From assembly GCA_020072565.1 (NCBI GenBank), contig JAIQGI010000006.1:1-64000 (forward strand): a stretch of 64,000 nt of DNA, in the 5' to 3' direction. A model generated the notes under the pieces. That model was not told where the DNA came from, searched no databases, and saw only the letters and a program-made list of their open reading frames with translations. The position numbers and the translations under genes are program-made. The stretch comes from Terriglobia bacterium. GTDB lineage: Bacteria; Acidobacteriota; UBA6911. Below are positions 1 to 64,000 of this stretch, one piece after another (positions within the stretch are counted from its first letter, which is position 1; each line of letters starts with the position of its first letter).

Positions 1-87
1 GGCGACCAGGTCAGACTGCGTTTCGAGCTCGAAAGCATCACAGAGAATACGACCTTCGTCCATCGCAAGCCTTACGGGGCACAATAA
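1..87 (+). CDS. 3' end of an unidentified gene
   Basis: An open frame enters from the left edge and stops with TAA at 85-87, giving 28 residues that end in FVHRKPYGAQ. The composition looks like real protein, but the piece is too short to place in a family. The next gene begins about 100 bases downstream on the same strand. Confidence 0.45.
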   Translation, partial: GDQVRLRFELESITENTTFVHRKPYGAQ

Positions 88-186
88 CATTTTCATGCAC
101 CTGGGTGCACCCCCGGTGCATGGGAGACTGCGTTGATATTTTGTTTGTTTTGAACTGATTGTCCATACCCAACATCTTACTTAGTG

Positions 187-2619
187 ATGAGACGAACGGG
201 ATTGCTATTAGGAGCCTGGTTGTGGATCTCCCCTCCATTGGCGGCTTACCACGTCTTTCAAATCCCGCATATAGCCGGGGACGGATGGATCACCTCCATC
301 ACGCTCTACAACGAGGGAGACCGCGCGGCAACCGCGACGCTCCGGCAGTGGAATGACGCCGGCATCAAGGGCCCGGAAACCCTCTGGACAGTAGTGGCTC
401 ACGGACATCTTGCCCTGACGCAAGAGGATCTGCTTGCCGGGGGCGTAGCCGCCGTCAGCACCGACGAGGATAAGATCCGGGTTAAACTGAGCTATCAGTA
501 TGGATACAGCCAATCGCTGTGCGAGCTTTTCGTGGACCCCGACGCCGACGGCACTCAATGGTTGGTCCCGAATTCACGAGGAGATTTGTTTTCATGGTTC
601 GGCGTCGTGGTGGCTAACCTCGGCAAGCAGACGGCTTCAATCTCCATGACCGCTTTCAAGGACGGCGTCGAAGTGAAGAGCGCCTCCTTCCCTCTCAAAC
701 CCAATCGGAAGCGACTGGCATTGAGCGCGGAGTTGTGGAACCTCGAGTCGCGCGAGGTGGACGCCGTTTTCGTTACATCGGACAAACCGATTCCGGCCCC
801 TCTCGGGATCTCGGGGGTGCCGGATCAAAGCCGGCATCTTTTCCTCGCCGGCGACCGGGTCGGCGGCGCGGCAGGCGAAAGACGGTTCTTCGTGCCGCAT
901 ATCGGCGGAGATCTCTGGAGCACCCAGGTGGTCATTTACAATTTCGGAGCAGACCCGGCCACCTTCAGTCTGCACCAATATGACGACTCCGGGACTGAGA
1001 TCAACACCATCTCCCAAAAGATGCCGCCGAAAGCTTCAGTCACTTTTTCGACCGGCCGGGATGGCCGGCTGCCTGGGAGCGGTTCCGCCCTGATCACCGG
1101 CAGAGGCGCACTGTCCGTGAGACTCAGTTATCGCTATCGAGAGTCTGAATCCTCCTGCGAGTTCTTCGCGAATGGGGACACGAGCCGGAAATGGTTCCTG
1201 CCCAATCCCATGAGGAGTTGGTTTGACTGGTTCGGGATCGCCATTCAGAACCCCGCGGGATCGTCCACGAACGCGCTCATCCGAGCCTATAGGGATGGAG
1301 TGGAACTGACAAATGCCGAGGTCCTGATCGGCCCCCGGCAGAAATATGCGGCCTTGCCGGAAAGGATGCTCGGCCTCAACCCGTGGGACTTCGACATGCT
1401 TTCGATAGAGACCAGTCAGTCGGTTCCCATGCCGCTTTATGTCATCGGCACCCAGGCGCAGGACCGGCATCTCTTCTTCGGAGGACAAGCACTGGCAGGT
1501 CCGTCGAAGCTGAGGAGCTGGGCCCTTCTCTTCTACGACGATGCGAAATTCCCCAACGCCTACGTTCCCACCAGAGATTTTTCTCTGGAAGCCTACTCGG
1601 GACCCAATCTGGATGTGCTCATCCTCGAGGGGACCGCGGACAGACCCACAACCCTTTACTATGTCAATCCGAACCGATCCTTGGCCGTGATCGACCCTCC
1701 CGATGAAAAGAACATGGGGGATTCAAACACTCTGTATGACTTCATCATGAAGGCGAAGACAGACTTTCCTGCGGAACGGTACGTCCTGGCATTCTATGAC
1801 CATGGTCAAGGCTGGCAAGGCTGTTGCATCGATCAGAGCAGCAGCGACATCCTGAGCATGGATGAAATGCAGCGCGCCATCAGCCGGGCCGGGGGCGTGG
1901 ATCTGGCTCTATTTACCGCACCCTGTCTGATGGGCGAGCTGGAGTCCGTTTATGAGCTCCGGGATTGGACGGACGTATACGTCGGCAGCGAAGACCTGAG
2001 CGCCTACATCTGGTTTGGCACGATTCAGTTCATCCGCAGCACACTGGAAGCGGATCCGGTAATCGGCAATAAAGAGCTCGGCCGCAGCATTGTGGACTCC
2101 ATCGTCAAAAACATGCCCGCCATTCAATCAAGATTTGGAACCGGCATCGGAGGCAGTTACACCATGAGCGCGATTGACACCAGGGCGATAAGCCAATTGG
2201 TCGCGGACCTGAACGCGCTCAGCACGGCGCTCCTGGCTCAACCTCTGGCAATGAATGACCGGATCGATGCCATCTGGAGTTCTGTCCAGAACTACAACGA
2301 CTACTTCAGCATCGATTTGTACGATTTTCTCGAGAAGTACGGTGCGCTGGAAACCCGAGCCGAAATAAAAACGCTGATCCGGAAGGCTCAGGAGAGTCTG
2401 AACGCTTGTGTTCTTGCAGAGGGTCATGGTCCGGCAAATTCGGGGAGCCACGGGCTTTCCATCTATTTCCCGTTGCCCCCGAATCTTGCATATCAGGATC
2501 TCTATTCCGACCCGGGTTTTGGACTCGATTTTCCGGCAGACACACAGTGGGACAAACTCATCAGATTTCATAAAGGTGTGGTCCCCCGCCAAAACAAATA
2601 TCCTCTCCACGAAAAATAA
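187..2619 (+). CDS. Secreted clostripain-like (family C11) cysteine peptidase
   Basis: The protein has 810 residues. A short basic start and a hydrophobic stretch (RRTGLLLGAWLWISPPLAA) read as a signal peptide, so export is expected. The first half holds two related blocks of about 200 residues, beginning near IPHIAGDGW and VPHIGGDLW, which look like a duplicated beta-sandwich. The C-terminal half carries the C11 catalytic signatures: a His in FYDHGQGW and a Cys in FTAPCLMGE, with the conserved YVGSED stretch after it. Family C11 enzymes cut after basic residues. ATG at 187 follows an in-frame GTG at 184; either may be used. The gene stands alone; the permease fragment downstream is unrelated. 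Confidence 0.85.
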   Translation: MRRTGLLLGAWLWISPPLAAYHVFQIPHIAGDGWITSITLYNEGDRAATATLRQWNDAGIKGPETLWTVVAHGHLALTQEDLLAGGVAAVSTDEDKIRVKLSYQYGYSQSLCELFVDPDADGTQWLVPNSRGDLFSWFGVVVANLGKQTASISMTAFKDGVEVKSASFPLKPNRKRLALSAELWNLESREVDAVFVTSDKPIPAPLGISGVPDQSRHLFLAGDRVGGAAGERRFFVPHIGGDLWSTQVVIYNFGADPATFSLHQYDDSGTEINTISQKMPPKASVTFSTGRDGRLPGSGSALITGRGALSVRLSYRYRESESSCEFFANGDTSRKWFLPNPMRSWFDWFGIAIQNPAGSSTNALIRAYRDGVELTNAEVLIGPRQKYAALPERMLGLNPWDFDMLSIETSQSVPMPLYVIGTQAQDRHLFFGGQALAGPSKLRSWALLFYDDAKFPNAYVPTRDFSLEAYSGPNLDVLILEGTADRPTTLYYVNPNRSLAVIDPPDEKNMGDSNTLYDFIMKAKTDFPAERYVLAFYDHGQGWQGCCIDQSSSDILSMDEMQRAISRAGGVDLALFTAPCLMGELESVYELRDWTDVYVGSEDLSAYIWFGTIQFIRSTLEADPVIGNKELGRSIVDSIVKNMPAIQSRFGTGIGGSYTMSAIDTRAISQLVADLNALSTALLAQPLAMNDRIDAIWSSVQNYNDYFSIDLYDFLEKYGALETRAEIKTLIRKAQESLNACVLAEGHGPANSGSHGLSIYFPLPPNLAYQDLYSDPGFGLDFPADTQWDKLIRFHKGVVPRQNKYPLHEK

Positions 2620-2678
2620 TCGAGGCGGCCGACTATTTGGCTTCCAGGAACGTCTAACGTCCTAAATGAGGAGGCCAG

Positions 2679-4556
2679 GTGAACCTGCCGGTATGGATCG
2701 ATAACCGCGCGGCGGAGTTTCGCTATGCGCTGCGCATGATCTGGAAGACGCCGGGCATCTCGACGATAGCGGTTTTGTCGCTGGCGCTGGGGATTGGAGC
2801 GAACACGGCGATTTTCTCCCTGGTCGATACGGTGCTGCTGAAGTGGCTGCCCGTCAGGTCGCCGCAGGAACTGTACCTGGTGACGACCGGTACGAATACC
2901 TCATGGAACTATCCGGATTACACGGCGTTTCGCGATCACAACCACAGTTTCAGTGGTCTGGCGGCGTACAGCACCGGAGTGCAGCCGCTGGGAATGCAGG
3001 CGGGCAACGGAGGCTCGGGCGATAACACCGAGCTCGCGTATTCGCTCACCGTTTCCGGAAACTACTTCGGCGTGCTCGGCGTCCGGCCTGCCGTCGGCCG
3101 GCTGTTCGATGCCGAGGATGATCGCAAGCCGGGCGCTTCTCCCTATGTGGTCCTCAGCTTTGAATATTGGCGGAGCCGGTTCAATGCCGATGCGGGCGTG
3201 GTCGGCCGCAAGCTGCTGCTGAATGGTTTCCCGTTTACTATCGTCGGTGTTGCACGCCGAGGGTTCCGGGGCACGGATGTAACCGCCTCTCCGAATCTTT
3301 TCATTCCTCTCATGATGCGGAGTGAAGTGACGGGGGATCCGTTTACGCGCTGGAACAATCGGCACTACTGGTGGATGCAGGCGGTGGGCCGGTTGAAACC
3401 CGGAGCGACCATCCAGCAGGCGGAAACCGAGCTGTACGGCGTTTATCGCCAACAGGAGGCGGCAGAACGACGCGACGCGCCGAATTCACGTGTCCAGCAA
3501 GCGAAACCGATCGTGCTGAAGCCCGCTGCACGTGGATACTCTTTTGTGCGGAACCGGCTGGAAAGGCCGTTGCTCGTCCTGATGGCTGTGGTCGGCCTGG
3601 TCTTGCTCATTGCCTGTGCCAATGTGGCCAACCTGATGCTGGCACGCGGAGCGACCCGGCAACGCGAAATGGCTGTCCGGTTAGCGATTGGAGCAACCCG
3701 GTCGCGTCTGACGGGCCAACTGCTCATCGAGAGCATTATCATCGCATTGCTGGGTGGCGCGGCCGGACTGCTGTTTTCCTATTTCGGCGTGCGCCTGCTG
3801 CTCGGATTCGTTCCTCAGCTGGGGTCAAATCAAGTTGTCCTGAACGTGTCGCCGGACCTCCGGCTCCTGGGATTCACCTTCACGGTTTCTCTGATTACGG
3901 GTGTCTTATCCGGCATCGCCCCCGCATTGCGCTGCACCCGCCCCGACCTGGTTCCCATGCTTAAGGACGAAGTGCCGGGCTCGACGGGCCCTTCACGGCT
4001 GACGTTGCGTAATGCGCTGGTCGTCGCACAGGTCGCGCTCTCACTGATGTTGCTGATCGGGGCTGGCCTCTTCATTCGCAGCCTCGGCAATCTGCGCGCG
4101 ATCGATTCCGGGTTCCGCAGTGATCACACGGTGATCGTGTTTGTGGACCCGAGCCGGAACGGGTACAAAGGCCAGCGGCTGCGCGATTTTTATGAGCGGC
4201 TGCGCGCCGGCGTGGAAACACTCCCGGGCGTGCAGTCGCTGAGCCTGGCGTTCATCACGCCGCTCAGCGGTACCCGCTGGAACCAGGACTTCACTGCCGA
4301 AGGATACCAGTGGCAGCCCGATGACCAGAAGTACGTCGATCTGAATGCGGTGGGCCCCCGTTACTTCGAGACCATTATCAGTTCGTCTCACTATTTCAGG
4401 TATAAGATCAATCCAACGCTGCCCCTGGGGCTTAGGCTATGTGACTCACTCCGTACAGAAAAAGAAGCGGAGGAAGAGTTGGAGGAACTATGTCCCCAGC
4501 CATATCCCAACCCGGCTTCGCCGAACAGGCCGAATCTCTTGTTAAGGGTGTATTGA
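2679..4556 (+). pseudogene. Truncated MacB/FtsX-type permease (acidobacterial orphan permease)
   Basis: The frame starts at GTG 2679 after a good GAGGAG ribosome site. It begins with a MacB_PCD-like region (ALGIGANTAIFSLVDTVLL) and continues into an FtsX core with several membrane segments (about residues 305-440 and a further segment). Family resemblance stops near 4380 (around VGPRYFETI). The last 60 or so residues are antisense of the neighbouring beta-barrel gene and are not FtsX-like. Full members of this family have about 800 residues with a second FtsX domain, so the C-terminal part is lost. The break lies 11 bases before the end of the convergent gene, pointing to a rearrangement there. 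The protein is probably non-functional. Confidence 0.75.
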
Positions 4557-4972
4557 GCTCCGAGAGCGCCGGAAATGCTATGGAAGGGGCTCTTGGCGTC
4601 ACTGAGAATAGTTCCGGTTGTCTGATTAGACTGAGACTTCGACCACGAGTACAGATAGCGAGGGCTGACGTAGACGCTCAGATCTTCCCATTTATGCATG
4701 TAGAGAAGCCCGCTGATACCCCCTGAGATCGAGTATGACTTTGATTCGAGGGGTGAAGGAGCGACGGAAGGAGGGACCGCTAGTGCTCTTGAGTTTGCAG
4801 TTGACCTTGAAAATGTAATTTCAGGTCTGAGGGCAAATCGTTCGGTTAAATTCCAGGTCATTCCATAGGTCGGGAATCCTATGTTTAATCCCACCTTTCC
4901 CTTCTCCTGGGCGGGAAGCACACAGCAGATCATCGAAAAGAAAACCAGGGACAGGATCCAACGCTTGTTCAT
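4391..4972 (-). CDS. Small outer-membrane beta-barrel protein
   Basis: The protein has 193 residues. It starts with a clear signal peptide (MNKRWILSLVFFSMICCVLPAQ), and the rest alternates polar and hydrophobic residues in the way of an 8-stranded porin-like barrel, with Ser/Asn-rich loops and a terminal strand SVGLILYLK. A GGAGGG ribosome site lies 8 bases before the chosen ATG; a GTG three codons upstream is less well placed. The ligand is unknown. The 3' end meets the truncated permease. Confidence 0.7.
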   Translation of the reverse strand: MNKRWILSLVFFSMICCVLPAQEKGKVGLNIGFPTYGMTWNLTERFALRPEITFSRSTANSRALAVPPSVAPSPLESKSYSISGGISGLLYMHKWEDLSVYVSPRYLYSWSKSQSNQTTGTILSDAKSPFHSISGALGAQYTLNKRFGLFGEAGLGYGWGHSSSNSSSASFSVRSESHSLSPRGSVGLILYLK

Positions 4973-5328
4973 ACAAGGCACCCTCCACCATGCTTTCTGC
5001 CTGAAAAGATCGCGATCACGGTGACGATCAGAGAATACAGGTCACCGCCGTCGCACTGTTATGGAACCACGTATATACATAGAGTCGCCTGTCTGCAGGA
5101 GGGTTCAATAAACTCAGCGTCATATTAATCCCATAGTTATTCTCCCCATTGAACATTTGCAGACCATGTGCAGGGCAAGGCTTAATCCGTATTATTCATG
5201 AGTGAATGGCAAGAATAGATCTCTGGACGCCGACAGTTTTGATCTTGTCGGCGTCCAAGAACTTTTGCCGCCCCGCAGGTGTTCTCTCGTCAGGGGACCG
5301 TGTCTCGAGTTCCTGGCGATCCTCTTTG
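4973..5328. other. Intergenic region
   Basis: This spacer lies between the start of the beta-barrel gene and the end of the carboxypeptidase gene, both on the minus strand. Apart from the hairpin at 5225-5256 no coding or RNA signal is supported. A promoter for the barrel gene is expected here but no convincing one was found. Confidence 0.5.
5225..5256 (-). terminator. Strong hairpin downstream of the carboxypeptidase gene
   Basis: GGACGCCGACA and TGTCGGCGTCC form a perfect 11-bp stem with a 10-base loop, about 70 bases beyond the stop of the minus-strand carboxypeptidase gene. There is no long U-tract on that strand, so it may act as an mRNA 3' stabiliser rather than a classical terminator. 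Confidence 0.5.
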
Positions 5329-6969
5329 CTATCGTTTGGCCGCCGGCGCACCGTACGGCACTACTGCCGGCTTGCCGTTGACGACCCGAACGAATGGGAA
5401 AGAGGAACCTTTTTGCGGCACGAGCTTGTACATCTGGTAGCGGATCAGGCCATATTCGGACTGCGGCTCGAGCAGGCACGAAATGAGATTGGCGGCAGGC
5501 TGCTCAACAGAGACATAGAAATCGCCCTTCTGTGTCGTGACTTTGCCGGGCTTTACTTCAACATCGATTCTCTCCGGGGCCACGTAATCCACCTTAGCCG
5601 GAACGATCTCCCTGATCTGATAGGTCTGAGCGGTGACAGCCGTGCTCTTGCTGAAGACGCCGACGCTGATCCCGTGATCCAGCAACGTCTTGACTACATC
5701 CTGGTGTTCCGCCGGAATGATGTAGCCGAGCGGCCGAGGCACTGCCAGCCGGGACTCGACCTTGGGAAGCCAGTTTTTCACCACCTGCGTTTCGACGGTG
5801 GGATTTTGAGCAGGATTCCCGCGCGCCCCGGCCGCACGCGCAAAGGCTTTCAGCGCAAGCTCGGGCTCCTTGGGATCGCGGACATAGTCCATCTTGAGAT
5901 GTACGGCATTGTCGGGCGAAGGCTTGCCTGCTCTCCGAGCCAGATCCGCACGGCTGCCGCGCACCAGCGAAAGCACCTTTTTACTGTCGCCCGCCACTGC
6001 TTCGAGCAGGCCGGTTATTCCGGAATACTGCCAGCGCGACCTCTCCTGCAAAGTCTGCGTGTCACGGCGCGAGGAACACTCCTGAATAAACGAGAGGCTG
6101 TCATAGATGCCGAGACTGTTCCTGCCGTCATTCAGGTCCGTGGTGCTCGGCCTCATCTGAATCTCGCGCGGCTGGCCCTGCGCCGGACGGTCAGGCGCGC
6201 CCGCGGCCTGGTTGCTGCCCACCGTTTCCGAGACCAGGTACTCATGCCAGGTGAAGCCGTCCGCGGCCACCTTCTTTTCGATCGCCGGAAAGATCTTTTC
6301 TCTCGAATAGCGCTCGAGGCCGGGATTGATGTTCAGATTCGAAACGCACCCTGTTGATACCCGGTAGTAGTCATCCCCTTTTTCATGGAGGTCGAGCGTC
6401 ACTTCGGGCATCCACGCGCGAAACACCATGTGGATCGCCCGGGTCTCGGGCGACTCGAGCTTCACATGATCGCGATTGAGGTCCAGGCCCTGCTCGTTTT
6501 CGCGCCGGTTGACGAAGTTGCCGTAGGGATTTGCCTGTGCAATGAAGAGGAAGTTGAGTTGCTTCAACAGCGGCTTGCGCTCGCCCACGGCCAGGTCGCG
6601 TATGAGCATCAGCGCCGCTTCTTTGGCCGATTGTTCGTTGCCGTGCTGCGAAGCCACAATCATGACCGTCGGCTTGTTGCGATTCAGGGCCTTGGGATTG
6701 TCAATGCCTTCCTCGGTAATGATGCACAGGTAGAGGTTGGCGGAGCGGAGTTCCTTCGCCTCGAGAGTCTTGCCGACAATCTGGACGACAGTCTCCCTGG
6801 AGGCCGTGTCGACGGCCTGAAGAAAACGGGAAACATCCTCATACTGCGTGTAGCGACTCCAGCCCGATTCCTCGGCGGGTGTCTTCAGTGACTGAGCCCA
6901 GAGCGGCACAGCCAGCAGTAGAATGATCAGGGCGGTTTGCATTTTAAAGCAGGACGATCGGGACGTCAT
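5329..6969 (-). CDS. Secreted M14-family zinc carboxypeptidase
   Basis: The protein has 546 residues. The start at 6969 was chosen because GGAGGTG precedes it and because it leaves an N-terminal signal peptide (TALIILLLAVPLWAQS). Zinc-site signatures of M14 are visible: HGNE in MIVASQHGNEQSAKE, then DLNRDHVKLESPETRA and LDLHEKGDDY. M14 enzymes remove C-terminal residues from peptides; here the likely site of action is the periplasm or outside the cell. The C-terminal third (after about residue 350) contains no catalytic motif and is probably a beta-rich accessory region. Its neighbours give no pathway hint. Confidence 0.85.
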   Translation of the reverse strand: MTSRSSCFKMQTALIILLLAVPLWAQSLKTPAEESGWSRYTQYEDVSRFLQAVDTASRETVVQIVGKTLEAKELRSANLYLCIITEEGIDNPKALNRNKPTVMIVASQHGNEQSAKEAALMLIRDLAVGERKPLLKQLNFLFIAQANPYGNFVNRRENEQGLDLNRDHVKLESPETRAIHMVFRAWMPEVTLDLHEKGDDYYRVSTGCVSNLNINPGLERYSREKIFPAIEKKVAADGFTWHEYLVSETVGSNQAAGAPDRPAQGQPREIQMRPSTTDLNDGRNSLGIYDSLSFIQECSSRRDTQTLQERSRWQYSGITGLLEAVAGDSKKVLSLVRGSRADLARRAGKPSPDNAVHLKMDYVRDPKEPELALKAFARAAGARGNPAQNPTVETQVVKNWLPKVESRLAVPRPLGYIIPAEHQDVVKTLLDHGISVGVFSKSTAVTAQTYQIREIVPAKVDYVAPERIDVEVKPGKVTTQKGDFYVSVEQPAANLISCLLEPQSEYGLIRYQMYKLVPQKGSSFPFVRVVNGKPAVVPYGAPAAKR

Positions 6970-7170
6970 GAAGCACCTCCAAAAGACACGGTCATGCCTG
7001 AAGAGAAAGAGCCCGGTATTGCTCAGCCACAAGGCGGCAGCAGGCCGCCGCTTCACTGAGGAGAACCAAGCCGGCCTGGGCGGTCCAGGCCGAACTGACA
7101 AAACAAGCTGCCTAAAGGCAATGGAGACCTTGACGGACAACCTCAGTTGTCTCCAAGGCGTGTGTTCGAC

Positions 7171-8448
7171 TTATATCCTGAGCTCCTCGAGAGATTGGAC
7201 AAGGTGGTCTACATCTGACTTCGTATTGTAAATGGTCAGGGAGATGCGCAGCCCGTTCAGCCCGAATTCGGTCATCGCACGGCAATCGATCTGGCGCGCG
7301 GTAAGCTTCTGGCCTAACTCGGTCACTTTGGACCCTTCGACCTCTACCGTAGTGATGCCCGCGGAGAGGCTGTCCGGTGCGGGCGTTTTGAACTTGTAGT
7401 AGGGTTTGCCCGACAAGCGTTCCCGGAAATACTGTTTGAGCTCTCGTATGCGGCCTTCTATGCGCCCGGCGTCGATGAGATTGCGAAAATCCAACGCCGT
7501 CCCGAGTCCCAGCACTTCCGGCAGATTCCTCGTATTGTAGTTCTCGAAGCGCTTGACGGACTTGTCTTCCCACCCTGCGGCCACGATCAGGGGGCGGATG
7601 TATTTCTGGGCATCCCTCTTTGCATAGAAGATCCCGACCCCCTTGGGAGCATACAGCCACTTGTGGGCGCTGGCGGCGTAAAAGTCGCAGCCGAGCTGTT
7701 TTACGTCAAAACAGAACATGCCCGCCGACTGAGCGCCGTCCACGGCCACCAGGATGCCGCGGGCGTGGGCGAGTTCGGAAACCTCGCGCACGGGCAGGAT
7801 CATACCGTTGGTATTGATCACGTGACACATCGATATCACTCTGGTGCGCGGGCTGAGTGCTTGCCGGTATACCTCGACAATCTCCGCGGGGCTGGCGGGC
7901 AAAATAGGGAGCTTCGGCCGGATCAGCTTCACCCCTTTGGGTTCCTGCCAGTATTGCCAGCAGACGGTCCCGCTCGCATGTTCATGGTCAGCCAGGATCA
8001 CCTCGTCCCCCGGCTTGAGATCGATACTGCTCGCGACGACGTTCATCCCTTCAGTCGTGTTGTGAATGAGGGCGATTTCGTCGGGAGCGGCTCCGAGCAG
8101 CGCTGCAGCTTTGGCGCGCACGCCCTCCTTGTCTGAATTCCATCCGCCCCACATGTATTTGGAGGGGAAGCCGTCCAGCGTGCGCCGGAATTTTTCGGTG
8201 GCATCGATCACGAGAGAGGGGGAAGGTCCGAGCGACCCGTTGTTGAAATAATAAAGGCCCTGGAGCAGCGGGAACTGGCTCCTGACGAGCTCCCAATACG
8301 GTTCCCCGCCCTCACGACTCGACAGGTCTGAGATCTGGGACCCTGCCTGAGCCAGGAGACGATGCCTGGCAGCCGCAGTCAGAAAGGCGCTGCCGGCGAT
8401 CCCAGAGAACGCCTGTCTCGCAAAGTCCCGGCGATCCACTGCTTTCAT
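7171..8448 (-). CDS. Class V aminotransferase with Tat-like signal
   Basis: The protein has 425 residues. The N-terminus DRRDFARQAFSG followed by a small hydrophobic segment is a twin-arginine-type export signal. The fold-type I PLP enzyme follows: YYFNNGSLGPSP near the start, the HNTTEGMN phosphate-binding region, DGAQSAG holding the cofactor Asp, and SAHKWLYAPKG with the Schiff-base Lys. It belongs to the cysteine desulfurase / isopenicillin-N epimerase-like group. Exported members are common in Acidobacteria-like genomes, but their substrate is not known. It lies 200 bases from the M14 gene on the same strand. Confidence 0.85.
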   Translation of the reverse strand: MKAVDRRDFARQAFSGIAGSAFLTAAARHRLLAQAGSQISDLSSREGGEPYWELVRSQFPLLQGLYYFNNGSLGPSPSLVIDATEKFRRTLDGFPSKYMWGGWNSDKEGVRAKAAALLGAAPDEIALIHNTTEGMNVVASSIDLKPGDEVILADHEHASGTVCWQYWQEPKGVKLIRPKLPILPASPAEIVEVYRQALSPRTRVISMCHVINTNGMILPVREVSELAHARGILVAVDGAQSAGMFCFDVKQLGCDFYAASAHKWLYAPKGVGIFYAKRDAQKYIRPLIVAAGWEDKSVKRFENYNTRNLPEVLGLGTALDFRNLIDAGRIEGRIRELKQYFRERLSGKPYYKFKTPAPDSLSAGITTVEVEGSKVTELGQKLTARQIDCRAMTEFGLNGLRISLTIYNTKSDVDHLVQSLEELRI

Positions 8449-8525
8449 ATTTCCTCCCGATCACGCGGAGCAAACCACCGAATCTGCGGAACACTCCGAT
8501 ACTCCTCAGGGGTATCACCAATCCG

Positions 8526-8804
8526 GTGGTTATCTTTTCACGGGGTCGCAGTGTATCTCAGAACCCGGCAGCGGAACAAGCGCTTGTGGAATCCTCACCG
8601 GTCCGGATTCGATCGTTTCTCCGCCGGGGGCGGGGCTGGAGTTGCGACCTCCCGCAGGCGGGAGCGTCGCGAAAACCAGGCAAGATCGCCGTGACGCCGG
8701 GAACCTACCGGTTGGTGGCCGATATGCCGGGCTTCTTTGAAGCCCGGATCGTGGATATCCAGGTGAACTCCGGGCGCGTGACGGCGCTTAACGTCATGCT
8801 GAAG
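8526..8804 (+). pseudogene. Fragment of a TonB-receptor-type regulatory domain
   Basis: The last 40 residues (VTPGTYRLVADMPGF, then ARIVDIQVNSGRVTALNV) match the carboxypeptidase-regulatory-like domain found at the start of acidobacterial TonB-dependent receptors. The preceding sequence is unlike it, and no barrel follows. This reads as a remnant left between two minus-strand genes. Confidence 0.5.
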
Positions 8805-8805
8805 G

Positions 8806-9366
8806 TTAGTCGTGGTCCAGATGGCTGCAGATGTCACGCATCAGCTGATTGATGTCGCCATTCCAATCCTCGAGGAGAATGGCGCCGTCGCCGTCACGCT
8901 TGACTTTGGTGATGTTCGGGTACGCCCTTTCCAACTGCTTAATCATCGCGGATTGCCGTTTTACCTTGTGCAGCAACCTGCGCGCGGCAAGCATCAGTTC
9001 TCTCTGTTGCAGGCCCTGGCGGATCGAAGCGGCCAGGTCCAGGTGGTCACATGGCTTGATGAAAAACCGGGTAACACCGCCGTCGTTAATGGCGGCGATA
9101 GCGTTGTCAAGCGTGGCTCTTCCCGTCAGGATGAAACGGATGGTGTCCGGATACTTTTCGCGCACCTGACGCAGGAATACGGTCCCGGACATCGCGGGCA
9201 TCTCTTCGTCGGAAACAACGACATCCACCGGCCGGGCACGCAGGATCTCAAGTGCTTCGGCTGCAGACCCTGCCTTCACGATATCATATGGCTCCTTGTG
9301 CAACGCACGGCACAGGCCTGCCAGCACGTTAGCGTCGTCGTCTACCAGCATAACCGTCGGTTTCAT
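8806..9366 (-). CDS. Response regulator with a single receiver domain
   Basis: The protein has 186 residues. A receiver domain covers about residues 1-120: acidic pocket VDDD, phospho-acceptor Asp in VVVSDEEMP, Thr in FILTGRA, Lys in FFIKPCD. A 60-residue tail follows, part coiled coil, with no DNA-binding domain. Its ATG overlaps the stop of the upstream gene (ATGA), so it is the last gene of a minus-strand signalling operon with the genes at 9363, 10565 and 11802. It probably relays phosphate or adjusts the output of the HD and HDOD partners. Confidence 0.85.
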   Translation of the reverse strand: MKPTVMLVDDDANVLAGLCRALHKEPYDIVKAGSAAEALEILRARPVDVVVSDEEMPAMSGTVFLRQVREKYPDTIRFILTGRATLDNAIAAINDGGVTRFFIKPCDHLDLAASIRQGLQQRELMLAARRLLHKVKRQSAMIKQLERAYPNITKVKRDGDGAILLEDWNGDINQLMRDICSHLDHD

Positions 9367-10568
9367 AACTTAGCCTCCCTCGATGCGCGAACGTCGGAAT
9401 CTGATTCCGCATCCCGGATGACTTCGACCTGGATTGGTTCTTTGACGCCTTTAAGCTTCGCGAAGTTCTTGATGCGCTCGAGCATCGTTTCCGAGACCCA
9501 GTTCCCCGCCGTGATCAGGAGCGCGCCGTTGCAGGTTACGACATCCGACAGCAGAATCTGGCCGACCTTCAAGTCTTTGAGCGCCATGGAATGGACCGAG
9601 CGCTCCACGGCCTGTTTGAGCTTGGGTGGCGAGGCGAAGCACAGGAACGCGGCATCGAGGATGGCAGGATCATACCACCCCTCGCGCTTTCTCTGTACCT
9701 CCAGGGCCTTGGCCCTGGCAATCCCCTCGGTCTCAACCTGGGCGAGGTCTGTGAGTACTTTCAGCATTCTCGCTCCCAGAGGGATACGCGCCCCCCCTAC
9801 CGTGTCTTTCGGAAAGCCCGACCCGTCGAAGCGTTTGTTTTGGTAGAGCACAATCCTGGCCACAGATTCCAAGCGCGGGATGTGAGCCAGGAGAGTGTGA
9901 CCGATCTGAGGTATGTTCGACAGTATCTCCTTCTCGATGTCAGACAAAGGCTGCCCCGATTTTTCCTTGATGATGATCTCTGGCGGGACCGTGACGTGTC
10001 CAATCTGAGAGAGCATGGCCGCCAGCTCGAGCTCCCACGAGTCGGCAATTTTGAGCGCGCCGGAAAGGATTCGCATTGATTCGCGCAGCATGCGGGCGCG
10101 GCCGAACGACTGTGGATCGACGATGGAGAGGATCTCGGTCAGAACTCGAATGCTCCCGTTTAGGGTGTTCTGGAGCAGATCGCGCTCGGCTGAGATCAGC
10201 CGGTAACGGTCGATGCCCGCTTGAAGCGTCTGAGCGAGGTCCTGGGGAAGACATGGTTTGGTCAAAAAGCGGAAGATGTTGCCTTCGTTCACGGCTTCGA
10301 TCGCCGCGCGTGTATCGGCGTTGCCCGTAAGCATGATGCGCACGGTATCGGGGGAACGCTCCTTGACCTTGGTTAGAAACTCAATCCCATTCATGCCGGG
10401 CATGCGCAGATCGGAGACCACGACCGCAAACGGCCCGTCATTCTCGAGCGCTTGGAGTCCCTCCGCGCCGCCCAAGGCGGTATCGATTTGGAACTGCTTG
10501 CGCAGCTGGCGCTGATAGGCCAAAAGGATATTCTGATCGTCGTCGACGCACAGAATCTTGTCTTTCAT
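9363..10568 (-). CDS. Response regulator with a degenerate HD-GYP domain
   Basis: The protein has 401 residues. The start at 10568 (MKDKILCVDDDQ) overlaps the stop of the upstream gene. A receiver domain comes first (VVVSDLRMPGMNG, MLTGNAD, FLTKPC), then a domain that aligns with HD-GYP phosphodiesterases. The metal-binding HD pair is replaced: the expected LHDIGK segment reads LSQIGH, and the GYP position is GFP in RFDGSGFP. Cyclic-di-GMP hydrolysis is therefore unlikely, and a binding or scaffold role is more probable. It is co-transcribed with the neighbouring receiver proteins. Confidence 0.8.
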   Translation of the reverse strand: MKDKILCVDDDQNILLAYQRQLRKQFQIDTALGGAEGLQALENDGPFAVVVSDLRMPGMNGIEFLTKVKERSPDTVRIMLTGNADTRAAIEAVNEGNIFRFLTKPCLPQDLAQTLQAGIDRYRLISAERDLLQNTLNGSIRVLTEILSIVDPQSFGRARMLRESMRILSGALKIADSWELELAAMLSQIGHVTVPPEIIIKEKSGQPLSDIEKEILSNIPQIGHTLLAHIPRLESVARIVLYQNKRFDGSGFPKDTVGGARIPLGARMLKVLTDLAQVETEGIARAKALEVQRKREGWYDPAILDAAFLCFASPPKLKQAVERSVHSMALKDLKVGQILLSDVVTCNGALLITAGNWVSETMLERIKNFAKLKGVKEPIQVEVIRDAESDSDVRASREAKL

Positions 10569-11779
10569 CCGCCTTCCCCTGGCGCCAAAGCATTCAGGCA
10601 CCAGTGATGCCAGTCACCGAGCCTGTCAGTCTTGCCGATCGCTTCGATGTAGTCGAGGTCGAGCTTGGCCGCTCCCGTATGCGGCTGGCTGGCCTGAAGT
10701 TCGAATGCCAAGGCATCCGCGGCATGCACGGCGGACAGTGTGCCAAAGACTTTCTCGGCGCAGTCGCCCGGGCGATGGTGCAGGGCGATCGCTTCGATGA
10801 TGGGATCAGGCAGGCCCCAGAGGCCCAGCATGTATGCGCCTACTTCGGCGTGCGTGGAACCGAGAACTTCTCTCTCCGCATCACACAGCCCAGCCCCGCC
10901 TTGCGCGGAAAGCGCGATCACTTCGCCGTATTGCCTGGGCCGGTTAAAGGCGAGCACCAGCTTTCCCAGATCGTGGAGCAAACCCGCGGTGAACGCCTCA
11001 TTCACTGTGCCCTTGCTTGCATGCTCCCCCTCTGCGATCCGTTTCGAAAGGGCGCCGGTTGCCATGCTGTGACTCCAGATGTAATCCATCGAGCACCCCG
11101 GCGTGCGGCACCCATCAAACTTGGAGAACGCATTTAGCGACAGCACGAGGGACTGGATGGTATCCAAACCGAGGTAGGCGGCTGCCTCCATGGGATTGGA
11201 GACCTGGCGCTGAATCCCAAAAAAGGCGGAGTTCACCAGCTGAAGAATCTTCGCTGTCATTCCCAGGTCCTTCGCAATGATTTCACCGACGCGTCGAATC
11301 GAAGCCTCGGGAGACTGCAACTCCCGCACGATCTCCAGATAGAGGGAGGGGAGACTGGGCAGAGTACTCATCTGGCCGACCAGAAGCCTGATCTTCTCAT
11401 TGGCCAACAGCGCCCGCAGGTTAATAGCACGGGCGATCGTAGATCGGAGCATCTCCGCATCGCAAGGCTTCGAAAGGTACTGATGGGTGACGCCAACCGA
11501 ACGCATGATCAGCAACTGGTCGGCATATCCCGACAAAATCACGCGGATCACATTCGGATATTTCGTCCTGACCTCGGTCAAAAACTGGAGCCCGTTCATG
11601 ACCGGCATACGCATGTCCGAGACCACGAGGTCGACCGGCACTGTGGCCATTATTTCCAGAGCCTCCGGCCCTCCGGTCGCAAAACGCATGTCCCACTCAG
11701 CTCGCATGACGCGCAGCATCCGGCCCAATCCTTCGAGAACATTCGGTTCATCATCGACGAAAAGGATGCTCTTTTTCAT
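10565..11779 (-). CDS. Response regulator with HDOD domain
   Basis: The protein has 404 residues. The receiver lies at about 1-120 (LFVDDEPNVLEGL, LVVSDMRMPVMNG, ILSGYAD, YLSKPC). An HDOD domain at about 150-350 shows the typical LPSLYLEIVRELQSP, IAKDLGMTAKILQLVNSAFFG and LLHDLGKLVLA segments. HDOD proteins act in signal transduction without proven catalysis. It starts 22 bases after the stop of the histidine kinase gene and overlaps the following gene, so the kinase at 11802 is the likely phosphate donor. Confidence 0.88.
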   Translation of the reverse strand: MKKSILFVDDEPNVLEGLGRMLRVMRAEWDMRFATGGPEALEIMATVPVDLVVSDMRMPVMNGLQFLTEVRTKYPNVIRVILSGYADQLLIMRSVGVTHQYLSKPCDAEMLRSTIARAINLRALLANEKIRLLVGQMSTLPSLPSLYLEIVRELQSPEASIRRVGEIIAKDLGMTAKILQLVNSAFFGIQRQVSNPMEAAAYLGLDTIQSLVLSLNAFSKFDGCRTPGCSMDYIWSHSMATGALSKRIAEGEHASKGTVNEAFTAGLLHDLGKLVLAFNRPRQYGEVIALSAQGGAGLCDAEREVLGSTHAEVGAYMLGLWGLPDPIIEAIALHHRPGDCAEKVFGTLSAVHAADALAFELQASQPHTGAAKLDLDYIEAIGKTDRLGDWHHWCLNALAPGEGG

Positions 11780-11801
11780 GCCGGTTTGCGCTGCTTACCC
11801 G

Positions 11802-13811
11802 TCAATCGAGTGGCAAACGAACGATGAATGTCGTCCCTTTGCCGATCTCGGTTTCAAAAGTGATCATGCCGCCGTGCTTGCCGACCACAACCGCATGGCA
11901 AATAGCCAAGCCCTGTCCTGTTCCTTTGCCCACCTCCTTGGTGGTGAAAAACGGATCGAAGATCCTGGGGCGCGCGGATTCGGGAATGCCCGTGCCCGTG
12001 TCCGAGACACGGATCTCCGCACCGTTCCCATCTCGGACCGTCTTGACTGTAATCTTCCCCTTCGACTGCGGTTCGGAGCCGAGGCGGTCTGCGATTGCAT
12101 GGGCGGCATTGATGACAAGATTTAGAATGACCTGGTTGAAGTCACCCGGAAAGCACGGCACCAGCGGCATCGAGGAATCGAAATCCGTCACCACCTCGGC
12201 CACGTATTTGTACTCATGGCGGCACACAATGAGGGTGCTCTCGATGGCCTTGTGGATGTTGGTGGGCGTTTTCTCTCTCGTGCCGGGATGGGAAAAATCC
12301 TTCATGGCACGCACAATCGTGGCGACGCGGTCGACTCCCTCCAGGGTTTGCCCGATGGCCTTGGGAATCTCCTCCGAAAGGTATTCCACGTCCGCCGCTT
12401 GGACTCCCGACTCCACCTCCTGGACGAGCTCAGGGGTCACGTTTCCCTCTTTGCAGGCGGCAAGCAACCCCCAATAGGCCTGCAATGCGCTCTGCAGGTC
12501 CCCAAAAGCATCCTTTAAAAAGCGGGTGTTGTCGCCGACGTATTGGGTGGGAGTGTTGATCTCGTGCGCAATGCCCGCGGCCAGTTGCCCGACCGATTCG
12601 AGCTTCTGCGACTGGCGCAGCATGACTTCCATCCGGTCACGCTCTTTTTGCGCCCGCTTGCGCTCCGCGATGTCCCTGATTATCCCGACCGCGGTCCAGC
12701 GCCCGCGTAGTCTTACCGAAGACAAAGATAGTTCGGTAATTATCTCCGCTCCGTCCTTTCGGAGGCATGGTACTTCTGACGTCTGGCCTATGGCATTGCC
12801 CTGTCCGGATTCCCGCCACGACTGAAGGGCGGAGTGATGTTTGTCGCGCAGCCGCGCAGGGGCAATCAGGTCATGGAGGTTTCTTCCGACAATCTCTTCA
12901 GCGGTGTATCCGGTGATGCGTTCCGCAGCAGGGCTCCATAGGGTGACCAAGCCCTCATCATCCATCATCACGATCCCATCTTGAGCAGAGTTGACAACAC
13001 ACGTCAGCCTTGCTTCGCTCTCGCGGAGCGCGTCCTCGGCCCGCTTGCGCTCGGTGATATCCTGGATGCTGCCTTCGTAGCAGAGATCTCTCCCATCCGT
13101 ATCCTTCACCGCTCGCGCACTGATACTGACCCAGATCTGATCGCCGCTTCTGCGGCGGAGTCTTGTTTCAAAGTTCCTGACAATGCCGTACTGGCCGAGC
13201 ACTCCTAGAAGTTCTCTCCGATGTTCGGGTTTGGCATATACGCTTGATCCCACGTCAGATGCCGCTGCGATCAACTCCGCGGGTGTTTCGTAGCCCAAGA
13301 TGTGAGCCATTGCGGGATTGGCAGTCAGCATCTGGCCGGCAGGCGTGGTTCGGTAGATGCCTACAGGCAAGTTTTCGAACATGGCGTGGTATTTCTCTTC
13401 CGCCTGTCGCAGGGTTTCCTGCGTTCTCATGGTCGAAGCGTGATACTGGTGGAGGGCACTCTCTATTGTTGTCTGCAGTTCTCGCTCGTTGAACGGCTTG
13501 AGGAGGTACCCGAGAGGTTCCGCAACCTTGGCCCGCTCCAGTGTTTTCTCATCCGCGGAGCCCGTCAAATAGACTACCGGAATATTCAGCTGGAACCTTA
13601 TCTGTCTGGCTGCCTCCACGCCGTCCATATCACCTGGCAGGGTGATATCCATCAGCGCCAGATCGGGAGTCTCCGATCTCGCCGCCGCAACCGCCTGCTC
13701 CGCGCTGGAGACGACCGCAACCACCACAAAACCTGCCTTTTCCAGGCACTTCTGGATGTAGACTCCTACGACAGAATCGTCCTCGACAATCAGGATCTTT
13801 GCTTTCGTCAT
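11802..13811 (-). CDS. Hybrid sensor histidine kinase: receiver-PAS-PAS-HisKA-HATPase
   Basis: The protein has 669 residues. The frame runs open further upstream to 14759, but that part is a decayed, frameshifted kinase relic plus the antisense of another gene; the protein begins at MTKAKILIVEDDSVVG. Order: receiver 1-120 (LALMDITLPGDMDG, YLTGSAD, LLKPFNE), two PAS domains at about 140-260 and 270-390, then a kinase core with the phospho-His in GIAHEINTPTQYVGDN, an N-box NLVINAAHAI, and G boxes DTGTGIPE and GKGTGQGLAI. The HEINTPTQ variant is typical of kinases paired with HDOD/HD response regulators. It is the first gene of the four-gene operon reading leftward. Confidence 0.88.
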   Translation of the reverse strand: MTKAKILIVEDDSVVGVYIQKCLEKAGFVVVAVVSSAEQAVAAARSETPDLALMDITLPGDMDGVEAARQIRFQLNIPVVYLTGSADEKTLERAKVAEPLGYLLKPFNERELQTTIESALHQYHASTMRTQETLRQAEEKYHAMFENLPVGIYRTTPAGQMLTANPAMAHILGYETPAELIAAASDVGSSVYAKPEHRRELLGVLGQYGIVRNFETRLRRRSGDQIWVSISARAVKDTDGRDLCYEGSIQDITERKRAEDALRESEARLTCVVNSAQDGIVMMDDEGLVTLWSPAAERITGYTAEEIVGRNLHDLIAPARLRDKHHSALQSWRESGQGNAIGQTSEVPCLRKDGAEIITELSLSSVRLRGRWTAVGIIRDIAERKRAQKERDRMEVMLRQSQKLESVGQLAAGIAHEINTPTQYVGDNTRFLKDAFGDLQSALQAYWGLLAACKEGNVTPELVQEVESGVQAADVEYLSEEIPKAIGQTLEGVDRVATIVRAMKDFSHPGTREKTPTNIHKAIESTLIVCRHEYKYVAEVVTDFDSSMPLVPCFPGDFNQVILNLVINAAHAIADRLGSEPQSKGKITVKTVRDGNGAEIRVSDTGTGIPESARPRIFDPFFTTKEVGKGTGQGLAICHAVVVGKHGGMITFETEIGKGTTFIVRLPLD

Positions 13812-13911
13812 CTTCGATTCCCTCGTTCGATACTCCTCCACTCCGCTATGATCCAGGTTTCTTATCGGCGCCCGATCATGGATACCAAAGTTATCATTCC
13901 AGCTCAGCCCG

Positions 13912-14080
13912 TCAGGACAGGGCGGGCTCGTCTGCGCGGGAGAGAGGAATCTGGAAAGAAGTTCCGCACCCCGATTCTCTATGTACCTCAATGTGGCCGG
14001 CGACCACCGCGAGTAGATTGTTGAGGTCATGGGCCACGCCCCTGCGAGACGCCCGACGGCCTCCAATCCTAAACATCGCT
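13912..14080 (-). pseudogene. Decayed histidine kinase fragment with internal deletion
   Basis: On the minus strand one frame gives LEAVGRLAG. After a +1 shift it continues GVAHDLNNLLAVVAGH and directly IEVHRESGCGTSFQIPLSRA up to a TGA at 13912-13914. The first part is the phospho-His helix and the second is the last strand of an ATPase domain, so about 150 residues between them have been deleted and the frame is broken. Confidence 0.65.
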
Positions 14081-14192
14081 GACCCGCTTTAATTTGCATG
14101 CAGACTGGAGTATCTGCGTTTTCTCGCCGATAGATGGGATAGGCGATCCCGGGGTGACCTCGGTCGCCGCGTTGAAATCTCAAGAGAGAACG

Positions 14193-14966
14193 ATGCCAAG
14201 AGATAGAATCTTGCTCGTCGAAGATGAAGAGGCAATCGCAAACCTCACTGAGAAAACCCTGAGCAATCTCGGTTATGAAGTTGCTTTCACGGCACGGTCT
14301 GGTGAAGATGCAATTCGGACTTCCCGAGAAGACAAGCCGGATTTGGTTCTGATGGACATAGGATTGAAAGGGGCTATGGACGGCATAGAAGCGGCCAAGG
14401 AGATACGCCTCAACCTGGATATCCCGGTGGTCTTCCTCACGGCTGCTGAGGACGACAAGACTCTGGCGCGCGCCAAGACCGCCGAGCCTTTCGGGTACAT
14501 CGTGAAGCCGTTCAGGCCCAGGGACCTGCGTGCCACGATTGAGATTGCTCTGTCGCAGCACCAGGCCAATCGCAGGCGAGCGGACCGGACCCTGCAGGAA
14601 GCGGAAAAGAGATTCCGGTCGCAGTTTTATGATGCCGTGGCGGGCATGTTCCAAGCCAGGGTCGATGGGCAATTCCTTCAAGCAAACCAGGCTCTCGTCC
14701 GCATGCTGGGCTACGAGTCCGTGGAAGATTTGCTTGCCGCGGCCAAAAACGTAGTGCAAGTGCTTAAGGTCGATCTCAATCCCGGCCAGGAGCTCGCGCC
14801 AGTATGCCAGAATCCAAGCGGCACGAAAAACTTCGAACTGCAGGCGTACCGTAAGGACGGGAGCACGATTTGGGTATCAGGAAGGGTGCGCGCGGTTCGC
14901 GATTCCAGAGGGAACGTGCTCTGCTATGAAGGCAACGTCATGGATATGGGAACTCCGGGTTATTAA
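14193..14966 (+). CDS. Response regulator with C-terminal PAS domain
   Basis: The protein has 257 residues. The start at 14193 (MPRDRILLVEDEEAIANL) follows AGAGAGAA and begins exactly at a receiver domain; the longer upstream frame is not protein-like. The receiver contains LVLMDIGLKGAMDG, FLTAAED and IVKPFRP. A coiled linker and a PAS domain (MFQARVDGQFLQANQALVRMLGY) follow, and the protein ends just after the PAS at GNVMDMGTPGY. Most relatives continue into a kinase core, so this may be a kinase shortened at its 3' end. A broken receiver follows it. Confidence 0.75.
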   Translation: MPRDRILLVEDEEAIANLTEKTLSNLGYEVAFTARSGEDAIRTSREDKPDLVLMDIGLKGAMDGIEAAKEIRLNLDIPVVFLTAAEDDKTLARAKTAEPFGYIVKPFRPRDLRATIEIALSQHQANRRRADRTLQEAEKRFRSQFYDAVAGMFQARVDGQFLQANQALVRMLGYESVEDLLAAAKNVVQVLKVDLNPGQELAPVCQNPSGTKNFELQAYRKDGSTIWVSGRVRAVRDSRGNVLCYEGNVMDMGTPGY

Positions 14967-14969
14967 GGG

Positions 14970-15037
14970 ATGATCGGGATGTTGCGCAGGGCCCTGGAGT
15001 GCAGCGGTCATGAAGTGATCACGGCCTCCACCGCAGA
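14970..15037 (+). pseudogene. Remnant of a receiver domain
   Basis: The stretch reads MIGMLRRALECSGHEVITASTADYA, which matches the first helix and second strand of a receiver domain. It is cut off by the end of the convergent hybrid kinase gene. It supports loss of kinase and receiver sequence after the PAS protein at 14193. Confidence 0.45.
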
Positions 15038-17815
15038 CTATGCGATTGAATCGAGCACCTCCCGAACCTTGCGCGCGAGAGCATCGGCTTTGAAGGGTTT
15101 TGAGAGGAAGGCAACGCTTGAGTCCAATACCCCATGATGGACGATCGCGTCGCTTGTGTATCCGGAAACAAAGAGAACCTTGATGCCTGGGCGGGCGGCC
15201 TCAATTTGAGAAGCCAACGCTTTCCCACTTGTTTCTGGCATGACGACATCGGTTAGTAGCAGATGGATCTCCCGAGCATACTCTTGAGCTATACGCAAGG
15301 CTTCCCGGCTATCTGACGCCTCAATCACGGTGTAGCCTCGCTCGCGCAGAACCCGCATGATCAACGTCCGCGCCGCCGAGTCGTCTTCAACCACGAGCAC
15401 TGTTTCGATCCCGCGGAGAGCAGGCTGCGCTTTTTCATCGCCGGCGAGCGTAATAGCTTTCCCCTCCACGCGCGGGAGATAGATCTTGAACGTGGTCCCA
15501 CTGCCCGGCTCGCTGTAAACCCAGATGAAACCACCGCTTTGCTTGACGATTCCATAAACGGTGGACAAACCCAAGCCTGTGCCTTTGCCCGGTCCTTTGG
15601 TGGTAAAAAAGGGCTCAAATATACGGGACTGGGTCTCCGCGTCCATGCCAATCCCATTGTCGCTGATCGCCAGCATTACATATCGACCCGCCGGCACCAC
15701 GGCACGTCTACGAACATACTCTTCGTCGAGATCGGCGTTGGCAGTTTCAATGGTTAGTCGGCCCCCTTGGGGCATCGCCTCACGAGCATTCACGGCGAGA
15801 TTCATGATGATCTGCTGAATTTGTCCAGGATCGGCCTTAACCAGTCCCAGGTCCGGTCGGGCAACGGCATTCAGGTCGACATCCTCGCCGATCAGCCGGC
15901 GAATGATCGAGCTCGTCTCAGCAACCGCATCATTTAAATCCAGAATCCTTGGTTGGAGTATCTGCCTGCGGCTGAAGGCTAGGAGCTGGGATGTCAGGGA
16001 GACGGCGCGCTCTCCGGCTTGCTTGATCTGCTCAAGGTCGCCGCGCTTGGGATCGTCTTTCGCAACCTCGCTCAGTAAGGAATCGGTATAACCATTGATC
16101 ACCGTGAGCAGATTGTTGAAGTCATGGGCCACACCGCCCGCGAGAATCCCGATGGCCTCCATCTTTTGTGCTTGCCTGAACTGAGCTTCCAGACGCTTGC
16201 GCTCTGTGATGTCTTCGACCGTACCTTCATAACGAAGCACCTTGCCCTCAGGGCTGCGGATGGCTCGGGTAGAAAACGAAACCCAGATAATGCTCTTGTC
16301 CTTGCGGTATGATTGACACTCAAATCCGATTACGAAGCCCTGTTCTTCGAGCAAACGCGCATACTCCCGCCGCCGTTCAGGATCAACATAGAGTTGGTGC
16401 GCAATATCCTGGACGGTGGATATGACTTCCTCTGGAGAGGAATAGCCCAGGGTCCGCGCCAGGGCAGGGTTGACTGTAAAGAATCGCCCTTCCGGGGAGC
16501 TCTGAAAAATGCCCTCAACAGCGTGCTCAAAGAGGCTCCGATACTTCTGTTCCGCTTGCCGCTGCGCTTCCTCCGCCAGCGTGCGCCCCGTGACGTCCAC
16601 CGCAATTCCGGCCAGCAGAACCGGCTTCCTTTCGATCCGGATCGGGAATTTGTAGGTTTCGAATGTGCGGCTGATCCCGCGGCAATCCACAACTGTTTCT
16701 TGGGCAACCACCGGGCCGTGCTCGAGCGCTTGCCGGTCATCCTCTGTCATTCGGAGCCCCGCTTCTCCCGATACCAGTCCCAGCGTGGTTTGGCCCTCCC
16801 AATCCTGGAAGCCAAGCAACTCTTGGAGATATCTGTTGGCGAACAAAATCCGCCCGGCCGCGTCTTTGATGAACGCGCCGGCAGGAAGATTAGCCATGAA
16901 CACGGAGAATCGTTCCTCACTTTCCCGCAGGGCCTCTTCGGCCCGCCAGCGCTCGGTGACGTCGTCGTACACAGCCACAATTTCGCCTGTCCGCAGCTTA
17001 TAGACGGAATTTTCCCTCCACCCGGAAATATGTCCATCTTCGTAAATCGAAGTCGGGTGATGCTCAGGCATTCCGGTCCTCCACACGCGCTGAAATACCT
17101 CCAACAATCCCATTTTCCGAATGCCGGGGAAAACCTGCGTGACACGTTTCCCGATAAGATCATCAGTTCTTACCTTTTCGATTTGCTCCCCAGCCGGATT
17201 GAAATCCTTGAAGACGAAATCTTCACCATCCGCGCATGCCTCATAGACGGCGACCGCGCTCTTGATCTGCCTGAACAACTCCCGATATCGATCCTCGGTG
17301 GCCCGCAGGGCCTCCTCAGAGCGCTTGCGTTCGGCAATCTCAGATTGCATGGCCTCGTTGGCTGTGGCCAATTCTGCAGTGCGTTTTCGGATCTTCGTTT
17401 CCAGTTCTTTGTGGGCGCTGCTCAGTTCACCCTCCGCCCGCCCGCGCCGTGCGCTCAGCAAGCTGATCACAAGCGATACAATCATGAAGATGCCTAGCTG
17501 GGGCAGGTCTGCCAAGTCCAAGTTTGGAAAACGGGTCCGGTGAAAAAAGAAATAATTAACGATGAGAGCCGATGATATCGCCGCCAACAGGGTAGGCCCC
17601 GGACTCCCGTGCCAAGCAACCACCACGACGGCCGCAAAAAACAGGAGGAAAACGTTTTGCTCCATCAGGGGTCGCAGGAGAAGCGTGAGTTGGAGCGCGA
17701 AAGCCACAACCAGGACTGCCCCGATGTATTGAAGCGCCACAGAATATCTGCTCCTGAAGGGCCGAAAAGGGGCGCTTTCATTAATAGGCTGAGTTACGGT
17801 ACGCGATGGTTCCAT
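15038..17815 (-). CDS. Membrane hybrid histidine kinase (DUF4118-PAS-kinase-receiver)
   Basis: The protein has 925 residues. Residues 28-115 hold four membrane segments of the KdpD-type DUF4118 sort (GAVLVVAFALQLTLLL, VFLLFFAAVVVVAW). A coiled coil and three PAS domains follow (about 160-280, 300-410, 430-550). The kinase core has the phospho-His in GGVAHDFNNLLTVINGY, the N-box NLAVNAREAMPQ, and boxes DNGIGMD and GKGTGLGLSTVYG. The C-terminal receiver (about 800-925) has VVEDDSAART, LLLTDVVMPETSG and FLSKPF. It is complete, and acts at the inner membrane on an unknown signal. Confidence 0.9.
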   Translation of the reverse strand: MEPSRTVTQPINESAPFRPFRSRYSVALQYIGAVLVVAFALQLTLLLRPLMEQNVFLLFFAAVVVVAWHGSPGPTLLAAISSALIVNYFFFHRTRFPNLDLADLPQLGIFMIVSLVISLLSARRGRAEGELSSAHKELETKIRKRTAELATANEAMQSEIAERKRSEEALRATEDRYRELFRQIKSAVAVYEACADGEDFVFKDFNPAGEQIEKVRTDDLIGKRVTQVFPGIRKMGLLEVFQRVWRTGMPEHHPTSIYEDGHISGWRENSVYKLRTGEIVAVYDDVTERWRAEEALRESEERFSVFMANLPAGAFIKDAAGRILFANRYLQELLGFQDWEGQTTLGLVSGEAGLRMTEDDRQALEHGPVVAQETVVDCRGISRTFETYKFPIRIERKPVLLAGIAVDVTGRTLAEEAQRQAEQKYRSLFEHAVEGIFQSSPEGRFFTVNPALARTLGYSSPEEVISTVQDIAHQLYVDPERRREYARLLEEQGFVIGFECQSYRKDKSIIWVSFSTRAIRSPEGKVLRYEGTVEDITERKRLEAQFRQAQKMEAIGILAGGVAHDFNNLLTVINGYTDSLLSEVAKDDPKRGDLEQIKQAGERAVSLTSQLLAFSRRQILQPRILDLNDAVAETSSIIRRLIGEDVDLNAVARPDLGLVKADPGQIQQIIMNLAVNAREAMPQGGRLTIETANADLDEEYVRRRAVVPAGRYVMLAISDNGIGMDAETQSRIFEPFFTTKGPGKGTGLGLSTVYGIVKQSGGFIWVYSEPGSGTTFKIYLPRVEGKAITLAGDEKAQPALRGIETVLVVEDDSAARTLIMRVLRERGYTVIEASDSREALRIAQEYAREIHLLLTDVVMPETSGKALASQIEAARPGIKVLFVSGYTSDAIVHHGVLDSSVAFLSKPFKADALARKVREVLDSIA

Positions 17816-18193
17816 GAGGCCTCCAATCTTGCCGCGCCCTTAATTTCTTGATAGTCGCACCGCCAGAGCCGTCGAAGCTCTCAGGAATGAATCCTTTCAA
17901 TCAATCTTCGAGGCTGAACGGATCCCTCTTGCGATTCTTAGATCGGCGCCGCCTCCTAAATCCCCGCTGACGGTTGCCTAGCAGGAAAGCCGCCAGACCT
18001 TCCCAGAGCAAACACACTACACCCAACCATATACAAGAACGTAAAGCAGTGAAAATCGCCTACTCGAAATTTTCGCAGATGGATCTTACAACGCGGGTTG
18101 GGGCAAGTTCCAAGACCGGAATGGACCGAAAGCTGTCTGGCAAAGACGTTGATTAAGCGAGCTTCCAGGCCGGTCAGGGATATATCCAAAAAA
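17816..18193. other. Intergenic region
   Basis: Nothing convincing was found here: short frames on both strands lack family resemblance or ribosome sites. It should carry the promoter of the minus-strand hybrid kinase. Confidence 0.4.
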
Positions 18194-18343
18194 ATGGAAG
18201 TCAAACCCAAAACCACCACGGAATTCACCGTGCGTTCAGAGACGCCCCAGCAAACTACCTACGGCATTTCCAACGTCACACCCGAACAGATCACGGTCTG
18301 GCTCAAGGAAGAATCGATTGATCCGGAAATCGAAAGGGGGTAG
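18194..18343 (+). CDS. Small hypothetical protein
   Basis: A 49-residue frame (MEVKPKTTTEFTVRSETPQ, then YGISNVTPEQITVWLKEES) is polar and acidic with no membrane or signal segment. The codon usage is protein-like, but no family is recognised. It ends about 50 bases before the kinase gene and may be spurious or the end of a degraded gene. Confidence 0.3.
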   Translation: MEVKPKTTTEFTVRSETPQQTTYGISNVTPEQITVWLKEESIDPEIERG

Positions 18344-18395
18344 CCCGATGCCGCGCCCTTAGGGTATACTGCGCGGCAATACTCGGGTTATTCCA

Positions 18396-20435
18396 GTGAC
18401 ACTGGCTTCGGGCACGTGTTTAGGTCCTTATGAGATCCTGTCCCCCCTTGCAGCGGGAGGTATGGGAGAGGTCTATCGGGCGCGCGACACGCGGCTGGGA
18501 CGCGAGGTGGCGATCAAAGTGCTGCCTCCGGAGGCGACCTCGGACCAGGAGCGGCGCCACCGGTTTGCGCGCGAGGCGCGGGCGGCCTCGGCGCTTTCCC
18601 ACCCGAATGTGGCTACCATTTACGAATTCGGTGAATCCGAAGGCCGCGCCTTCATCGCGATGGAGCTGATCGAAGGGCAGCCGCTGAGCGCGCACATCGG
18701 GGGCCGCCCGCTCGCCGCGCGTGACATCGTGGATATCGCGCTCCAAACCGCGGGAGCGCTCGAAGAGGCCCACGCGCGCGGGATCACGCACCGCGACATC
18801 AAGCCCGGCAACATCATGATCACGCCGCGCGGGCACGTCAAGGTGCTCGACTTCGGCCTCGCGAGGATGGAAAAGCGGGAGGCGGCGTCCGCCGCCGAAA
18901 CCACACTTGCGACCCGGGAAGGAACGGCGCTGGGGACGGTGCCGTACATGAGTCCGGAGCAGGCGATGGGCCGCGAGGTGGACGGCCGGTCGGATATTTT
19001 CAGCCTGGGTGCGGTGATCTACGAGATGGCGACCGGGAACCGGCCATTCGGCGGGGAGAATGCAGCGGAGATCACGGACCGGATCCTGCACAGCCAGCCG
19101 GCAGCGATCGCACGGTTCAATTACGAGGTGCCGGAAGAGTTCGATCGCATCGTGCGCAAGTGCCTCGAGAAGGATCGGGAGCGGCGTTACCAGTCGGCAC
19201 GCGATCTGCGGGTCGACCTGGGGAACATGAAGCGGGACCTGGAGTACGGCAGCGGCGAAGCGGCGCTGCGCACACCTGCGGAAGCCACGGCGCGCGCTCC
19301 GGCTCAACCCTTCCGGTGGCGGCGCGCAGCGATCGGCGCGTCGCTGCTGCTCCTGTCGGCTGGGACTTACGGAGTGCTGCGCCTCGGCCCCTGGCGGCCC
19401 GTCGATGCGAAATCGCTGTCATCGATCGCGGTGCTTCCTCTGGCAAACATGACGGGCGACTCAACCCAGGAATACTTCGCCGACGGGATGACAGAAGCGT
19501 TGATCACGGAGCTGGCAAGGATCCGCTCGCTCAAAGTCATCGCACGGACCTCGAGCATGCGGTTCAAAAAGAGTGACAAGGCCCTGCCGGAAATCGCCAG
19601 ACAGCTCGGCGTCGAGGGGATTGTCGAGGGGTCGGTGATGCGCGGAGGCGGCCGAGTGCGTGTGACGGCCCATCTCATTCGGGCTTCCACGCAGGAACAC
19701 CTGTGGGGAGATAACTTTGATCGCCAGGAGGAGGATGTCCTCGCCCTTGACAGTGAGATCGCCCAAACCATCGCGGCACAGGTTCATACAGCCCTCGGCC
19801 CCGAGGATGCCGGCCGCCTGCCGCAGCGACGGAAAGTGAAGCCAGAAGCTTATGATCTGGTGCTCCAGGGCTTTTCCCTCATCAAGAGCGGCGGAGACCC
19901 GGATGCCTTCCGTCGTGCCATTGCCTTGTTCGAAAAGGCCGTCACCCTGGATCCCCAGTCCGTAGAGGCCCATGCCGGGCTGGCCAACGCACTCCAAACC
20001 CTCGCGGGGTGGGGGTTCGCCCCTTATTGGGATTACTATCCGAGGATCCAGAAGGAAGTGGAGACGGCCATGGCTCTGGACCCCAACTACTCCTGGGCCC
20101 ATCTGGCCAAGGGCGGCCTGCAGTGGGCGGAGCGCAACCCCCGAGGTGCGCTCGCTTCCCGGCGGCGCGCGGTGGAACTGGATCCCGCCGATTCCACCGC
20201 TCTTGCCGAATACTCAGGCCTTCTTCTGATGTTGGAGCCCGGCGGCGAAGGGGAGGCCCTCATGCGCAAGGCCATCGAAATGGACCCCTTGGCTCAGCCC
20301 CCCCGCTGCAATTACAAGGACTGGCCCGACTTCGATACCATCCGCGAGGATCCCCGGTTCCAGAGAGTCGTCGAGGACCGAAAGCTGCCTGTGGCCAGCT
20401 TCTGTCGAATTCCGCAGAATGAGCCGAAGCGGTGA
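18396..20435 (+). CDS. Ser/Thr protein kinase fused to TolB-like domain and TPRs
   Basis: The protein has 679 residues, starting at GTG 18396. The N-terminal Hanks kinase domain (about 10-275) has GGMGEVYRARD, the ATP Lys in EVAIKVLPP, the catalytic loop HRDIKPGNIM and DFGLARM. One membrane segment follows near 305-325 (AIGASLLLLSAGTYGVLRL). The outer part has a FlgO/TolB-like domain (SIAVLPLANMTGD, YFADGMTEALITELA, GVEGIVEGSVMR) and then TPR-like repeats to about residue 640. Such proteins are a hallmark of Acidobacteria and relatives. Substrates are unknown. The C-terminus is slightly shorter than usual for the TPR region. Confidence 0.9.
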   Translation: MTLASGTCLGPYEILSPLAAGGMGEVYRARDTRLGREVAIKVLPPEATSDQERRHRFAREARAASALSHPNVATIYEFGESEGRAFIAMELIEGQPLSAHIGGRPLAARDIVDIALQTAGALEEAHARGITHRDIKPGNIMITPRGHVKVLDFGLARMEKREAASAAETTLATREGTALGTVPYMSPEQAMGREVDGRSDIFSLGAVIYEMATGNRPFGGENAAEITDRILHSQPAAIARFNYEVPEEFDRIVRKCLEKDRERRYQSARDLRVDLGNMKRDLEYGSGEAALRTPAEATARAPAQPFRWRRAAIGASLLLLSAGTYGVLRLGPWRPVDAKSLSSIAVLPLANMTGDSTQEYFADGMTEALITELARIRSLKVIARTSSMRFKKSDKALPEIARQLGVEGIVEGSVMRGGGRVRVTAHLIRASTQEHLWGDNFDRQEEDVLALDSEIAQTIAAQVHTALGPEDAGRLPQRRKVKPEAYDLVLQGFSLIKSGGDPDAFRRAIALFEKAVTLDPQSVEAHAGLANALQTLAGWGFAPYWDYYPRIQKEVETAMALDPNYSWAHLAKGGLQWAERNPRGALASRRRAVELDPADSTALAEYSGLLLMLEPGGEGEALMRKAIEMDPLAQPPRCNYKDWPDFDTIREDPRFQRVVEDRKLPVASFCRIPQNEPKR

Positions 20436-20612
20436 ATTCAGCCGGCATCGCGACGATGGGTGGCCTCGAAGAATCAATCGGGGCGCGCACGACCGGCTCC
20501 GCTCAATTCGCGCCGCGCAGGGAAACAACACGCGTTGACATTCCTGTTCCCGGTGCTTGTACGCGTCCAGAGATCGACTTTTGCCAATCACTCATGAATA
20601 ACCGGATTGAAC

Positions 20613-20747
20613 CTATTTCTTCCTGGCCGGCATCTTCACGGGAGGCAGCGTTTTGGCTTTCTCCTGCAAGAGCTTCTGGAACGATTCGTTGAGGGAGTCC
20701 ATCCTGGTTTGTCCGCCGGCAGTGTGGTATTCAAAATCTGTGCGCAT
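20613..20747 (-). pseudogene. Possible C-terminal fragment of a lost gene
   Basis: A 44-residue minus-strand frame ends MDSLNESFQKLLQEKAKTLP then VKMPARKK. It looks like the charged tail of a longer protein, but no upstream coding sequence remains. Its 5' end abuts the segment that is duplicated at the right end of the window (around 20753). Confidence 0.3.
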
Positions 20748-20781
20748 CCTCGTCAACCGACGGGAGCGCAGTCACGTACCA

Positions 20782-20787
20782 TATAAT
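20782..20787 (+). promoter_or_regulatory. -10 element of the LolA-like gene
   Basis: A perfect TATAAT lies 30 bases before the start codon, flanked by GTACC and GGTACC sequences that form a short inverted repeat. No clear -35 was found. The degraded copy near 63.95 kb has lost this TATAAT. Confidence 0.4.
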
Positions 20788-20817
20788 CGGTACCCCTTAT
20801 CAGAATCGGGAGGATTC

Positions 20818-21558
20818 ATGTTGATCAGACGCGTTTTCAGCGCTATCGCAGTTGTGGCGCTCATGAGTGTCGCCGCGTTGGCCCAGGATCTCACGCTCGA
20901 CCAGGTCCTCAAAAAAGCTGAGGACGCGATCGGCGGCGCTGAAGCCATCAGCAAAGTCCAGACCCTCAAGATGACTGCAAAGATGACGGTAAGCGGTCAG
21001 GAAATGCTCATGACCGTGTCGACCAAGCGCCCCAGCTGCGTGCGCACAGAAATGACCATCCAGGGGCAAAGTGTCGTCTCGGCGTACGACGGCACCACCG
21101 GTTGGATGATCAACCCGCTTACGGGCTCCTCGGAGCCGCAGAAGATGGACGACAAGACGACCGCCAGTCTCTCCACTTCCGACATGAACAACTCCCTCGG
21201 CTCGCTCAGCGGCCTCAAGGCAGCCGGCCACACCGTCGAACTGCTCGGCAAGGAAGATGTCGATGGCTCGCCTGCCTACAAGGTCAAGGTTACTCTCAAG
21301 AGCGGTCCCATCATGACCTATTTCCTCGATACCGGGACTTTCCTGCCCATCAAGATAGTGAGCAAGATCTCCCAGATGGGACAGGATGTTGAAGTCGAGG
21401 GCTTCCCCAGCAACTATAAGAAAGTCGGCGGCATCATGTTCGCTCACTCCATCGCTCAGAAAGTCGGTGGCCGCTCCTTAGGGCAGATGGACATCGAGAA
21501 GATCGAGATCGACACGCCCATGGACGACAGCATTTTCAAGATGCCGGTCAAAAAGTGA
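20818..21558 (+). CDS. LolA-like outer-membrane lipoprotein-sorting family protein
   Basis: The protein has 246 residues. The start at 20818 follows GGGAGGATTC and opens a signal peptide (VFSAIAVVALMSVAALAQ). The mature part fits the LolA/DUF4292-like fold: DQVLKKAEDAIGGAEAISKVQTLK, VSAYDGTTGWMINPLTG, YFLDTGTFLPIKI. Family members carry or sense lipidated proteins in the periplasm; many acidobacterial copies have unknown partners. A second copy with an internal deletion begins at the right edge of the window. Confidence 0.75.
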   Translation: MLIRRVFSAIAVVALMSVAALAQDLTLDQVLKKAEDAIGGAEAISKVQTLKMTAKMTVSGQEMLMTVSTKRPSCVRTEMTIQGQSVVSAYDGTTGWMINPLTGSSEPQKMDDKTTASLSTSDMNNSLGSLSGLKAAGHTVELLGKEDVDGSPAYKVKVTLKSGPIMTYFLDTGTFLPIKIVSKISQMGQDVEVEGFPSNYKKVGGIMFAHSIAQKVGGRSLGQMDIEKIEIDTPMDDSIFKMPVKK

Positions 21559-21812
21559 GAGGCGGCTTCAAGCCACATATCAAGTACGTCAAAAACAAAG
21601 AGCATGAGGGTAAATACTTCGAATCGCTGGATGCCGTTCGGAGGCACAGACGATAGCGGCGCTGATCGGGTTGTGCGACTCCGACCTTGAGGTAATATCC
21701 GCATCACCTATGAATTCCGGGGGCGGGATCGGGGCCGGCGGGCGGCTTCTGCAGTCGCCTCCAGGTTGGCGCGCGGAGTCGTGAGCGGAATGGAGCAGCC
21801 GGGGGCGATCAA

Positions 21813-23294
21813 CTAGGCCGGCAGGCCCAGTTTCCTGCGGAGCTCGGCCACATCGGGGCGCAGCTCGGGCTGGATGATGGATGCGTTCCTGTATTCAAAC
21901 TCCATCAGCAGCGCTTCCAGCCTTTCCCGGCCTTGCGGTGTGCGCGTGGCCTCCCGCGGCGATTGGCCCCTGAGTGCGGGGATGGGGATGTCGAGCCATG
22001 CATCCCAGTGAGCCTTCATCTTCTCTCCCAGTAGAGCGCGAACTTCCGGCGGCATGGGCTCGCCCTCATCCTGCCGCGGCCGGCCTCTCTTCACAGTTCT
22101 GCCATGGGCCTCTTGGGCGTGAAGCAGGGCATCTGCGCTTTGGCGCTCCTCGCTCACAAACTTGCATTGGCCGCCCAGGCGATTCTGAATCTCCTGCCGG
22201 ATTGTTTTCGCCCGTTTCTCGGAGTTGACCTCGATCTCCAGGACACCGCGCCGGATACCGATCGTTCCCAGCGAGGTATTGTCCCATTCGGGATGCATGC
22301 GATTTCCTCTCTTCTGCCAGGTGATGGAGGCCTGGACGAGACGCCTCGAGCCGTCGAAATCGGCGCCATCAAGGATTCCCTGCTGACATTCCGGAAGGGC
22401 CAGCGACTTCAGTTTCTCCACCGCCTCTTCGGGAGGGCACAGCAGCTCATACTTGAGCCGCATGATCACGAGCGGATCGCCGTCGGTGTTCTGGAGAACC
22501 GGAGGCGGAGGGTTCAAAACCCGATCGGCAACCTCGAAGTAGAAGGAGCGCAGGGAATCGTCCTCGGACCGGAGGTGTGCCGGATCGAGCCCTCCCTTTT
22601 TGCCGGCGATCTTCTTCAAATCCTCCCGGAAATCAAGGAGCCAGCCTTGAGCCTCGGGCGGCAACGGAACGGGTCCCACGCCCAGGAGGATCGACTGGCC
22701 CGCGAGCGACACGCTGCGCGCGTAGATGACGTTGCCGCGTTTGAGGGTTTCCGTCGCCTGCCGTTCCTTGACGGTGACCTCGCGCTCGAGCAGGAGGTCG
22801 CGCAGCGTGAGGCTGCGGCGCGGCTCGACGGCGATAACGACGAAAAACGTGAAGGGTTCGCCGCAGGCTGCGCGGATGAACGACTTTTGATAGTCGTCGA
22901 GCTGCGATCCGTGCTCTGAGAGGAAGGCCAGCGCCGGCGATTCCGCCTCCGGCGGGCGCGAATCGAGCCGTCGCCTGGGAGGCGCAGGACGCCAATTGAA
23001 CACGAGCCACGGGATGAAGATCGAATCGACCAGTTGCTTTTCCGGGATCGTGCTGCCGGCAGTGAATTGGTCCAGGGCGCGATCCATGGCGTCCTCGCCA
23101 AATCGGGATTTGAGAAACCGCGCGACCGCCTCTACAATCTCGCCCTCGGTCTTGCGCATCAGCAGCCATTCGGGATCCGAAAAGAGCCGGGCGCGGCCGC
23201 CGGCGGCCTCCGCATCCCGGCGATAACAGCAGTTCTTATATTTGCGCCCGCTCCCACAGGGGCAGGGTTGACTTCTCCCGACTTGATTTGTCAT
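21813..23294 (-). CDS. SEC-C metal-binding domain protein
   Basis: The protein has 493 residues. The N-terminus carries a SEC-C zinc motif, CPCGSGRKYKNCC, at about residues 11-23. The long middle has no recognised domain. Near the C-terminus, WLDIPIPALRGQSPREATRTPQGRERLEALL resembles the toxin-binding/DUF2384-like segment often seen in SEC-C proteins. The motif alone does not give an activity; SEC-C domains sit in SecA and in many uncharacterised proteins. The gene stands alone, directly before the toxin-antitoxin belt. Confidence 0.75.
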   Translation of the reverse strand: MTNQVGRSQPCPCGSGRKYKNCCYRRDAEAAGGRARLFSDPEWLLMRKTEGEIVEAVARFLKSRFGEDAMDRALDQFTAGSTIPEKQLVDSIFIPWLVFNWRPAPPRRRLDSRPPEAESPALAFLSEHGSQLDDYQKSFIRAACGEPFTFFVVIAVEPRRSLTLRDLLLEREVTVKERQATETLKRGNVIYARSVSLAGQSILLGVGPVPLPPEAQGWLLDFREDLKKIAGKKGGLDPAHLRSEDDSLRSFYFEVADRVLNPPPPVLQNTDGDPLVIMRLKYELLCPPEEAVEKLKSLALPECQQGILDGADFDGSRRLVQASITWQKRGNRMHPEWDNTSLGTIGIRRGVLEIEVNSEKRAKTIRQEIQNRLGGQCKFVSEERQSADALLHAQEAHGRTVKRGRPRQDEGEPMPPEVRALLGEKMKAHWDAWLDIPIPALRGQSPREATRTPQGRERLEALLMEFEYRNASIIQPELRPDVAELRRKLGLPA

Positions 23295-23532
23295 GCCTTC
23301 CTTATAACATGGGGCCCGCGGGGAGCAAACCGATCAAATTCCTTCCATGACCACCGCGCCCGCCCACAACGCCGGCGGCACACCTCCGGCGCTTCCTCGA
23401 CGAGCCGGTCACGTGCCGGTGCCAGGTCTGGAAAGTCTGCTATTTGGCAAAAAGGCGAGCGCCCATCGCGAGCAGAAGAGTCCATTTTCCAGGCCTGACA
23501 CCTCCACTTGGAGGGAATGCCGGACCCCGGTA

Positions 23533-23561
23533 TGGACTAGCATCACAAGTAATGCTATATT
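23533..23561 (+). promoter_or_regulatory. Promoter with operator of the AbrB-PIN module
   Basis: TGGACT and TATATT are spaced 17 bases apart and enclose an inverted repeat, TAGCAT at 23538 and ATGCTA at 23552. This arrangement fits autoregulation by the antitoxin encoded 34 bases downstream. Confidence 0.5.
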
Positions 23562-23594
23562 GTCATTGGTAGTACCGGTAACCAGGGAGTAAGA

Positions 23595-23846
23595 ATGCTC
23601 GAATCGACAGTAACGCGAAAAGGTCAGATCACAATTCCGAAGGCGATCAGAGACCGTCTTGGAGTGAAGGAAGGAGAGAGGGTGGTTTTCGTCCTTCGGG
23701 GCGAGGAAGTAGTGCTCAAGGTAATTCGAGGCAGCATCCTGGATCTCAGAGGTTCGGTCAAGCCCCGGGCGCATCCGGAAGATTACGAAGCCATCCGCAA
23801 ATCGGTCAGGCGCGAGGTATCAAAGAGGATCGCCGGAAATGGCTAG
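23595..23846 (+). CDS. AbrB/MazE-type antitoxin
   Basis: The protein has 83 residues. The N-terminal swapped-hairpin DNA-binding domain is plain: TVTRKGQITIPKAIRDRLGVKEGERVVFVL. The basic C-terminal tail should bind the toxin. The gene overlaps the next one by 8 bases, and an inverted repeat sits in its promoter. Pairing with a PIN gene makes it a VapB. Confidence 0.88.
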   Translation: MLESTVTRKGQITIPKAIRDRLGVKEGERVVFVLRGEEVVLKVIRGSILDLRGSVKPRAHPEDYEAIRKSVRREVSKRIAGNG

Positions 23847-24249
23847 CGTTTTCGTCGATACCAATGTCTTCCTGAGATATCTGACGAATGACGACTCCGG
23901 CAGGGCCGCGCGGGCCGGCAGGTTGTTCCACGATGCCGTCAGCGGCCGCGTCACCCTGAGAACCAGTGCGCTCGTGATTGCCGAAATGGTTTGGACCCTT
24001 GAATCATTCTACGGCCTGCCTAAATCGCAAATTGCGGAAACCGTTGAGAAGATTTTGAACACTCCCAACCTCGAATGCGACGACAGCGCGCGCATTCTCC
24101 AGGCGCTCGATGCGTATGTTCACGAAAACATCGATTACATCGATGCCTACCATGTTTTTTACATGAGGGACCTGGGGCTGGCGCGGATTGCCACCTATGA
24201 TCGAAAACACTTCGGGCGCTTCCCCTGGATCGAAATCGCTGATCTCTAG
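23839..24249 (+). CDS. PIN-domain ribonuclease toxin (VapC-type)
   Basis: The protein has 136 residues. PIN signatures are present: VFVDTNVFLRYL with the first acidic residue, an E in ALVIAEMVWTLE, and DAYHVFYMRDLGLARIATYDRKHF with the last Asp residues. VapC toxins cleave tRNA or rRNA. The start overlaps the antitoxin gene, so the two are translationally coupled. Confidence 0.9.
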   Translation: MASVFVDTNVFLRYLTNDDSGRAARAGRLFHDAVSGRVTLRTSALVIAEMVWTLESFYGLPKSQIAETVEKILNTPNLECDDSARILQALDAYVHENIDYIDAYHVFYMRDLGLARIATYDRKHFGRFPWIEIADL

Positions 24250-24291
24250 TTCCTTGACAGGCCCCAAACCCAGCGCCGCCTCTCAAGTTCC

Positions 24292-24320
24292 TTGAAAGTG
24301 CTTATAAACGTTTATATAAT
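24292..24320 (+). promoter_or_regulatory. Near-consensus promoter of the first RHH-MazF module
   Basis: TTGAAA (24292-24297), a 17-base spacer and TATAAT (24315-24320). Transcription would begin about 7 bases downstream, at or next to the ATG at 24328, which suggests a leaderless mRNA. Confidence 0.6.
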
Positions 24321-24327
24321 GCAGCAT

Positions 24328-24567
24328 ATGAAACAGGTGCTGATCGAGATCGAAGATGACGTTGCGGCGAAGCTCGAGCAGGTCGCGCCGGGACGAGCGC
24401 GCCGGCGTTCGGAATTCATTCGGATGGCGATCCGCCGGGCGCTCTGGGAGCTTGAGGAACAGGCGACCGCGGAAGCATACCGCAGGCATCCCGATTCGGC
24501 AGCCGACGCGCGTCTCGACGCGATTGTCTGGGAGCCGCGGCCGGCTCGCAGGAGAACGCGGAGATGA
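24328..24567 (+). CDS. Ribbon-helix-helix antitoxin
   Basis: The protein has 79 residues. The strand-helix-helix pattern is KQVLIEIEDDVAAKLEQ followed by RRRSEFIRMAIRRALWELEE. The start at 24328 was chosen because an earlier in-frame ATG (24319) lies inside the -10 box. The Arg-rich C-terminus should bind the toxin. It overlaps the MazF-like gene by 4 bases (ATGA). Confidence 0.82.
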   Translation: MKQVLIEIEDDVAAKLEQVAPGRARRRSEFIRMAIRRALWELEEQATAEAYRRHPDSAADARLDAIVWEPRPARRRTRR

Positions 24568-24893
24568 GACAGTATGAAATCCGCTGGGCCAACCTGCCGG
24601 AGCCAATAGGGCGCCGGCCCGTGTTCCTGCTTAGCCGCAATCCCGCCTACGCCTACCTGAACAAGATCATCGTTGCCGAGGTGGCATCGACCGTCCGCGG
24701 CATTCCGGAAGAGGTCGCTCTGGGGAAGAGTGAAGGGCTGCCGCGACCGTCGGTAGTGAACCTGGATAATGTGCACGTCGTTTCCAAAGCTCTTCTGACC
24801 GGCCGTATCGGCGCCCTGCCGAGGAACCGGGAGCGCGAAGTGAAACGCGCCCTGGGCTATGCTCTTGACTGGCCCGAACTCAAAGTGCTCTGA
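24564..24893 (+). CDS. MazF/PemK-type toxin
   Basis: The protein has 109 residues. The MazF-like core is seen in YEIRWANLPEPIGRRPVFLLSR, IIVAEVASTVRGIPEEV and GLPRPSVVNLDNVHVVSK. MazF proteins are sequence-specific mRNA interferases. The loop that often reads RPALVVS is here RPVFLLS. It is translationally coupled to the RHH antitoxin upstream. Confidence 0.85.
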   Translation: MRQYEIRWANLPEPIGRRPVFLLSRNPAYAYLNKIIVAEVASTVRGIPEEVALGKSEGLPRPSVVNLDNVHVVSKALLTGRIGALPRNREREVKRALGYALDWPELKVL

Positions 24894-25251
24894 TTCAGCC
24901 TCTTGTTCAACTTGAACTGGTGACCCTAGTGCGCGAGCTCATCGCCAAGCGCCGGGCTGGATGATCAGCCGGGCCACGGGTTGCCGCAAAATAACCGTGC
25001 AGTGCCGGCGGGAGAATCCGAACGGATCCGTTTCGCCAAGGGCTTCCGGACGAGTAGACCGTCTCCGCAGGACGGAGAAAATCAGGCTGGACGGATTTTA
25101 GGGGGGTCATTTATTTCGAGAGTCCGCTTCCCGTCGTTTTCTGCTTCTGCCTGCGTTTTGCCGAAACCGCCTGCAATGCAAGCGCCCAATTCAGTTTTGG
25201 ATCGTCGCCAGGAGATTCAGGAGTCTCCGCAGGGCCGACACCAATTTCCCG
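24894..25251. other. Intergenic region
   Basis: No gene is supported. Short frames lack family resemblance. This spacer separates two independent RHH-MazF modules. Confidence 0.4.
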
Positions 25252-25286
25252 TTGACAAGTAAGCACAGTTATCTTATATGTTGTCA
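25252..25286 (+). promoter_or_regulatory. Promoter and operator of the second RHH-MazF module
   Basis: Consensus TTGACA (25252-25257) and a -10 at about 25274-25280 (TTATATG) are 16-17 bases apart. TGACAA (25253) and TTGTCA (25281) form an inverted repeat flanking the -10, a plausible antitoxin-binding site. Confidence 0.55.
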
Positions 25287-25303
25287 TACTGAATGGGGGG
25301 CGA

Positions 25304-25534
25304 ATGAGTAAGGAGAAGATCACGGTGACCATTGAGGAAGAGCTTGTCCGAGAACTCGATCGGGAGGCCAAGAGCATTCATGGAAGCAGGAGTAATCTGG
25401 TAGAGAACGCCATTCGGACCTGGAAAAGGATCAGGCTCGAGCAGGAGCTCAAAGAAGGTTACAGAAACATGGCCGACGAGGACCTGAAGGTCGCAGAGGA
25501 GAATCTGACCTCCGGCTATGAGGTCATCAAATGA
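25304..25534 (+). CDS. Ribbon-helix-helix antitoxin (MazE-like)
   Basis: The protein has 76 residues. KITVTIEEELVRELDREAK and RSNLVENAIRTWKRIRLEQ give the RHH fold, and the acidic tail (MADEDLKVAEENLTSGYEVI) is of the kind that wraps around MazF. It ends in an ATGA overlap with the toxin gene and has its own promoter and operator. Confidence 0.88.
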   Translation: MSKEKITVTIEEELVRELDREAKSIHGSRSNLVENAIRTWKRIRLEQELKEGYRNMADEDLKVAEENLTSGYEVIK

Positions 25535-25881
25535 CCGGCCCCGCCTGCAGCCGCGGAGATATCTGGATGGTGGATTTGAATCCTGGCCGCGGCAGTGAAC
25601 AGACAGGAATGCGTCCAGCTCTCATCGTCCAGAATGATGTCGGCAACCAATATGCCTCGACCACCATTGTGGCGGCAATCACGACCACAATCAGGAAATA
25701 TCCAGTGACCGTCGTCTTGGATCGGAACGAAGGAGGACTCAAGCAACCGTCGATGGTGAATCTGGCTCAGATTCTCACTCTGGACAAGACCCGTCTGAAA
25801 AAGAAACTGGGAGTTCTCTCCCAAGCCCGCATTGCTGAAGTCAATTCCGCCCTCCACATCAGCCTGGGCTTGAGCGCGTGA
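25531..25881 (+). CDS. MazF-type mRNA interferase toxin
   Basis: The protein has 116 residues. Classical MazF sequence: SRGDIWMVDLNPGRGSEQTGMRPALIVQND, ASTTIVAAITT, and KQPSMVNLAQILTLDKTRL. The catalytic Arg in MRPALIVQ and Thr in VAAITT are in place, so it is probably active as an mRNA endonuclease. It is coupled to the RHH antitoxin. Confidence 0.92.
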   Translation: MTGPACSRGDIWMVDLNPGRGSEQTGMRPALIVQNDVGNQYASTTIVAAITTTIRKYPVTVVLDRNEGGLKQPSMVNLAQILTLDKTRLKKKLGVLSQARIAEVNSALHISLGLSA

Positions 25882-25901
25882 GATTGTGACATGGAATTTC
25901 G

Positions 25902-26352
25902 GGGACACCCGCGAATGGCGCTTAATTAAGGAAACAGGGTGCGACCCTGGCGGGCTCAGCCATTCCAGCGAACCATTGGTGGCCGCAAGCTCCGAAGCCG
26001 TTGGTGGCCACAAGCTCCGAAGCCGTTGGTGGCCGCAAGCCCTGAAAGGGCGGCCGTAGTTTTCAGCCCAGGGCGCAAGCCCTGAAAGGGCGGCCGTAGT
26101 TTTCAGCCCAGGGCGCAAGCCCTGGGATAAGACGCAAATGATGGATGAGCCCTGTAGGGGCGATGCAGAAACGCCTGCAATGCCCCGATTACAAGGACCT
26201 TGCATCGCCCTTACAGGGCTCTGTTTGTTAATGGCCCTCCATTCCCAGGGCTCACGCCCTGGGCTGCGGACGCCCATTTTGGGGCTTAAGCCCTTGCTCC
26301 TGGTACGCTCAAGACGATTCAAATCACCCTTATTTAAGCGCCATTCGGGACA
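25902..26352. repeat. MITE-like block of tandem repeats with inverted ends
   Basis: The ends carry an inverted repeat: CGAATGGCGCTTAA around 25912 faces TTAAGCGCCATTCG around 26334. Inside are a 25-bp unit starting GGTGGCCGCAAGCTCCGAAG (25979, 26004, partial at 26029) and a 40-bp unit starting GCAAGCCCTGAAAGGGCGGC (26035, 26075, partial at 26115). Several GGGCTTGCGCC / CCCTGGGC inverted segments follow, up to about 26290. No transposase is encoded. Similar 'gcaagccctg' repeats are common in Acidobacteria-like and Planctomycete-like genomes. Confidence 0.6.
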
Positions 26353-26490
26353 CCCGCTCAATGGGTGTCCTCGAAACTGACCCAAGTCCATTGATATCTA
26401 ATTCCCCTTGCGCTATCCTGAGTCCGCTTCATTTCCTCACTCGTAATCCCCCAACGAGCGGCGTCGGTCTGCATCCGGAGGCGGTGGGCC

Positions 26491-27501
26491 ATGGCGCGCA
26501 ACGACCAGGTGAAACGCCAGTGGTTTCTGATCGCGAGGCTCGCAGGCTCGCGCGGCGTGTCGCTGGAGGAGCTTGTCGCTTCGCTGCCCCCGGACCACAA
26601 ATGCAATGCCCGCACGGTGCGCCGCGATCTGGAGGCGATCGAGGCTTATTTCCCGCTCTACCCGGAGCGCATCGACGGTCGTACTCGCTGGCGATTCGTG
26701 GAAGGTTTCAAGGCGCCCGCGCTCGCGTTTTCCCCGACGGAGTTGATGTCGCTGGTTTTCAGCCGGGACCTGATGAAGCCGCTGGCCGGCACGCACGTGA
26801 AGGAATCGCTGGACGCCGCATTGAACAAGGTCACGGCGGCGCTGCCGCAGGAGGCGCTGGACTATGTCCGCCGGATGCGGGGCTGGCTGTCGGTGGGGAC
26901 AGGCCCACACAAGTCCTACAAGGAGCACCGGCAGACTATCGAGCAGCTCTCACGCGCGATCGAGTCGAAGCGCACGGTGCACATGCGCTACTTCTCGGCG
27001 TCGCGAAACGCAACCAGCCGCCGCGAGGTCGACCCCTACCGCCTGTGGTATACCGCCGGCGCGCTCTATTTGATCGGCCACTGCCACACGCGCCGCGAGG
27101 TGCGCATGTTTGCGGTGGATCGGGTGCGCGCCCTGGCGATCACGAACCGCCCCTGCCAGCTCCCCCTCGGATTCGACCTGGAGGCGTATGTGCAGGACGC
27201 GCTGGTGGTGATGCGCGGCCGCCCGGTGGACGTGGAACTCCTCTTCGACCGCAAGACCGCCGCCTGGGTCAAAGACCGCGAATGGCACCCCAGCCAGCGC
27301 CTCGAGCCGATCAAGGGCGGCGCCCTGCGCATGCGCTTGCGCGTCGCCGACACCCCGGAGCTGGTCGGCTGGATCCTGAGCTTCGGCGCCGGCGTGCGCG
27401 TCGTGTCGCCGTCGGGCCTCCGCACCCGCGTGCGCGCCGAAGCGAAAAAAATCGCCGCACCTGCAGAAGATTTGACCTCGGATGTCACGCCCGGCAGGTA
27501 G
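26491..27501 (+). CDS. WYL-domain transcriptional regulator
   Basis: The protein has 336 residues. An N-terminal winged helix (QWFLIARLAGSRGVSLEELV, CNARTVRRDLEAIE) is followed by a WYL domain whose core reads REVDPYRLWYTAGALYLIGHC, then a WCX tail. WYL proteins bind ligands or nucleic acids and often regulate CRISPR and other defence loci. It lies between the toxin belt and the first CRISPR-linked CARF gene, which fits such a role, but no target site is visible. Confidence 0.85.
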   Translation: MARNDQVKRQWFLIARLAGSRGVSLEELVASLPPDHKCNARTVRRDLEAIEAYFPLYPERIDGRTRWRFVEGFKAPALAFSPTELMSLVFSRDLMKPLAGTHVKESLDAALNKVTAALPQEALDYVRRMRGWLSVGTGPHKSYKEHRQTIEQLSRAIESKRTVHMRYFSASRNATSRREVDPYRLWYTAGALYLIGHCHTRREVRMFAVDRVRALAITNRPCQLPLGFDLEAYVQDALVVMRGRPVDVELLFDRKTAAWVKDREWHPSQRLEPIKGGALRMRLRVADTPELVGWILSFGAGVRVVSPSGLRTRVRAEAKKIAAPAEDLTSDVTPGR

Positions 27502-27683
27502 GGTGGCTTCAGGGGGACGTGCCGGGGAAAGGTGGGCGCAGAAGTGGTCTGTAAGCGAGAGGCCGAAGGCATGCCGACAGCGAATCCTGCCGACCCAACG
27601 GATACTCTGCATCCGCGGCGGCCTCTCCAGTGACTTCTTTGTCGGCCGGGAATTACCGCGTACCGCCACCGGGGACCAGCGGC

Positions 27684-28088
27684 TTACCCGGAAACCAGAT
27701 CTCGCGGCCGCTTCGCAATATCTGGAAAGGTTTTGCAGAGACGGGCATCAAACGTCGCCAGAGGGATCTCTTCGCGATGAGCAAGCTCGACAAACAGCGT
27801 GTCATAAATCGGAACGCCGGAGTGGACAGCGCACATGAGGGCGCCCTGCCACAGGATCCGGCTCGGCACCGAACTGATGCCAAGCTGTGCCGCGAGACCA
27901 AGCCTCGAGATCGCCTCATCGGTCTCCAGGATCCCTTTGCGGACCGCCATCCAGAGCACGTTCGCCAGTTCGGCCTCCCAAAGGGCCGGTGCGCAGAGAT
28001 CTCCTGCCGCGCGCAAGAACCGTCCGGCCTCCTCTGCAAACGGAGGAGTGCCGAGCAGGTGGTATGCGACGACATTAGTATCCACCAC
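27684..28088 (-). CDS. PIN-domain toxin (VapC/FitB-type)
   Basis: The protein has 134 residues. PIN residues: VDTNVVAYHLL, the E in ALWEAELANVLW, and YDTLFVELAHREEIPLATFDARL. The start is the GTG at 28088, five bases after the antitoxin stop; the frame upstream of it is antisense. Expected activity is RNA cleavage, neutralised by the FitA-like protein. Confidence 0.85.
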   Translation of the reverse strand: MVDTNVVAYHLLGTPPFAEEAGRFLRAAGDLCAPALWEAELANVLWMAVRKGILETDEAISRLGLAAQLGISSVPSRILWQGALMCAVHSGVPIYDTLFVELAHREEIPLATFDARLCKTFPDIAKRPRDLVSG

Positions 28089-28093
28089 AGCCC

Positions 28094-28321
28094 TTATTCC
28101 CTTCCGGCGCGGATCCACGACTGCACTTCCTTTGAAGTAGGCCGGCGTGTCTGCCGGCTCCAGGCGGCCTCGATCTGCTCCAGCACCGACCGCCGTTCCC
28201 CGGTGCATTGGGCCAGGAGATTTCGCACCTCCTGTTCCATGGAGCAATGGTTCCGGCGCGCCCGCGATTTCAATTCCCGCACGACCTTTGGCGGCACGTT
28301 CCTGACCGTAAGCGTCGGCAT
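28094..28321 (-). CDS. FitA/VapB-type ribbon-helix-helix antitoxin
   Basis: The protein has 75 residues. MPTLTVRNVPPKVVRELKSRA and HCSMEQEVRNLLAQC are the Arc-like RHH pattern typical of FitA. The C-terminal part, with SKEVQSWIRAGRE, should block the PIN partner, whose gene starts 5 bases downstream. Confidence 0.87.
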   Translation of the reverse strand: MPTLTVRNVPPKVVRELKSRARRNHCSMEQEVRNLLAQCTGERRSVLEQIEAAWSRQTRRPTSKEVQSWIRAGRE

Positions 28322-28537
28322 ACATCCTCCCTGCTGTCATTATGCTAGCAAATATGGATCGGTTGAGCAAGAATCGCCCGGCCGCCATCGGCATTCATTG
28401 CGGAGCGCTCACGGGAACCGCCCCGAAAATGGTTTGAATTCCTTGCCAGTTCCTATTATCTTGTTGGCATCCAAGAATTCCACTCGTACCTCCCCCAACG
28501 AGCGGCTGAGCAAGTGTGTGCTTCAGGACGCTGACTC

Positions 28538-29902
28538 ATGCCACGTGACGATCCTGTCAACGCCCGGAGGCTTCAGATCGGCAAATCGCCGGACAGGACC
28601 AACTCAATGCTGGGGAAAGCGGAAGGTGGCGCCGGAGCGCGCCGGTCTCGTGTGATCTCGCCTCCCAGAGGTCACGGGCGCTATCCGATGATGGTGTGCC
28701 TGGCGGGGATGTCGCCGGCAGTCGTAACGGAGACTCTATACGCGCTTGCCGTGAAGGGCCGCCCTCGGGTAGTTCCGCGCCGTGTCTGCATCGTAACAAC
28801 CGAAGACGCCTACGGGAAGGTTGTCGCCTCGCTTCTTGGCGCCCGGGGAGCGATTCGGCGGCTGGCATCGGAGTACCGGCTGCCGCCCGGGTCGCTTCAA
28901 TGCACTCTCGACGACGTATTTGTGATCAGGTCCCGATCCGGCAAGCCGCTTTCGGACATCCGGTCGAGCGCCGACAGCCGCGATGCGGGAGAAGCGATGT
29001 CCAGGCTTCTGGCGGACCTTCACTCTGATCCCAATGTGGAGATCCGCTGTTCGATTGCCGGAGGCAGGAAGACGATGGCGGCGCTGCTCGCGCTTGCGTT
29101 GCAGACCTGCGCGCGTACCGGCGACCGCCTGTATCACGTCCTGGTAAGCGAGCCGTTCGAGCGGATTCCCGACTTCTTCTATCCTCCCCGGTTGCGGCGA
29201 CTGTACACCGTGGACGGCCGAACGGTGGATTCAAGCAAGGCGCGGATCGACCTGGCGGAGGTTCCGATGATTCGCCTCGGAGCGGTAGCGGAATCGCTCG
29301 GACTTGGATCGGAGCAGCTTGCGTTGCGCGCCAGGAAGATCGAGGAGGCCGCGAACCGGAATTTCCGGCCGGTTCCGGTAGAAATCGATTTCGAGCGGCG
29401 GGCGCTGCGCTGTGGAACGGATGCTGTTCGGCTCCCTCCCCAGGAATTCGCTCTGTACGCGATGTATGCGGGCCTGCGCCGCAGGTGCAAATCCTGTGAA
29501 CGGAATCGCCGTCCCGCTTGCGAGCGGTGCCATCCCACGGACGGCGAGATTTATTCGCGGCACCGGCCTTTGTTGAAGGCGGTTTATTTCCTGGCGCGGC
29601 CTGCCGGAGGCCGGGGCCTGATGCAGATGCTTGCGGATGAAACCGGGAAGGGCGAAATCGCACAGAATTTCGATGAATGGTTACGGCAAACGCGCAGCCG
29701 GCTGAAATCGCATCTGCGCGCGGCGGACGCCGACGCCGTCCCGCGACTGGCGTCGATTGCGGATGCCGTCGAACTTGGCACAGAGAACGGGAAGCGTCGC
29801 GGCCTGCGCATCCCGCCGGCCCTGATCCGGTTCGCCAACGTTGGGAAGGCAGGGCTCAACGTTGATTTGCTCGCGTTTGCACGCCGCGCGCAATTACGCT
29901 GA
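28538..29902 (+). CDS. CRISPR-linked CARF protein (NE0113/TIGR02584) with winged-helix-like tail
   Basis: The protein has up to 454 residues; the true start may be ATG 28607 or even 28688, because family homology begins at MMVCLAGMSPAVVTETLYAL. The first 220 residues are the TIGR02584 Csm6-like/ring-nuclease CARF family: the N-terminal motif just given, RVCIVTTEDAYGKVV, and the second CARF motif CSIAGGRKTMAALLALALQ. Then comes a segment resembling an OmpR-type winged helix (IDFERRALRCG, VRLPPQEFALYAMYAG) with an inserted four-Cys knuckle (CKSCERNRRPACERC), and an Arg-rich C-terminus. No HEPN motif (RxxxxH) is evident. Cyclic-oligoadenylate sensing is expected from the family; DNA binding by the tail is inference. 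It is 5 kb from the Cas operons. Confidence 0.75.
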   Translation: MPRDDPVNARRLQIGKSPDRTNSMLGKAEGGAGARRSRVISPPRGHGRYPMMVCLAGMSPAVVTETLYALAVKGRPRVVPRRVCIVTTEDAYGKVVASLLGARGAIRRLASEYRLPPGSLQCTLDDVFVIRSRSGKPLSDIRSSADSRDAGEAMSRLLADLHSDPNVEIRCSIAGGRKTMAALLALALQTCARTGDRLYHVLVSEPFERIPDFFYPPRLRRLYTVDGRTVDSSKARIDLAEVPMIRLGAVAESLGLGSEQLALRARKIEEAANRNFRPVPVEIDFERRALRCGTDAVRLPPQEFALYAMYAGLRRRCKSCERNRRPACERCHPTDGEIYSRHRPLLKAVYFLARPAGGRGLMQMLADETGKGEIAQNFDEWLRQTRSRLKSHLRAADADAVPRLASIADAVELGTENGKRRGLRIPPALIRFANVGKAGLNVDLLAFARRAQLR

Positions 29903-30017
29903 AGGTCGTGAGAGAAGCTGAGAACCGCCGGTCCAGAATCTTCTGGACTGTAAGTGACGCGGCCGAAGGCTGCAAGGTCGCCCTGTCGCTCTTGTTATTA
30001 TCTGGCGAAAGGAGACA

Positions 30018-30366
30018 ATGGAAGAGGCGCGGTTTTGGATCGTCGGAACCAGAGAGCATGCAAGGGGGCGGATTTTTGAGGTTCGGGCAGAAAATCGGCG
30101 ATCCTATTGTTCACTTTTCATGCGTTGGAACGGTGCGCCCGATGGGGATTGCAGGTGAGAAAAGTGTTGCGGGCCTTGCTTTTTCCAGAGGAAGTGTTGT
30201 TGGGACATCGGCCGCGTCATCGCCCACCGGCGTTACGGAGATCCACCTGGTAAGAGCTGTTTATGAGTATGAGGGATCGGTGCCGATTGTGATCACGGTA
30301 TACTATCCTTCTGCAGAGCGTTGTTTTGAGGGAGGGCGCCGGCGTGAAGATCAAATATTCTCGTGA
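30018..30366 (+). pseudogene. Frameshifted DUF4258-type toxin-like gene
   Basis: Pieces of a DUF4258-like protein appear in successive frames: KVLRALLFPEEVLLGHR in one, then EIHLVRAVYEYEG and VPIVITVYYPSAERCFEGG in another, ending at 30366. At least one frameshift separates them. A DUF2283 gene overlaps its end, the usual partner arrangement. A small frame from ATG 30018 may be the original N-terminus. Confidence 0.55.
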
Positions 30367-30553
30367 AGCGGATGTCTTGACCATTCAACTGCGGGAGGGA
30401 AAGATATCCGACTCCAGGGACCTCGCCGAAGGCATCATCGTGCACTTTTCGGCCAAAGGCCAGCCCCTGGAGCTCGAAATCCTCGACGCTTCGAAAGTGA
30501 TCGAAAGAAAAGACGTGGAAGTTTCCATGGAATCCCTATTCGCCGTCGTCTGA
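30344..30553 (+). CDS. DUF2283 family protein
   Basis: The protein has 69 residues, from GTG 30344 (VKIKYSREADVLTIQLREG). The whole length fits DUF2283, including SRDLAEGIIVHFSAKGQPLELEILDAS. These small proteins usually lie directly after DUF4258 proteins and are thought to act as antitoxin-like partners. Here the partner gene is broken, so this one may be an orphan. Confidence 0.8.
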   Translation: MKIKYSREADVLTIQLREGKISDSRDLAEGIIVHFSAKGQPLELEILDASKVIERKDVEVSMESLFAVV

Positions 30554-30635
30554 ACGGCGCGAGGTGCCGCCATGAGTCAAGCCCGCTTACCCGGAAGCTG
30601 ACGCAAGCGTGGCACCGCTAAAGAGCGGAAAGCTC

Positions 30636-30881
30636 ATGAAGGTGGAGACCACGAGAAGAGGCAAAAGCGCTCCCGGAATCACAGAGATGCGCGCTGAATT
30701 CGACTTTTCAGGCGGCAAACGGGGAAAATACGCAAAGCAGTTTGCCAAGGGGACAAACATCGTTATTCTGGACCCCGATGTCGCGGACCTGTTTCCTGAT
30801 TCCAAGACTGTGAACGAGGCGCTCCGGGCTCTGACCCGGATCGCCCATCGCCAAAGGAAGAAAGCTGCCAGAAGCAAGTAA
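30636..30881 (+). CDS. Small conserved-looking hypothetical protein
   Basis: The protein has 81 residues from ATG 30636; an upstream in-frame start at 30609 is possible. The sequence, MRAEFDFSGGKRGKYAKQF, then FPDSKTVNEALRALTRIAH, resembles the basic proteins encoded beside DUF433/BrnT-like toxins (FDFSx-GKRGKYA motif). It probably belonged to a toxin-antitoxin pair; no partner gene is intact beside it. Confidence 0.6.
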   Translation: MKVETTRRGKSAPGITEMRAEFDFSGGKRGKYAKQFAKGTNIVILDPDVADLFPDSKTVNEALRALTRIAHRQRKKAARSK

Positions 30882-30952
30882 GTCTTTCCCCGCACGCTTG
30901 CGAAATCGCTCCGGCGGTTTTTCACTCCGTGGACACGCTGCCTGCTGATCTA

Positions 30953-31056
30953 AGACCAAAGCAGGATTTCTTCAACCCGGGCGGCGAGCGCCCGATGACG
31001 CCTGCCGATCCATACAGACCATGTGTCCGCAGCGACTTTCTTGAAATGAAGGGACG
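30953..31056 (-). pseudogene. C-terminal half of a RelE/ParE-type toxin
   Basis: The minus strand reads LHFKKVAADTWSVWIGRRHRALA then ARVEEILLWS and a stop. This is the usual end of a small RelE-like toxin; the N-terminal half is missing, replaced at 31056 by a fragment of another gene. A related copy lies at 31864-32136. Confidence 0.6.
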
Positions 31057-31059
31057 TCG

Positions 31060-31614
31060 CCGTCGCCGTCTTTGACGATCGCGTGGAAATTCGCAGTGTG
31101 GGCAGGCTTCCGAAGGGAGTGACGGTGGAGATGCTGTCGGGGTCGCGCCTGCGCAATCCCCTGATCGCCGACGCCTTTCACCGCACGGGCGCGGTCGAAA
31201 TCTGGGGGCGCGGCACCAACCGCGTCATTGATGAGTGCCGCCGCTACGGAGTGGAACCTCCCACGTTTTCCGAGGAGGCGGGGAGCCTGATAGTTACGTT
31301 CAAGGCGCAACTTGGGCCCATGCCAGGACCAAGTCACAGGTGAAGTTGCGGGTGAAGTCACAGGTGAAGTTGGGGATGAAGTCAGGAGGCTTTTGGAGGT
31401 CCTCCAAGCGTCGCCCCTGACTCGCTCTCAAGCTCAGGACGCCCTCCGGTTGAAGGGCCAGGCAAATTTCCGCGTCCGATATCTCCAGCCGTCACTGGAT
31501 CTGGGCCTCGTCGAGATGACCGTCCCCGACAAACCCCGGAGCAGCAAGCAAAAGTACAGGCTGACGGGAAAGGGCCGAGGTTTACTGGAAGTGGACATAG
31601 CGCCCAGCATCTAA
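31060..31614 (+). pseudogene. Broken AlbA_2-type ATP-binding regulator (COG2865)
   Basis: The first part reads VAVFDDRVEIRSVGRLPKG, then LRNPLIADAFHRTGAVEIWGRG, the C-terminal ATPase-like section of COG2865 (RecG-like regulators). At about 31320 the frame shifts: GEVTGEVGDEVRRLLEVL and YLQPSLDLGLVEMTVPDKP continue in another frame as the usual QVT-repeat and winged-helix end. The N-terminal half is missing as well. Clearly non-functional. Confidence 0.65.
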
Positions 31615-31732
31615 TCAAGCGAATGGAGTTATTGAAGATAACAGATCAGGAACTGATCGAGAGAGTTGATTGTGCCTTTACGCGAATCCGGGAAGTAGCA
31701 AGACGAGAGGCGTTAGAAATAAGGTTGGGCAG

Positions 31733-31860
31733 ATGCCCCTTGATACGACTACCTATTTTGCGCATAGCGCCAATGATGCTGGCCGTTGGGAGCCGTTGAG
31801 GACGCACGTGCAAAAAGTTGCGCACCGAGCCCCAACGTTATGCGGCGGATTAGCAGTTCA
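31733..31860 (+). pseudogene. Relic of a Cas3 HD-domain N-terminus
   Basis: From ATG 31733 the frame reads YFAHSANDAGRWEPLRTHVQ then KVAHRA, which is the start of a Cas3'' HD nuclease (the FAHSxNDxGRWxPL pattern). Similarity ends there and the frame runs into antisense of a toxin relic. The intact Cas3 at 37.3 kb starts differently, so this comes from a different type I system. A short unrecognised frame (31623-31799) overlaps it. Confidence 0.6.
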
Positions 31861-31863
31861 GTA

Positions 31864-32136
31864 TCACGCGATTTCCGCGGAGGCGGCGAGGGTGACAGTC
31901 AGGTCCAGGACGCAATCGGAGCCAAGACCGACAGCAGGTAGGCTGCAGGCGGCGAGCGCCCGATGGCGCCTGCCGATCCGTAAAGACCACATGTCGTCAG
32001 CGACTTTCTTGAAATAAAGGGACGGGTGAAAGGGGTTCCGGCGCCAAAGCCGGTACTGCTTGCGGGCCAGAGTACGGATTTGCGGTGTGAGTGCTCTGTT
32101 GGCTACCCAGAAGGTCTCGTTCGCGTGACTGGTCAC
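31864..32136 (-). CDS. RelE/ParE-type toxin with replaced C-terminus
   Basis: The protein has 90 residues. The N-terminal two thirds fit a RelE-like toxin: FWVANRALTPQIRTLARKQY, then NPFHPSLYFKKVADDMWSLR. After RRHRALAA (at 31948) the sequence changes abruptly and ends in an unrelated hydrophobic tail, so the last strands are lost. The ATG overlaps the end of the antitoxin gene at 32133. Probably inactive, yet the frame is open. Confidence 0.6.
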   Translation of the reverse strand: MTSHANETFWVANRALTPQIRTLARKQYRLWRRNPFHPSLYFKKVADDMWSLRIGRRHRALAACSLPAVGLGSDCVLDLTVTLAASAEIA

Positions 32137-32339
32137 GGCAGGCGGCGGGTTTTCCCTGCATGGAAGTCGGACTTGGCCTTGTCGATCAAGCGGCGCAACG
32201 GGCCACCTGGCCGTGCATCCTCAGCGATCTGGCTATCCCAGGCGCGCGCCCTGTATTCGGCGAACCATTCGGCCAGGCGCTCCACCTCGTCGGGCGCCAG
32301 TCTTTCGATTTCGGCCTGGATTTCTTCGATGTTTCGCAT
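32133..32339 (-). CDS. Small antitoxin of the RelE-like pair
   Basis: The protein has 68 residues: MRNIEEIQAEIERLAPDEVE, ERLAEWFAEYRARAWDSQI, AEDARPGGPLRRLID and FHAGKTRRLP. This is the standard small helical antitoxin found before such toxins. Its end overlaps the toxin start (ATGA). A degraded relative lies around 49.5 kb. Confidence 0.75.
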   Translation of the reverse strand: MRNIEEIQAEIERLAPDEVERLAEWFAEYRARAWDSQIAEDARPGGPLRRLIDKAKSDFHAGKTRRLP

Positions 32340-32676
32340 CGATCCAAAATATCCCCGATGCCCAATCGACTCAGGAATCTTTCCTGCAGCGCCGATGCTC
32401 GCGCACTGGGCACGGGTTTGGCCCGGAGACTCGGACTGCCGATCCCTGAGGGGCAGTCAGCCGTAACATTCAGGATCTGTCCGTATCACGCAGTCGACAT
32501 TCAAAATAAAAGCAAAAGGCAATGACCTCGGATGTCACTCCCGCTTTTTAGACTGATGGCGCGGCCGGCGCTCTTGGCGAGAGCTCGATCTGAAAAACCT
32601 GATGTACCAGATTGGATTATCGAGGAGAAATTGGGGAAACCGAACCGCAGTGCCTGCAACCCTGGAATGGGTCGAA
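32340..32676. other. Intergenic region
   Basis: No gene is supported on either strand. A HicA partner for the following HicB-like gene was looked for in the minus-strand direction and not recognised. Confidence 0.4.
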
Positions 32677-32877
32677 CTACAGTACAATTTCCTCGACCAT
32701 TGCGCCTTCGGGCACAGGCAGTTCCTCCGCGGGTTCCAGATAGAGAGCAATGGCTTCCCGGATGTTGTCGCGTGCTTCTTGAAGGGTGTCCCCCTCGGAT
32801 ATGCACCCGGGCAGGGACGGAACGAAAACGGTGTATCCGCCTTCGTCAGCGGGCTCCAAAATGATGCGTAAGCGCAT
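32677..32877 (-). CDS. HicB-like antitoxin without visible partner
   Basis: The protein has 66 residues from ATG 32877 (MRLRIILEPADEGGYTVFVP). The HicB RNase-H-like fold is seen in SLPGCISEGDTLQEARDNIREAIALYLE. There is no C-terminal DNA-binding domain, as in short HicB proteins. No HicA gene is beside it, so it is an orphan or the remnant of a module. Confidence 0.78.
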   Translation of the reverse strand: MRLRIILEPADEGGYTVFVPSLPGCISEGDTLQEARDNIREAIALYLEPAEELPVPEGAMVEEIVL

Positions 32878-33258
32878 GCGGCGATTACTCAGCTGTAACA
32901 ATGTTCAATCGGGCGGCGACCGCTCGTCGCGGAGGCGTTTTTTCGTTGCCCTATCGAAACGGTTCATCGAAATTCTACAACAGCTCGAAGGAGTTGTTCG
33001 AGCTGGGTTTTTGCCATTTTTTAAATATCGTGAGAGGGAAATCCTTTTGACTCTCCGGACTGCGGGATCCGAAATCACGAGGATCTCATCGGCCTCATTT
33101 CCCGACTTCCGCGGTGGACTCGGTCGAACAAGCCTGAAATCCGAGAGAGACAGGCTCGCAACAGTGAAAAGCCTCTACGGACACAATGGAGGACTAAACG
33201 AAGACGTTCTGCGCGATAATATAGTCATCGCGCCAGGATATCCGGAGTACGGAGCATA
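32878..33258. other. Intergenic region
   Basis: No convincing gene. A plus-strand frame runs through to 33259 but has no family resemblance and starts inside the antisense of the HicB gene. Confidence 0.35.
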
Positions 33259-33477
33259 ATGAGCAAACGGGAGCGTTCCAAACGCGAATCTGTCATAGCC
33301 GGCCCAGAAGTGAGTGAAAGCACCGAGATATATTCCCGGCAGCTGGACGCGGCGCGCTCCTACCTCAAGAAATGGGCCGAGTCCGCCGCTGCTCTCGAAG
33401 ATCTCTGGTTCCCGCAGCTGCAGGAACTCGATGAGGAAACCGCGCGGAAAATGATGTCGGATCTGTTTGATATGTGA
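33259..33477 (+). CDS. Small hypothetical protein upstream of the type I-B operon
   Basis: The protein has 72 residues, highly charged and helical: MSKRERSKRESVIAGPEVSE, then YSRQLDAARSYLKKWAESAAALEDL and DEETARKMMSDLFDM. No family is recognised. It ends 136 bases before cas8b on the same strand, and a promoter lies between, so it is probably not part of the Cas transcript. Confidence 0.45.
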   Translation: MSKRERSKRESVIAGPEVSESTEIYSRQLDAARSYLKKWAESAAALEDLWFPQLQELDEETARKMMSDLFDM

Positions 33478-33566
33478 GGTCCTGGCGCCTCGGATGATCT
33501 GGGCGCCGAGATGGTAGAGCGAAGCAGATCTCAGCCTGCTTCAAGATGCGGCTGAGAGTCGATCGT

Positions 33567-33605
33567 TTGACGCGGCAATGTGCGGGTGCGGTAATCCTTA
33601 GGAGG
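33567..33605 (+). promoter_or_regulatory. Candidate promoter and ribosome site of the type I-B operon
   Basis: TTGACG (33567-33572), a 17-base spacer and GGTAAT (33590-33595), followed by AGGAGG at about 33600, 8 bases before the cas8b ATG. The -10 matches consensus at four of six positions. Confidence 0.4.
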
Positions 33606-33613
33606 CCGTTAAC

Positions 33614-35533
33614 ATGATCCATCAGTTTGCCGAACTCGGTGTGTTTTACAGGGACCGAGAGGGACTCCGGCCTAGTGATTCTGTTGCGCAATACTTGCGT
33701 GACCCGGTCGCGAAATTCCGGACGAAGACCGTGCTTCTCTTGATTTTCTGCGACAAAGGCTTCGAACGGATTCAGGTCGAGGAATGCGATGCGGTGAAAC
33801 GCCGAACCTACCTCTACCGCGAAGGGCCACCCAATGGCTGGGATGCGACACCAACGTCCGGATTGCGGGGTGTGAAGGGACACGGCGATAAGGAGTATCA
33901 GGCGGCACTCCTGGAAGAGATCAGAAAGAAACTATTCCGTTTGTCGGAAAGCATCCGGGATGCGGTTGATAGGGGCGTGGATCTGCCTGAATCAGAGATC
34001 AGTCATCTTGGGAAGATTCGGGATTGGTTGAAAATTGCAGCCGGGGAAGGCAAGCCAAACATGGAGAATCGTGTCGCCCTACGGGAGAAGATTGAACAAT
34101 GCAACCCGCCTGTGGCGAAAAAAACATCCGTTGTTTCCCTGCCCGCAATCATTTCGGTTGCGTGGCAGGAAGGTAACAAGGAGTTAAAACGTGTCGGCGA
34201 CTATTCCGCGTTTCAGCAGTCGTTGGTGCGATCAGGGAAGGAGTCCGCCACAAGCAAGAAGGGTATCAAGGGTGCCGTGCAGGGAATCGGGCAATGCAGT
34301 ATCTGCGGGAAGGCGAACACTGAAGTTTCAGGGTTGCTTCAAATCCAGCAGTTCAAAGTTTACACGTTGGACAAGCCAGGCTCGGTGTCGGGGGGGTTTG
34401 ATCCGTCCGCGGCATGGCGCAACTTCCCAGCTTGCAGGGAGTGCTGCGACAAAGTGGATTTTGCCGGGGAGCGCGTGAAGAAGGAGTTGGCTTTTGACTA
34501 CTACGGCTTCAAGTACTTGCTCTTGCCATCGCCTTTGCGGCCAACGCTGACCATGGCGTACGAGTTCTTGGACAGTCTGATAAATGCACGGATCAACAAA
34601 ACCGCCAAATCCCGGTTGACTGCTGCAGAGGACGAGTTGTTTTACGTGGTATCCCAAGAAAAGAATCTCCTGCAAGTAGATTTGCTGTTCTATCAACCCG
34701 ATCCGCAGTCTTTCCGTCCTGCTTTGTATGTCTCAGGACTTTTGCCGACCCGGTTCCGAAAGCTGTTTGACGCCAAAGACGTCGTGGATAGCCATCCGTG
34801 GCTCGATGAAACAAGTCCAGTTTCATTCACGAAAGGCCAATTCACCTTTGGTTCACTCCGCAGCGTTTTCCCAGCCGCACACGGGGGTAGCACTTTTGAT
34901 GATGATTTCTTGGCTGCGACACGGGCGGCATTGGAACTGCGACCGCTTTCGACGCGTCGGCTGCTTCAAGTCGGCATGCGATGGGTTCAGGATGATTATC
35001 GACAGAACAGAGTGCGCATTATCGACAAGAAAAGGTTACCTGACTGGCAATTTCGTCTCGCTGATTTGTTTCGCACGATTCTCTTTTTCGAAACGTTGAC
35101 AGATCCAAACACAGAGAGGAGACAAGAAGATATGCAAGTCGATTACGGTGATTCCGAGCAGGCCGAGCGAGTGCGCAAAGTGCTCGACCTGGGGTCGGGC
35201 AAGCTGCGAACCGATCCCGCGCCGCAAGCAGCATTCTTGGTGGGTGCATGTTGCAGCGGGATTGAGCAAATACAGAAGGATGTGCGTGGCGCGACTCCGT
35301 TTTCGGGAAAGCTGAAGGGGTTTCGCCTCGATCAATCGGACGTTCGCGGGCTGTTTGTCGCGGCGAAGGATAAGGCGAAGGCATACGGAGAAAAGCAGGA
35401 ACCGAAAGTGAGTGCCTTGTTGGAGTTTGCTGCGGCAGCACTGGCAGCGACCCCGGACCAGTGGCCGTTATCTACCGATGAGATTTCCTATTTTTTTGCC
35501 TTGGGCCATACATTGCGACCACGGTTTGCGTAG
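33614..35533 (+). CDS. cas8b: Type I-B Cascade large subunit Cas8b (Csh1/TM1802)
   Basis: The protein has 639 residues. The mark of Cas8b/TM1802 is the split zinc ribbon near residues 220-275: CSICGK, then FKVYTLDKPGSVSGGFDPSAAW and FPACRECCDK. The N-terminus (MIHQFAELGVFYRD) and the C-terminal YFFALGHTL also fit. Cas8b recognises the PAM and recruits Cas3. It is the first gene of cas8b-cas7-cas5-cas3-cas6. Length and motifs are complete, so a functional protein is expected. Confidence 0.88.
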   Translation: MIHQFAELGVFYRDREGLRPSDSVAQYLRDPVAKFRTKTVLLLIFCDKGFERIQVEECDAVKRRTYLYREGPPNGWDATPTSGLRGVKGHGDKEYQAALLEEIRKKLFRLSESIRDAVDRGVDLPESEISHLGKIRDWLKIAAGEGKPNMENRVALREKIEQCNPPVAKKTSVVSLPAIISVAWQEGNKELKRVGDYSAFQQSLVRSGKESATSKKGIKGAVQGIGQCSICGKANTEVSGLLQIQQFKVYTLDKPGSVSGGFDPSAAWRNFPACRECCDKVDFAGERVKKELAFDYYGFKYLLLPSPLRPTLTMAYEFLDSLINARINKTAKSRLTAAEDELFYVVSQEKNLLQVDLLFYQPDPQSFRPALYVSGLLPTRFRKLFDAKDVVDSHPWLDETSPVSFTKGQFTFGSLRSVFPAAHGGSTFDDDFLAATRAALELRPLSTRRLLQVGMRWVQDDYRQNRVRIIDKKRLPDWQFRLADLFRTILFFETLTDPNTERRQEDMQVDYGDSEQAERVRKVLDLGSGKLRTDPAPQAAFLVGACCSGIEQIQKDVRGATPFSGKLKGFRLDQSDVRGLFVAAKDKAKAYGEKQEPKVSALLEFAAAALAATPDQWPLSTDEISYFFALGHTLRPRFA

Positions 35534-35585
35534 ATACCTACGAACCCCAAACCAGCTAACCTCAATGAAAGGAGAACCAAACATC

Positions 35586-36653
35586 ATGGAAGCGGCGAAA
35601 ACGGAGAAGCCAGAACCCATCACGACACGTACCGAGATCTTATTTGTGTATGACATTGCCGACGCCAATCCGAATGGCGATCCAAATGACGAGAACCGGC
35701 CCAGGATGGACTTGGAGGCGGGGCGAGCCAAGGTATCCGATGTCCGTCTGAAACGGACAATCCGTGACTATTTGCATGATTATTGCGGAGAAGAGATCTT
35801 TTGCCGCCAGATCGAGAAAGCCGACGGCACAATTCAAGAAGGCAAGGACCGCGCAGAGGACTTCTTTGAGCAACTCTCGAAGGACGCCAAAAAGGACGTC
35901 AAAAATGTTCTCGAGAAACGGGACTTTATTGAGGCTGGAGTCATCGCACAGTGTATTGACATCCGTCTTTTTGGCGCCACGATACCGGTATCGGGGCTCA
36001 AGAAGGAAGGAAAGGACTCAAGCGTTACACTCACCGGCGCTGTGCAATTTGCCATGGGAACAACGTTGCATCGCGTTGAGCCGCGGTTCATCAAGGGAAC
36101 GGGTGCGTTCGCTTCCGGCCAAGGCGCACAACAGAAGACATTTCGCGAGGAATATAACCTGCCGTATGGCTTGATCGCGATCTATGGAATTGTGAACCAG
36201 AAGGCAGCAGAAACCACGAAGCTCACGAGCGAGGACGCGGAAAGACTCTACGAGGCGATCTGGTACGGGACGAAGAGCCTGATCACTCGGTCAAAAATCG
36301 GGCAGCGCCCTTTGTTACTGGTGCTCGTGGAGTACGATGATGGCCATTCAAAGCACTATGTCGGGCGTCTCGACCAGTTCTTAGACTTGAAACGGGGAAA
36401 AGATGGCGGGGTGACCATTGGCGAGCCGAGTGCGAACGGGGATTGCGAAATCCGCGATGAAGCGCTCCGTGATGTCACCCAAGTCACGCTTGACATCACA
36501 GAGTTGGGCAAGGTTCTGTCGGGTCGAAAGGAAAGGATTGCGCGAATCCGGTTCGCATGGAACAAGCTTCTGAAGCTATCGCAGGAGCCACAGGAACAGG
36601 ACGCCAAATGGACGTTTCTGGGATGCAATGCAGAGAAGCTGGAGTTTGATTGA
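35586..36653 (+). CDS. cas7: Type I-B Cascade backbone Cas7 (Csh2)
   Basis: The protein has 355 residues. The start at 35586 follows GAAAGGAG, and the Csh2 signature comes at once: EILFVYDIADANPNGDPNDENRPRMD in overlapping pieces (YDIADANPNGDP; NDENRPRMD), then VSDVRLKRTIRDYL. The middle shows FGATIPV and GAVQFAMGTTLHRV. Cas7 coats the crRNA spacer in multiple copies. The stop is one base before the cas5 ATG. Confidence 0.92.
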   Translation: MEAAKTEKPEPITTRTEILFVYDIADANPNGDPNDENRPRMDLEAGRAKVSDVRLKRTIRDYLHDYCGEEIFCRQIEKADGTIQEGKDRAEDFFEQLSKDAKKDVKNVLEKRDFIEAGVIAQCIDIRLFGATIPVSGLKKEGKDSSVTLTGAVQFAMGTTLHRVEPRFIKGTGAFASGQGAQQKTFREEYNLPYGLIAIYGIVNQKAAETTKLTSEDAERLYEAIWYGTKSLITRSKIGQRPLLLVLVEYDDGHSKHYVGRLDQFLDLKRGKDGGVTIGEPSANGDCEIRDEALRDVTQVTLDITELGKVLSGRKERIARIRFAWNKLLKLSQEPQEQDAKWTFLGCNAEKLEFD

Positions 36654-36654
36654 G

Positions 36655-37371
36655 ATGGGTAGAGACTTTGTGGTTTTCGATGTGGCGTCCGACATGGCGC
36701 ACTTTCGGCGGCAATACGCGATCACTACCGCTCTGACGTATCCCATTCCGCCACGGACGGCGCTGTGTGGACTAGTCGGGGCAATTCTTGGCTTGCCAAA
36801 GAACGAGTCACTAGAACACTTCCAAGATAGCGAAGCGGTGTTCGGATTGCAGATCCTGAACCCTCTTCGCACAGGACAGGTCTCCATCAATCTGGTGGAT
36901 ACGAAACAAAACCCGACCTTTCGGCTCAAAGCTGTGAATCCTCGCACAACGATGCGATATGAGGTCGTGCGGCAGCCTCGCTACCGGGTGATGTTCAGCC
37001 ATCCCACGCTCGGTCATCAATTGGCGGCATCGCTGAACCAGGGCGAGTCGTGTTACACCCCCTGTCTGGGACTTGCCTGGATGATCGCTTGGTTCGGAGA
37101 TGAGGTCCAAATTGTAGAGGCGCAGGAAGTCTCCAACGACAAGGAGCATCGGGAATTCGTCTCGCCTGTGCGCTCGGATGACTTGCAAGACGAAATCCGT
37201 TGGAACACGGAAGGGGTTTACCAGCGGATACGTCTGCCAGCTGTTATGCAACCCAACCGCCAAGTGACTCGATACGAGGCTTACGTGATTGATACCTCGG
37301 GACGTTCCATCCAGGCGTCGTTGACGACGTATTGGAGATTAGTTGATGGTACTTGCTTTTCTGCATTGTGA
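36655..37371 (+). CDS. cas5: Type I-B Cas5
   Basis: The protein has 238 residues. The N-terminal RRM with FVVFDVASDMAHFRRQYA, and then TYPIPPRTALCGLVGAILG, is the standard Cas5 signature. Cas5 binds the 5' handle of the crRNA, here expected to be AUUGAAGC. It begins one base after cas7 and overlaps the start of cas3. Confidence 0.9.
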   Translation: MGRDFVVFDVASDMAHFRRQYAITTALTYPIPPRTALCGLVGAILGLPKNESLEHFQDSEAVFGLQILNPLRTGQVSINLVDTKQNPTFRLKAVNPRTTMRYEVVRQPRYRVMFSHPTLGHQLAASLNQGESCYTPCLGLAWMIAWFGDEVQIVEAQEVSNDKEHREFVSPVRSDDLQDEIRWNTEGVYQRIRLPAVMQPNRQVTRYEAYVIDTSGRSIQASLTTYWRLVDGTCFSAL

Positions 37372-39658
37372 ATCTCACCCCGGGCGATTGTTAATCGATC
37401 ATCTGCTGGACGTGAGGAACAGGCTCGGTCTTGACGATGCGCATTGGCTCGCATGCGCAGGTTTGTTCCATGATGTCGGTAAGGCTACGAGCTTTTTCAA
37501 CGAATACCTACATGGAAAGAAGATCCCTCCGGAGCTAAGCCGTCATGCCGAAATCGGAGCGTTTTGGTTGATGGAGGTTATAAAGCCGATCGTTGCCTCA
37601 GGGAGAGGTATGACACCTGTGGAGGCGGCGCTGGCTATTCTCTTTGTCCGTCGCCACCATGGGAGTCTGGACGACCTGTTCGATGGAATAACCCTCCCTG
37701 ATCAGCGCACTCTAGACAGGTTGCACAAGCAACTAGGATCGATGGACGTTGAGGGAATCGCAGGTTGGTTGGTGAAACGTCTTGGCGGGTCGATATCCCG
37801 TCCCGTTCTGGACAGTCATAGCCTGACTGAGCTTCGAGTGAAAACGAAAAATGCGCTGCGTCAGCCCTGTCCCGATGTCGAGGCGATGGTGCGTTTTCAA
37901 ACGGCGATTCGCGACTTTGGCCGCCTCATCGAAGCCGACCGTGATTCGGCGGCCAAATATGCCGCTGGAAGCTTCGACGCTCCGCCACAACTCTCATTAG
38001 AACATCTTGCCGCATTCCGCTGCCGCGGGAATTTTGGTGCGACGACGGAACCTGTGGTTGCGGCTGCAAGGAACCGAGTTTATACGTCAGCGGTCGCCCA
38101 CGTCCATGATCGTCCGGCGAATTTGGGTCACCTTTGGACTCTGACCGTTCCCACTGGGGCAGGAAAGACACTCGCCGCACTGGGCTGGGCATTGGCCCGT
38201 CGGCAAGCTCGCGCGAAGAAGGGTCTGAGGAGTTGCCCGATTATCTACGCGCTCCCGTTCACGAGCATCATTGACCAGAACGTGGCGGTTATCCTCAAGC
38301 TCTGGGGCGATGGTACGGTCGATGAGAGCTCGCTTGCAGTCCATCACCATCTTGCTGAGCCGGGACAGATTGAACGAGGTGGCGAGGCATCACTGGCTCG
38401 AAGTTGGGTTGAAGGTTGGCGCGCCGACATCATCTGCACGACCTTCGTACAGATCGTTGGTGCAATGTTCCATGCCACGTCCGCTAATGCCCGGCGGTTT
38501 AACAAGTTGGCCGGGTCAATCCTAATTCTGGATGAGGTCCAAGCATTTCCAGCCGAGCTATGGCCGGTATTGAGGGTAGCGCTTCAGTCGCTCAGCCAAC
38601 GGTTTCAAACAGACATTCTCTTGGTTACTGCCACCCAGCCAGCGCTTTTCTCGCAATTGGAGAGAGAAGAAATCGGTGTTGAGTCGCCGGAGTTTGTGAC
38701 GGTCTTTGACCGCTATGACGTGTATGTCGATGCCACTATTCCGCTGACCGTGGAAGACTTAGCGCGTCAGATTGCCACCGAGTTGTGCAAGAACGATAAT
38801 GGTTCATGTTTGATCATTCTAAACACCGTAAGAGAGGCTCTCGAACTGTACGCTTCATTGGCGAAGGCGCCCAATCTTCGTGAATATCGGCTCTTTCACC
38901 TTTCCACCAATTTACGCCCTAAGGACCGAACTGAAATTCTGAAACAGCTGAACACTTGCCGCCAGCCTCATATTCTCGTGGCCACCCAAGTGGTCGAAGC
39001 CGGCGTAGACCTGTCGTTTGATGTCGTATTCCGGGCCTTGGCTCCGCTCGATGCGATCGTCCAAGCAGCAGGACGATGCAACCGGCATGGCAATGGCCGT
39101 CGCGGGATAGTCCATGTTTTCGATTTAGAGGGCAACAGCGGAGTTATCGTTTATGGGCGCGTTCACATTTGCCTAGCACGAGAAGTTTTCCAGGACAGAA
39201 CGTCGTTTCGCGAGCCAGACCTGCGCAATCTCGTGAACCAGTATTTTGAGAGGTTGGAGAACCGTTTGGGCCACGACGCAGCTAAAAAGATCCTGGAGGC
39301 TGTGCGGATGATGCAGTTTGCGGCTTTGCGCGGAGAAGGTGAAGACAAAGATCGGGACGCCAAAGCCGTACAACTTATCTACGACGCTCCAAACCGAATC
39401 GCCCACTTTGTGGAAACTGACGAATCGGATGAACGCGTATGGAAGCAACAGACAGCGGCCCTTCAACTGCCTGACTTAATTGCCCGGCGAAAGCGGCTGC
39501 GGACGCTGCGCAATGAGCTGGCTCAACGGGTGGTGGAAATTCCGCGGCAACACACATATCAAACCGAACCAGATGACCGGTCTGGTTATGTTTACGTCCC
39601 ACAGTCAGTTTCGTCCGATTATTACGACACAACGACCGGATGGAAGAGAAACCGATGA
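37346..39658 (+). CDS. cas3: Cas3 HD nuclease-helicase
   Basis: The protein has 770 residues. The start at ATG 37346 lies inside cas5. The HD nuclease domain is N-terminal: the metal residues appear in CAGLFHDVGKATSFF and in RRHHGSL. The SF2 helicase has motif I TVPTGAGKTLAALGW, motif II ILDEVQAFPAE, motif III TATQPA and motif VI QAAGRCNRHG. Cas3 degrades the DNA strand displaced by Cascade. All key residues are present. Its stop overlaps the start of the next gene (ATGA). Confidence 0.95.
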   Translation: MVLAFLHCESHPGRLLIDHLLDVRNRLGLDDAHWLACAGLFHDVGKATSFFNEYLHGKKIPPELSRHAEIGAFWLMEVIKPIVASGRGMTPVEAALAILFVRRHHGSLDDLFDGITLPDQRTLDRLHKQLGSMDVEGIAGWLVKRLGGSISRPVLDSHSLTELRVKTKNALRQPCPDVEAMVRFQTAIRDFGRLIEADRDSAAKYAAGSFDAPPQLSLEHLAAFRCRGNFGATTEPVVAAARNRVYTSAVAHVHDRPANLGHLWTLTVPTGAGKTLAALGWALARRQARAKKGLRSCPIIYALPFTSIIDQNVAVILKLWGDGTVDESSLAVHHHLAEPGQIERGGEASLARSWVEGWRADIICTTFVQIVGAMFHATSANARRFNKLAGSILILDEVQAFPAELWPVLRVALQSLSQRFQTDILLVTATQPALFSQLEREEIGVESPEFVTVFDRYDVYVDATIPLTVEDLARQIATELCKNDNGSCLIILNTVREALELYASLAKAPNLREYRLFHLSTNLRPKDRTEILKQLNTCRQPHILVATQVVEAGVDLSFDVVFRALAPLDAIVQAAGRCNRHGNGRRGIVHVFDLEGNSGVIVYGRVHICLAREVFQDRTSFREPDLRNLVNQYFERLENRLGHDAAKKILEAVRMMQFAALRGEGEDKDRDAKAVQLIYDAPNRIAHFVETDESDERVWKQQTAALQLPDLIARRKRLRTLRNELAQRVVEIPRQHTYQTEPDDRSGYVYVPQSVSSDYYDTTTGWKRNR

Positions 39659-40404
39659 GCCTTCTCAAACCTGCTACAGAATTCACCCAGCCCTCGGGTC
39701 ACATAATTCGTTTTACCTTTACTAGGGGACGACCACCGGTGTGTTCCACCGTCGCGGTGGCTGAAGCATTCCGCGCGGCAGCATTGTCCGCTTTTCATGC
39801 AATTACCGGGAGCAGGGACTCGTTCCTGTTGGCGGGCCATCAACCAAATGGCCAACCTGACAAGGGCCATCATCACGCCTACTACTTGCCTCAACCAACT
39901 ACGGACGGAGCACTTATCGGAATTGTTGTCGTGAGCCCATATCTGCGCTTTTCCGGGGAAGAGTTGGAGGCACTGAGAATTGTGAGGGCACTTCAGTGGA
40001 ACGGTCCTTCCACCAGGATTTGCCTGGAACTTTCTGATGCCGATGACCAGTGTTTCCGGCAACTTGCGTCCCGGTGGGTTAGCGCAACGCCCTATGTACC
40101 GCTGCGTCGATTTTGGGGAACACATGGGAAGCGTCATCTAGCTCCAGAAAACCAGCTTCGCCAGGAATTAGAACAGGTCGCAAATTGCGAGCCCGGGGAC
40201 ATACATCTCGCTCGCTGGGGTGACATTCGCGTGCGGATGGCTAGACGGAACGCGAACAACGGGCTTTCGCTGTCCAATCGACTGGCGTTTACCGGCAAGT
40301 TGCATACGGAAAAGCCAATCTGCGGGCCCGTCGCCCTCGGGCACTCCTGCCACTTCGGCCTCGGCCTGTTTGTGCCAGTCACGCTTTCGGCGGATGAACA
40401 ATGA
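39655..40404 (+). CDS. Stand-alone Cas6-like half of Csb2 (GSU0054 family)
   Basis: The protein has 249 residues. It matches the C-terminal, Cas6-like half of Csb2 from type I-G (former I-U) systems: VAEAFRAAALSAFHAI, GHHHAYYLPQP, the FSGEELEALRIVRALQW segment, SATPYVPLRRFWG, and the glycine-rich end GPVALGHSCHFGLGLFVP. The Cas5-like N-terminal half of Csb2 is absent, and a separate Cas5 is encoded upstream. No other Cas6 is visible in the window, so this is the likely pre-crRNA endonuclease; His residues in HHHAYY are candidates for catalysis. It is the last gene of the I-B operon. Confidence 0.8.
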   Translation: MSLLKPATEFTQPSGHIIRFTFTRGRPPVCSTVAVAEAFRAAALSAFHAITGSRDSFLLAGHQPNGQPDKGHHHAYYLPQPTTDGALIGIVVVSPYLRFSGEELEALRIVRALQWNGPSTRICLELSDADDQCFRQLASRWVSATPYVPLRRFWGTHGKRHLAPENQLRQELEQVANCEPGDIHLARWGDIRVRMARRNANNGLSLSNRLAFTGKLHTEKPICGPVALGHSCHFGLGLFVPVTLSADEQ

Positions 40405-40699
40405 ACAGAAACCGATAGCGGACCCGGGTACAGGCCATCATGATCAGACTCCAAATCAACGACGCTGGGCTCGCTAATGCCCGGGCTTGTGCAGATATCG
40501 AGGGATGACTTATCGCGACAGAGCTGAAGGGTCCGCGTCAGCCCCACGGATACAAGCGCTGAGCACAGCAGCGCCGCGCGGTAATCAACCTGGGATTGTC
40601 AGTGCGCGGCTGGCCGGCTGATGGGGTATGCCGGTTTGGTGACATAATAAAGGGCGTCAGCGGATGTATTTGATATCTTAAGAATCAATTGGCAACGAC
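40405..40699. other. Gap between the type I-B and III-B modules
   Basis: No gene is supported. An AT-rich CATAATAAAG around 40645 could be a -10 for the following genes, but no clear -35 was found. Confidence 0.35.
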
Positions 40700-41077
40700 A
40701 TGAAGGATCATTCTCGTCTCCGCAAGCGCAACCGACCTGCGCTCGCGCCCGATGACTTTAAGCGGCGACGGCGCGAACGGAGGATGAAGCTGACATTGCA
40801 TTCTGAAGGTTCAGTCAGAGGCTGGGGGGAGAAGCACGGGTTCGTGCAGCGGGTGCCCAACGATGCGCATCATTGGATCGTGAGAGACCGGATGTCCGCC
40901 GAATGGTGGCCCAGTTGGGCCAAGCTCGCTCTCAACCACGATTATCTCCGCACCTACCACGCGCCGCATTGGCCAGATGTGATTTCGGTGCTCGAACCTT
41001 CGCGTCCATCAGAGAAATCCGCACGAGCGCGGACTCGAGCGGTTCATGAGGTGGTACCAGAACTGGCCGTGAAGTGA
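40700..41077 (+). CDS. Hypothetical basic protein between the Cas modules
   Basis: The frame has 125 residues, very rich in Arg and Trp: RKRNRPALAPDDFKRRRRER at the start, then GWGEKHGFVQRVPNDAHHWI and WWPSWAKLALNHDYLRTYHA. No family is recognised. It lies in the gap before cmr1 on the same strand. The composition may simply reflect GC-rich DNA, so the gene is doubtful. Confidence 0.35.
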   Translation: MKDHSRLRKRNRPALAPDDFKRRRRERRMKLTLHSEGSVRGWGEKHGFVQRVPNDAHHWIVRDRMSAEWWPSWAKLALNHDYLRTYHAPHWPDVISVLEPSRPSEKSARARTRAVHEVVPELAVK

Positions 41078-41130
41078 TTCACGGTCATTCGAAATCCTTG
41101 CATTAAACCAACTCTGAAGGAAGATGCACG

Positions 41131-42450
41131 ATGACACGTAAGATTGCTGCATGTCCGACGCCGCCCCAAGACCGCAACGCATGGCGGGGATTGGATCGGC
41201 TCGAATACGATATTACCCTCGTTACCCCCATGTTCGGCGGAGGTGTCATCCCTGGGGAAGCGGATCCCGTGACATTGATCCGGCCACCGACAATTCGCGG
41301 CCAGCTGCGCTTCTGGTGGCGGGCGTGCCGCGGTGCCGGCTTCACTGAGCCGCCGGATCTTCATCAGCGTGAGGTTGGAGTCTGGGGAGACACCGAGCAT
41401 CCCAGCCCGATTATCGTGGAAGTCTCACTTCGAGATAAAGGCAGGGTAGAACCATGCCCTCGGTCTCGGCCCGGCTATCCAGCGTATGCTCTGTTCCCAT
41501 TCCAAAGTGCTGAGCGCGGCATCGGCAAAGGCGTCCACGATGCCCGATTCATGCTGCGGTTCACTTTCCCGGCGGAGGTGAAGGATGATCTGGAGGCTTC
41601 GATCTGGGCCTGGATGAACTTTGGGGGCATCGGGGCTCGCACTCGCCGGGGATGCGGAGCACTCTGGTGCGCGCAGGTAAGCCCACCAGATGCGAACAGG
41701 ACCGATATCCTGGAATGGCTCAAAGAAAGTTGTGCGAAGCATAAGGCGACCGGGCCCACCATCCCGCCATTGTGGGCAAAACTGGGCCGGTTTTGGATCG
41801 GACCTAAGTCTTCTTCTCCATTTGAAGTCTGGAACGACATCATCAGACTTCTGCGCGACTTCAGGCAGGGCCCTGGTACTGGGAGAAATCCCGGAACTGA
41901 GGCAAACCGGCCCGGAAGATCTCGTTGGCCCGAGGCGGAATCCATCCGTAATGCGACACGATGCCGCAGTCGCCGTCACCAGTCGGCCAACCAAATGCCG
42001 AATGAGGCGTTTCCGCGGGCTGAATTCGGAATGCCGATCGTCTTTCATTTCAAGGACGGCCCGCGCAAGGATTCAAGGCTCTCGTCACGTGAACTGGCCC
42101 CTCTCGATCCGACAGACACCGAGATTCACCCAACCGTAGGTGAAAATCCCAAAACTCGAATGGCGAGCCCTCTCATTCTCAAGCCCCTCGCTATCGATCC
42201 CGACCAGGCGTTCCCACTCATCCTTTTGCTGAATGCGCCTCGACCATCTGCAGTGCAATTGGTTTCGGATGCGGCATCGATCGGCACGTTTCCTCGAACC
42301 TCAATATGCAATGCAGAATTCGCAACTTATCCAAACTCTCCCATGGGGCCGCCCCGGGCCGGAATGGCGGCTCGTTCGAACGATGGCTCAGCAATAGAGG
42401 CGTTTCTGGCTTATGCCGGGGAGAATGGCTACAAGGAGGTTGAGCTATGA
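41131..42450 (+). CDS. cmr1: Type III-B RAMP protein Cmr1
   Basis: The protein has 439 residues. The Cmr1 N-terminal RRM is clear: YDITLVTPMFGGG, then LIRPPTIRGQLRFWWRACRG. A second RAMP region contains the GIGARTRRGCGALW glycine loop. Cmr1 sits near the 3' end of the crRNA in the Cmr complex and helps to bind target RNA. GAAGGAAG precedes the ATG. It is the first gene of a tightly packed operon; the stop overlaps cmr2 (ATGA). Confidence 0.9.
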   Translation: MTRKIAACPTPPQDRNAWRGLDRLEYDITLVTPMFGGGVIPGEADPVTLIRPPTIRGQLRFWWRACRGAGFTEPPDLHQREVGVWGDTEHPSPIIVEVSLRDKGRVEPCPRSRPGYPAYALFPFQSAERGIGKGVHDARFMLRFTFPAEVKDDLEASIWAWMNFGGIGARTRRGCGALWCAQVSPPDANRTDILEWLKESCAKHKATGPTIPPLWAKLGRFWIGPKSSSPFEVWNDIIRLLRDFRQGPGTGRNPGTEANRPGRSRWPEAESIRNATRCRSRRHQSANQMPNEAFPRAEFGMPIVFHFKDGPRKDSRLSSRELAPLDPTDTEIHPTVGENPKTRMASPLILKPLAIDPDQAFPLILLLNAPRPSAVQLVSDAASIGTFPRTSICNAEFATYPNSPMGPPRAGMAARSNDGSAIEAFLAYAGENGYKEVEL

Positions 42451-44228
42451 CCGGACACCTCCTTGCAATCAACATCGGGCCAGTGCAGGACTTTATTGCC
42501 GCGGCGAGGCGGACTCGGGACCTGTGGTTTGGGTCCCACATGCTTTCGGAAGTCAGCAAGGCAGCGGCGCTGGCAATTCAGGAGATCGCCGGCATGGATG
42601 CACTTATCTTTCCGGCCCCGGATAATGAAACGGATTTGCAGCCGACACCCGATGGTGCAGATTCGAAGCTCCTTGTGGCGAACGTAATCCTGGCGCTCAT
42701 TCCGCAGGGGATAGATCCGTGCGAGGCGGCCGCCCAGGCCAAGTGCGCCGCCGGTGCGCGCTGGCGCGAATTTGCCGAAGATGCCCGCCGTCAGGTGGCC
42801 GACCTGGTTCGAGGCGATATCTGGAACGACCAGCTTGATGATGTCATCGAGTTCTATTCGGCATGGGTTCCTTTTCCGCTCGGCGGTGACTATGCCAGGG
42901 CTCGCGCTCGCGTCATGCGGCTGCTCTCGGCCCGCAAATCCTGTCGCGACTTTCAGCAGCCGCGGCTGAGTGCGGAAATGCGCCGGGTTCCCAAGTCTTC
43001 CCTCGACGGCGCTCGCGAAACCGTGCTGAAAAAAGGAGTGGAAGGTTCCGCCCGTCTTCGACTCTCCAAGGGGGAGCAATTGGATGCGATCGGACTTGCC
43101 AAACGGCTCGCAGCCGGCGTCCAATCCTACCCCTCGGTCGCGCGCATCGCCGCCGATCCGTGGCTTCGCCGTTTGGCTGATCTGCCGAAACAACAACTGG
43201 CGGCCGAGTGTGAGAAGCTCGCACCTGGCATTCTCAGCCGGGTTCAAGACCCCGTTTATTCGGATTTCCCATACGAAGGCACGGCAGTCTATATAGACCG
43301 TCACGCATCCATCGCGGTTGAGGCTGGCGTCGAAAGGGCTCGACTTTCGGAACTCACCAGAATCGTGGGCGATCTCACCAAATCCCGGGTGAAGGACGGC
43401 TTTGGCAAACCGGATCCATACCTTGCCGTCGTCGTGGCCGACGGCGATCGCATCGGAGCAATCCTCTCCAGGCTTAGGACTCCCGACGAGCACAGGGTTT
43501 TATCGCGACAGCTCTCGAAATTCGCAGCCGCGGCTCGCTCGATTGTCAAAGATTTACGCGGCGTCTGCATATATGCGGGCGGCGACGACGTCCTGGCATT
43601 TCTCCCGCTGGATCAATGTCTGAAGTGTGCCCGCACGCTTCGGGATCGGTTCGAAGAATTGCTTGGCCCTGTCAGCGGCGGCCCGCCGAATATCTCGGTC
43701 GGGATTGCCATTGCCCACTTCATGGAGCCGCTCGAGGATTTGAGAGCTTACGCCAGGGGTGCCGAATTGGCCGCCAAGAGAGCTACCTCGAGGGCTCCGG
43801 GCAACGAGCACTTCGGCGGACGCAACGGGCTGGCCGTGCACGTACATCCCCGCGGTGGTGTTTTCTTCGGAGTCAGGGAGCGCTGGCAGGAGGGCGACTC
43901 GTCGCTGGAACGACGGTTGGATCGATGGGCCGGGCTATTCCAGACGCGCCGCCTGCCCCAAAAACTGCCCTACGATGTTCGAGAGCTGGCTTCGACTTAC
44001 AAGTCCTGGTCGTCAAAAGATACCCTTTCCAATGCGCTTCAGGCAGACTGCGCCAGGCTGCTGAGCCATAAACAGGTTTGGAAAGCAGAACAGGAGTTAC
44101 TGTTGGCGCAACTGCGGGCTGCAACAGATGCGGAGGGCCTGTTGCGCTTTTCCGCAGAGTTGCTTGTCGCCCAAAATCTCGCCGAGCCAAATCTGGAATC
44201 CGCTCGGATGGAAGAAGGGACGAGGTGA
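42447..44228 (+). CDS. cmr2: Type III-B Cas10 (Cmr2) without HD domain
   Basis: The protein has 593 residues, shorter than usual Cmr2 (about 850). It begins directly with the palm-adjacent motif INIGPVQDFIAAARRTRDLW, and the N-terminal HD nuclease domain is absent. The palm cyclase is intact: VVVADGDRIGAIL and the catalytic GGDD in CIYAGGDDVLAFLP. A CLKC follows and may form part of a zinc site. Cyclic oligoadenylate synthesis on target RNA binding is predicted, but not DNA cleavage by an HD site. It is coupled to cmr1 and cmr3. Confidence 0.92.
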   Translation: MTGHLLAINIGPVQDFIAAARRTRDLWFGSHMLSEVSKAAALAIQEIAGMDALIFPAPDNETDLQPTPDGADSKLLVANVILALIPQGIDPCEAAAQAKCAAGARWREFAEDARRQVADLVRGDIWNDQLDDVIEFYSAWVPFPLGGDYARARARVMRLLSARKSCRDFQQPRLSAEMRRVPKSSLDGARETVLKKGVEGSARLRLSKGEQLDAIGLAKRLAAGVQSYPSVARIAADPWLRRLADLPKQQLAAECEKLAPGILSRVQDPVYSDFPYEGTAVYIDRHASIAVEAGVERARLSELTRIVGDLTKSRVKDGFGKPDPYLAVVVADGDRIGAILSRLRTPDEHRVLSRQLSKFAAAARSIVKDLRGVCIYAGGDDVLAFLPLDQCLKCARTLRDRFEELLGPVSGGPPNISVGIAIAHFMEPLEDLRAYARGAELAAKRATSRAPGNEHFGGRNGLAVHVHPRGGVFFGVRERWQEGDSSLERRLDRWAGLFQTRRLPQKLPYDVRELASTYKSWSSKDTLSNALQADCARLLSHKQVWKAEQELLLAQLRAATDAEGLLRFSAELLVAQNLAEPNLESARMEEGTR

Positions 44229-44231
44229 TGC

Positions 44232-45437
44232 ATGGCTAACTTCCTTACATTGACTCCCCGCGATCCTGTGGTTGCCCGGGACGGCCGTCCCTTCGGAATA
44301 CGCCAGGGGAACCGCATGCGATCGCTGAGTTGGCTCTATCCCTCAGTTCTGGCTGGTTCCCTCCGCACCATGCTGGGTAAAGAAGCGGGCGGCGTCTTCG
44401 ACCCTGTCATGGTTGACGGTCTAAAACAGATTTCCATCGCGGGCCCGATGCCTCTGATCGGCAACGAGCTGTTCTGCCCGCGGCCCCTGGATAGTCTTGT
44501 GCAGGAACAGGAAGGCCGGCGCAAAGCACTCGCCATGCGACCGGCGGATCCGGCTGATGGAGAAGGATGCAACCTCCCCCAGGGGCTATCCCCCGCGATG
44601 CTTGATTACGATGGTGAGGATTTCAAACCGGGGAACGCGCCGGCATTCTGGTCGACGGCTCGTTTGAAGCAATGGTTGCTCGATCCTGGCGGCCGGAATT
44701 TCGATTTTCCGCCAGATTCTCCGGGTACGGATTCATGTGACGGATTTCTCAATGCCGCGGAACGAGACGAACGTATTCACGTCCAAATGGACTCCGGCAA
44801 AGGTGTGGGATGCGAGGAGAGAATCTTTGTTTCCGCGGGTCTCGACCTGACCCGGCGCGGATCCGCGGAACCATGGCCTCTGGCGGTCCGTGTGATTGCC
44901 GATCAGAGTTGGCGTCGATTTCTGGATGGTTTGGACTCACTCCACCCACTCGGCGGCGAGCGCCGGCTCGTTCGCTGGCTGCATTCCGATGAAAAGCACG
45001 CAGCCAGGCTGTGGGACTGCCCTGTCGAAATCAACAGAGCTCTTGCCGAAAGCCGCAAGGTACGCATGGTTATCGCAACTCCGGCGATCTTTGCACAGGG
45101 GTGGAAGCCGGGATGGCTCAACGACGGCCCGGACGGTCTCGAGGGCAGTCCTCCCAATTCGACTCTGCGGCTTCGTCTTGTCAGTGCGGTTATCGAACGC
45201 TGGAAAGCCATCTCCGGTTGGTCACTCGAAGCTGGCCGCGTCGGCCCCAAGCCCGTCCGCCGGGCGGTGCCGGCCGGCAGCGTCTATTTCTTCAAAATCA
45301 TCGGAGGCGCGGCAAGCGATTTGTCCCGCCTTTGGCTGCAGTCTGTCTGTGACGATGAACAGGACCGACGCGACGGGTTCGGCCTGACTCTCTGGGGAGT
45401 CTGGGAACGAACGCCGGCGCCGAAATCAGGAGCGTAA
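44232..45437 (+). CDS. cmr3: Type III-B Cmr3 (Cas5-like)
   Basis: The protein has 401 residues. The Cmr3 start LTLTPRDPVVARDGRPFG and the SLSWLYPSVLAGSLR helix are characteristic. The end is typical too: PAGSVYFFKIIGG and DGFGLTLWGVWE. Cmr3 binds the 5' handle of the crRNA and contacts Cmr2. It begins 3 bases after cmr2. Confidence 0.9.
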   Translation: MANFLTLTPRDPVVARDGRPFGIRQGNRMRSLSWLYPSVLAGSLRTMLGKEAGGVFDPVMVDGLKQISIAGPMPLIGNELFCPRPLDSLVQEQEGRRKALAMRPADPADGEGCNLPQGLSPAMLDYDGEDFKPGNAPAFWSTARLKQWLLDPGGRNFDFPPDSPGTDSCDGFLNAAERDERIHVQMDSGKGVGCEERIFVSAGLDLTRRGSAEPWPLAVRVIADQSWRRFLDGLDSLHPLGGERRLVRWLHSDEKHAARLWDCPVEINRALAESRKVRMVIATPAIFAQGWKPGWLNDGPDGLEGSPPNSTLRLRLVSAVIERWKAISGWSLEAGRVGPKPVRRAVPAGSVYFFKIIGGAASDLSRLWLQSVCDDEQDRRDGFGLTLWGVWERTPAPKSGA

Positions 45438-45442
45438 CAATT

Positions 45443-46363
45443 ATGGCAAATAACACTCGTCTGTACTGGCTGCACGCTTTGACGCCGTTGCACGTCGGCG
45501 CCGGACGCGGTCTCGGCTACATCGACCTTCCGATCATGCGGGAGAAAGTCACAAACTGGCCGCTTGTTCCCGGTTCCACGGTCAAGGGCGTGATAGCCGA
45601 TCACCACAATGCGACCGAAAAGAAACGACTAGATGACCACCTCTACCGAGCGGCTTTCGGAATTGCCGATCCGGGTGAAAGGTCCGAGGGAGGATCGAAC
45701 TCCGGCTCACTGGTTTTCACGGACGCCCGTCTGGTGTGCCTGCCGGTGCGGAGCCTTTACGGGACCTTCGCCTGGTGCAGCTCGCCCATGGCGCTCAGAC
45801 GTTTGTACCGGGACATCGAAGCGGCCGGGAAAGAGGACGAGGAACTGCAGGCTCCCATCGACCCTGCCGATGACCATGTCCATTTGCCTCTGGTCGCGGG
45901 TTCCGAACTTACGGACGGGCAGGATCGGGTATTCTTCGAAGACCTGGACTTCCGGGCCCGCGACTGTCCCGTAACGAAAGCCTGGTCAAGCAAGCTTTCC
46001 CAATGGCTCTTCACCGATGCCGACTGGCAGAAGATCTTTGAGGCCCGTTTCGCCGTCGTTCCGGATAACGTGTTTAATTTCCTTTGTGAGACCGGCACCG
46101 AGGTTGCGGCCCGGGTGCGCATCAACGAAGAAACCAAGACGGTGAAGAGCGGCGCCCTCTGGTATGAAGAAGCGCTGCCCGCCGAATCGATTCTCTGCGG
46201 GCTGGTTTGGTGCGACCGCGTGTTCGGGTCGAACGGCGGCCAAATCCCAGCTCCCATAGACCTGCTGGACAGGTTTTGTTCCACGGTGGAAAAGCCGCCT
46301 CTTCAAATTGGAGGCAAGGCCACCGTCGGGCGCGGGCAGGTGCGCTGCGTATTCTGTGCGTGA
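45443..46363 (+). CDS. cmr4: Type III-B backbone RNase Cmr4 (Cas7-like)
   Basis: The protein has 306 residues. Residues 8-45 read YWLHALTPLHVGAGRGLGYI, DLPIMREKVTNWPLVPGST and VKGVI, the Cmr4 consensus. Asp28 in the GYIDLPI loop corresponds to the catalytic Asp that cuts target RNA every 6 nt, so RNase activity is expected. The C-terminal glycine loop is PPLQIGGKATVGRGQV. It begins 5 bases after cmr3. Confidence 0.93.
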   Translation: MANNTRLYWLHALTPLHVGAGRGLGYIDLPIMREKVTNWPLVPGSTVKGVIADHHNATEKKRLDDHLYRAAFGIADPGERSEGGSNSGSLVFTDARLVCLPVRSLYGTFAWCSSPMALRRLYRDIEAAGKEDEELQAPIDPADDHVHLPLVAGSELTDGQDRVFFEDLDFRARDCPVTKAWSSKLSQWLFTDADWQKIFEARFAVVPDNVFNFLCETGTEVAARVRINEETKTVKSGALWYEEALPAESILCGLVWCDRVFGSNGGQIPAPIDLLDRFCSTVEKPPLQIGGKATVGRGQVRCVFCA

Positions 46364-46390
46364 ACTCGATATCGAGAAGGAGCTGGATCC

Positions 46391-46765
46391 ATGGAAAGCA
46401 GGCAAATAAAGACATGCAGCCAGGAATGGGCTGAACGAGCTTACCAGTGCATCAGCAATCGCGGTAGAGACGAATCCGGCCGCGGTGAGTATTGCAGCTT
46501 TGCCAAGCGCTTCCCCTCACTGATCCATGCCTGCGGACTGGCGCAGGCCCTTGCATTCGCAGTCGCCAAGAAGCACACCGGATTTGTGGGTGATCTCGAA
46601 ACCGTGCTGGGCGAGAGCGGCCTTGGCGAGCGCAGTCGGAAGGCGCCCGTGCCGGAATACCTGCGCCTCAGCCGCAGGGCTCTTCAGGCGGCAGGGTGGC
46701 TGAAACGATATGCCGAAGCGTTGCTGGACAGCGAGAACGGAGGCGCCGATGCAAGCCTGTCGTAA
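46391..46765 (+). CDS. cmr5: Type III-B small subunit Cmr5
   Basis: The protein has 124 residues, all helical: QIKTCSQEWAERAYQCI, YCSFAKRFPSLIHACGLAQA and PEYLRLSRRALQAAGWLKRYA match Cmr5. It lines the complex opposite Cmr4. AGAAGGAG precedes the ATG. The gene overlaps cmr6 by 17 bases. Confidence 0.9.
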   Translation: MESRQIKTCSQEWAERAYQCISNRGRDESGRGEYCSFAKRFPSLIHACGLAQALAFAVAKKHTGFVGDLETVLGESGLGERSRKAPVPEYLRLSRRALQAAGWLKRYAEALLDSENGGADASLS

Positions 46766-47861
46766 CGCCGTCGTCGATGTGAACCGAGGGAACCCCAGAG
46801 TATCTCACCCAGGCCTGCTTCTGAGTCGCTACCTGCGGATCGGCAACTCAGGTCAGGACAAGACAGATCATCAAGACGACAAGCGCAAACTTCTGGACGA
46901 CACTCGACAGGCAGCCGCGACAGCCGGTCGGCTGTATCAGCATTTCTTTCAGCAATGGCATGATAACCTGCCGCCGTCGACGCGGCGGACCGTCCTTTCC
47001 GTTCAGGGGCGACTGATCATTGGGCTTGGCGCTGACAACGTGCTGGAAACCGGCATCACGCTACACCACACCTATGGAGTGCCTCTCATCCCCGGCTCCG
47101 CACTTAAAGGTCTTGCCGCACATTATTGCGACCAGGTGTGGGGAGAGGCCGAATCGAAATTTAACAAGCGGGGGGAATCCTACAAAATCCTCTTTGGCGC
47201 GGAACTTGACTCGGGGCATATCATCTTTTATGACGCCTGGATCGATCCTGCCTCGTTAACATGCCGGGACAATCTCGGGCTTGTTCTCGATGTAATGACT
47301 CCACATCATGGCGAATACTACTCAGGAAAGAATCACCCTCCCAGCGACTTCGACGATCCGAACCCAATCCAATTCCTGTCCGTATCAGGCAATTTCCATT
47401 TTGCTGTTGCTGCCGATGTGGATAGCGAGGATGGGCTGAAGTGGGCACAACTCGCTCTCGATCTTTTGCAGGAGGCGCTTGCGAACTGGGGCGTAGGGGG
47501 GAAGACGTCGAGCGGTTATGGACGACTTCGTCCGTCAACGGCACAGCTTTCAGGAGAAGCAGCGAGTTACATTCCGCAAAAGCCGAACAGCAAACCGGCG
47601 GCAATTCGCTACAAGCGCGGCGATCGAATCCGGGTCAAACGCATAGAAGACATAGCCGGTCGTGGCAAGGTCCGGTTCCAAGCAGAGGATGGTACGATCG
47701 GCCACTTTGGCAAGCCGGAATTTCCACCGAATGCGGCAGTCGGCGAATCCGTCGAGGTATGGGTGGCGAATGTCGGAGCGGATACCTACATGCTGACCCT
47801 GAGAAAGCCGGCGCCGAAACAAGGGCGCTCCTCCAGAGGAGAAAGAGGGAGCCGCCGATGA
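46749..47861 (+). CDS. cmr6: Type III-B Cmr6 with a C-terminal OB-like extension
   Basis: The protein has 370 residues. The RAMP core has QGRLIIGLGADNVLETG, HHTYGVPLIPGSALKGLA, DVMTPHHGEYY and GVGGKTSSGYGRL. After the normal Cmr6 end (about residue 265-290) there is an extra segment, GDRIRVKRIEDIAGRGKVRF, FPPNAAVGESVEVWVANVGA, whose strand pattern resembles an S1/cold-shock OB fold, and a basic tail (KQGRSSRGERGSRR). The extension may add RNA contacts; that is inference. Start at 46749 inside cmr5; stop overlaps the next gene. Confidence 0.88.
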   Translation: MQACRNAVVDVNRGNPRVSHPGLLLSRYLRIGNSGQDKTDHQDDKRKLLDDTRQAAATAGRLYQHFFQQWHDNLPPSTRRTVLSVQGRLIIGLGADNVLETGITLHHTYGVPLIPGSALKGLAAHYCDQVWGEAESKFNKRGESYKILFGAELDSGHIIFYDAWIDPASLTCRDNLGLVLDVMTPHHGEYYSGKNHPPSDFDDPNPIQFLSVSGNFHFAVAADVDSEDGLKWAQLALDLLQEALANWGVGGKTSSGYGRLRPSTAQLSGEAASYIPQKPNSKPAAIRYKRGDRIRVKRIEDIAGRGKVRFQAEDGTIGHFGKPEFPPNAAVGESVEVWVANVGADTYMLTLRKPAPKQGRSSRGERGSRR

Positions 47862-49057
47862 AAGTGCTTCTCTGTCTCCTTTCCGATCAGCATGTGCCGA
47901 ACCTGCTGTCGGTGCACCACTTTCGGCCCGACAGGCTTGTCCTGGTGGAATCCGCCGTGATGAAGCGGAAGCAGACATCGAATTACTTCCTTACAGCTTT
48001 GAAGCTTGGCGGACTTGATTTTGGGGATAATTGCTATGTCCAGCAACTCGAACGAGAGGATGACCTGGCCGCGATACGCCATGCCTTGCGACAAGCGTTC
48101 GCAAGATGCCCGGGCGAAGAATGGATCGCTAATCTTACCGGCGGCAACAAGCCCATGTCGATCGCCGCTTACGAGTTCTTCAACGCGGTCGGCGCCCGTC
48201 TTATCTATGTAAATCTCCCGGCGCCGAACGTCTTCCTGGGGCTTGACGGACAGGTCGCGGAAACCTGTATCTATCGTCCACCCATCAAGGAGTTCCTGGC
48301 AGGGTATGGATTCGAATCCCGCAAGGCGGATGAAGCGGTGAGGCAATCCGAAAACCGTGCCCGCATGTGGTGGGATTGCGCCCGACTGATCGCCGCTTCC
48401 GATCCCGCACCGAGGCTGCTTCATTTCAGCGGCTCGCCCGAAGAAAAAAGAAAGCAATGGAATCGCGCGCGTGACAAAGGGCTGGATATGCTCCCCGAAC
48501 AATTTGGCCCCGCCGCTCCCGAGGTTTGCGACGCCGTCCGGGCCTGCTTCGATCTGCAATTCGCCGGCAATGCGCTCAAAGGCAGGTTGGACAAACATGC
48601 CGTCGAGTTTTTAACCGGCGGCTGGCTCGAGGCCTTCCTTTTTGGTCTGCTCGAACGTCATGCCCCAGCGTTGAATTGCTGGGATATCCGTCTTGGGATT
48701 TGCCCGGGGAAGGTGGGAGCATCAGCGGACAACGAATTCGATATCACCTTTATGCGGGAATACGGCCTCGCCATGATCGAATGTAAGTCCGGCGCGCAGG
48801 AACACGATCCCGACGCGGGCGCCTTATACAAAATCGAAGCGGCGGTGCGCCAGTTCAGGGCGCTGCGCGTGCGCTCTTACCTCGCAACGACGTCCGCGAA
48901 CGTATTGGAAGCGGGCAAGCTCAAACCCGCGATCCGCAACCGGGCCGATCTCTATGGTTGTCGGGTTCTTGTAGCTGATCAGATCCGGCAACTGGCCGGC
49001 AATCCCGACTCTGAGTTAACACGCCGGTTCTTTTTCGATCCCCAGGAAGAAAATTGA
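47858..49057 (+). CDS. card1: Card1/Can2-type cOA-activated nuclease (CARF + DUF1887)
   Basis: The protein has 399 residues. The N-terminal CARF domain starts MKVLLCLLSDQHVPNLL, with the ligand loop ANLTGGNKPMSIAAYEF near residues 90-106. The C-terminal PD-(D/E)XK nuclease shows Asp295 in NEFDITF and Glu308-Cys-Lys310 in MIECKSG. Card1/Can2 enzymes bind cyclic tetra-adenylate and then nick DNA and cut RNA. The ATG overlaps the cmr6 stop, so it is made with the Cmr complex whose Cmr2 palm should make its activator. Confidence 0.9.
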   Translation: MKVLLCLLSDQHVPNLLSVHHFRPDRLVLVESAVMKRKQTSNYFLTALKLGGLDFGDNCYVQQLEREDDLAAIRHALRQAFARCPGEEWIANLTGGNKPMSIAAYEFFNAVGARLIYVNLPAPNVFLGLDGQVAETCIYRPPIKEFLAGYGFESRKADEAVRQSENRARMWWDCARLIAASDPAPRLLHFSGSPEEKRKQWNRARDKGLDMLPEQFGPAAPEVCDAVRACFDLQFAGNALKGRLDKHAVEFLTGGWLEAFLFGLLERHAPALNCWDIRLGICPGKVGASADNEFDITFMREYGLAMIECKSGAQEHDPDAGALYKIEAAVRQFRALRVRSYLATTSANVLEAGKLKPAIRNRADLYGCRVLVADQIRQLAGNPDSELTRRFFFDPQEEN

Positions 49058-49067
49058 GGAATGCGCC

Positions 49068-49346
49068 ATGGCTGAGATCGTTTTTTATTCGATCGGCGTT
49101 GACCACCCGATTCGCCCTGACGAACCGCTGCCGCCGCTGCCGGAGATTTCGAAAGGCGCCGTCGTGGTGATCGAGGGGAGGGCGCCGATCTGGCGCTATG
49201 GCATGGCTTTGCATCGGCTGCACGGATCGCCTGCGGCGGCAGTTGCGGTCTACGATCCGCGCCTCGGCGCCGTCGTCGTCGCGTCGCATGACCCCGAATA
49301 TCGCGAGGGACAGGTTGTGGATACGCACCCGCCCGATCTGTCATAG
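49068..49346 (+). CDS. csx3: Csx3-type ring nuclease (Crn3)
   Basis: The protein has 92 residues, the usual Csx3 size. Family sequence is plain: SKGAVVVIEGRAPIWRYGMA, then AVAVYDPRLGAVVVASHDP. Csx3/Crn3 hydrolyses cyclic tetra-adenylate cooperatively as head-to-tail stacks, ending the signal. It begins 10 bases after card1, the last gene of the cmr operon, which places the off-switch beside the effector. Confidence 0.85.
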   Translation: MAEIVFYSIGVDHPIRPDEPLPPLPEISKGAVVVIEGRAPIWRYGMALHRLHGSPAAAVAVYDPRLGAVVVASHDPEYREGQVVDTHPPDLS

Positions 49347-49469
49347 GAAGTCCAGGGGACCAGCTACGCAGCAGCCGAATTGCCGGCAAGAACGAGCATA
49401 TTCGACGACGTGAATCCGGGAATTGCGTATCCTGTCACCCGAATCTGCAAGACCTTAACGAATTGCGTG

Positions 49470-49575
49470 CAGGTTCGTCGGGTGCCTTGATGCTGCGACC
49501 AATTTCTGACGAACCAGTCCAGTTTGCCTGCTGCGGCGTCTTCTGCGATTTGTCGATTCCAAAGGTCACCCTCAT
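49470..49575 (-). pseudogene. Antitoxin fragment
   Basis: The minus strand reads GDLWNRQIAEDAAAGKLDWF and then loses the pattern. It matches the C-terminal motif of the small antitoxin family also found at 32133-32339. Nothing else in 49347-49752 looks coding. Confidence 0.5.
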
Positions 49576-49752
49576 ACCCGGCCAACCATGGGAAACGCTC
49601 CGATCCCCATGGGTCATTTCGCCGCGTTACGTCGCCCGCAAAGCGATTGAGGAAAAGACCTGTGGCATGGGGGCGTTTTAATCCGGCGTTTCCAACGCCT
49701 GACCGTCGTGCAGGAGGACCGGCGGCAAAGGGACGATCCTCGCAACAACGCC

Positions 49753-50016
49753 TCACTCCCCCTTCCGTACACGCCGCCAGAACTCGTCATGGGGCAGCCC
49801 TTTGCCCTTGTCGATCTGCCGGTTCGACCGTTCCAGCAGGCGCTGAAAACGCCGCGAGCAGGCCAACAGGATGCTTTCAAGCTCTTCGTCGTCGCTGATG
49901 GATATCAGCACGGCTGCCGGCTTCCCATTCTTGGTCACAACGACCGGGGCCTTCTTCGACGATTCGACATAGGCGCTGAGGCGGGCCTTGACCTCCGCCA
50001 ACGAAGCTATAGTCAT
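49753..50016 (-). CDS. Phd/YefM-type antitoxin
   Basis: The protein has 87 residues. The N-terminal DNA-binding domain ASLAEVKARLSAYVESSKKA and PVVVTKNGKPAAVLISISDDE is the Phd/YefM consensus. Its ATG overlaps the toxin stop, so in this module the toxin gene comes first and the antitoxin second, the reverse of the usual order. Confidence 0.88.
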   Translation of the reverse strand: MTIASLAEVKARLSAYVESSKKAPVVVTKNGKPAAVLISISDDEELESILLACSRRFQRLLERSNRQIDKGKGLPHDEFWRRVRKGE

Positions 50017-50348
50017 GTTGCAAACTCCTCTCCGCCGATGTACAGCTTCGCGCGGGCTTTCAGCCCAATCGCCAAGATGCGCACGCGGGACGAATCCTCC
50101 TCGACCCGATAGAAAATGCGGAACCGGTTATCCGGCCCGCAGCGAAGCTCCCATGCCTCTCCAAATCGGGATGGCTTGATCAGTGGCTTCCGATTTAGAG
50201 TGCGAACATCCGGTTCGTATCGAAGCTGTTGCTCGATGGCGCGCCGGATGAGCGAGTGATGCCGGCGCTCAATGGCAGCCAGATGTCTGAGCGCCGCTTC
50301 GGCGTACACCAGCTCGTATCGCGTCGCCATGACTATAATTATGGTCAT
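50013..50348 (-). CDS. RelE/ParE-type toxin
   Basis: The protein has 111 residues from ATG 50348 (a second ATG at 50330 is also possible). RYELVYAEAALRHLAAIERR, NRKPLIKPSRFGEAWELRCG and RFRIFYRVEEDSSRVRILAIG show the RelE fold. It is expected to be an mRNase or gyrase toxin. The promoter region carries a near-perfect palindrome over the two ATGs. Confidence 0.87.
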   Translation of the reverse strand: MTIIIVMATRYELVYAEAALRHLAAIERRHHSLIRRAIEQQLRYEPDVRTLNRKPLIKPSRFGEAWELRCGPDNRFRIFYRVEEDSSRVRILAIGLKARAKLYIGGEEFAT

Positions 50349-50350
50349 GG
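50327..50350. promoter_or_regulatory. 24-bp near-perfect palindrome at the toxin start
   Basis: CCATGAC and GTCATGG flank a centre of TATAATTATG; the whole 24 bases are self-complementary apart from one base pair. It covers both candidate toxin start codons and is a likely operator for the Phd-type antitoxin. Confidence 0.55.
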
Positions 50351-50700
50351 ATCGAGCTCCTGTCAATTGCAGGAAACTTACGGCGGCCATAATGCCCGGG
50401 AAAAAGGGTTGCGGGGCACTGTTCCGCATTCACCGAACGGTTTATCCGTCGGACGGCCAGCCCTGAAGGCAATTCGAGGCAACAACATGGGATCTCGAGG
50501 GATCCGTCAAACCGCGGGCACATATCGAGGCCTTTCAGTCAATGCACAAGCCCGTCATACGACCCATGCCCATGAGACCGCCGGATCCTGGAGAACAACA
50601 ATGAGGCAATGCGGCTCGGGACAGAGTGAGCTCAAACGCTCAAAGAGCTCGAAGAAGCTCCAATGAGGTCATTCCGATTGCAGGGGGCTGTGCTTTTGCG
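50351..50700. other. Intergenic region
   Basis: No gene is supported on either strand. Confidence 0.4.
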
Positions 50701-50940
50701 TCAGGAGGCGTCTCCGACTGCCATGGTGAGCCGCTTGCCCAGCACCTCCAGGGCAGCCTGGAGCTTTTCCGGTTTCCTATGATGCTCGGGATCGAGCATG
50801 CGCCGTACGACGGTTTCGCTGCACCCCAGTCTCCGTGCCAGTGCGCTATTGCCGATACGCCGCTCGCGCATGGCGACATAGAGGGCGAGGCGCGGCGCCA
50901 GCCAGAGCGGGACCGGCACCAGCCTTTGCCCCCGCTTCCG
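50701..50940 (-). pseudogene. C-terminal DNA-binding part of a HicB-type antitoxin
   Basis: The minus strand reads LALYVAMRERRIGNSALARR, then LGCSETVVRRMLDPEHHRKP and LQAALEVLGKRL. This is the same C-terminal helix-turn-helix found in the intact HicB at 51940, but the HicB fold before it is gone. A relic of an older HicAB module. Confidence 0.6.
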
Positions 50941-51048
50941 GATGGAAGGGGGCGGCCGGCAACAAACGACGATTCCTGCTGCGCATGCCGCCATGTTCGG
51001 CTTTGCCCGATCCGGTGACAGCAGCGGATCTTCTGAGGCCGTCTTTGC

Positions 51049-51078
51049 TTGACGGCGCGTACTTTCAGTACATACAAT
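51049..51078 (+). promoter_or_regulatory. Promoter of the BrnT-BrnA module
   Basis: TTGACG (51049-51054) and TACAAT (51073-51078) with an 18-base spacer. GTAC-TTTCA-GTAC (51059-51071) lies between them and is a possible operator. The BrnT start codon follows 4 bases after the -10, so the message may be leaderless. Confidence 0.45.
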
Positions 51079-51082
51079 AAAT

Positions 51083-51376
51083 ATGCGATTTGAGTGGGAT
51101 GACGCGAAAGCGCGACTCAACGCGGGAAAGCATGGTGTCACCTTTGACCAGGCAATCACCGCTTTTGATGACCCGTACGGATTGGTCGCCTGCGACGAGA
51201 AGCACTCCACGGCCGGCGAGTGCAGGGAGTGGCTTATCGGCGAATCGGATGATGGCATTCTCGTAGTTGTATTCACCAGACGGGAACACGACCGTGTCCG
51301 CAGGAGAATCAGCGCTCGGCGCGCAAGCAGGCGGGAGAGGGGGCGTCATGAAGAATACAAAAGAATTCCCCTTTGA
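51083..51376 (+). CDS. brnT: BrnT-type ribonuclease toxin
   Basis: The protein has 97 residues: FEWDDAKARLNAGKHGVTFD, the AITAFDDPYGLV segment, REWLIGESDDGILVVVFTRR and RRRISARRASRRER. These are the BrnT motifs of a RelE-fold RNase. The toxin precedes its antitoxin, as is normal for BrnTA, and the genes overlap by 29 bases. Confidence 0.92.
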   Translation: MRFEWDDAKARLNAGKHGVTFDQAITAFDDPYGLVACDEKHSTAGECREWLIGESDDGILVVVFTRREHDRVRRRISARRASRRERGRHEEYKRIPL

Positions 51377-51614
51377 AAAGGCGAGGCGCGTAACGCCCCG
51401 CGAACTGGCTGCCGCGCGCAAAGCGATCGAGGAAAAGACCGGCGTCCTGAGACAAACCCGGGGCAGGCCGCCGAAGGCGGATGCGGAAAAGTACCAGCCC
51501 ACCACCATCCGCCTGCACCCGAAGGTGCTCGCGTGGGCGCGGCGAGAAGCCCGTAAACGACGGGTCGGCTATCAGACCATCATCAACGAAGCCCTCTTAC
51601 AAAGGGCATTGTAG
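51348..51614 (+). CDS. brnA: BrnA-type antitoxin
   Basis: The protein has 88 residues. FPFEKARRVTPRELAAARKA and IEEKTGVLRQTRGRPPKADA form the toxin-binding part; TIRLHPKVLAWARREARKRR and GYQTIINEALLQ form the ribbon-helix-helix. GAGAGGGGG precedes the ATG within brnT. Confidence 0.92.
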   Translation: MKNTKEFPFEKARRVTPRELAAARKAIEEKTGVLRQTRGRPPKADAEKYQPTTIRLHPKVLAWARREARKRRVGYQTIINEALLQRAL

Positions 51615-51694
51615 ATTCACAGCCTCGAGGATTTCGCGCTCAAATATCCGCCCGACACCGACACCCTATTCTCTTCCTTGACAATCGAACACCT

Positions 51695-51928
51695 GTGTCC
51701 GCCAAGGCACAAAGGAAAAGCTCCGAATTTCTCCGCCCATTGCGGAGGCATGCACGGATGAATGATGTGCCTTGCCATTACATCGCGGAACGAGGCAAGG
51801 GAAGCCATGGCACGATCTATCTCGGAATCCGGAGAACAATCATTCGGAACCTCAAGGACGAACTCAAGGCCGGCACTCTTCATGCCATGCTCAGGCAGTT
51901 GGGCATAGAAGAATCCGACCTGTTTTAG
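51695..51928 (+). CDS. hicA: HicA-type toxin
   Basis: The protein has 77 residues from GTG 51695. The double-stranded RNA-binding-like fold is seen in KSSEFLRPLRRHARMN, CHYIAERGKGSHGTIYLG with the catalytic His in GKGSHGT, and RRTIIRNLKDELKAGTLHAM. It is an mRNA interferase. The antitoxin gene begins 11 bases downstream. Confidence 0.88.
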   Translation: MSAKAQRKSSEFLRPLRRHARMNDVPCHYIAERGKGSHGTIYLGIRRTIIRNLKDELKAGTLHAMLRQLGIEESDLF

Positions 51929-51939
51929 GGAGACATGTC

Positions 51940-52374
51940 ATGAGAAGCTTCACTTATCCCGCAACCCTGAAACCGGACCGGAAGGCCGGGGGGTTCACGG
52001 TTACCTTTCGTGATCTTCCCGAAGCGGTCACTCAAGGCGAAGATGTTGCCGACGCAGTCGCACAGGCCGCCGATTGTATCGCGGAAGCCATTGCCGGGAG
52101 AATCAGGCTGGAGGAGTCGATTCCCGAACCCTCCAGGATGCGCAAGGGAGAGTATCCAATCCCGGTGCCAGCCCTCATGGCCGCCAAGGCTGCGATGTTC
52201 CTCGCCATGAAGGAGACGGGCCTGACAAAAGTGCAGTTGGCAAAACGGTTGAAGTGCGATGAGAAGGAGGTTCGGCGCATGTTAGATCCGCGGCACAACT
52301 CCCGGATCGACCGGATCGAAGGCGCTCTGGAAGCTTTGGGCAGGCAACTGATCGTGGGCTATCGAGCTGCCTGA
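51940..52374 (+). CDS. hicB: HicB-type antitoxin
   Basis: The protein has 144 residues. The HicB fold reads FTYPATLKPDRKAGGFTVTF, RDLPEAVTQGEDVADAVAQA and ADCIAEAIAGRI; a C-terminal helix-turn-helix (TGLTKVQLAKRLKCDEKEVR) should bind the promoter. GGGAGA precedes the ATG. It pairs with hicA. Confidence 0.92.
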   Translation: MRSFTYPATLKPDRKAGGFTVTFRDLPEAVTQGEDVADAVAQAADCIAEAIAGRIRLEESIPEPSRMRKGEYPIPVPALMAAKAAMFLAMKETGLTKVQLAKRLKCDEKEVRRMLDPRHNSRIDRIEGALEALGRQLIVGYRAA

Positions 52375-52539
52375 TCATCTTCGGGCCCACATCATTCCCG
52401 GCAGGCGATCGAGATTGGGAACGGGAGAGGAGTCGGGAAATAAGATCGGAGAGCCTGCATGGCATTACCGCTTGCCCATATGATAATCGAAAGCGGCAGT
52501 TTCGATATACATGATTAACAGACAATGGATTTATCGGCT

Positions 52540-52838
52540 GCCATGCGAGCTATTCCGGGCTTCATTATCCAATCGCGTACTGGAGAACGGCGTCGGGCTT
52601 TGAGGTGGACTTCGTCATTGCCGACGGGGCAGTTGCCGTGGAAGCCAAATCGACGGAGCGGCCGTCTTCGAACCACCTGCGGGGGCTCAGGGCGCTCAAG
52701 GAGGAAACTCGATTGAAGCGGTCCATTGTCGTCCGCCGGGCGCCGCGCGCGCGGAATACCGAGGACGGAATCGAAATTCTCCCCTGGGCGGAGTTCCTCC
52801 GCCGGCTCTGGGCGGGAGAAATCATCCCGATCCATTGA
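52540..52838 (+). pseudogene. C-terminal remnant of a DUF4143 ATPase
   Basis: The segment around SNRVLENGVG and FEVDFVIADGAVAVEAKSTE, ending WAEFLRRLWAGEIIP, is the nuclease-like end of archaeal-type AAA/DUF4143 proteins (the YWRTASGFEVDF region). The ATPase part is missing and a frame change lies near 52600. Confidence 0.6.
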
Positions 52839-52941
52839 GTCGACAGGCACACGACCGATCTAGGCCTGTGGTGTGCCCGGCTCGAACCAAATCCTTCTTA
52901 ATAGTGCAATTCAAAGCGCGAGAAATGCCGATAAACCGTAT

Positions 52942-53232
52942 ATGCGCGCAAGTTACCTGGTCTGCTATGACATCTGCGATGACAAGCGTTTGCGCATGGT
53001 ATTCAAGAAAATGCGCGCCTACGGGGATCACCTCCAGTTTTCGGTGTTTGAGTGCCAGATGACGCCGATCGACCTGGCGAAATGCCGGGCAGACCTCAAC
53101 GCGATCATCGATCATAAGGAAGATCAGGTGCTGTTCGTGAACCTTGGCCCGGCCGAAGGGCGCGGCGAGCGTGTGATCACCGCCCTCGGCAAGCCGTATA
53201 CCGCCATCGACAGCCCCTGTATCGTGGTGTGA
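52942..53232 (+). CDS. cas2: Cas2 adaptation protein
   Basis: The protein has 96 residues. The start at 52942 gives the normal Cas2 beginning MRASYLVCYDICDDKRLRMV with the conserved Asp, then QFSVFECQMTP and QVLFVNLGPAEGRG. Cas2 forms the centre of the Cas1-Cas2 integrase. It ends 4 bases before the cas4-cas1 gene. Confidence 0.92.
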   Translation: MRASYLVCYDICDDKRLRMVFKKMRAYGDHLQFSVFECQMTPIDLAKCRADLNAIIDHKEDQVLFVNLGPAEGRGERVITALGKPYTAIDSPCIVV

Positions 53233-53236
53233 CGCC

Positions 53237-55015
53237 ATGGAATCGCCTGCAGAGCGCGGGGAAAGCAGCCGGAGCGCGTTGCCTGACTATCTGCCGGCGC
53301 GCATGCTCAACGAATTCTCTTATTGCCCGCGGCTGTTCTTCTATGAATGGGTCGACGGTATCTTTGAGGAGAGCGTCGATACCATCGAGGGCAAGAACCA
53401 GCACAGGCATGTGGACGAAAAGGCTACGGGGCTCCCTGTGCCGGAGGATCTGGGCGATGACACGCTCCGCTCGCGGTCGGTCACGCTGTCGAGCGAAAGC
53501 AATGGCGTGATCGCGCGCATGGACCTGGTCGAAGCCGCAGGCGGGCTGGTCACGCCGGTCGACTACAAGCACGGCACCCCGCGCGAAACCGCCCAAGGCA
53601 TTGAACTGTGGCCTGCCGACAAGATCCAGCTGGCGGCGCAGGGACTGGTCCTGCGCGACAACGGTTACCGCTGCGAAGAAGGCCTCGTTTATTACTTCAA
53701 GACGAAACAGAGGGTGCGTGTCGCCTTCGACGAGGCGTTGATGGCTGAGACCGTACGCCTCATCGGAGAAGCGCGCGCGGCAGCTGCGAACGGGCGCATT
53801 CCGCCGCCCCTTGAGGATTCGCCGAAATGCCAGGGCTGCTCGCTGGCTGGGATCTGCCTGCCCGATGAAACCATCGGCCTGTCCACCTCCCTGCAGCCTG
53901 GCAATGGGACCCAGCTCCTGTTGTTCGGAGGCGGCGGGCTGGCAGCGGTCCATGCCTCCGATAGTCCCGCAATACGCCGGTTAATCGCCCCCAGGGACGA
54001 TCTCCGGCCGGCGTATCTGAACACGCAGGGGATGCGCGTGGGAAAGTCCGGAGAAGTGCTTCAGGTGCGGGAGAAGGATGCCCTCAAACAGGAGATCCGG
54101 ATCGGCGAGATTTCGCAGCTCAATCTGATGGGCAACATCCAGCTTTCCACGCAGGCGATCCAGACGCTTTGCTATGCCGATGTTCCCGTCTGCTACTTTT
54201 CCCAGGGCGGCTGGTTTTACGGCATCACCACCGGGCTGAACACAAAAAACGTCTTCCTGCGCAAAGCCCAGTACAGCCTTGCGGAGCAGGAATGGTTTGT
54301 GCTGGCATTGGCCCGGAAGCTGGTGGCCGGCAAAATTCGTAACCAGAGAATCATGCTGCAGAGGAATCACATCGAGCCCAAGGCGGTCACGCTCCAGCAG
54401 ATGAAATCGATGGCAGAAAGGGCGGAAGTAGCCGAGAATATCGAAGAATTGTTGGGGATCGAGGGCAACGGTGCGCGCCTCTACTTCGGTGATTTCGCGG
54501 GCATGATCAAGGCTGAGGACGACCCTGACGTCCCCAGCCAGTTCAAGTTCGACTTTTCGCAGAGAAACCGCCGGCCGCCGCGCGATGCTGTAAACGCGCT
54601 GTTATCGTTCACATACAGCCTTCTTGCGAAGGATTGTACGATTGCCTGCTACGCCGTGGGCTTTGATCCAATGCTGGGGTTTTATCACCAGCCTCGCTTC
54701 GGACGGCCGGCTCTGGCGCTGGATCTCATGGAGCCATTCCGGCCGCTGATCGGCGAGTCGGTAGTCCTGAGCGCGATCAACAATCGTATGGTCCGGCCAA
54801 AAGATTTCGTGGCAGCGGGACCGGCAGTTTCGCTCACTGCTGCGGGACGGAAAGGGTTGCTCCAGGCATACGAGTTGAGGATGGATAGCCTGGTAACCCA
54901 CCCGATTTTCGATTACCGGGTAAGTTATCGGCGGTTGCTGGAGATTCAGGCGCGCTTGCTGGCGCGGTTTTTGCAGGGTGAGATCGGCGCGTATCCTGTT
55001 TTTGTAACCCGCTGA
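53237..55015 (+). CDS. cas4-cas1: Cas4-Cas1 fusion integrase
   Basis: The protein has 592 residues. The Cas4 part (about 1-225) has the iron-sulfur Cys residues in SYCPRLFFYEW and CQGCSLAGIC, and the RecB nuclease motif VDYKHGTP. The Cas1 part (about 255-592) has YLNTQGMRVGKSGEVLQVRE, the metal-binding Glu in GIEGNGARLYF, the His in FYHQPRFGRPALALDLMEPF and the following Asp. Cas4 trims and selects prespacers by PAM, and Cas1 integrates them. Such fusions are typical of type I-G (former I-U) modules. The array begins 185 bases downstream. Confidence 0.95.
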   Translation: MESPAERGESSRSALPDYLPARMLNEFSYCPRLFFYEWVDGIFEESVDTIEGKNQHRHVDEKATGLPVPEDLGDDTLRSRSVTLSSESNGVIARMDLVEAAGGLVTPVDYKHGTPRETAQGIELWPADKIQLAAQGLVLRDNGYRCEEGLVYYFKTKQRVRVAFDEALMAETVRLIGEARAAAANGRIPPPLEDSPKCQGCSLAGICLPDETIGLSTSLQPGNGTQLLLFGGGGLAAVHASDSPAIRRLIAPRDDLRPAYLNTQGMRVGKSGEVLQVREKDALKQEIRIGEISQLNLMGNIQLSTQAIQTLCYADVPVCYFSQGGWFYGITTGLNTKNVFLRKAQYSLAEQEWFVLALARKLVAGKIRNQRIMLQRNHIEPKAVTLQQMKSMAERAEVAENIEELLGIEGNGARLYFGDFAGMIKAEDDPDVPSQFKFDFSQRNRRPPRDAVNALLSFTYSLLAKDCTIACYAVGFDPMLGFYHQPRFGRPALALDLMEPFRPLIGESVVLSAINNRMVRPKDFVAAGPAVSLTAAGRKGLLQAYELRMDSLVTHPIFDYRVSYRRLLEIQARLLARFLQGEIGAYPVFVTR

Positions 55016-55200
55016 GATCCGATGCGAGCGGCGGGGTGTCGAAGAAACAGGCGGGGGCGCTCGCACCCCGGATTTGTATGGGAAATCAAAGGATTATGCG
55101 ACCTACGAGCGATCTGGAAGCAGGTTTCTGCTGCGGTCGAAGGCCCTGCTCGGAACCCAGAACTCAGATCCTTGACAATTCGAGCTTTGCGCGAGATGCT
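55016..55200 (+). promoter_or_regulatory. CRISPR leader
   Basis: This stretch lies between cas4-cas1 and the first repeat. TTGACA at 55172-55177 and GATGCT at 55195-55200, 17 bases apart, form a possible promoter ending exactly at the first repeat, reading into the array. Upstream, GGGGCGCTCGCACCCC can fold into a small hairpin. Decay of repeats at the other end supports this as the leader side. Confidence 0.6.
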
Positions 55201-58200
55201 GTTTCCGCGATCAATTGATCGCGGCCCCATTGAAGCAGGATTTTCGTATTCAGGCGGCGGCCCAGGTGCGTGGTTTCCGCGATCAATTGATCGCGGCCCC
55301 ATTGAAGCTTGCCAGCCAGGACCAGCGTTCCCGCATTGCCGGTTGTTTCCGCGATCAATTGATCGCGGCCCCATTGAAGCATAGTCGCACCGTAAACGAT
55401 TCAGGCAACCGGGACCGGTTTCCGCGATCAATTGATCGCGGCCCCATTGAAGCATTGCGCCCCTTGTCAAGCGCCGCCTGTGCGCTCTTGTTTCCGCGAT
55501 CAATTGATCGCGGCCCCATTGAAGCGGAAACGGCGTCTCCGTTCCCGCTATCATGTCCCACGTTTCCGCGATCAATTGATCGCGGCCCCATTGAAGCTTC
55601 AGCCCGTAATTGAGTTCCGATGTGGTAGGGGCTTGTTTCCGCGATCAATTGATCGCGGCCCCATTGAAGCTCGACAGCCGTCTGCGACCGCAAATAGCAA
55701 TCCTTGAGTTTCCGCGATCAATTGATCGCGGCCCCATTGAAGCGTCATACATCTCACGCCAGGAGCCTCTCCCGCCGCGAGTTTCCGCGATCAATTGATC
55801 GCGGCCCCATTGAAGCTAATCAAGTATTAGAGATCCAGCTTCGGCCTTGGACGTTTCCGCGATCAATTGATCGCGGCCCCATTGAAGCTCTCTCTGGTCG
55901 AGCCTGTCAGGTTTTGGCTATATAGTTTCCGCGATCAATTGATCGCGGCCCCATTGAAGCTTGGCGGAGTTGGCTATCTCGCGCATTCCTCCGACGGGTT
56001 TCCGCGATCAATTGATCGCGGCCCCATTGAAGCTTAACGGTGTCGTGCTGGAGTTGCGACGGCATAGCCGGGTTTCCGCGATCAATTGATCGCGGCCCCA
56101 TTGAAGCACGTCAGGCATGATCAGGAGCGGCAAGGCGCTGACGGGTTTCCGCGATCAATTGATCGCGGCCCCATTGAAGCCCGAATGGCCCCAACGTGCC
56201 TGTGCTACCGATTCCCAAGTTTCCGCGATCAATTGATCGCGGCCCCATTGAAGCTTTTCTGGCTTCATTTGGATCAAAGGGAGGTTTGCAAGTTTCCGCG
56301 ATCAATTGATCGCGGCCCCATTGAAGCCGCATCAACCAAGATATCGGCAAGTTGTCTTAGAGGTTTCCGCGATCAATTGATCGCGGCCCCATTGAAGCGC
56401 GACCAAATCGAGCAAGTCAAAAGCCTGGGCTTCGGTTTCCGCGATCAATTGATCGCGGCCCCATTGAAGCTTCCTCAGACATTTTATCCCAATCCCCGCC
56501 ACGAACAAGTTTCCGCGATCAATTGATCGCGGCCCCATTGAAGCGACGCGATTCCCGGCGGCAGTTCCTTGCGGTAACTTGTTTCCGCGATCAATTGATC
56601 GCGGCCCCATTGAAGCGGATAATATCGAGTGGGCCGACCTCATGGAGGCCTGGTTTCCGCGATCAATTGATCGCGGCCCCATTGAAGCTTTCAGCTCGGA
56701 GAGCAATTCCGCCGTCGGCGCGGTCGTTTCCGCGATCAATTGATCGCGGCCCCATTGAAGCCTCATGCATGATTCACACACAGGCGCCGCATCCCGGAGT
56801 TTCCGCGATCAATTGATCGCGGCCCCATTGAAGCGCCGTCGTGCGGGGCGATGGCCGGATAATCCTCCAGGTTTCCGCGATCAATTGATCGCGGCCCCAT
56901 TGAAGCATTTCGACTATGGTTGGGGACCGTTTTCCGCGACGGGTTTCCGCGATCAATTGATCGCGGCCCCATTGAAGCTTTTGGAGTCCCATTGATACTG
57001 CGCGCACTTCCAAGTTTCCGCGATCAATTGATCGCGGCCCCATTGAAGCTCGACCATCGCCGTGCAGTCTGAAACCATCGGGCTCGGGTTTCCGCGATCA
57101 ATTGATCGCGGCCCCATTGAAGCCATAGTGCCGCTGTCCTATTAACGCTCTTTCAGGTAGTTTCCGCGATCAATTGATCGCGGCCCCATTGAAGCATCTT
57201 TCGGTCACTCCGGGCAGGCCCGGGACATCCCGTTTCCGCGATCAATTGATCGCGGCCCCATTGAAGCGTGTCAGGAGAGGGGAAAAGAATGAATCTGCGT
57301 CAGGTTTCCGCGATCAATTGATCGCGGCCCCATTGAAGCATCTCTCGAGTGAATTCTCATCGTGGTAACCTCACGTTTCCGCGATCAATTGATCGCGGCC
57401 CCATTGAAGCCTGGCGGCGATTTGGGGGCAGTCAACGGAAATCTTATGTTTCCGCGATCAATTGATCGCGGCCCCATTGAAGCTCAACAGGCCGCTGTTG
57501 ACCAGGGCCGTCATTGCGTGTTTCCGCGATCAATTGATCGCGGCCCCATTGAAGCAGGGCAATGTAAAGAACAACATAGTTTCTTCCTGCTGGTTTCCGC
57601 GATCAATTGATCGCGGCCCCATTGAAGCCGCGCCAGCTCCTCCGTGACCGGCGTAATCGAATAAAGTTTCCGCGATCAATTGATCGCGGCCCCATTGAAG
57701 CTGGGTGCGCGATGACGGGCAGCCCTGGTGGAGCACCTGTTTCCGCGATCAATTGATCGCGGCCCCATTGAAGCGCTGAAGTGGGGTTCGATTGGGAAAA
57801 ACGATTTTCCAGGTTTCCGCGATCAATTGATCGCGGCCCCATTGAAGCAGGGTCAGGAGGGCGCCGGTCCCGGTTTCCCGGTATGGTTTCCGCGATCAAT
57901 TGATCGCGGCCCCATTGAAGCGTCAAGAGCTGGACGAAAATAGACACACAATCGGCAAGTTTCCGCGATCAATTGATCGCGGCCCCATTGAAGCTAGGCA
58001 AACCAGATAGCCTTAAGCCCAAAAGACAGAGTTTCCGCGATCAATTGATCGCGGCCCCATTGAAGCCCAGACACGCTTAGCGGGTCGCCGTTGCCCCGGG
58101 CGGGTTTCCGCGATCAATTGATCGCGGCCCCATTGAAGCCCGCGCGAGATGATCGTCGTGTCCAGCACTGGGATGGTTTCCGCGATCAATTGATCGCGGC

Positions 58201-61200
58201 CCCATTGAAGCATGTGTCAATGGAATTGGAGGAAATGAGAAGGAAAGGTTTCCGCGATCAATTGATCGCGGCCCCATTGAAGCAGCTCGCGATTGTTGGC
58301 TCTTCGATCACAGTGCCGGGTTTCCGCGATCAATTGATCGCGGCCCCATTGAAGCCCTTTTTCGTGATCATATAATCCTCTCGACTCGAAACCGGTTTCC
58401 GCGATCAATTGATCGCGGCCCCATTGAAGCGATAAAGGTTGGGGGCCTTTCTGTGCTGCGATTGGTGTTTCCGCGATCAATTGATCGCGGCCCCATTGAA
58501 GCCCGCCCTTGATCATCTGCGCGGTGAAGCGCAGGGGCGTTTCCGCGATCAATTGATCGCGGCCCCATTGAAGCCGCGATCTCGGCCCTCACACGACCAT
58601 CCTGTATCGCAGTTTCCGCGATCAATTGATCGCGGCCCCATTGAAGCGCCGTTGTGCGGGGCGATGGCCGGATAATCCTCCAGGTTTCCGCGATCAATTG
58701 ATCGCGGCCCCATTGAAGCCCGATGCCTGCGCCACGGCGATTTTGTATGGCGCTTGTTTCCGCGATCAATTGATCGCGGCCCCATTGAAGCGCGATATTT
58801 CCGATCCGCAGCCTGCAGTACCGCAACCAGTTTCCGCGATCAATTGATCGCGGCCCCATTGAAGCATTGCGGCTAAAAGCGCTTCAGTGATCGCCACCGC
58901 GGGTTTCCGCGATCAATTGATCGCGGCCCCATTGAAGCGACCACTTTGGGGACGAAAGCCGCCGATCCGCCCGAGTTTCCGCGATCAATTGATCGCGGCC
59001 CCATTGAAGCTCGATAATCGTCGAAAGCATGATCGTGCAGATTTCCGGTTTCCGCGATCAATTGATCGCGGCCCCATTGAAGCGATTCACTGAATGGCAG
59101 GAGAAGCACGAAAAGGTCCGGTTTCCGCGATCAATTGATCGCGGCCCCATTGAAGCATACAACGTATACACTAAGTCTCTTCATATAAACTCCCGTTTCC
59201 GCGATCAATTGATCGCGGCCCCATTGAAGCGAGATATAGCCCGGTGGATTCATGCCCCGACTGGGGAGGTTTCCGCGATCAATTGATCGCGGCCCCATTG
59301 AAGCGTTCAGATTTGGACAAGGATCACTCGGGGAGATCGGGTTTCCGCGATCAATTGATCGCGGCCCCATTGAAGCTTCTCTCTGGACGAGGCCGGCGAT
59401 ATGACCGGAGGCAAGTTTCCGCGATCAATTGATCGCGGCCCCATTGAAGCCCGTGGGTCGCAATCCAAGTTTGGACGCGTGTTGCTGGTTTCCGCGATCA
59501 ATTGATCGCGGCCCCATTGAAGCGTCAGAATGCCCAGCGCCGCTTGCTGGCCGGCCTGCAGGTTTCCGCGATCAATTGATCGCGGCCCCATTGAAGCGAT
59601 GCTGGCCACCACTTGGGCAATCTGCTCGGTACTGGTTTCCGCGATCAATTGATCGCGGCCCCATTGAAGCCGATCTGCTTTAGCAGAGCATGTTCCTGCT
59701 TGCGGGCGTTTCCGCGATCAATTGATCGCGGCCCCATTGAAGCCCCTTAAACCGTCACCACCTCAGCCTTGATATTCGCAAGTTTCCGCGATCAATTGAT
59801 CGCGGCCCCATTGAAGCAGCAGCATGAAATTGCCTTCGATTTTGGAAACTTTGGTTTCCGCGATCAATTGATCGCGGCCCCATTGAAGCCTCGAGGTAAT
59901 AGACGGCATCGGCCCCGGGTTTCTGGTTTCCGCGATCAATTGATCGCGGCCCCATTGAAGCACCACGGGAATGGTTGGGTCTGTTCTGGACATGGCCGGT
60001 TTCCGCGATCAATTGATCGCGGCCCCATTGAAGCATAGCGGCTACCCGGCAGCTGGAAGTATTGGAGACGCGTTTCCGCGATCAATTGATCGCGGCCCCA
60101 TTGAAGCTTCACCATCCCCTGAACCGTGGTATCTCCCGCGCCGGGTTTCCGCGATCAATTGATCGCGGCCCCATTGAAGCCGGTATAGGTTCGCCGGCAG
60201 CCTGCTGAGCAGACGAGTTTCCGCGATCAATTGATCGCGGCCCCATTGAAGCACGAATGATCACGAACAGAGCCTCATAAAGTTCATCTGGTTTCCGCGA
60301 TCAATTGATCGCGGCCCCATTGAAGCCCTGCTGCGTTGGTCGAAGACTATCGTTCCTATCAGATGTTTCCGCGATCAATTGATCGCGGCCCCATTGAAGC
60401 GGCGAGTTCAAGGACAAGGAATTCTTTGACTCACGGAGTTTCCGCGATCAATTGATCGCGGCCCCATTGAAGCTTCAGCTGCGCACTCGTGGCAACGTGT
60501 ACCACCGAGGTTTCCGCGATCAATTGATCGCGGCCCCATTGAAGCGAATTTACTCTTATAGACGTTCCCTATAATGCCGCAAAGTTTCCGCGATCAATTG
60601 ATCGCGGCCCCATTGAAGCTCCGGCCTCCATATAAACCCGGGAGCCCGGCTTGCGGTTTCCGCGATCAATTGATCGCGGCCCCATTGAAGCAAATTTCAC
60701 GGTGCATTTGCGACTCGCGCCAAGGCGGGTTTCCGCGATCAATTGATCGCGGCCCCATTGAAGCTACAAAAAGCTGGTGATGAATCTTTATAAATCTGCA
60801 TGTTTCCGCGATCAATTGATCGCGGCCCCATTGAAGCATCATCGCCTGCTTGCGCCGTTTTATCCGGTCGATGGTTTCCGCGATCAATTGATCGCGGCCC
60901 CATTGAAGCCGAACAGGCAGTGGCGGAAGACTTGAATCTGGGCGTGGTTTCCGCGATCAATTGATCGCGGCCCCATTGAAGCACCATGGCGGGCGGAATG
61001 GCCGAATAAAACACTTCTGGTTTCCGCGATCAATTGATCGCGGCCCCATTGAAGCCTTGGACCCACGCTGGTTCGCTTTGTCACCAGCTCCAGTTTCCGC
61101 GATCAATTGATCGCGGCCCCATTGAAGCCCAATCCGCAGTTCAACATAGCTATCCTTCGTCCTGGTTTCCGCGATCAATTGATCGCGGCCCCATTGAAGC

Positions 61201-63562
61201 CTTGCGCAGCGGTTGGAATTACGGGACAGGTCCCAAGGTTTCCGCGATCAATTGATCGCGGCCCCATTGAAGCAAGGATTGGCAAACTCACTCCTGCATT
61301 TTTTGCAGCAAGTTTCCGCGATCAATTGATCGCGGCCCCATTGAAGCTCGTGAGCGAGCACCCAGACCGCTCCTGGGAACCGAGTTTCCGCGATCAATTG
61401 ATCGCGGCCCCATTGAAGCTCAGGGTTTGGAGCATACGTTTATCGGTCGCAAGCGCGTTTCCGCGATCAATTGATCGCGGCCCCATTGAAGCATCAGCAC
61501 CGAAAGGTTGAGCACACGGCATTGTTGCCGGTTTCCGCGATCAATTGATCGCGGCCCCATTGAAGCCGAAGTCCTGAAGTCTGCAATTCTTGGCGTCAAT
61601 GGTAGTTTCCGCGATCAATTGATCGCGGCCCCATTGAAGCTGTGATGTGCCGAAGGTTGGGCCGGGTAAGAATGCGGTTTCCGCGATCAATTGATCGCGG
61701 CCCCATTGAAGCCTCGTGCCGCCTTCCGTCTCACGCGCCATGATGCCCGGTTTCCGCGATCAATTGATCGCGGCCCCATTGAAGCTCGCGCGCAACGTCA
61801 ATGTCGGGATCCGGACGGCCGAGTTTCCGCGATCAATTGATCGCGGCCCCATTGAAGCTCAGATCCGCATAGAGTTCCGCCTTGAAGAAGGCGAGTTTCC
61901 GCGATCAATTGATCGCGGCCCCATTGAAGCATTAGAGCGTTGGACCCCTCAATCAACGCCGATGCCGGTTTCCGCGATCAATTGATCGCGGCCCCATTGA
62001 AGCATCGCTCACGCGCACGACCCTTGCATCCTGTCCTAGTTTCCGCGATCAATTGATCGCGGCCCCATTGAAGCGGTGTACTTGAATGGGGCGTAATCCG
62101 AACCTTCCTCGTTTCCGCGATCAATTGATCGCGGCCCCATTGAAGCTTGAGATAAGTCGCGGCAAACTCAGGGAATCTCATTGTTTCCGCGATCAATTGA
62201 TCGCGGCCCCATTGAAGCGTCGTCTCTGAAAGGGTTTCTCCGGCAGCTTTGATCGTGTTTCCGCGATCAATTGATCGCGGCCCCATTGAAGCAAACTCGG
62301 ACAACTGCACTTTCCCGGGCTTAACTGGTTTCCGCGATCAATTGATCGCGGCCCCATTGAAGCCCCTTTTCGTTTAACTCTTTTCTGTGGAGTTTGCGGA
62401 GTTTCCGCGATCAATTGATCGCGGCCCCATTGAAGCGCCGTCTTCTTCGGCTTGCGCGTGCGCGTGCGGCGGGTTTCCGCGATCAATTGATCGCGGCCCC
62501 ATTGAAGCCAAATAAGGAGTAAACGTCATGAAGATGCATTCCAGAGTTTCCGCGATCAATTGATCGCGGCCCCATTGAAGCGCCCAAGGTGGCGCCGCCC
62601 ATGTCACCGGCGTCGACAGTTTCCGCGATCAATTGATCGCGGCCCCATTGAAGCCGCGTGCCGCCACACAAGATCGGGGATCTGGAGCGTGTTTCCGCGA
62701 TCAATTGATCGCGGCCCCATTGAAGCAAGTAAGTCCGCCGTACCCGCACTTCGCGCCGGGACGTTTCCGCGATCAATTGATCGCGGCCCCATTGAAGCCT
62801 CGCTGATGTTCACGATTCCGTCACTTTCTGGGCAAGTTTCCGCGATCAATTGATCGCGGCCCCATTGAAGCCTGAACCGCGGTATTTCCCGCGCCGGCGC
62901 CCGGTGGTTTCCGCGATCAATTGATCGCGGCCCCATTGAAGCTCTTAGCCACTTCCTGCTCCTTCCTTTTTTAATTGCGCGTTTCCGCGATCAATTGATC
63001 GCGGCCCCATTGAAGCGTCTTGCGGTCACTGGCGGTATAGTCCTCAAATCGGATGTTTCCGCGATCAATTGATCGCGGCCCCATTGAAGCGTCTTGCGGT
63101 CACTGGCGGTATAGTCCTCAAATCGGATGTTTCCGCGATCAATTGATCGCGGCCCCATTGAAGCTGCGTAGAATGAAATCGCTTGGTTCTATTACACTTG
63201 TTTCCGCGATCAATTGATCGCGGCCCCATTGAAGCACCTTAGTCGTGGCGTAGTCCTCACCGTAACGCTCCAGTTTCCGCGATCAATTGATCGCGGCCCC
63301 ATTGAAGCACCTCATGCTCCGCTTCGGCCGCCAGGATCGGATGCTCGTTTCCGCGATCATGCGATCCGTCAACTCCCGCGTTTCCGCGATCAATTGATCG
63401 CGGCCTCATTGAAGCGACCCGCAGCGAGATTGAGTACGCGACGGCGCATGGCAAGTTTCCGCGATCAATTGATCGCGGCCCCATTGAAGCCCGGCCATTT
63501 CCGAGGAGAGCAAGCCCCATATCCTGGTTTCCGCGATCAATTGATCGCGGCCCCATTGAAGC
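55201..63562 (+). CRISPR. CRISPR array, about 116 repeats of 36 nt
   Basis: Each repeat is GTTT, then the palindrome CCGCGATCAATTGATCGCGG, then CCCCATTGAAGC. By hand count there are 116 repeat starts from 55201 to 63527, period 72-74, spacers mostly 35-38 nt. As read by eye the repeats are identical except for two at the far end: the one at 63347 is cut after its first 13 bases, and the one at 63380 has a C to T change at position 27. The 3' end ATTGAAGC would give the 8-nt crRNA handle, so transcription is expected on the plus strand, away from cas4-cas1. A spacer-repeat unit is duplicated in tandem (63017-63128), and the spacers at 56835 and 58648 differ by one base. Confidence 0.98.
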
Positions 63563-63702
63563 ATCTGCACGTTCACCTGGCCTGCGCGCTTCTCTGGCAG
63601 GACTTTCTGACTGAGCCCGTAACGCTGGCAACATTTGATCGGGGTGTGTGGGCCGCGGCGGGTCGGGCAGGCCTTCGTGTCTGGCCTCCCTCCGTTGAGT
63701 AG
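63563..63702 (+). pseudogene. C-terminal stump of a PIN-domain toxin
   Basis: Immediately after the last repeat the frame reads LHVHLACALLWQDFLTEPVT, then LATFDRGVWAAAGRAGLRVW. This is the last third of a VapC-type PIN domain with its final Asp (ATFDR). The rest of the gene is missing at the array boundary. Confidence 0.65.
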
Positions 63703-63898
63703 CAACTGCGCGGAAACCGACCCACATTGCCTGCCTCGTGGCGCCAGATCAATCTTGAGCAGTTTCAGGACATTCCATTTCCCGGGACATGCTAAAAACG
63801 CTGCGCACCATGCCTTGAGTCCGCGATCGCCTTGGCAAAGATGCGCATTTTGACCTAAAGTGTGGTTATCAAAATGGCTTGCTCGCGGTTTCCGCATA
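63703..63898. other. Intergenic region
   Basis: No gene is supported between the PIN stump and the duplicated LolA-like leader. Confidence 0.35.
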
Positions 63899-64000
63899 TC
63901 GATGTCAACCGATGGGAGCGCTGTCGCGTACCATGCGCCGAGGGATTGATTTTTCAATCAGAATCCGGAAGATTCATGTTCGCTCACTCGATCGCTCAGC
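63899..64000 (+). pseudogene. Second copy of the LolA-like gene with internal deletion, running off the edge
   Basis: 63904-63934 repeats the region upstream of the LolA-like gene (20754-20784) with three differences in 31 bases, and the GGAAGATTCATG start region is shared. From ATG 63976 the sequence jumps to the internal MFAHSIAQ segment found at 21437 in the other copy. The joint lies at TCATGTT, a 7-base word present at both ends of the deleted segment (20816 and 21434). Confidence 0.65.

What the first reader, a model, noticed from the sequence alone, without database searches (positions are those of the whole stretch)
28538..29902. CARF protein with winged-helix-like tail and four-cysteine knuckle
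The N-terminal half is TIGR02584/NE0113-like. The C-terminal half shows no HEPN motif, but an OmpR-like winged-helix pattern (VRLPPQEFALYAM) with CKSCERNRRPACERC inserted. It may therefore be a cyclic-oligoadenylate-controlled DNA-binding protein or a ring nuclease with a nucleic-acid anchor. Its own promoter region and the nearby toxin belt are candidate targets.
Basis: partly seen in the sequence, partly recalled or inferred. Interest (0 to 1): 0.7.

Follow-up and report, generated by a model that had tools for sequence, protein, structure and literature searches.

The report
CRISPR alarm-sensing gene regulator with operators
The gene encodes a protein that joins a sensor for the CRISPR type III alarm molecule to an OmpR-type DNA-binding tail, and across its family the genes sit beside matching palindromes in front of CRISPR promoters, which suggests that this alarm switches genes on.

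Summary
The ORF's N-half is a CARF5-clade domain (TIGR02584/PF09623, over cut-off). The C-half has no conserved HEPN motif. A blind profile search of the PDB returns OmpR/PhoB-type winged helices as its top 17 hits (KdpE E=2.4e-4), and AF2 gives the same topology. The four-cysteine cluster lies between helices 1 and 2 and is conserved in position, though not in spacing, through most of one clade of relatives.

New here, at family level. In 40 of 61 relatives outside that clade the palindrome CAAGCTTG lies 84-227 bp upstream of the gene (expected 0.3; next-best 8-bp palindrome 5). It recurs before cas10/csm1, csm2, cas2 and accessory genes. The cysteine clade instead has tandem palindromes GAAANNTTTC-N-GAAANNTTTC (15 of 28; null 3 of 1400). 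In both, the -10 box sits 33 nt from the proximal palindrome's centre, an activator-type position. I conclude that the family are cyclic-oligoadenylate-responsive transcription factors.

The window's own member is divergent (at most 37% identity). It shows neither operator, and its targets are unknown; the 'toxin belt' idea has no support. A regulator role for NE0113 was predicted in 2014. The operators were not found in the papers searched. Ligand, metal and DNA binding are untested.

The parts
28688..29902 (+). CARF5-wHTH gene, conserved core (404 codons); the 28538-28687 extension is not conserved and may not be translated
   Evidence: homologue starts and alignment; TIGR02584/PF09623/PDLC01904 matches
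28688..29278 (+). CARF domain (residues 1-197), pLDDT mostly above 90
   Evidence: Foldseek best hits are Crn1 ring nucleases, Cad1-CARF and Cam1
29051..29074 (+). CARF motif II S122-x-A-G-G-R-K128-T (ligand loop)
   Evidence: S122, G125, G126, R127 invariant and K128 in 86 of 87 homologues; aligns with the AGG-K-T loop of Cad1
29372..29836 (+). OmpR/PhoB-type winged-helix domain (residues 229-383)
   Evidence: profile against PDB: top 17 hits OmpR-type DNA-binding domains, best E=2.4e-4; AF2 strand-strand-strand-helix-...-helix-wing; Foldseek top 8 all OmpR-type but E 0.66-2.7
29486..29530 (+). four-cysteine knuckle C267-x2-C270-x7-C278-x2-C281 between helix 1 and helix 2
   Evidence: sequence; same position, different spacing, in other relatives (26 of 91 proteins, this one included)
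29654..29722 (+). predicted recognition helix (residues 323-345), family consensus S-K-[LI]-x-R-x-L
   Evidence: AF2 helix 323-345; conservation
29931..29948 (.). inverted repeat GTCCAGAA-TC-TTCTGGAC, 29 bp after the stop; unconfirmed operator candidate, no -10 at the family spacing
   Evidence: one of five distinct inverted repeats with arms of at least 8 bp and gap up to 4 in 55 kb; single copy in window; composite scan negative
42447..44228 (+). cas10/cmr2, 593 aa, with AGGDD cyclase motif; the match to the Cas10 profile starts at residue 4, so no N-terminal HD domain (inference)
   Evidence: PDLC01422 E=3e-82, sequence
47852..49057 (+). Can2/Card1-like CARF-PD-(D/E)xK effector (listed ORF 47441-49057)
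   Evidence: CARF4--CARF_PDDEXK E=1.4e-47
33614..39658 (+). type I-B cas8b, cas7b, cas5b, cas3
41131..47861 (+). type III-B cmr1, cas10, cmr3-cmr6
55201..64000 (.). CRISPR array, more than 115 repeats, runs off the window

Best explanation
The gene encodes a one-component transcription factor: an N-terminal CARF dimer of the CARF5 clade binds the cyclic oligoadenylate (probably cA4) made by the Cas10 of the same locus, and a C-terminal OmpR/PhoB-type winged helix binds palindromic DNA next to promoters. In the family the site is centred 33 nt upstream of the -10 hexamer, about -45 from the start of transcription, where class II activators sit. The most likely action is therefore ligand-controlled activation of the regulator's own gene, of cas10 and other type III operons and of accessory genes, i.e. 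positive feedback. Shown computationally: both domains, operator types matched to protein clades, fixed operator-to-(-10) spacing. Inferred: that this protein binds those sites, that cOA switches it, and the sign of regulation. For the window member itself the targets are unknown. The four cysteines probably form a structural zinc site that shapes the turn between helices 1 and 2.
For: Domains. Synteny: the family gene is co-directional with and usually next to cas6/csm1/cmr genes; all other protein families that recur in more than twelve of the fetched loci are cas genes. Operator 1: CAAGCTTG upstream in 40 of 61 de-duplicated non-Cys loci, against 0.32 simulated and 5 for the next palindrome; also before csm1 in 13 of 23 and cas2 in 6 of 13, background 3.9%. 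Independent genomes, chosen by protein alone: 7 of 14 upstream, 3 more within about 1.7 kb. Operator 2 in the Cys clade: 15 of 28, null 3 of 1400. Clade match: 34 of 54 non-Cys against 0 of 16 Cys loci, Fisher p=4e-6; the site follows the gene across phyla. Geometry: A2 and T6 of a -10 at offset +29 in 61%, 58% and 57% of three disjoint site sets, maximum 16% at offsets outside 27-31; Cys clade offset +28, 62%. Specificity: palindrome plus -10 in 6 of 14 genomes with the gene and 13 of 236 without, p=1.8e-4. Ligand: Cas10 has GGDD; motif II Lys conserved, essential for cA4 binding in Cad1 of the same CARF5 clade (PMC12669630); a Can2-like effector shares the locus.
Against: The window member carries neither operator at its gene or at any cas operon, is on a long branch and lies 11 kb from the cmr genes. 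Foldseek support for the wHTH model alone is weak (E at least 0.66). About a third of non-Cys loci and half of Cys-clade loci show no site. No binding data exist; a different regulator could bind the palindromes. In Csa3, cA4 did not measurably change specific DNA binding (PMC8844856, PMC8699464).
Confidence: 0.72

Rival explanations
1. It is a CARF ring nuclease that degrades cA4; the winged helix is only a dimerisation or nucleic-acid anchor. NCBI names the family 'CRISPR-associated ring nuclease Csm6'.
For: Closest folds are Crn1 and Cad1-CARF; motif I Ser/Thr9 (82 of 87) and motif II Lys128 are kept; Cad1 of the same clade cleaves cA4 (PMC12669630); NCBI naming.
Against: Does not explain clade-matched promoter palindromes or the fixed -10 spacing. 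A dedicated ring nuclease, csx16, sits beside it in several loci.
Confidence: 0.15
2. It is a repressor: apo-protein sits next to the -35 region of cas promoters and cOA releases it, inducing the system.
For: The position next to -35 is compatible with repression; many one-component regulators autorepress (general knowledge).
Against: The non-Cys promoters have a -10 at fixed spacing but no conserved -35, which is typical of activator-dependent promoters; OmpR/PhoB-type proteins mostly activate from such sites (general knowledge).
Confidence: 0.25
3. The palindromes belong to another conserved factor (a WYL or other host regulator) and the CARF protein merely co-occurs.
For: WYL regulators are common near CRISPR loci and one lies at 26491-27501 of the window.
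Against: No other regulator family was seen to recur in the loci; two unrelated operator types segregate with the two protein clades at the same promoter position.
Confidence: 0.08
4. The C-half is a nuclease or other toxic effector (Csm6-like HEPN).
For: NCBI name Csm6; most CARF partners are nucleases.
Against: No conserved R-x4-6-H and no PD-(D/E)xK-like pattern; OmpR-type profile hits; no effector family match in Pfam, NCBIfam or PADLOC.
Confidence: 0.03

Closest known systems
NE0113 / TIGR02584 / PF09623 family (PADLOC CARF5--CARF)
   Same: This is its family; PDLC01904 matches residues 51-432 of the 454-aa ORF at E=1e-73. Makarova et al. 2014 predicted that NE0113, lacking an effector domain, regulates transcription (PMC4012209).
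   Different: The library model names no C-terminal domain. The OmpR type, the Cys knuckle and the operators were not found in the papers searched.
Csa3 (archaeal CARF-wHTH regulator) and its CAPPa palindrome
   Same: CARF sensor plus winged helix; CRISPR-associated promoter palindromes (PMC8699464).
   Different: Csa3 has a MarR-like wHTH, belongs with archaeal type I-A loci and uses TCCC-N8-GGGA; here the wHTH is OmpR-like and the loci are mostly bacterial type III-A/B.
OmpR/PhoB response-regulator DNA-binding domains (KdpE, RstA, PmrA)
   Same: wHTH sequence profile and predicted topology; 11-bp spaced tandem sites in the Cys clade.
   Different: A CARF replaces the receiver domain; a Cys-cluster insert lies between helices 1 and 2; sites are palindromes.
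Crn1 ring nucleases, Sso1393 (Crn1 CARF fused to wHTH), Cad1 and Cam1
   Same: Nearest CARF folds; motif residues kept.
   Different: No adenosine deaminase or membrane domain; ring-nuclease activity unknown.

Membership tests
TIGR02584/NE0113 (CARF5) | Profile score over the curated cut-off | tested here: met
   175.3 bits against 80.65; PF09623 116 against 23
TIGR02584/NE0113 (CARF5) | Ligand-loop residues G-x-[ST]-P and S-x-AGGRKT | tested here: met
   Present in the window protein; invariant or nearly so in 87 aligned proteins
TIGR02584/NE0113 (CARF5) | Encoded in type III CRISPR loci | tested here: met
   Type III-B genes with GGDD Cas10 in the window; relatives likewise
Csm6 (CARF-HEPN) | Conserved HEPN motif R-x4-6-H | tested here: not met
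   Both residues in 1 of 87 aligned proteins
Csa3 | MarR-like wHTH in archaeal I-A loci | tested here: not met
   C-half profile hits OmpR/PhoB domains, no MarR-type domain; bacterial III-A/B loci
OmpR/PhoB-type winged helix | Sequence-profile relation to solved OmpR-type domains | tested here: met
   KdpE 2.4e-4, RstA 8.5e-4; top 17 hits all of this type
OmpR/PhoB-type winged helix | Fold match of the predicted structure | tested here: inconclusive
   Top 8 Foldseek hits are of this type but E 0.66-2.7, probability up to 0.51
OmpR/PhoB response regulator (whole protein) | N-terminal receiver domain | tested here: not met
   CARF instead
Ring nuclease (Crn) | Cleaves cyclic oligoadenylate | not testable with these tools
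   Only motif residues could be checked
CARF5-wHTH regulator with family operator | CAAGCTTG or GAAANNTTTC tandem site with -10 at the family spacing near the gene | tested here: not met
   Met in most relatives; absent in the window
Zinc knuckle | Metal bound by four Cys | not testable with these tools
   Cys position conserved in a clade; no metal data

The most novel reading that the evidence does not exclude
CARF5-wHTH proteins run a bacterial cyclic-oligoadenylate regulon: on phage detection they activate -35-less promoters of their own gene, cas10, csm2, cas2 and accessory genes (DuOB-DUF488 module, EcsC, CARF effectors) through two clade-specific palindrome codes. The window member is a divergent zinc-knuckle branch with a third, still unread code.
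Probability: 0.5. Interest if true: 0.8.

Novelty: new variant of a known kind. Interest (0 to 1): 0.62.

Why it matters
Type III alarm signalling is known mainly for effectors that damage the cell; cOA-controlled transcription in bacteria is little documented, and for archaeal Csa3 specific cA4-dependent DNA binding could not be shown. A widespread bacterial family (at least 508 related loci), publicly named 'Csm6 ring nuclease', now has explicit predicted binding sites and a promoter geometry that a gel shift and a reporter can test directly. The sites also point to accessory defence genes.

Tried and rejected
Single-sequence PDB search: nothing real. Pfam on all members: no wHTH hit from single sequences. 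Viral contigs: no relative. Closer relatives in the class: none. CAAGCTTG, GAAANNTTTC, or a palindrome plus -10 composite in the window: none. Window inverted repeat 29931-29948: single perfect copy, no -10 at the spacing; genome-wide near-matches no more frequent than the reversed control. Near-palindrome 33408-33427 upstream of cas8b: within what chance gives (five such in 55 kb against 1.6 expected; only one near-match elsewhere in the genome). The bare 12-mer GGCAAGCTTGCC as a genome-wide marker: not specific (152 of 250 genomes; chance coding copies in nuoG and fusA). Short-word scans of the Cys clade missed its operator; it was seen by eye and then scored.

Full report
What is at the coordinates. 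The ORF 28538-29902 (+) is real. The conserved protein starts at 28688/28691; the upstream 50 codons have no counterpart in relatives. The N-half is TIGR02584/PF09623 over curated cut-offs, and the ORF matches PADLOC CARF5--CARF over residues 51-432, i.e. to residue 382 of the 404-aa core. The locus is a CRISPR island: I-B cas8b/7/5/3, a Cas56g-like fragment, III-B cmr1, cas10, cmr3-6, a Can2-like CARF nuclease and a CRISPR array of more than 115 repeats. Cas10 keeps AGGDD and begins without an HD domain, so it is expected to signal.

The C-terminal half. Single sequences give no convincing Pfam match there. A profile of 85 homologous C-halves, searched blind against the whole PDB, returns OmpR/PhoB-type DNA-binding domains as its first 17 hits (KdpE 2.4e-4, RstA 8.5e-4). 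AF2 of the full protein (mean pLDDT 85, 87 sequences) shows three strands, helix 251-266, the Cys segment, short helices, a long helix 323-345 and, in the C-half-only model, a wing strand at residues 380-383. The C-half alone (pLDDT 77) has OmpR-type domains as its eight best Foldseek hits, but with E at least 0.66, so the fold comparison alone is not significant. HEPN is excluded by conservation.

The cysteine cluster. 26 of 91 proteins, the window's included, carry three or more Cys at the same place, mostly C-x6-8-C-x2-C-x2-C; the window's spacing C-x2-C-x7-C-x2-C is its own. A tree of 87 proteins puts nearly all Cys proteins, with the window on a long branch (so its place is unsure), in one group of 28, and 53 Cys-free proteins in another.

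Operators, the unexpected result. Aligning upstream regions of six Accumulibacter-like loci showed one invariant block, CGCAAGCTTGCC, in otherwise unalignable DNA. Over all loci, CAAGCTTG lies 84-227 bp upstream of the gene in 40 of 61 de-duplicated non-Cys loci; first-order Markov simulations give 0.32 (maximum 4), and of all 256 eight-base palindromes the next best reaches 5. Flanks vary by lineage but stay symmetric (GGC/GCC, GAC/GTC, CAC/GTG): flank base 1 is complementary in 50 of 56 against 38 expected. The site recurs before csm1 (13 of 23) and cas2 (6 of 13) against 3.9% of random stretches, and in plasmids of Allochromatium five times each around the gene. In 14 genomes picked by protein alone, 7 have it within 240 bp upstream and 3 more nearby; at least one of these genomes was already in the first set.

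Loci of the Cys clade never have CAAGCTTG upstream (0 of 16 against 34 of 54; Fisher 4e-6). They have tandem palindromes GAAANNTTTC-N-GAAANNTTTC with 11-bp spacing, either before the gene or just after its stop, in front of the cas operon: 15 of 28 at 14/16 or better, null 3 of 1400.

Promoter geometry. A -10-like hexamer lies exactly 29 nt after CAAGCTTG; A2 and T6 are both present in 61% (sites before the gene), 58% (after it) and 57% (elsewhere), and in at most 16% at offsets outside 27-31. In the Cys clade it lies 28 nt after the second palindrome, in 62%. In both, palindrome centre to -10 is 33 nt, i.e. about -45 from the start, and non-Cys promoters have no conserved -35. Two unrelated sequences in the same promoter position, each tied to one protein clade, are best explained by homologous regulators binding them. 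Palindrome plus -10 occurs in 6 of 14 genomes with the gene and 13 of 236 without (p=1.8e-4). Genes behind such sites include csm1, csm2, cas2, cmr1, cas6, a CARF protein and a DuOB-DUF488 module.

What this says about the window gene. It shares CARF, wHTH, Cys cluster and type III context, but not the operators; scans of its flanks and of all cas operon starts are negative. An 18-bp inverted repeat 29 bp after the stop is a weak candidate only. The toxin genes nearby show no site.

Mechanism. CARF5 relative Cad1, and Cam1, bind cA4 and the motif II lysine is essential in Cad1 (PMC12669630, PMC10808066); Can2 and Csx16, both cA4 proteins (PMC9704534, PMC12409355), accompany some family members. 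I therefore propose cA4-controlled transcription activation, with ring-nuclease self-reset possible. Sign, ligand and binding remain inferred.

Known or new. The 2014 CARF paper predicted NE0113 to be a transcription regulator (PMC4012209); archaeal Csa3a has its own promoter palindrome (PMC8699464). I found no report of the OmpR type, the Cys clade or these operators in the searched library, which lacks the 2020 CARF classification paper and most subscription journals.

Limits. The operators were found and first counted in the same data; the independent sets are small; many records are metagenome assemblies; nulls are simple shuffles; start codons are mostly inferred.

Noticed in passing
L137 (2072-3186), L086 (8018-8677), L160 (7173-8897): A DuOB (PF22557) gene, with DUF488 genes in L137 and L160, lies 65-85 bp downstream of the CAAGCTTG palindrome in three different bacteria: a candidate new member of the type III regulon.
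   Followed up: partly
L137 (Methylohalobius, genome G419): A second type III-B locus on another contig carries three GGCAAGCTTGCC sites before its operons, so one regulator may serve two loci.
   Followed up: partly
L160, L162 (Allochromatium plasmids): Five CAAGCTTG copies each around the CARF gene, before EcsC, SHOCT and hypothetical genes; A. vinosum DSM 180 is a type strain, so this is a convenient test system.
   Followed up: partly
39640-40404: 254-aa protein matching only the C-terminal half of the fused Cas5-Cas6 of type I-G (PDLC01778, profile 225-448): a stand-alone Cas6-like protein in a I-B/III-B hybrid locus.
   Followed up: no
42447-44228: Cas10 of 593 aa with GGDD but apparently no HD domain; the III-B system should act through signalling only.
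   Followed up: partly
26491-27501 and 27684-28394: WYL/WCX regulator and a PIN-domain protein directly upstream; the WYL protein is an alternative regulator of this CRISPR island.
   Followed up: no
55201-64000: CRISPR repeat GTTTCCGCGATCAATTGATCGCGGCCCCATTGAAGC contains a 20-bp perfect palindrome; more than 115 repeats, array continues past the window.
   Followed up: no
public annotation of the family (e.g. WP_012972302.1): NCBI names these HEPN-less CARF-wHTH proteins 'CRISPR-associated ring nuclease Csm6', which is misleading.
   Followed up: yes
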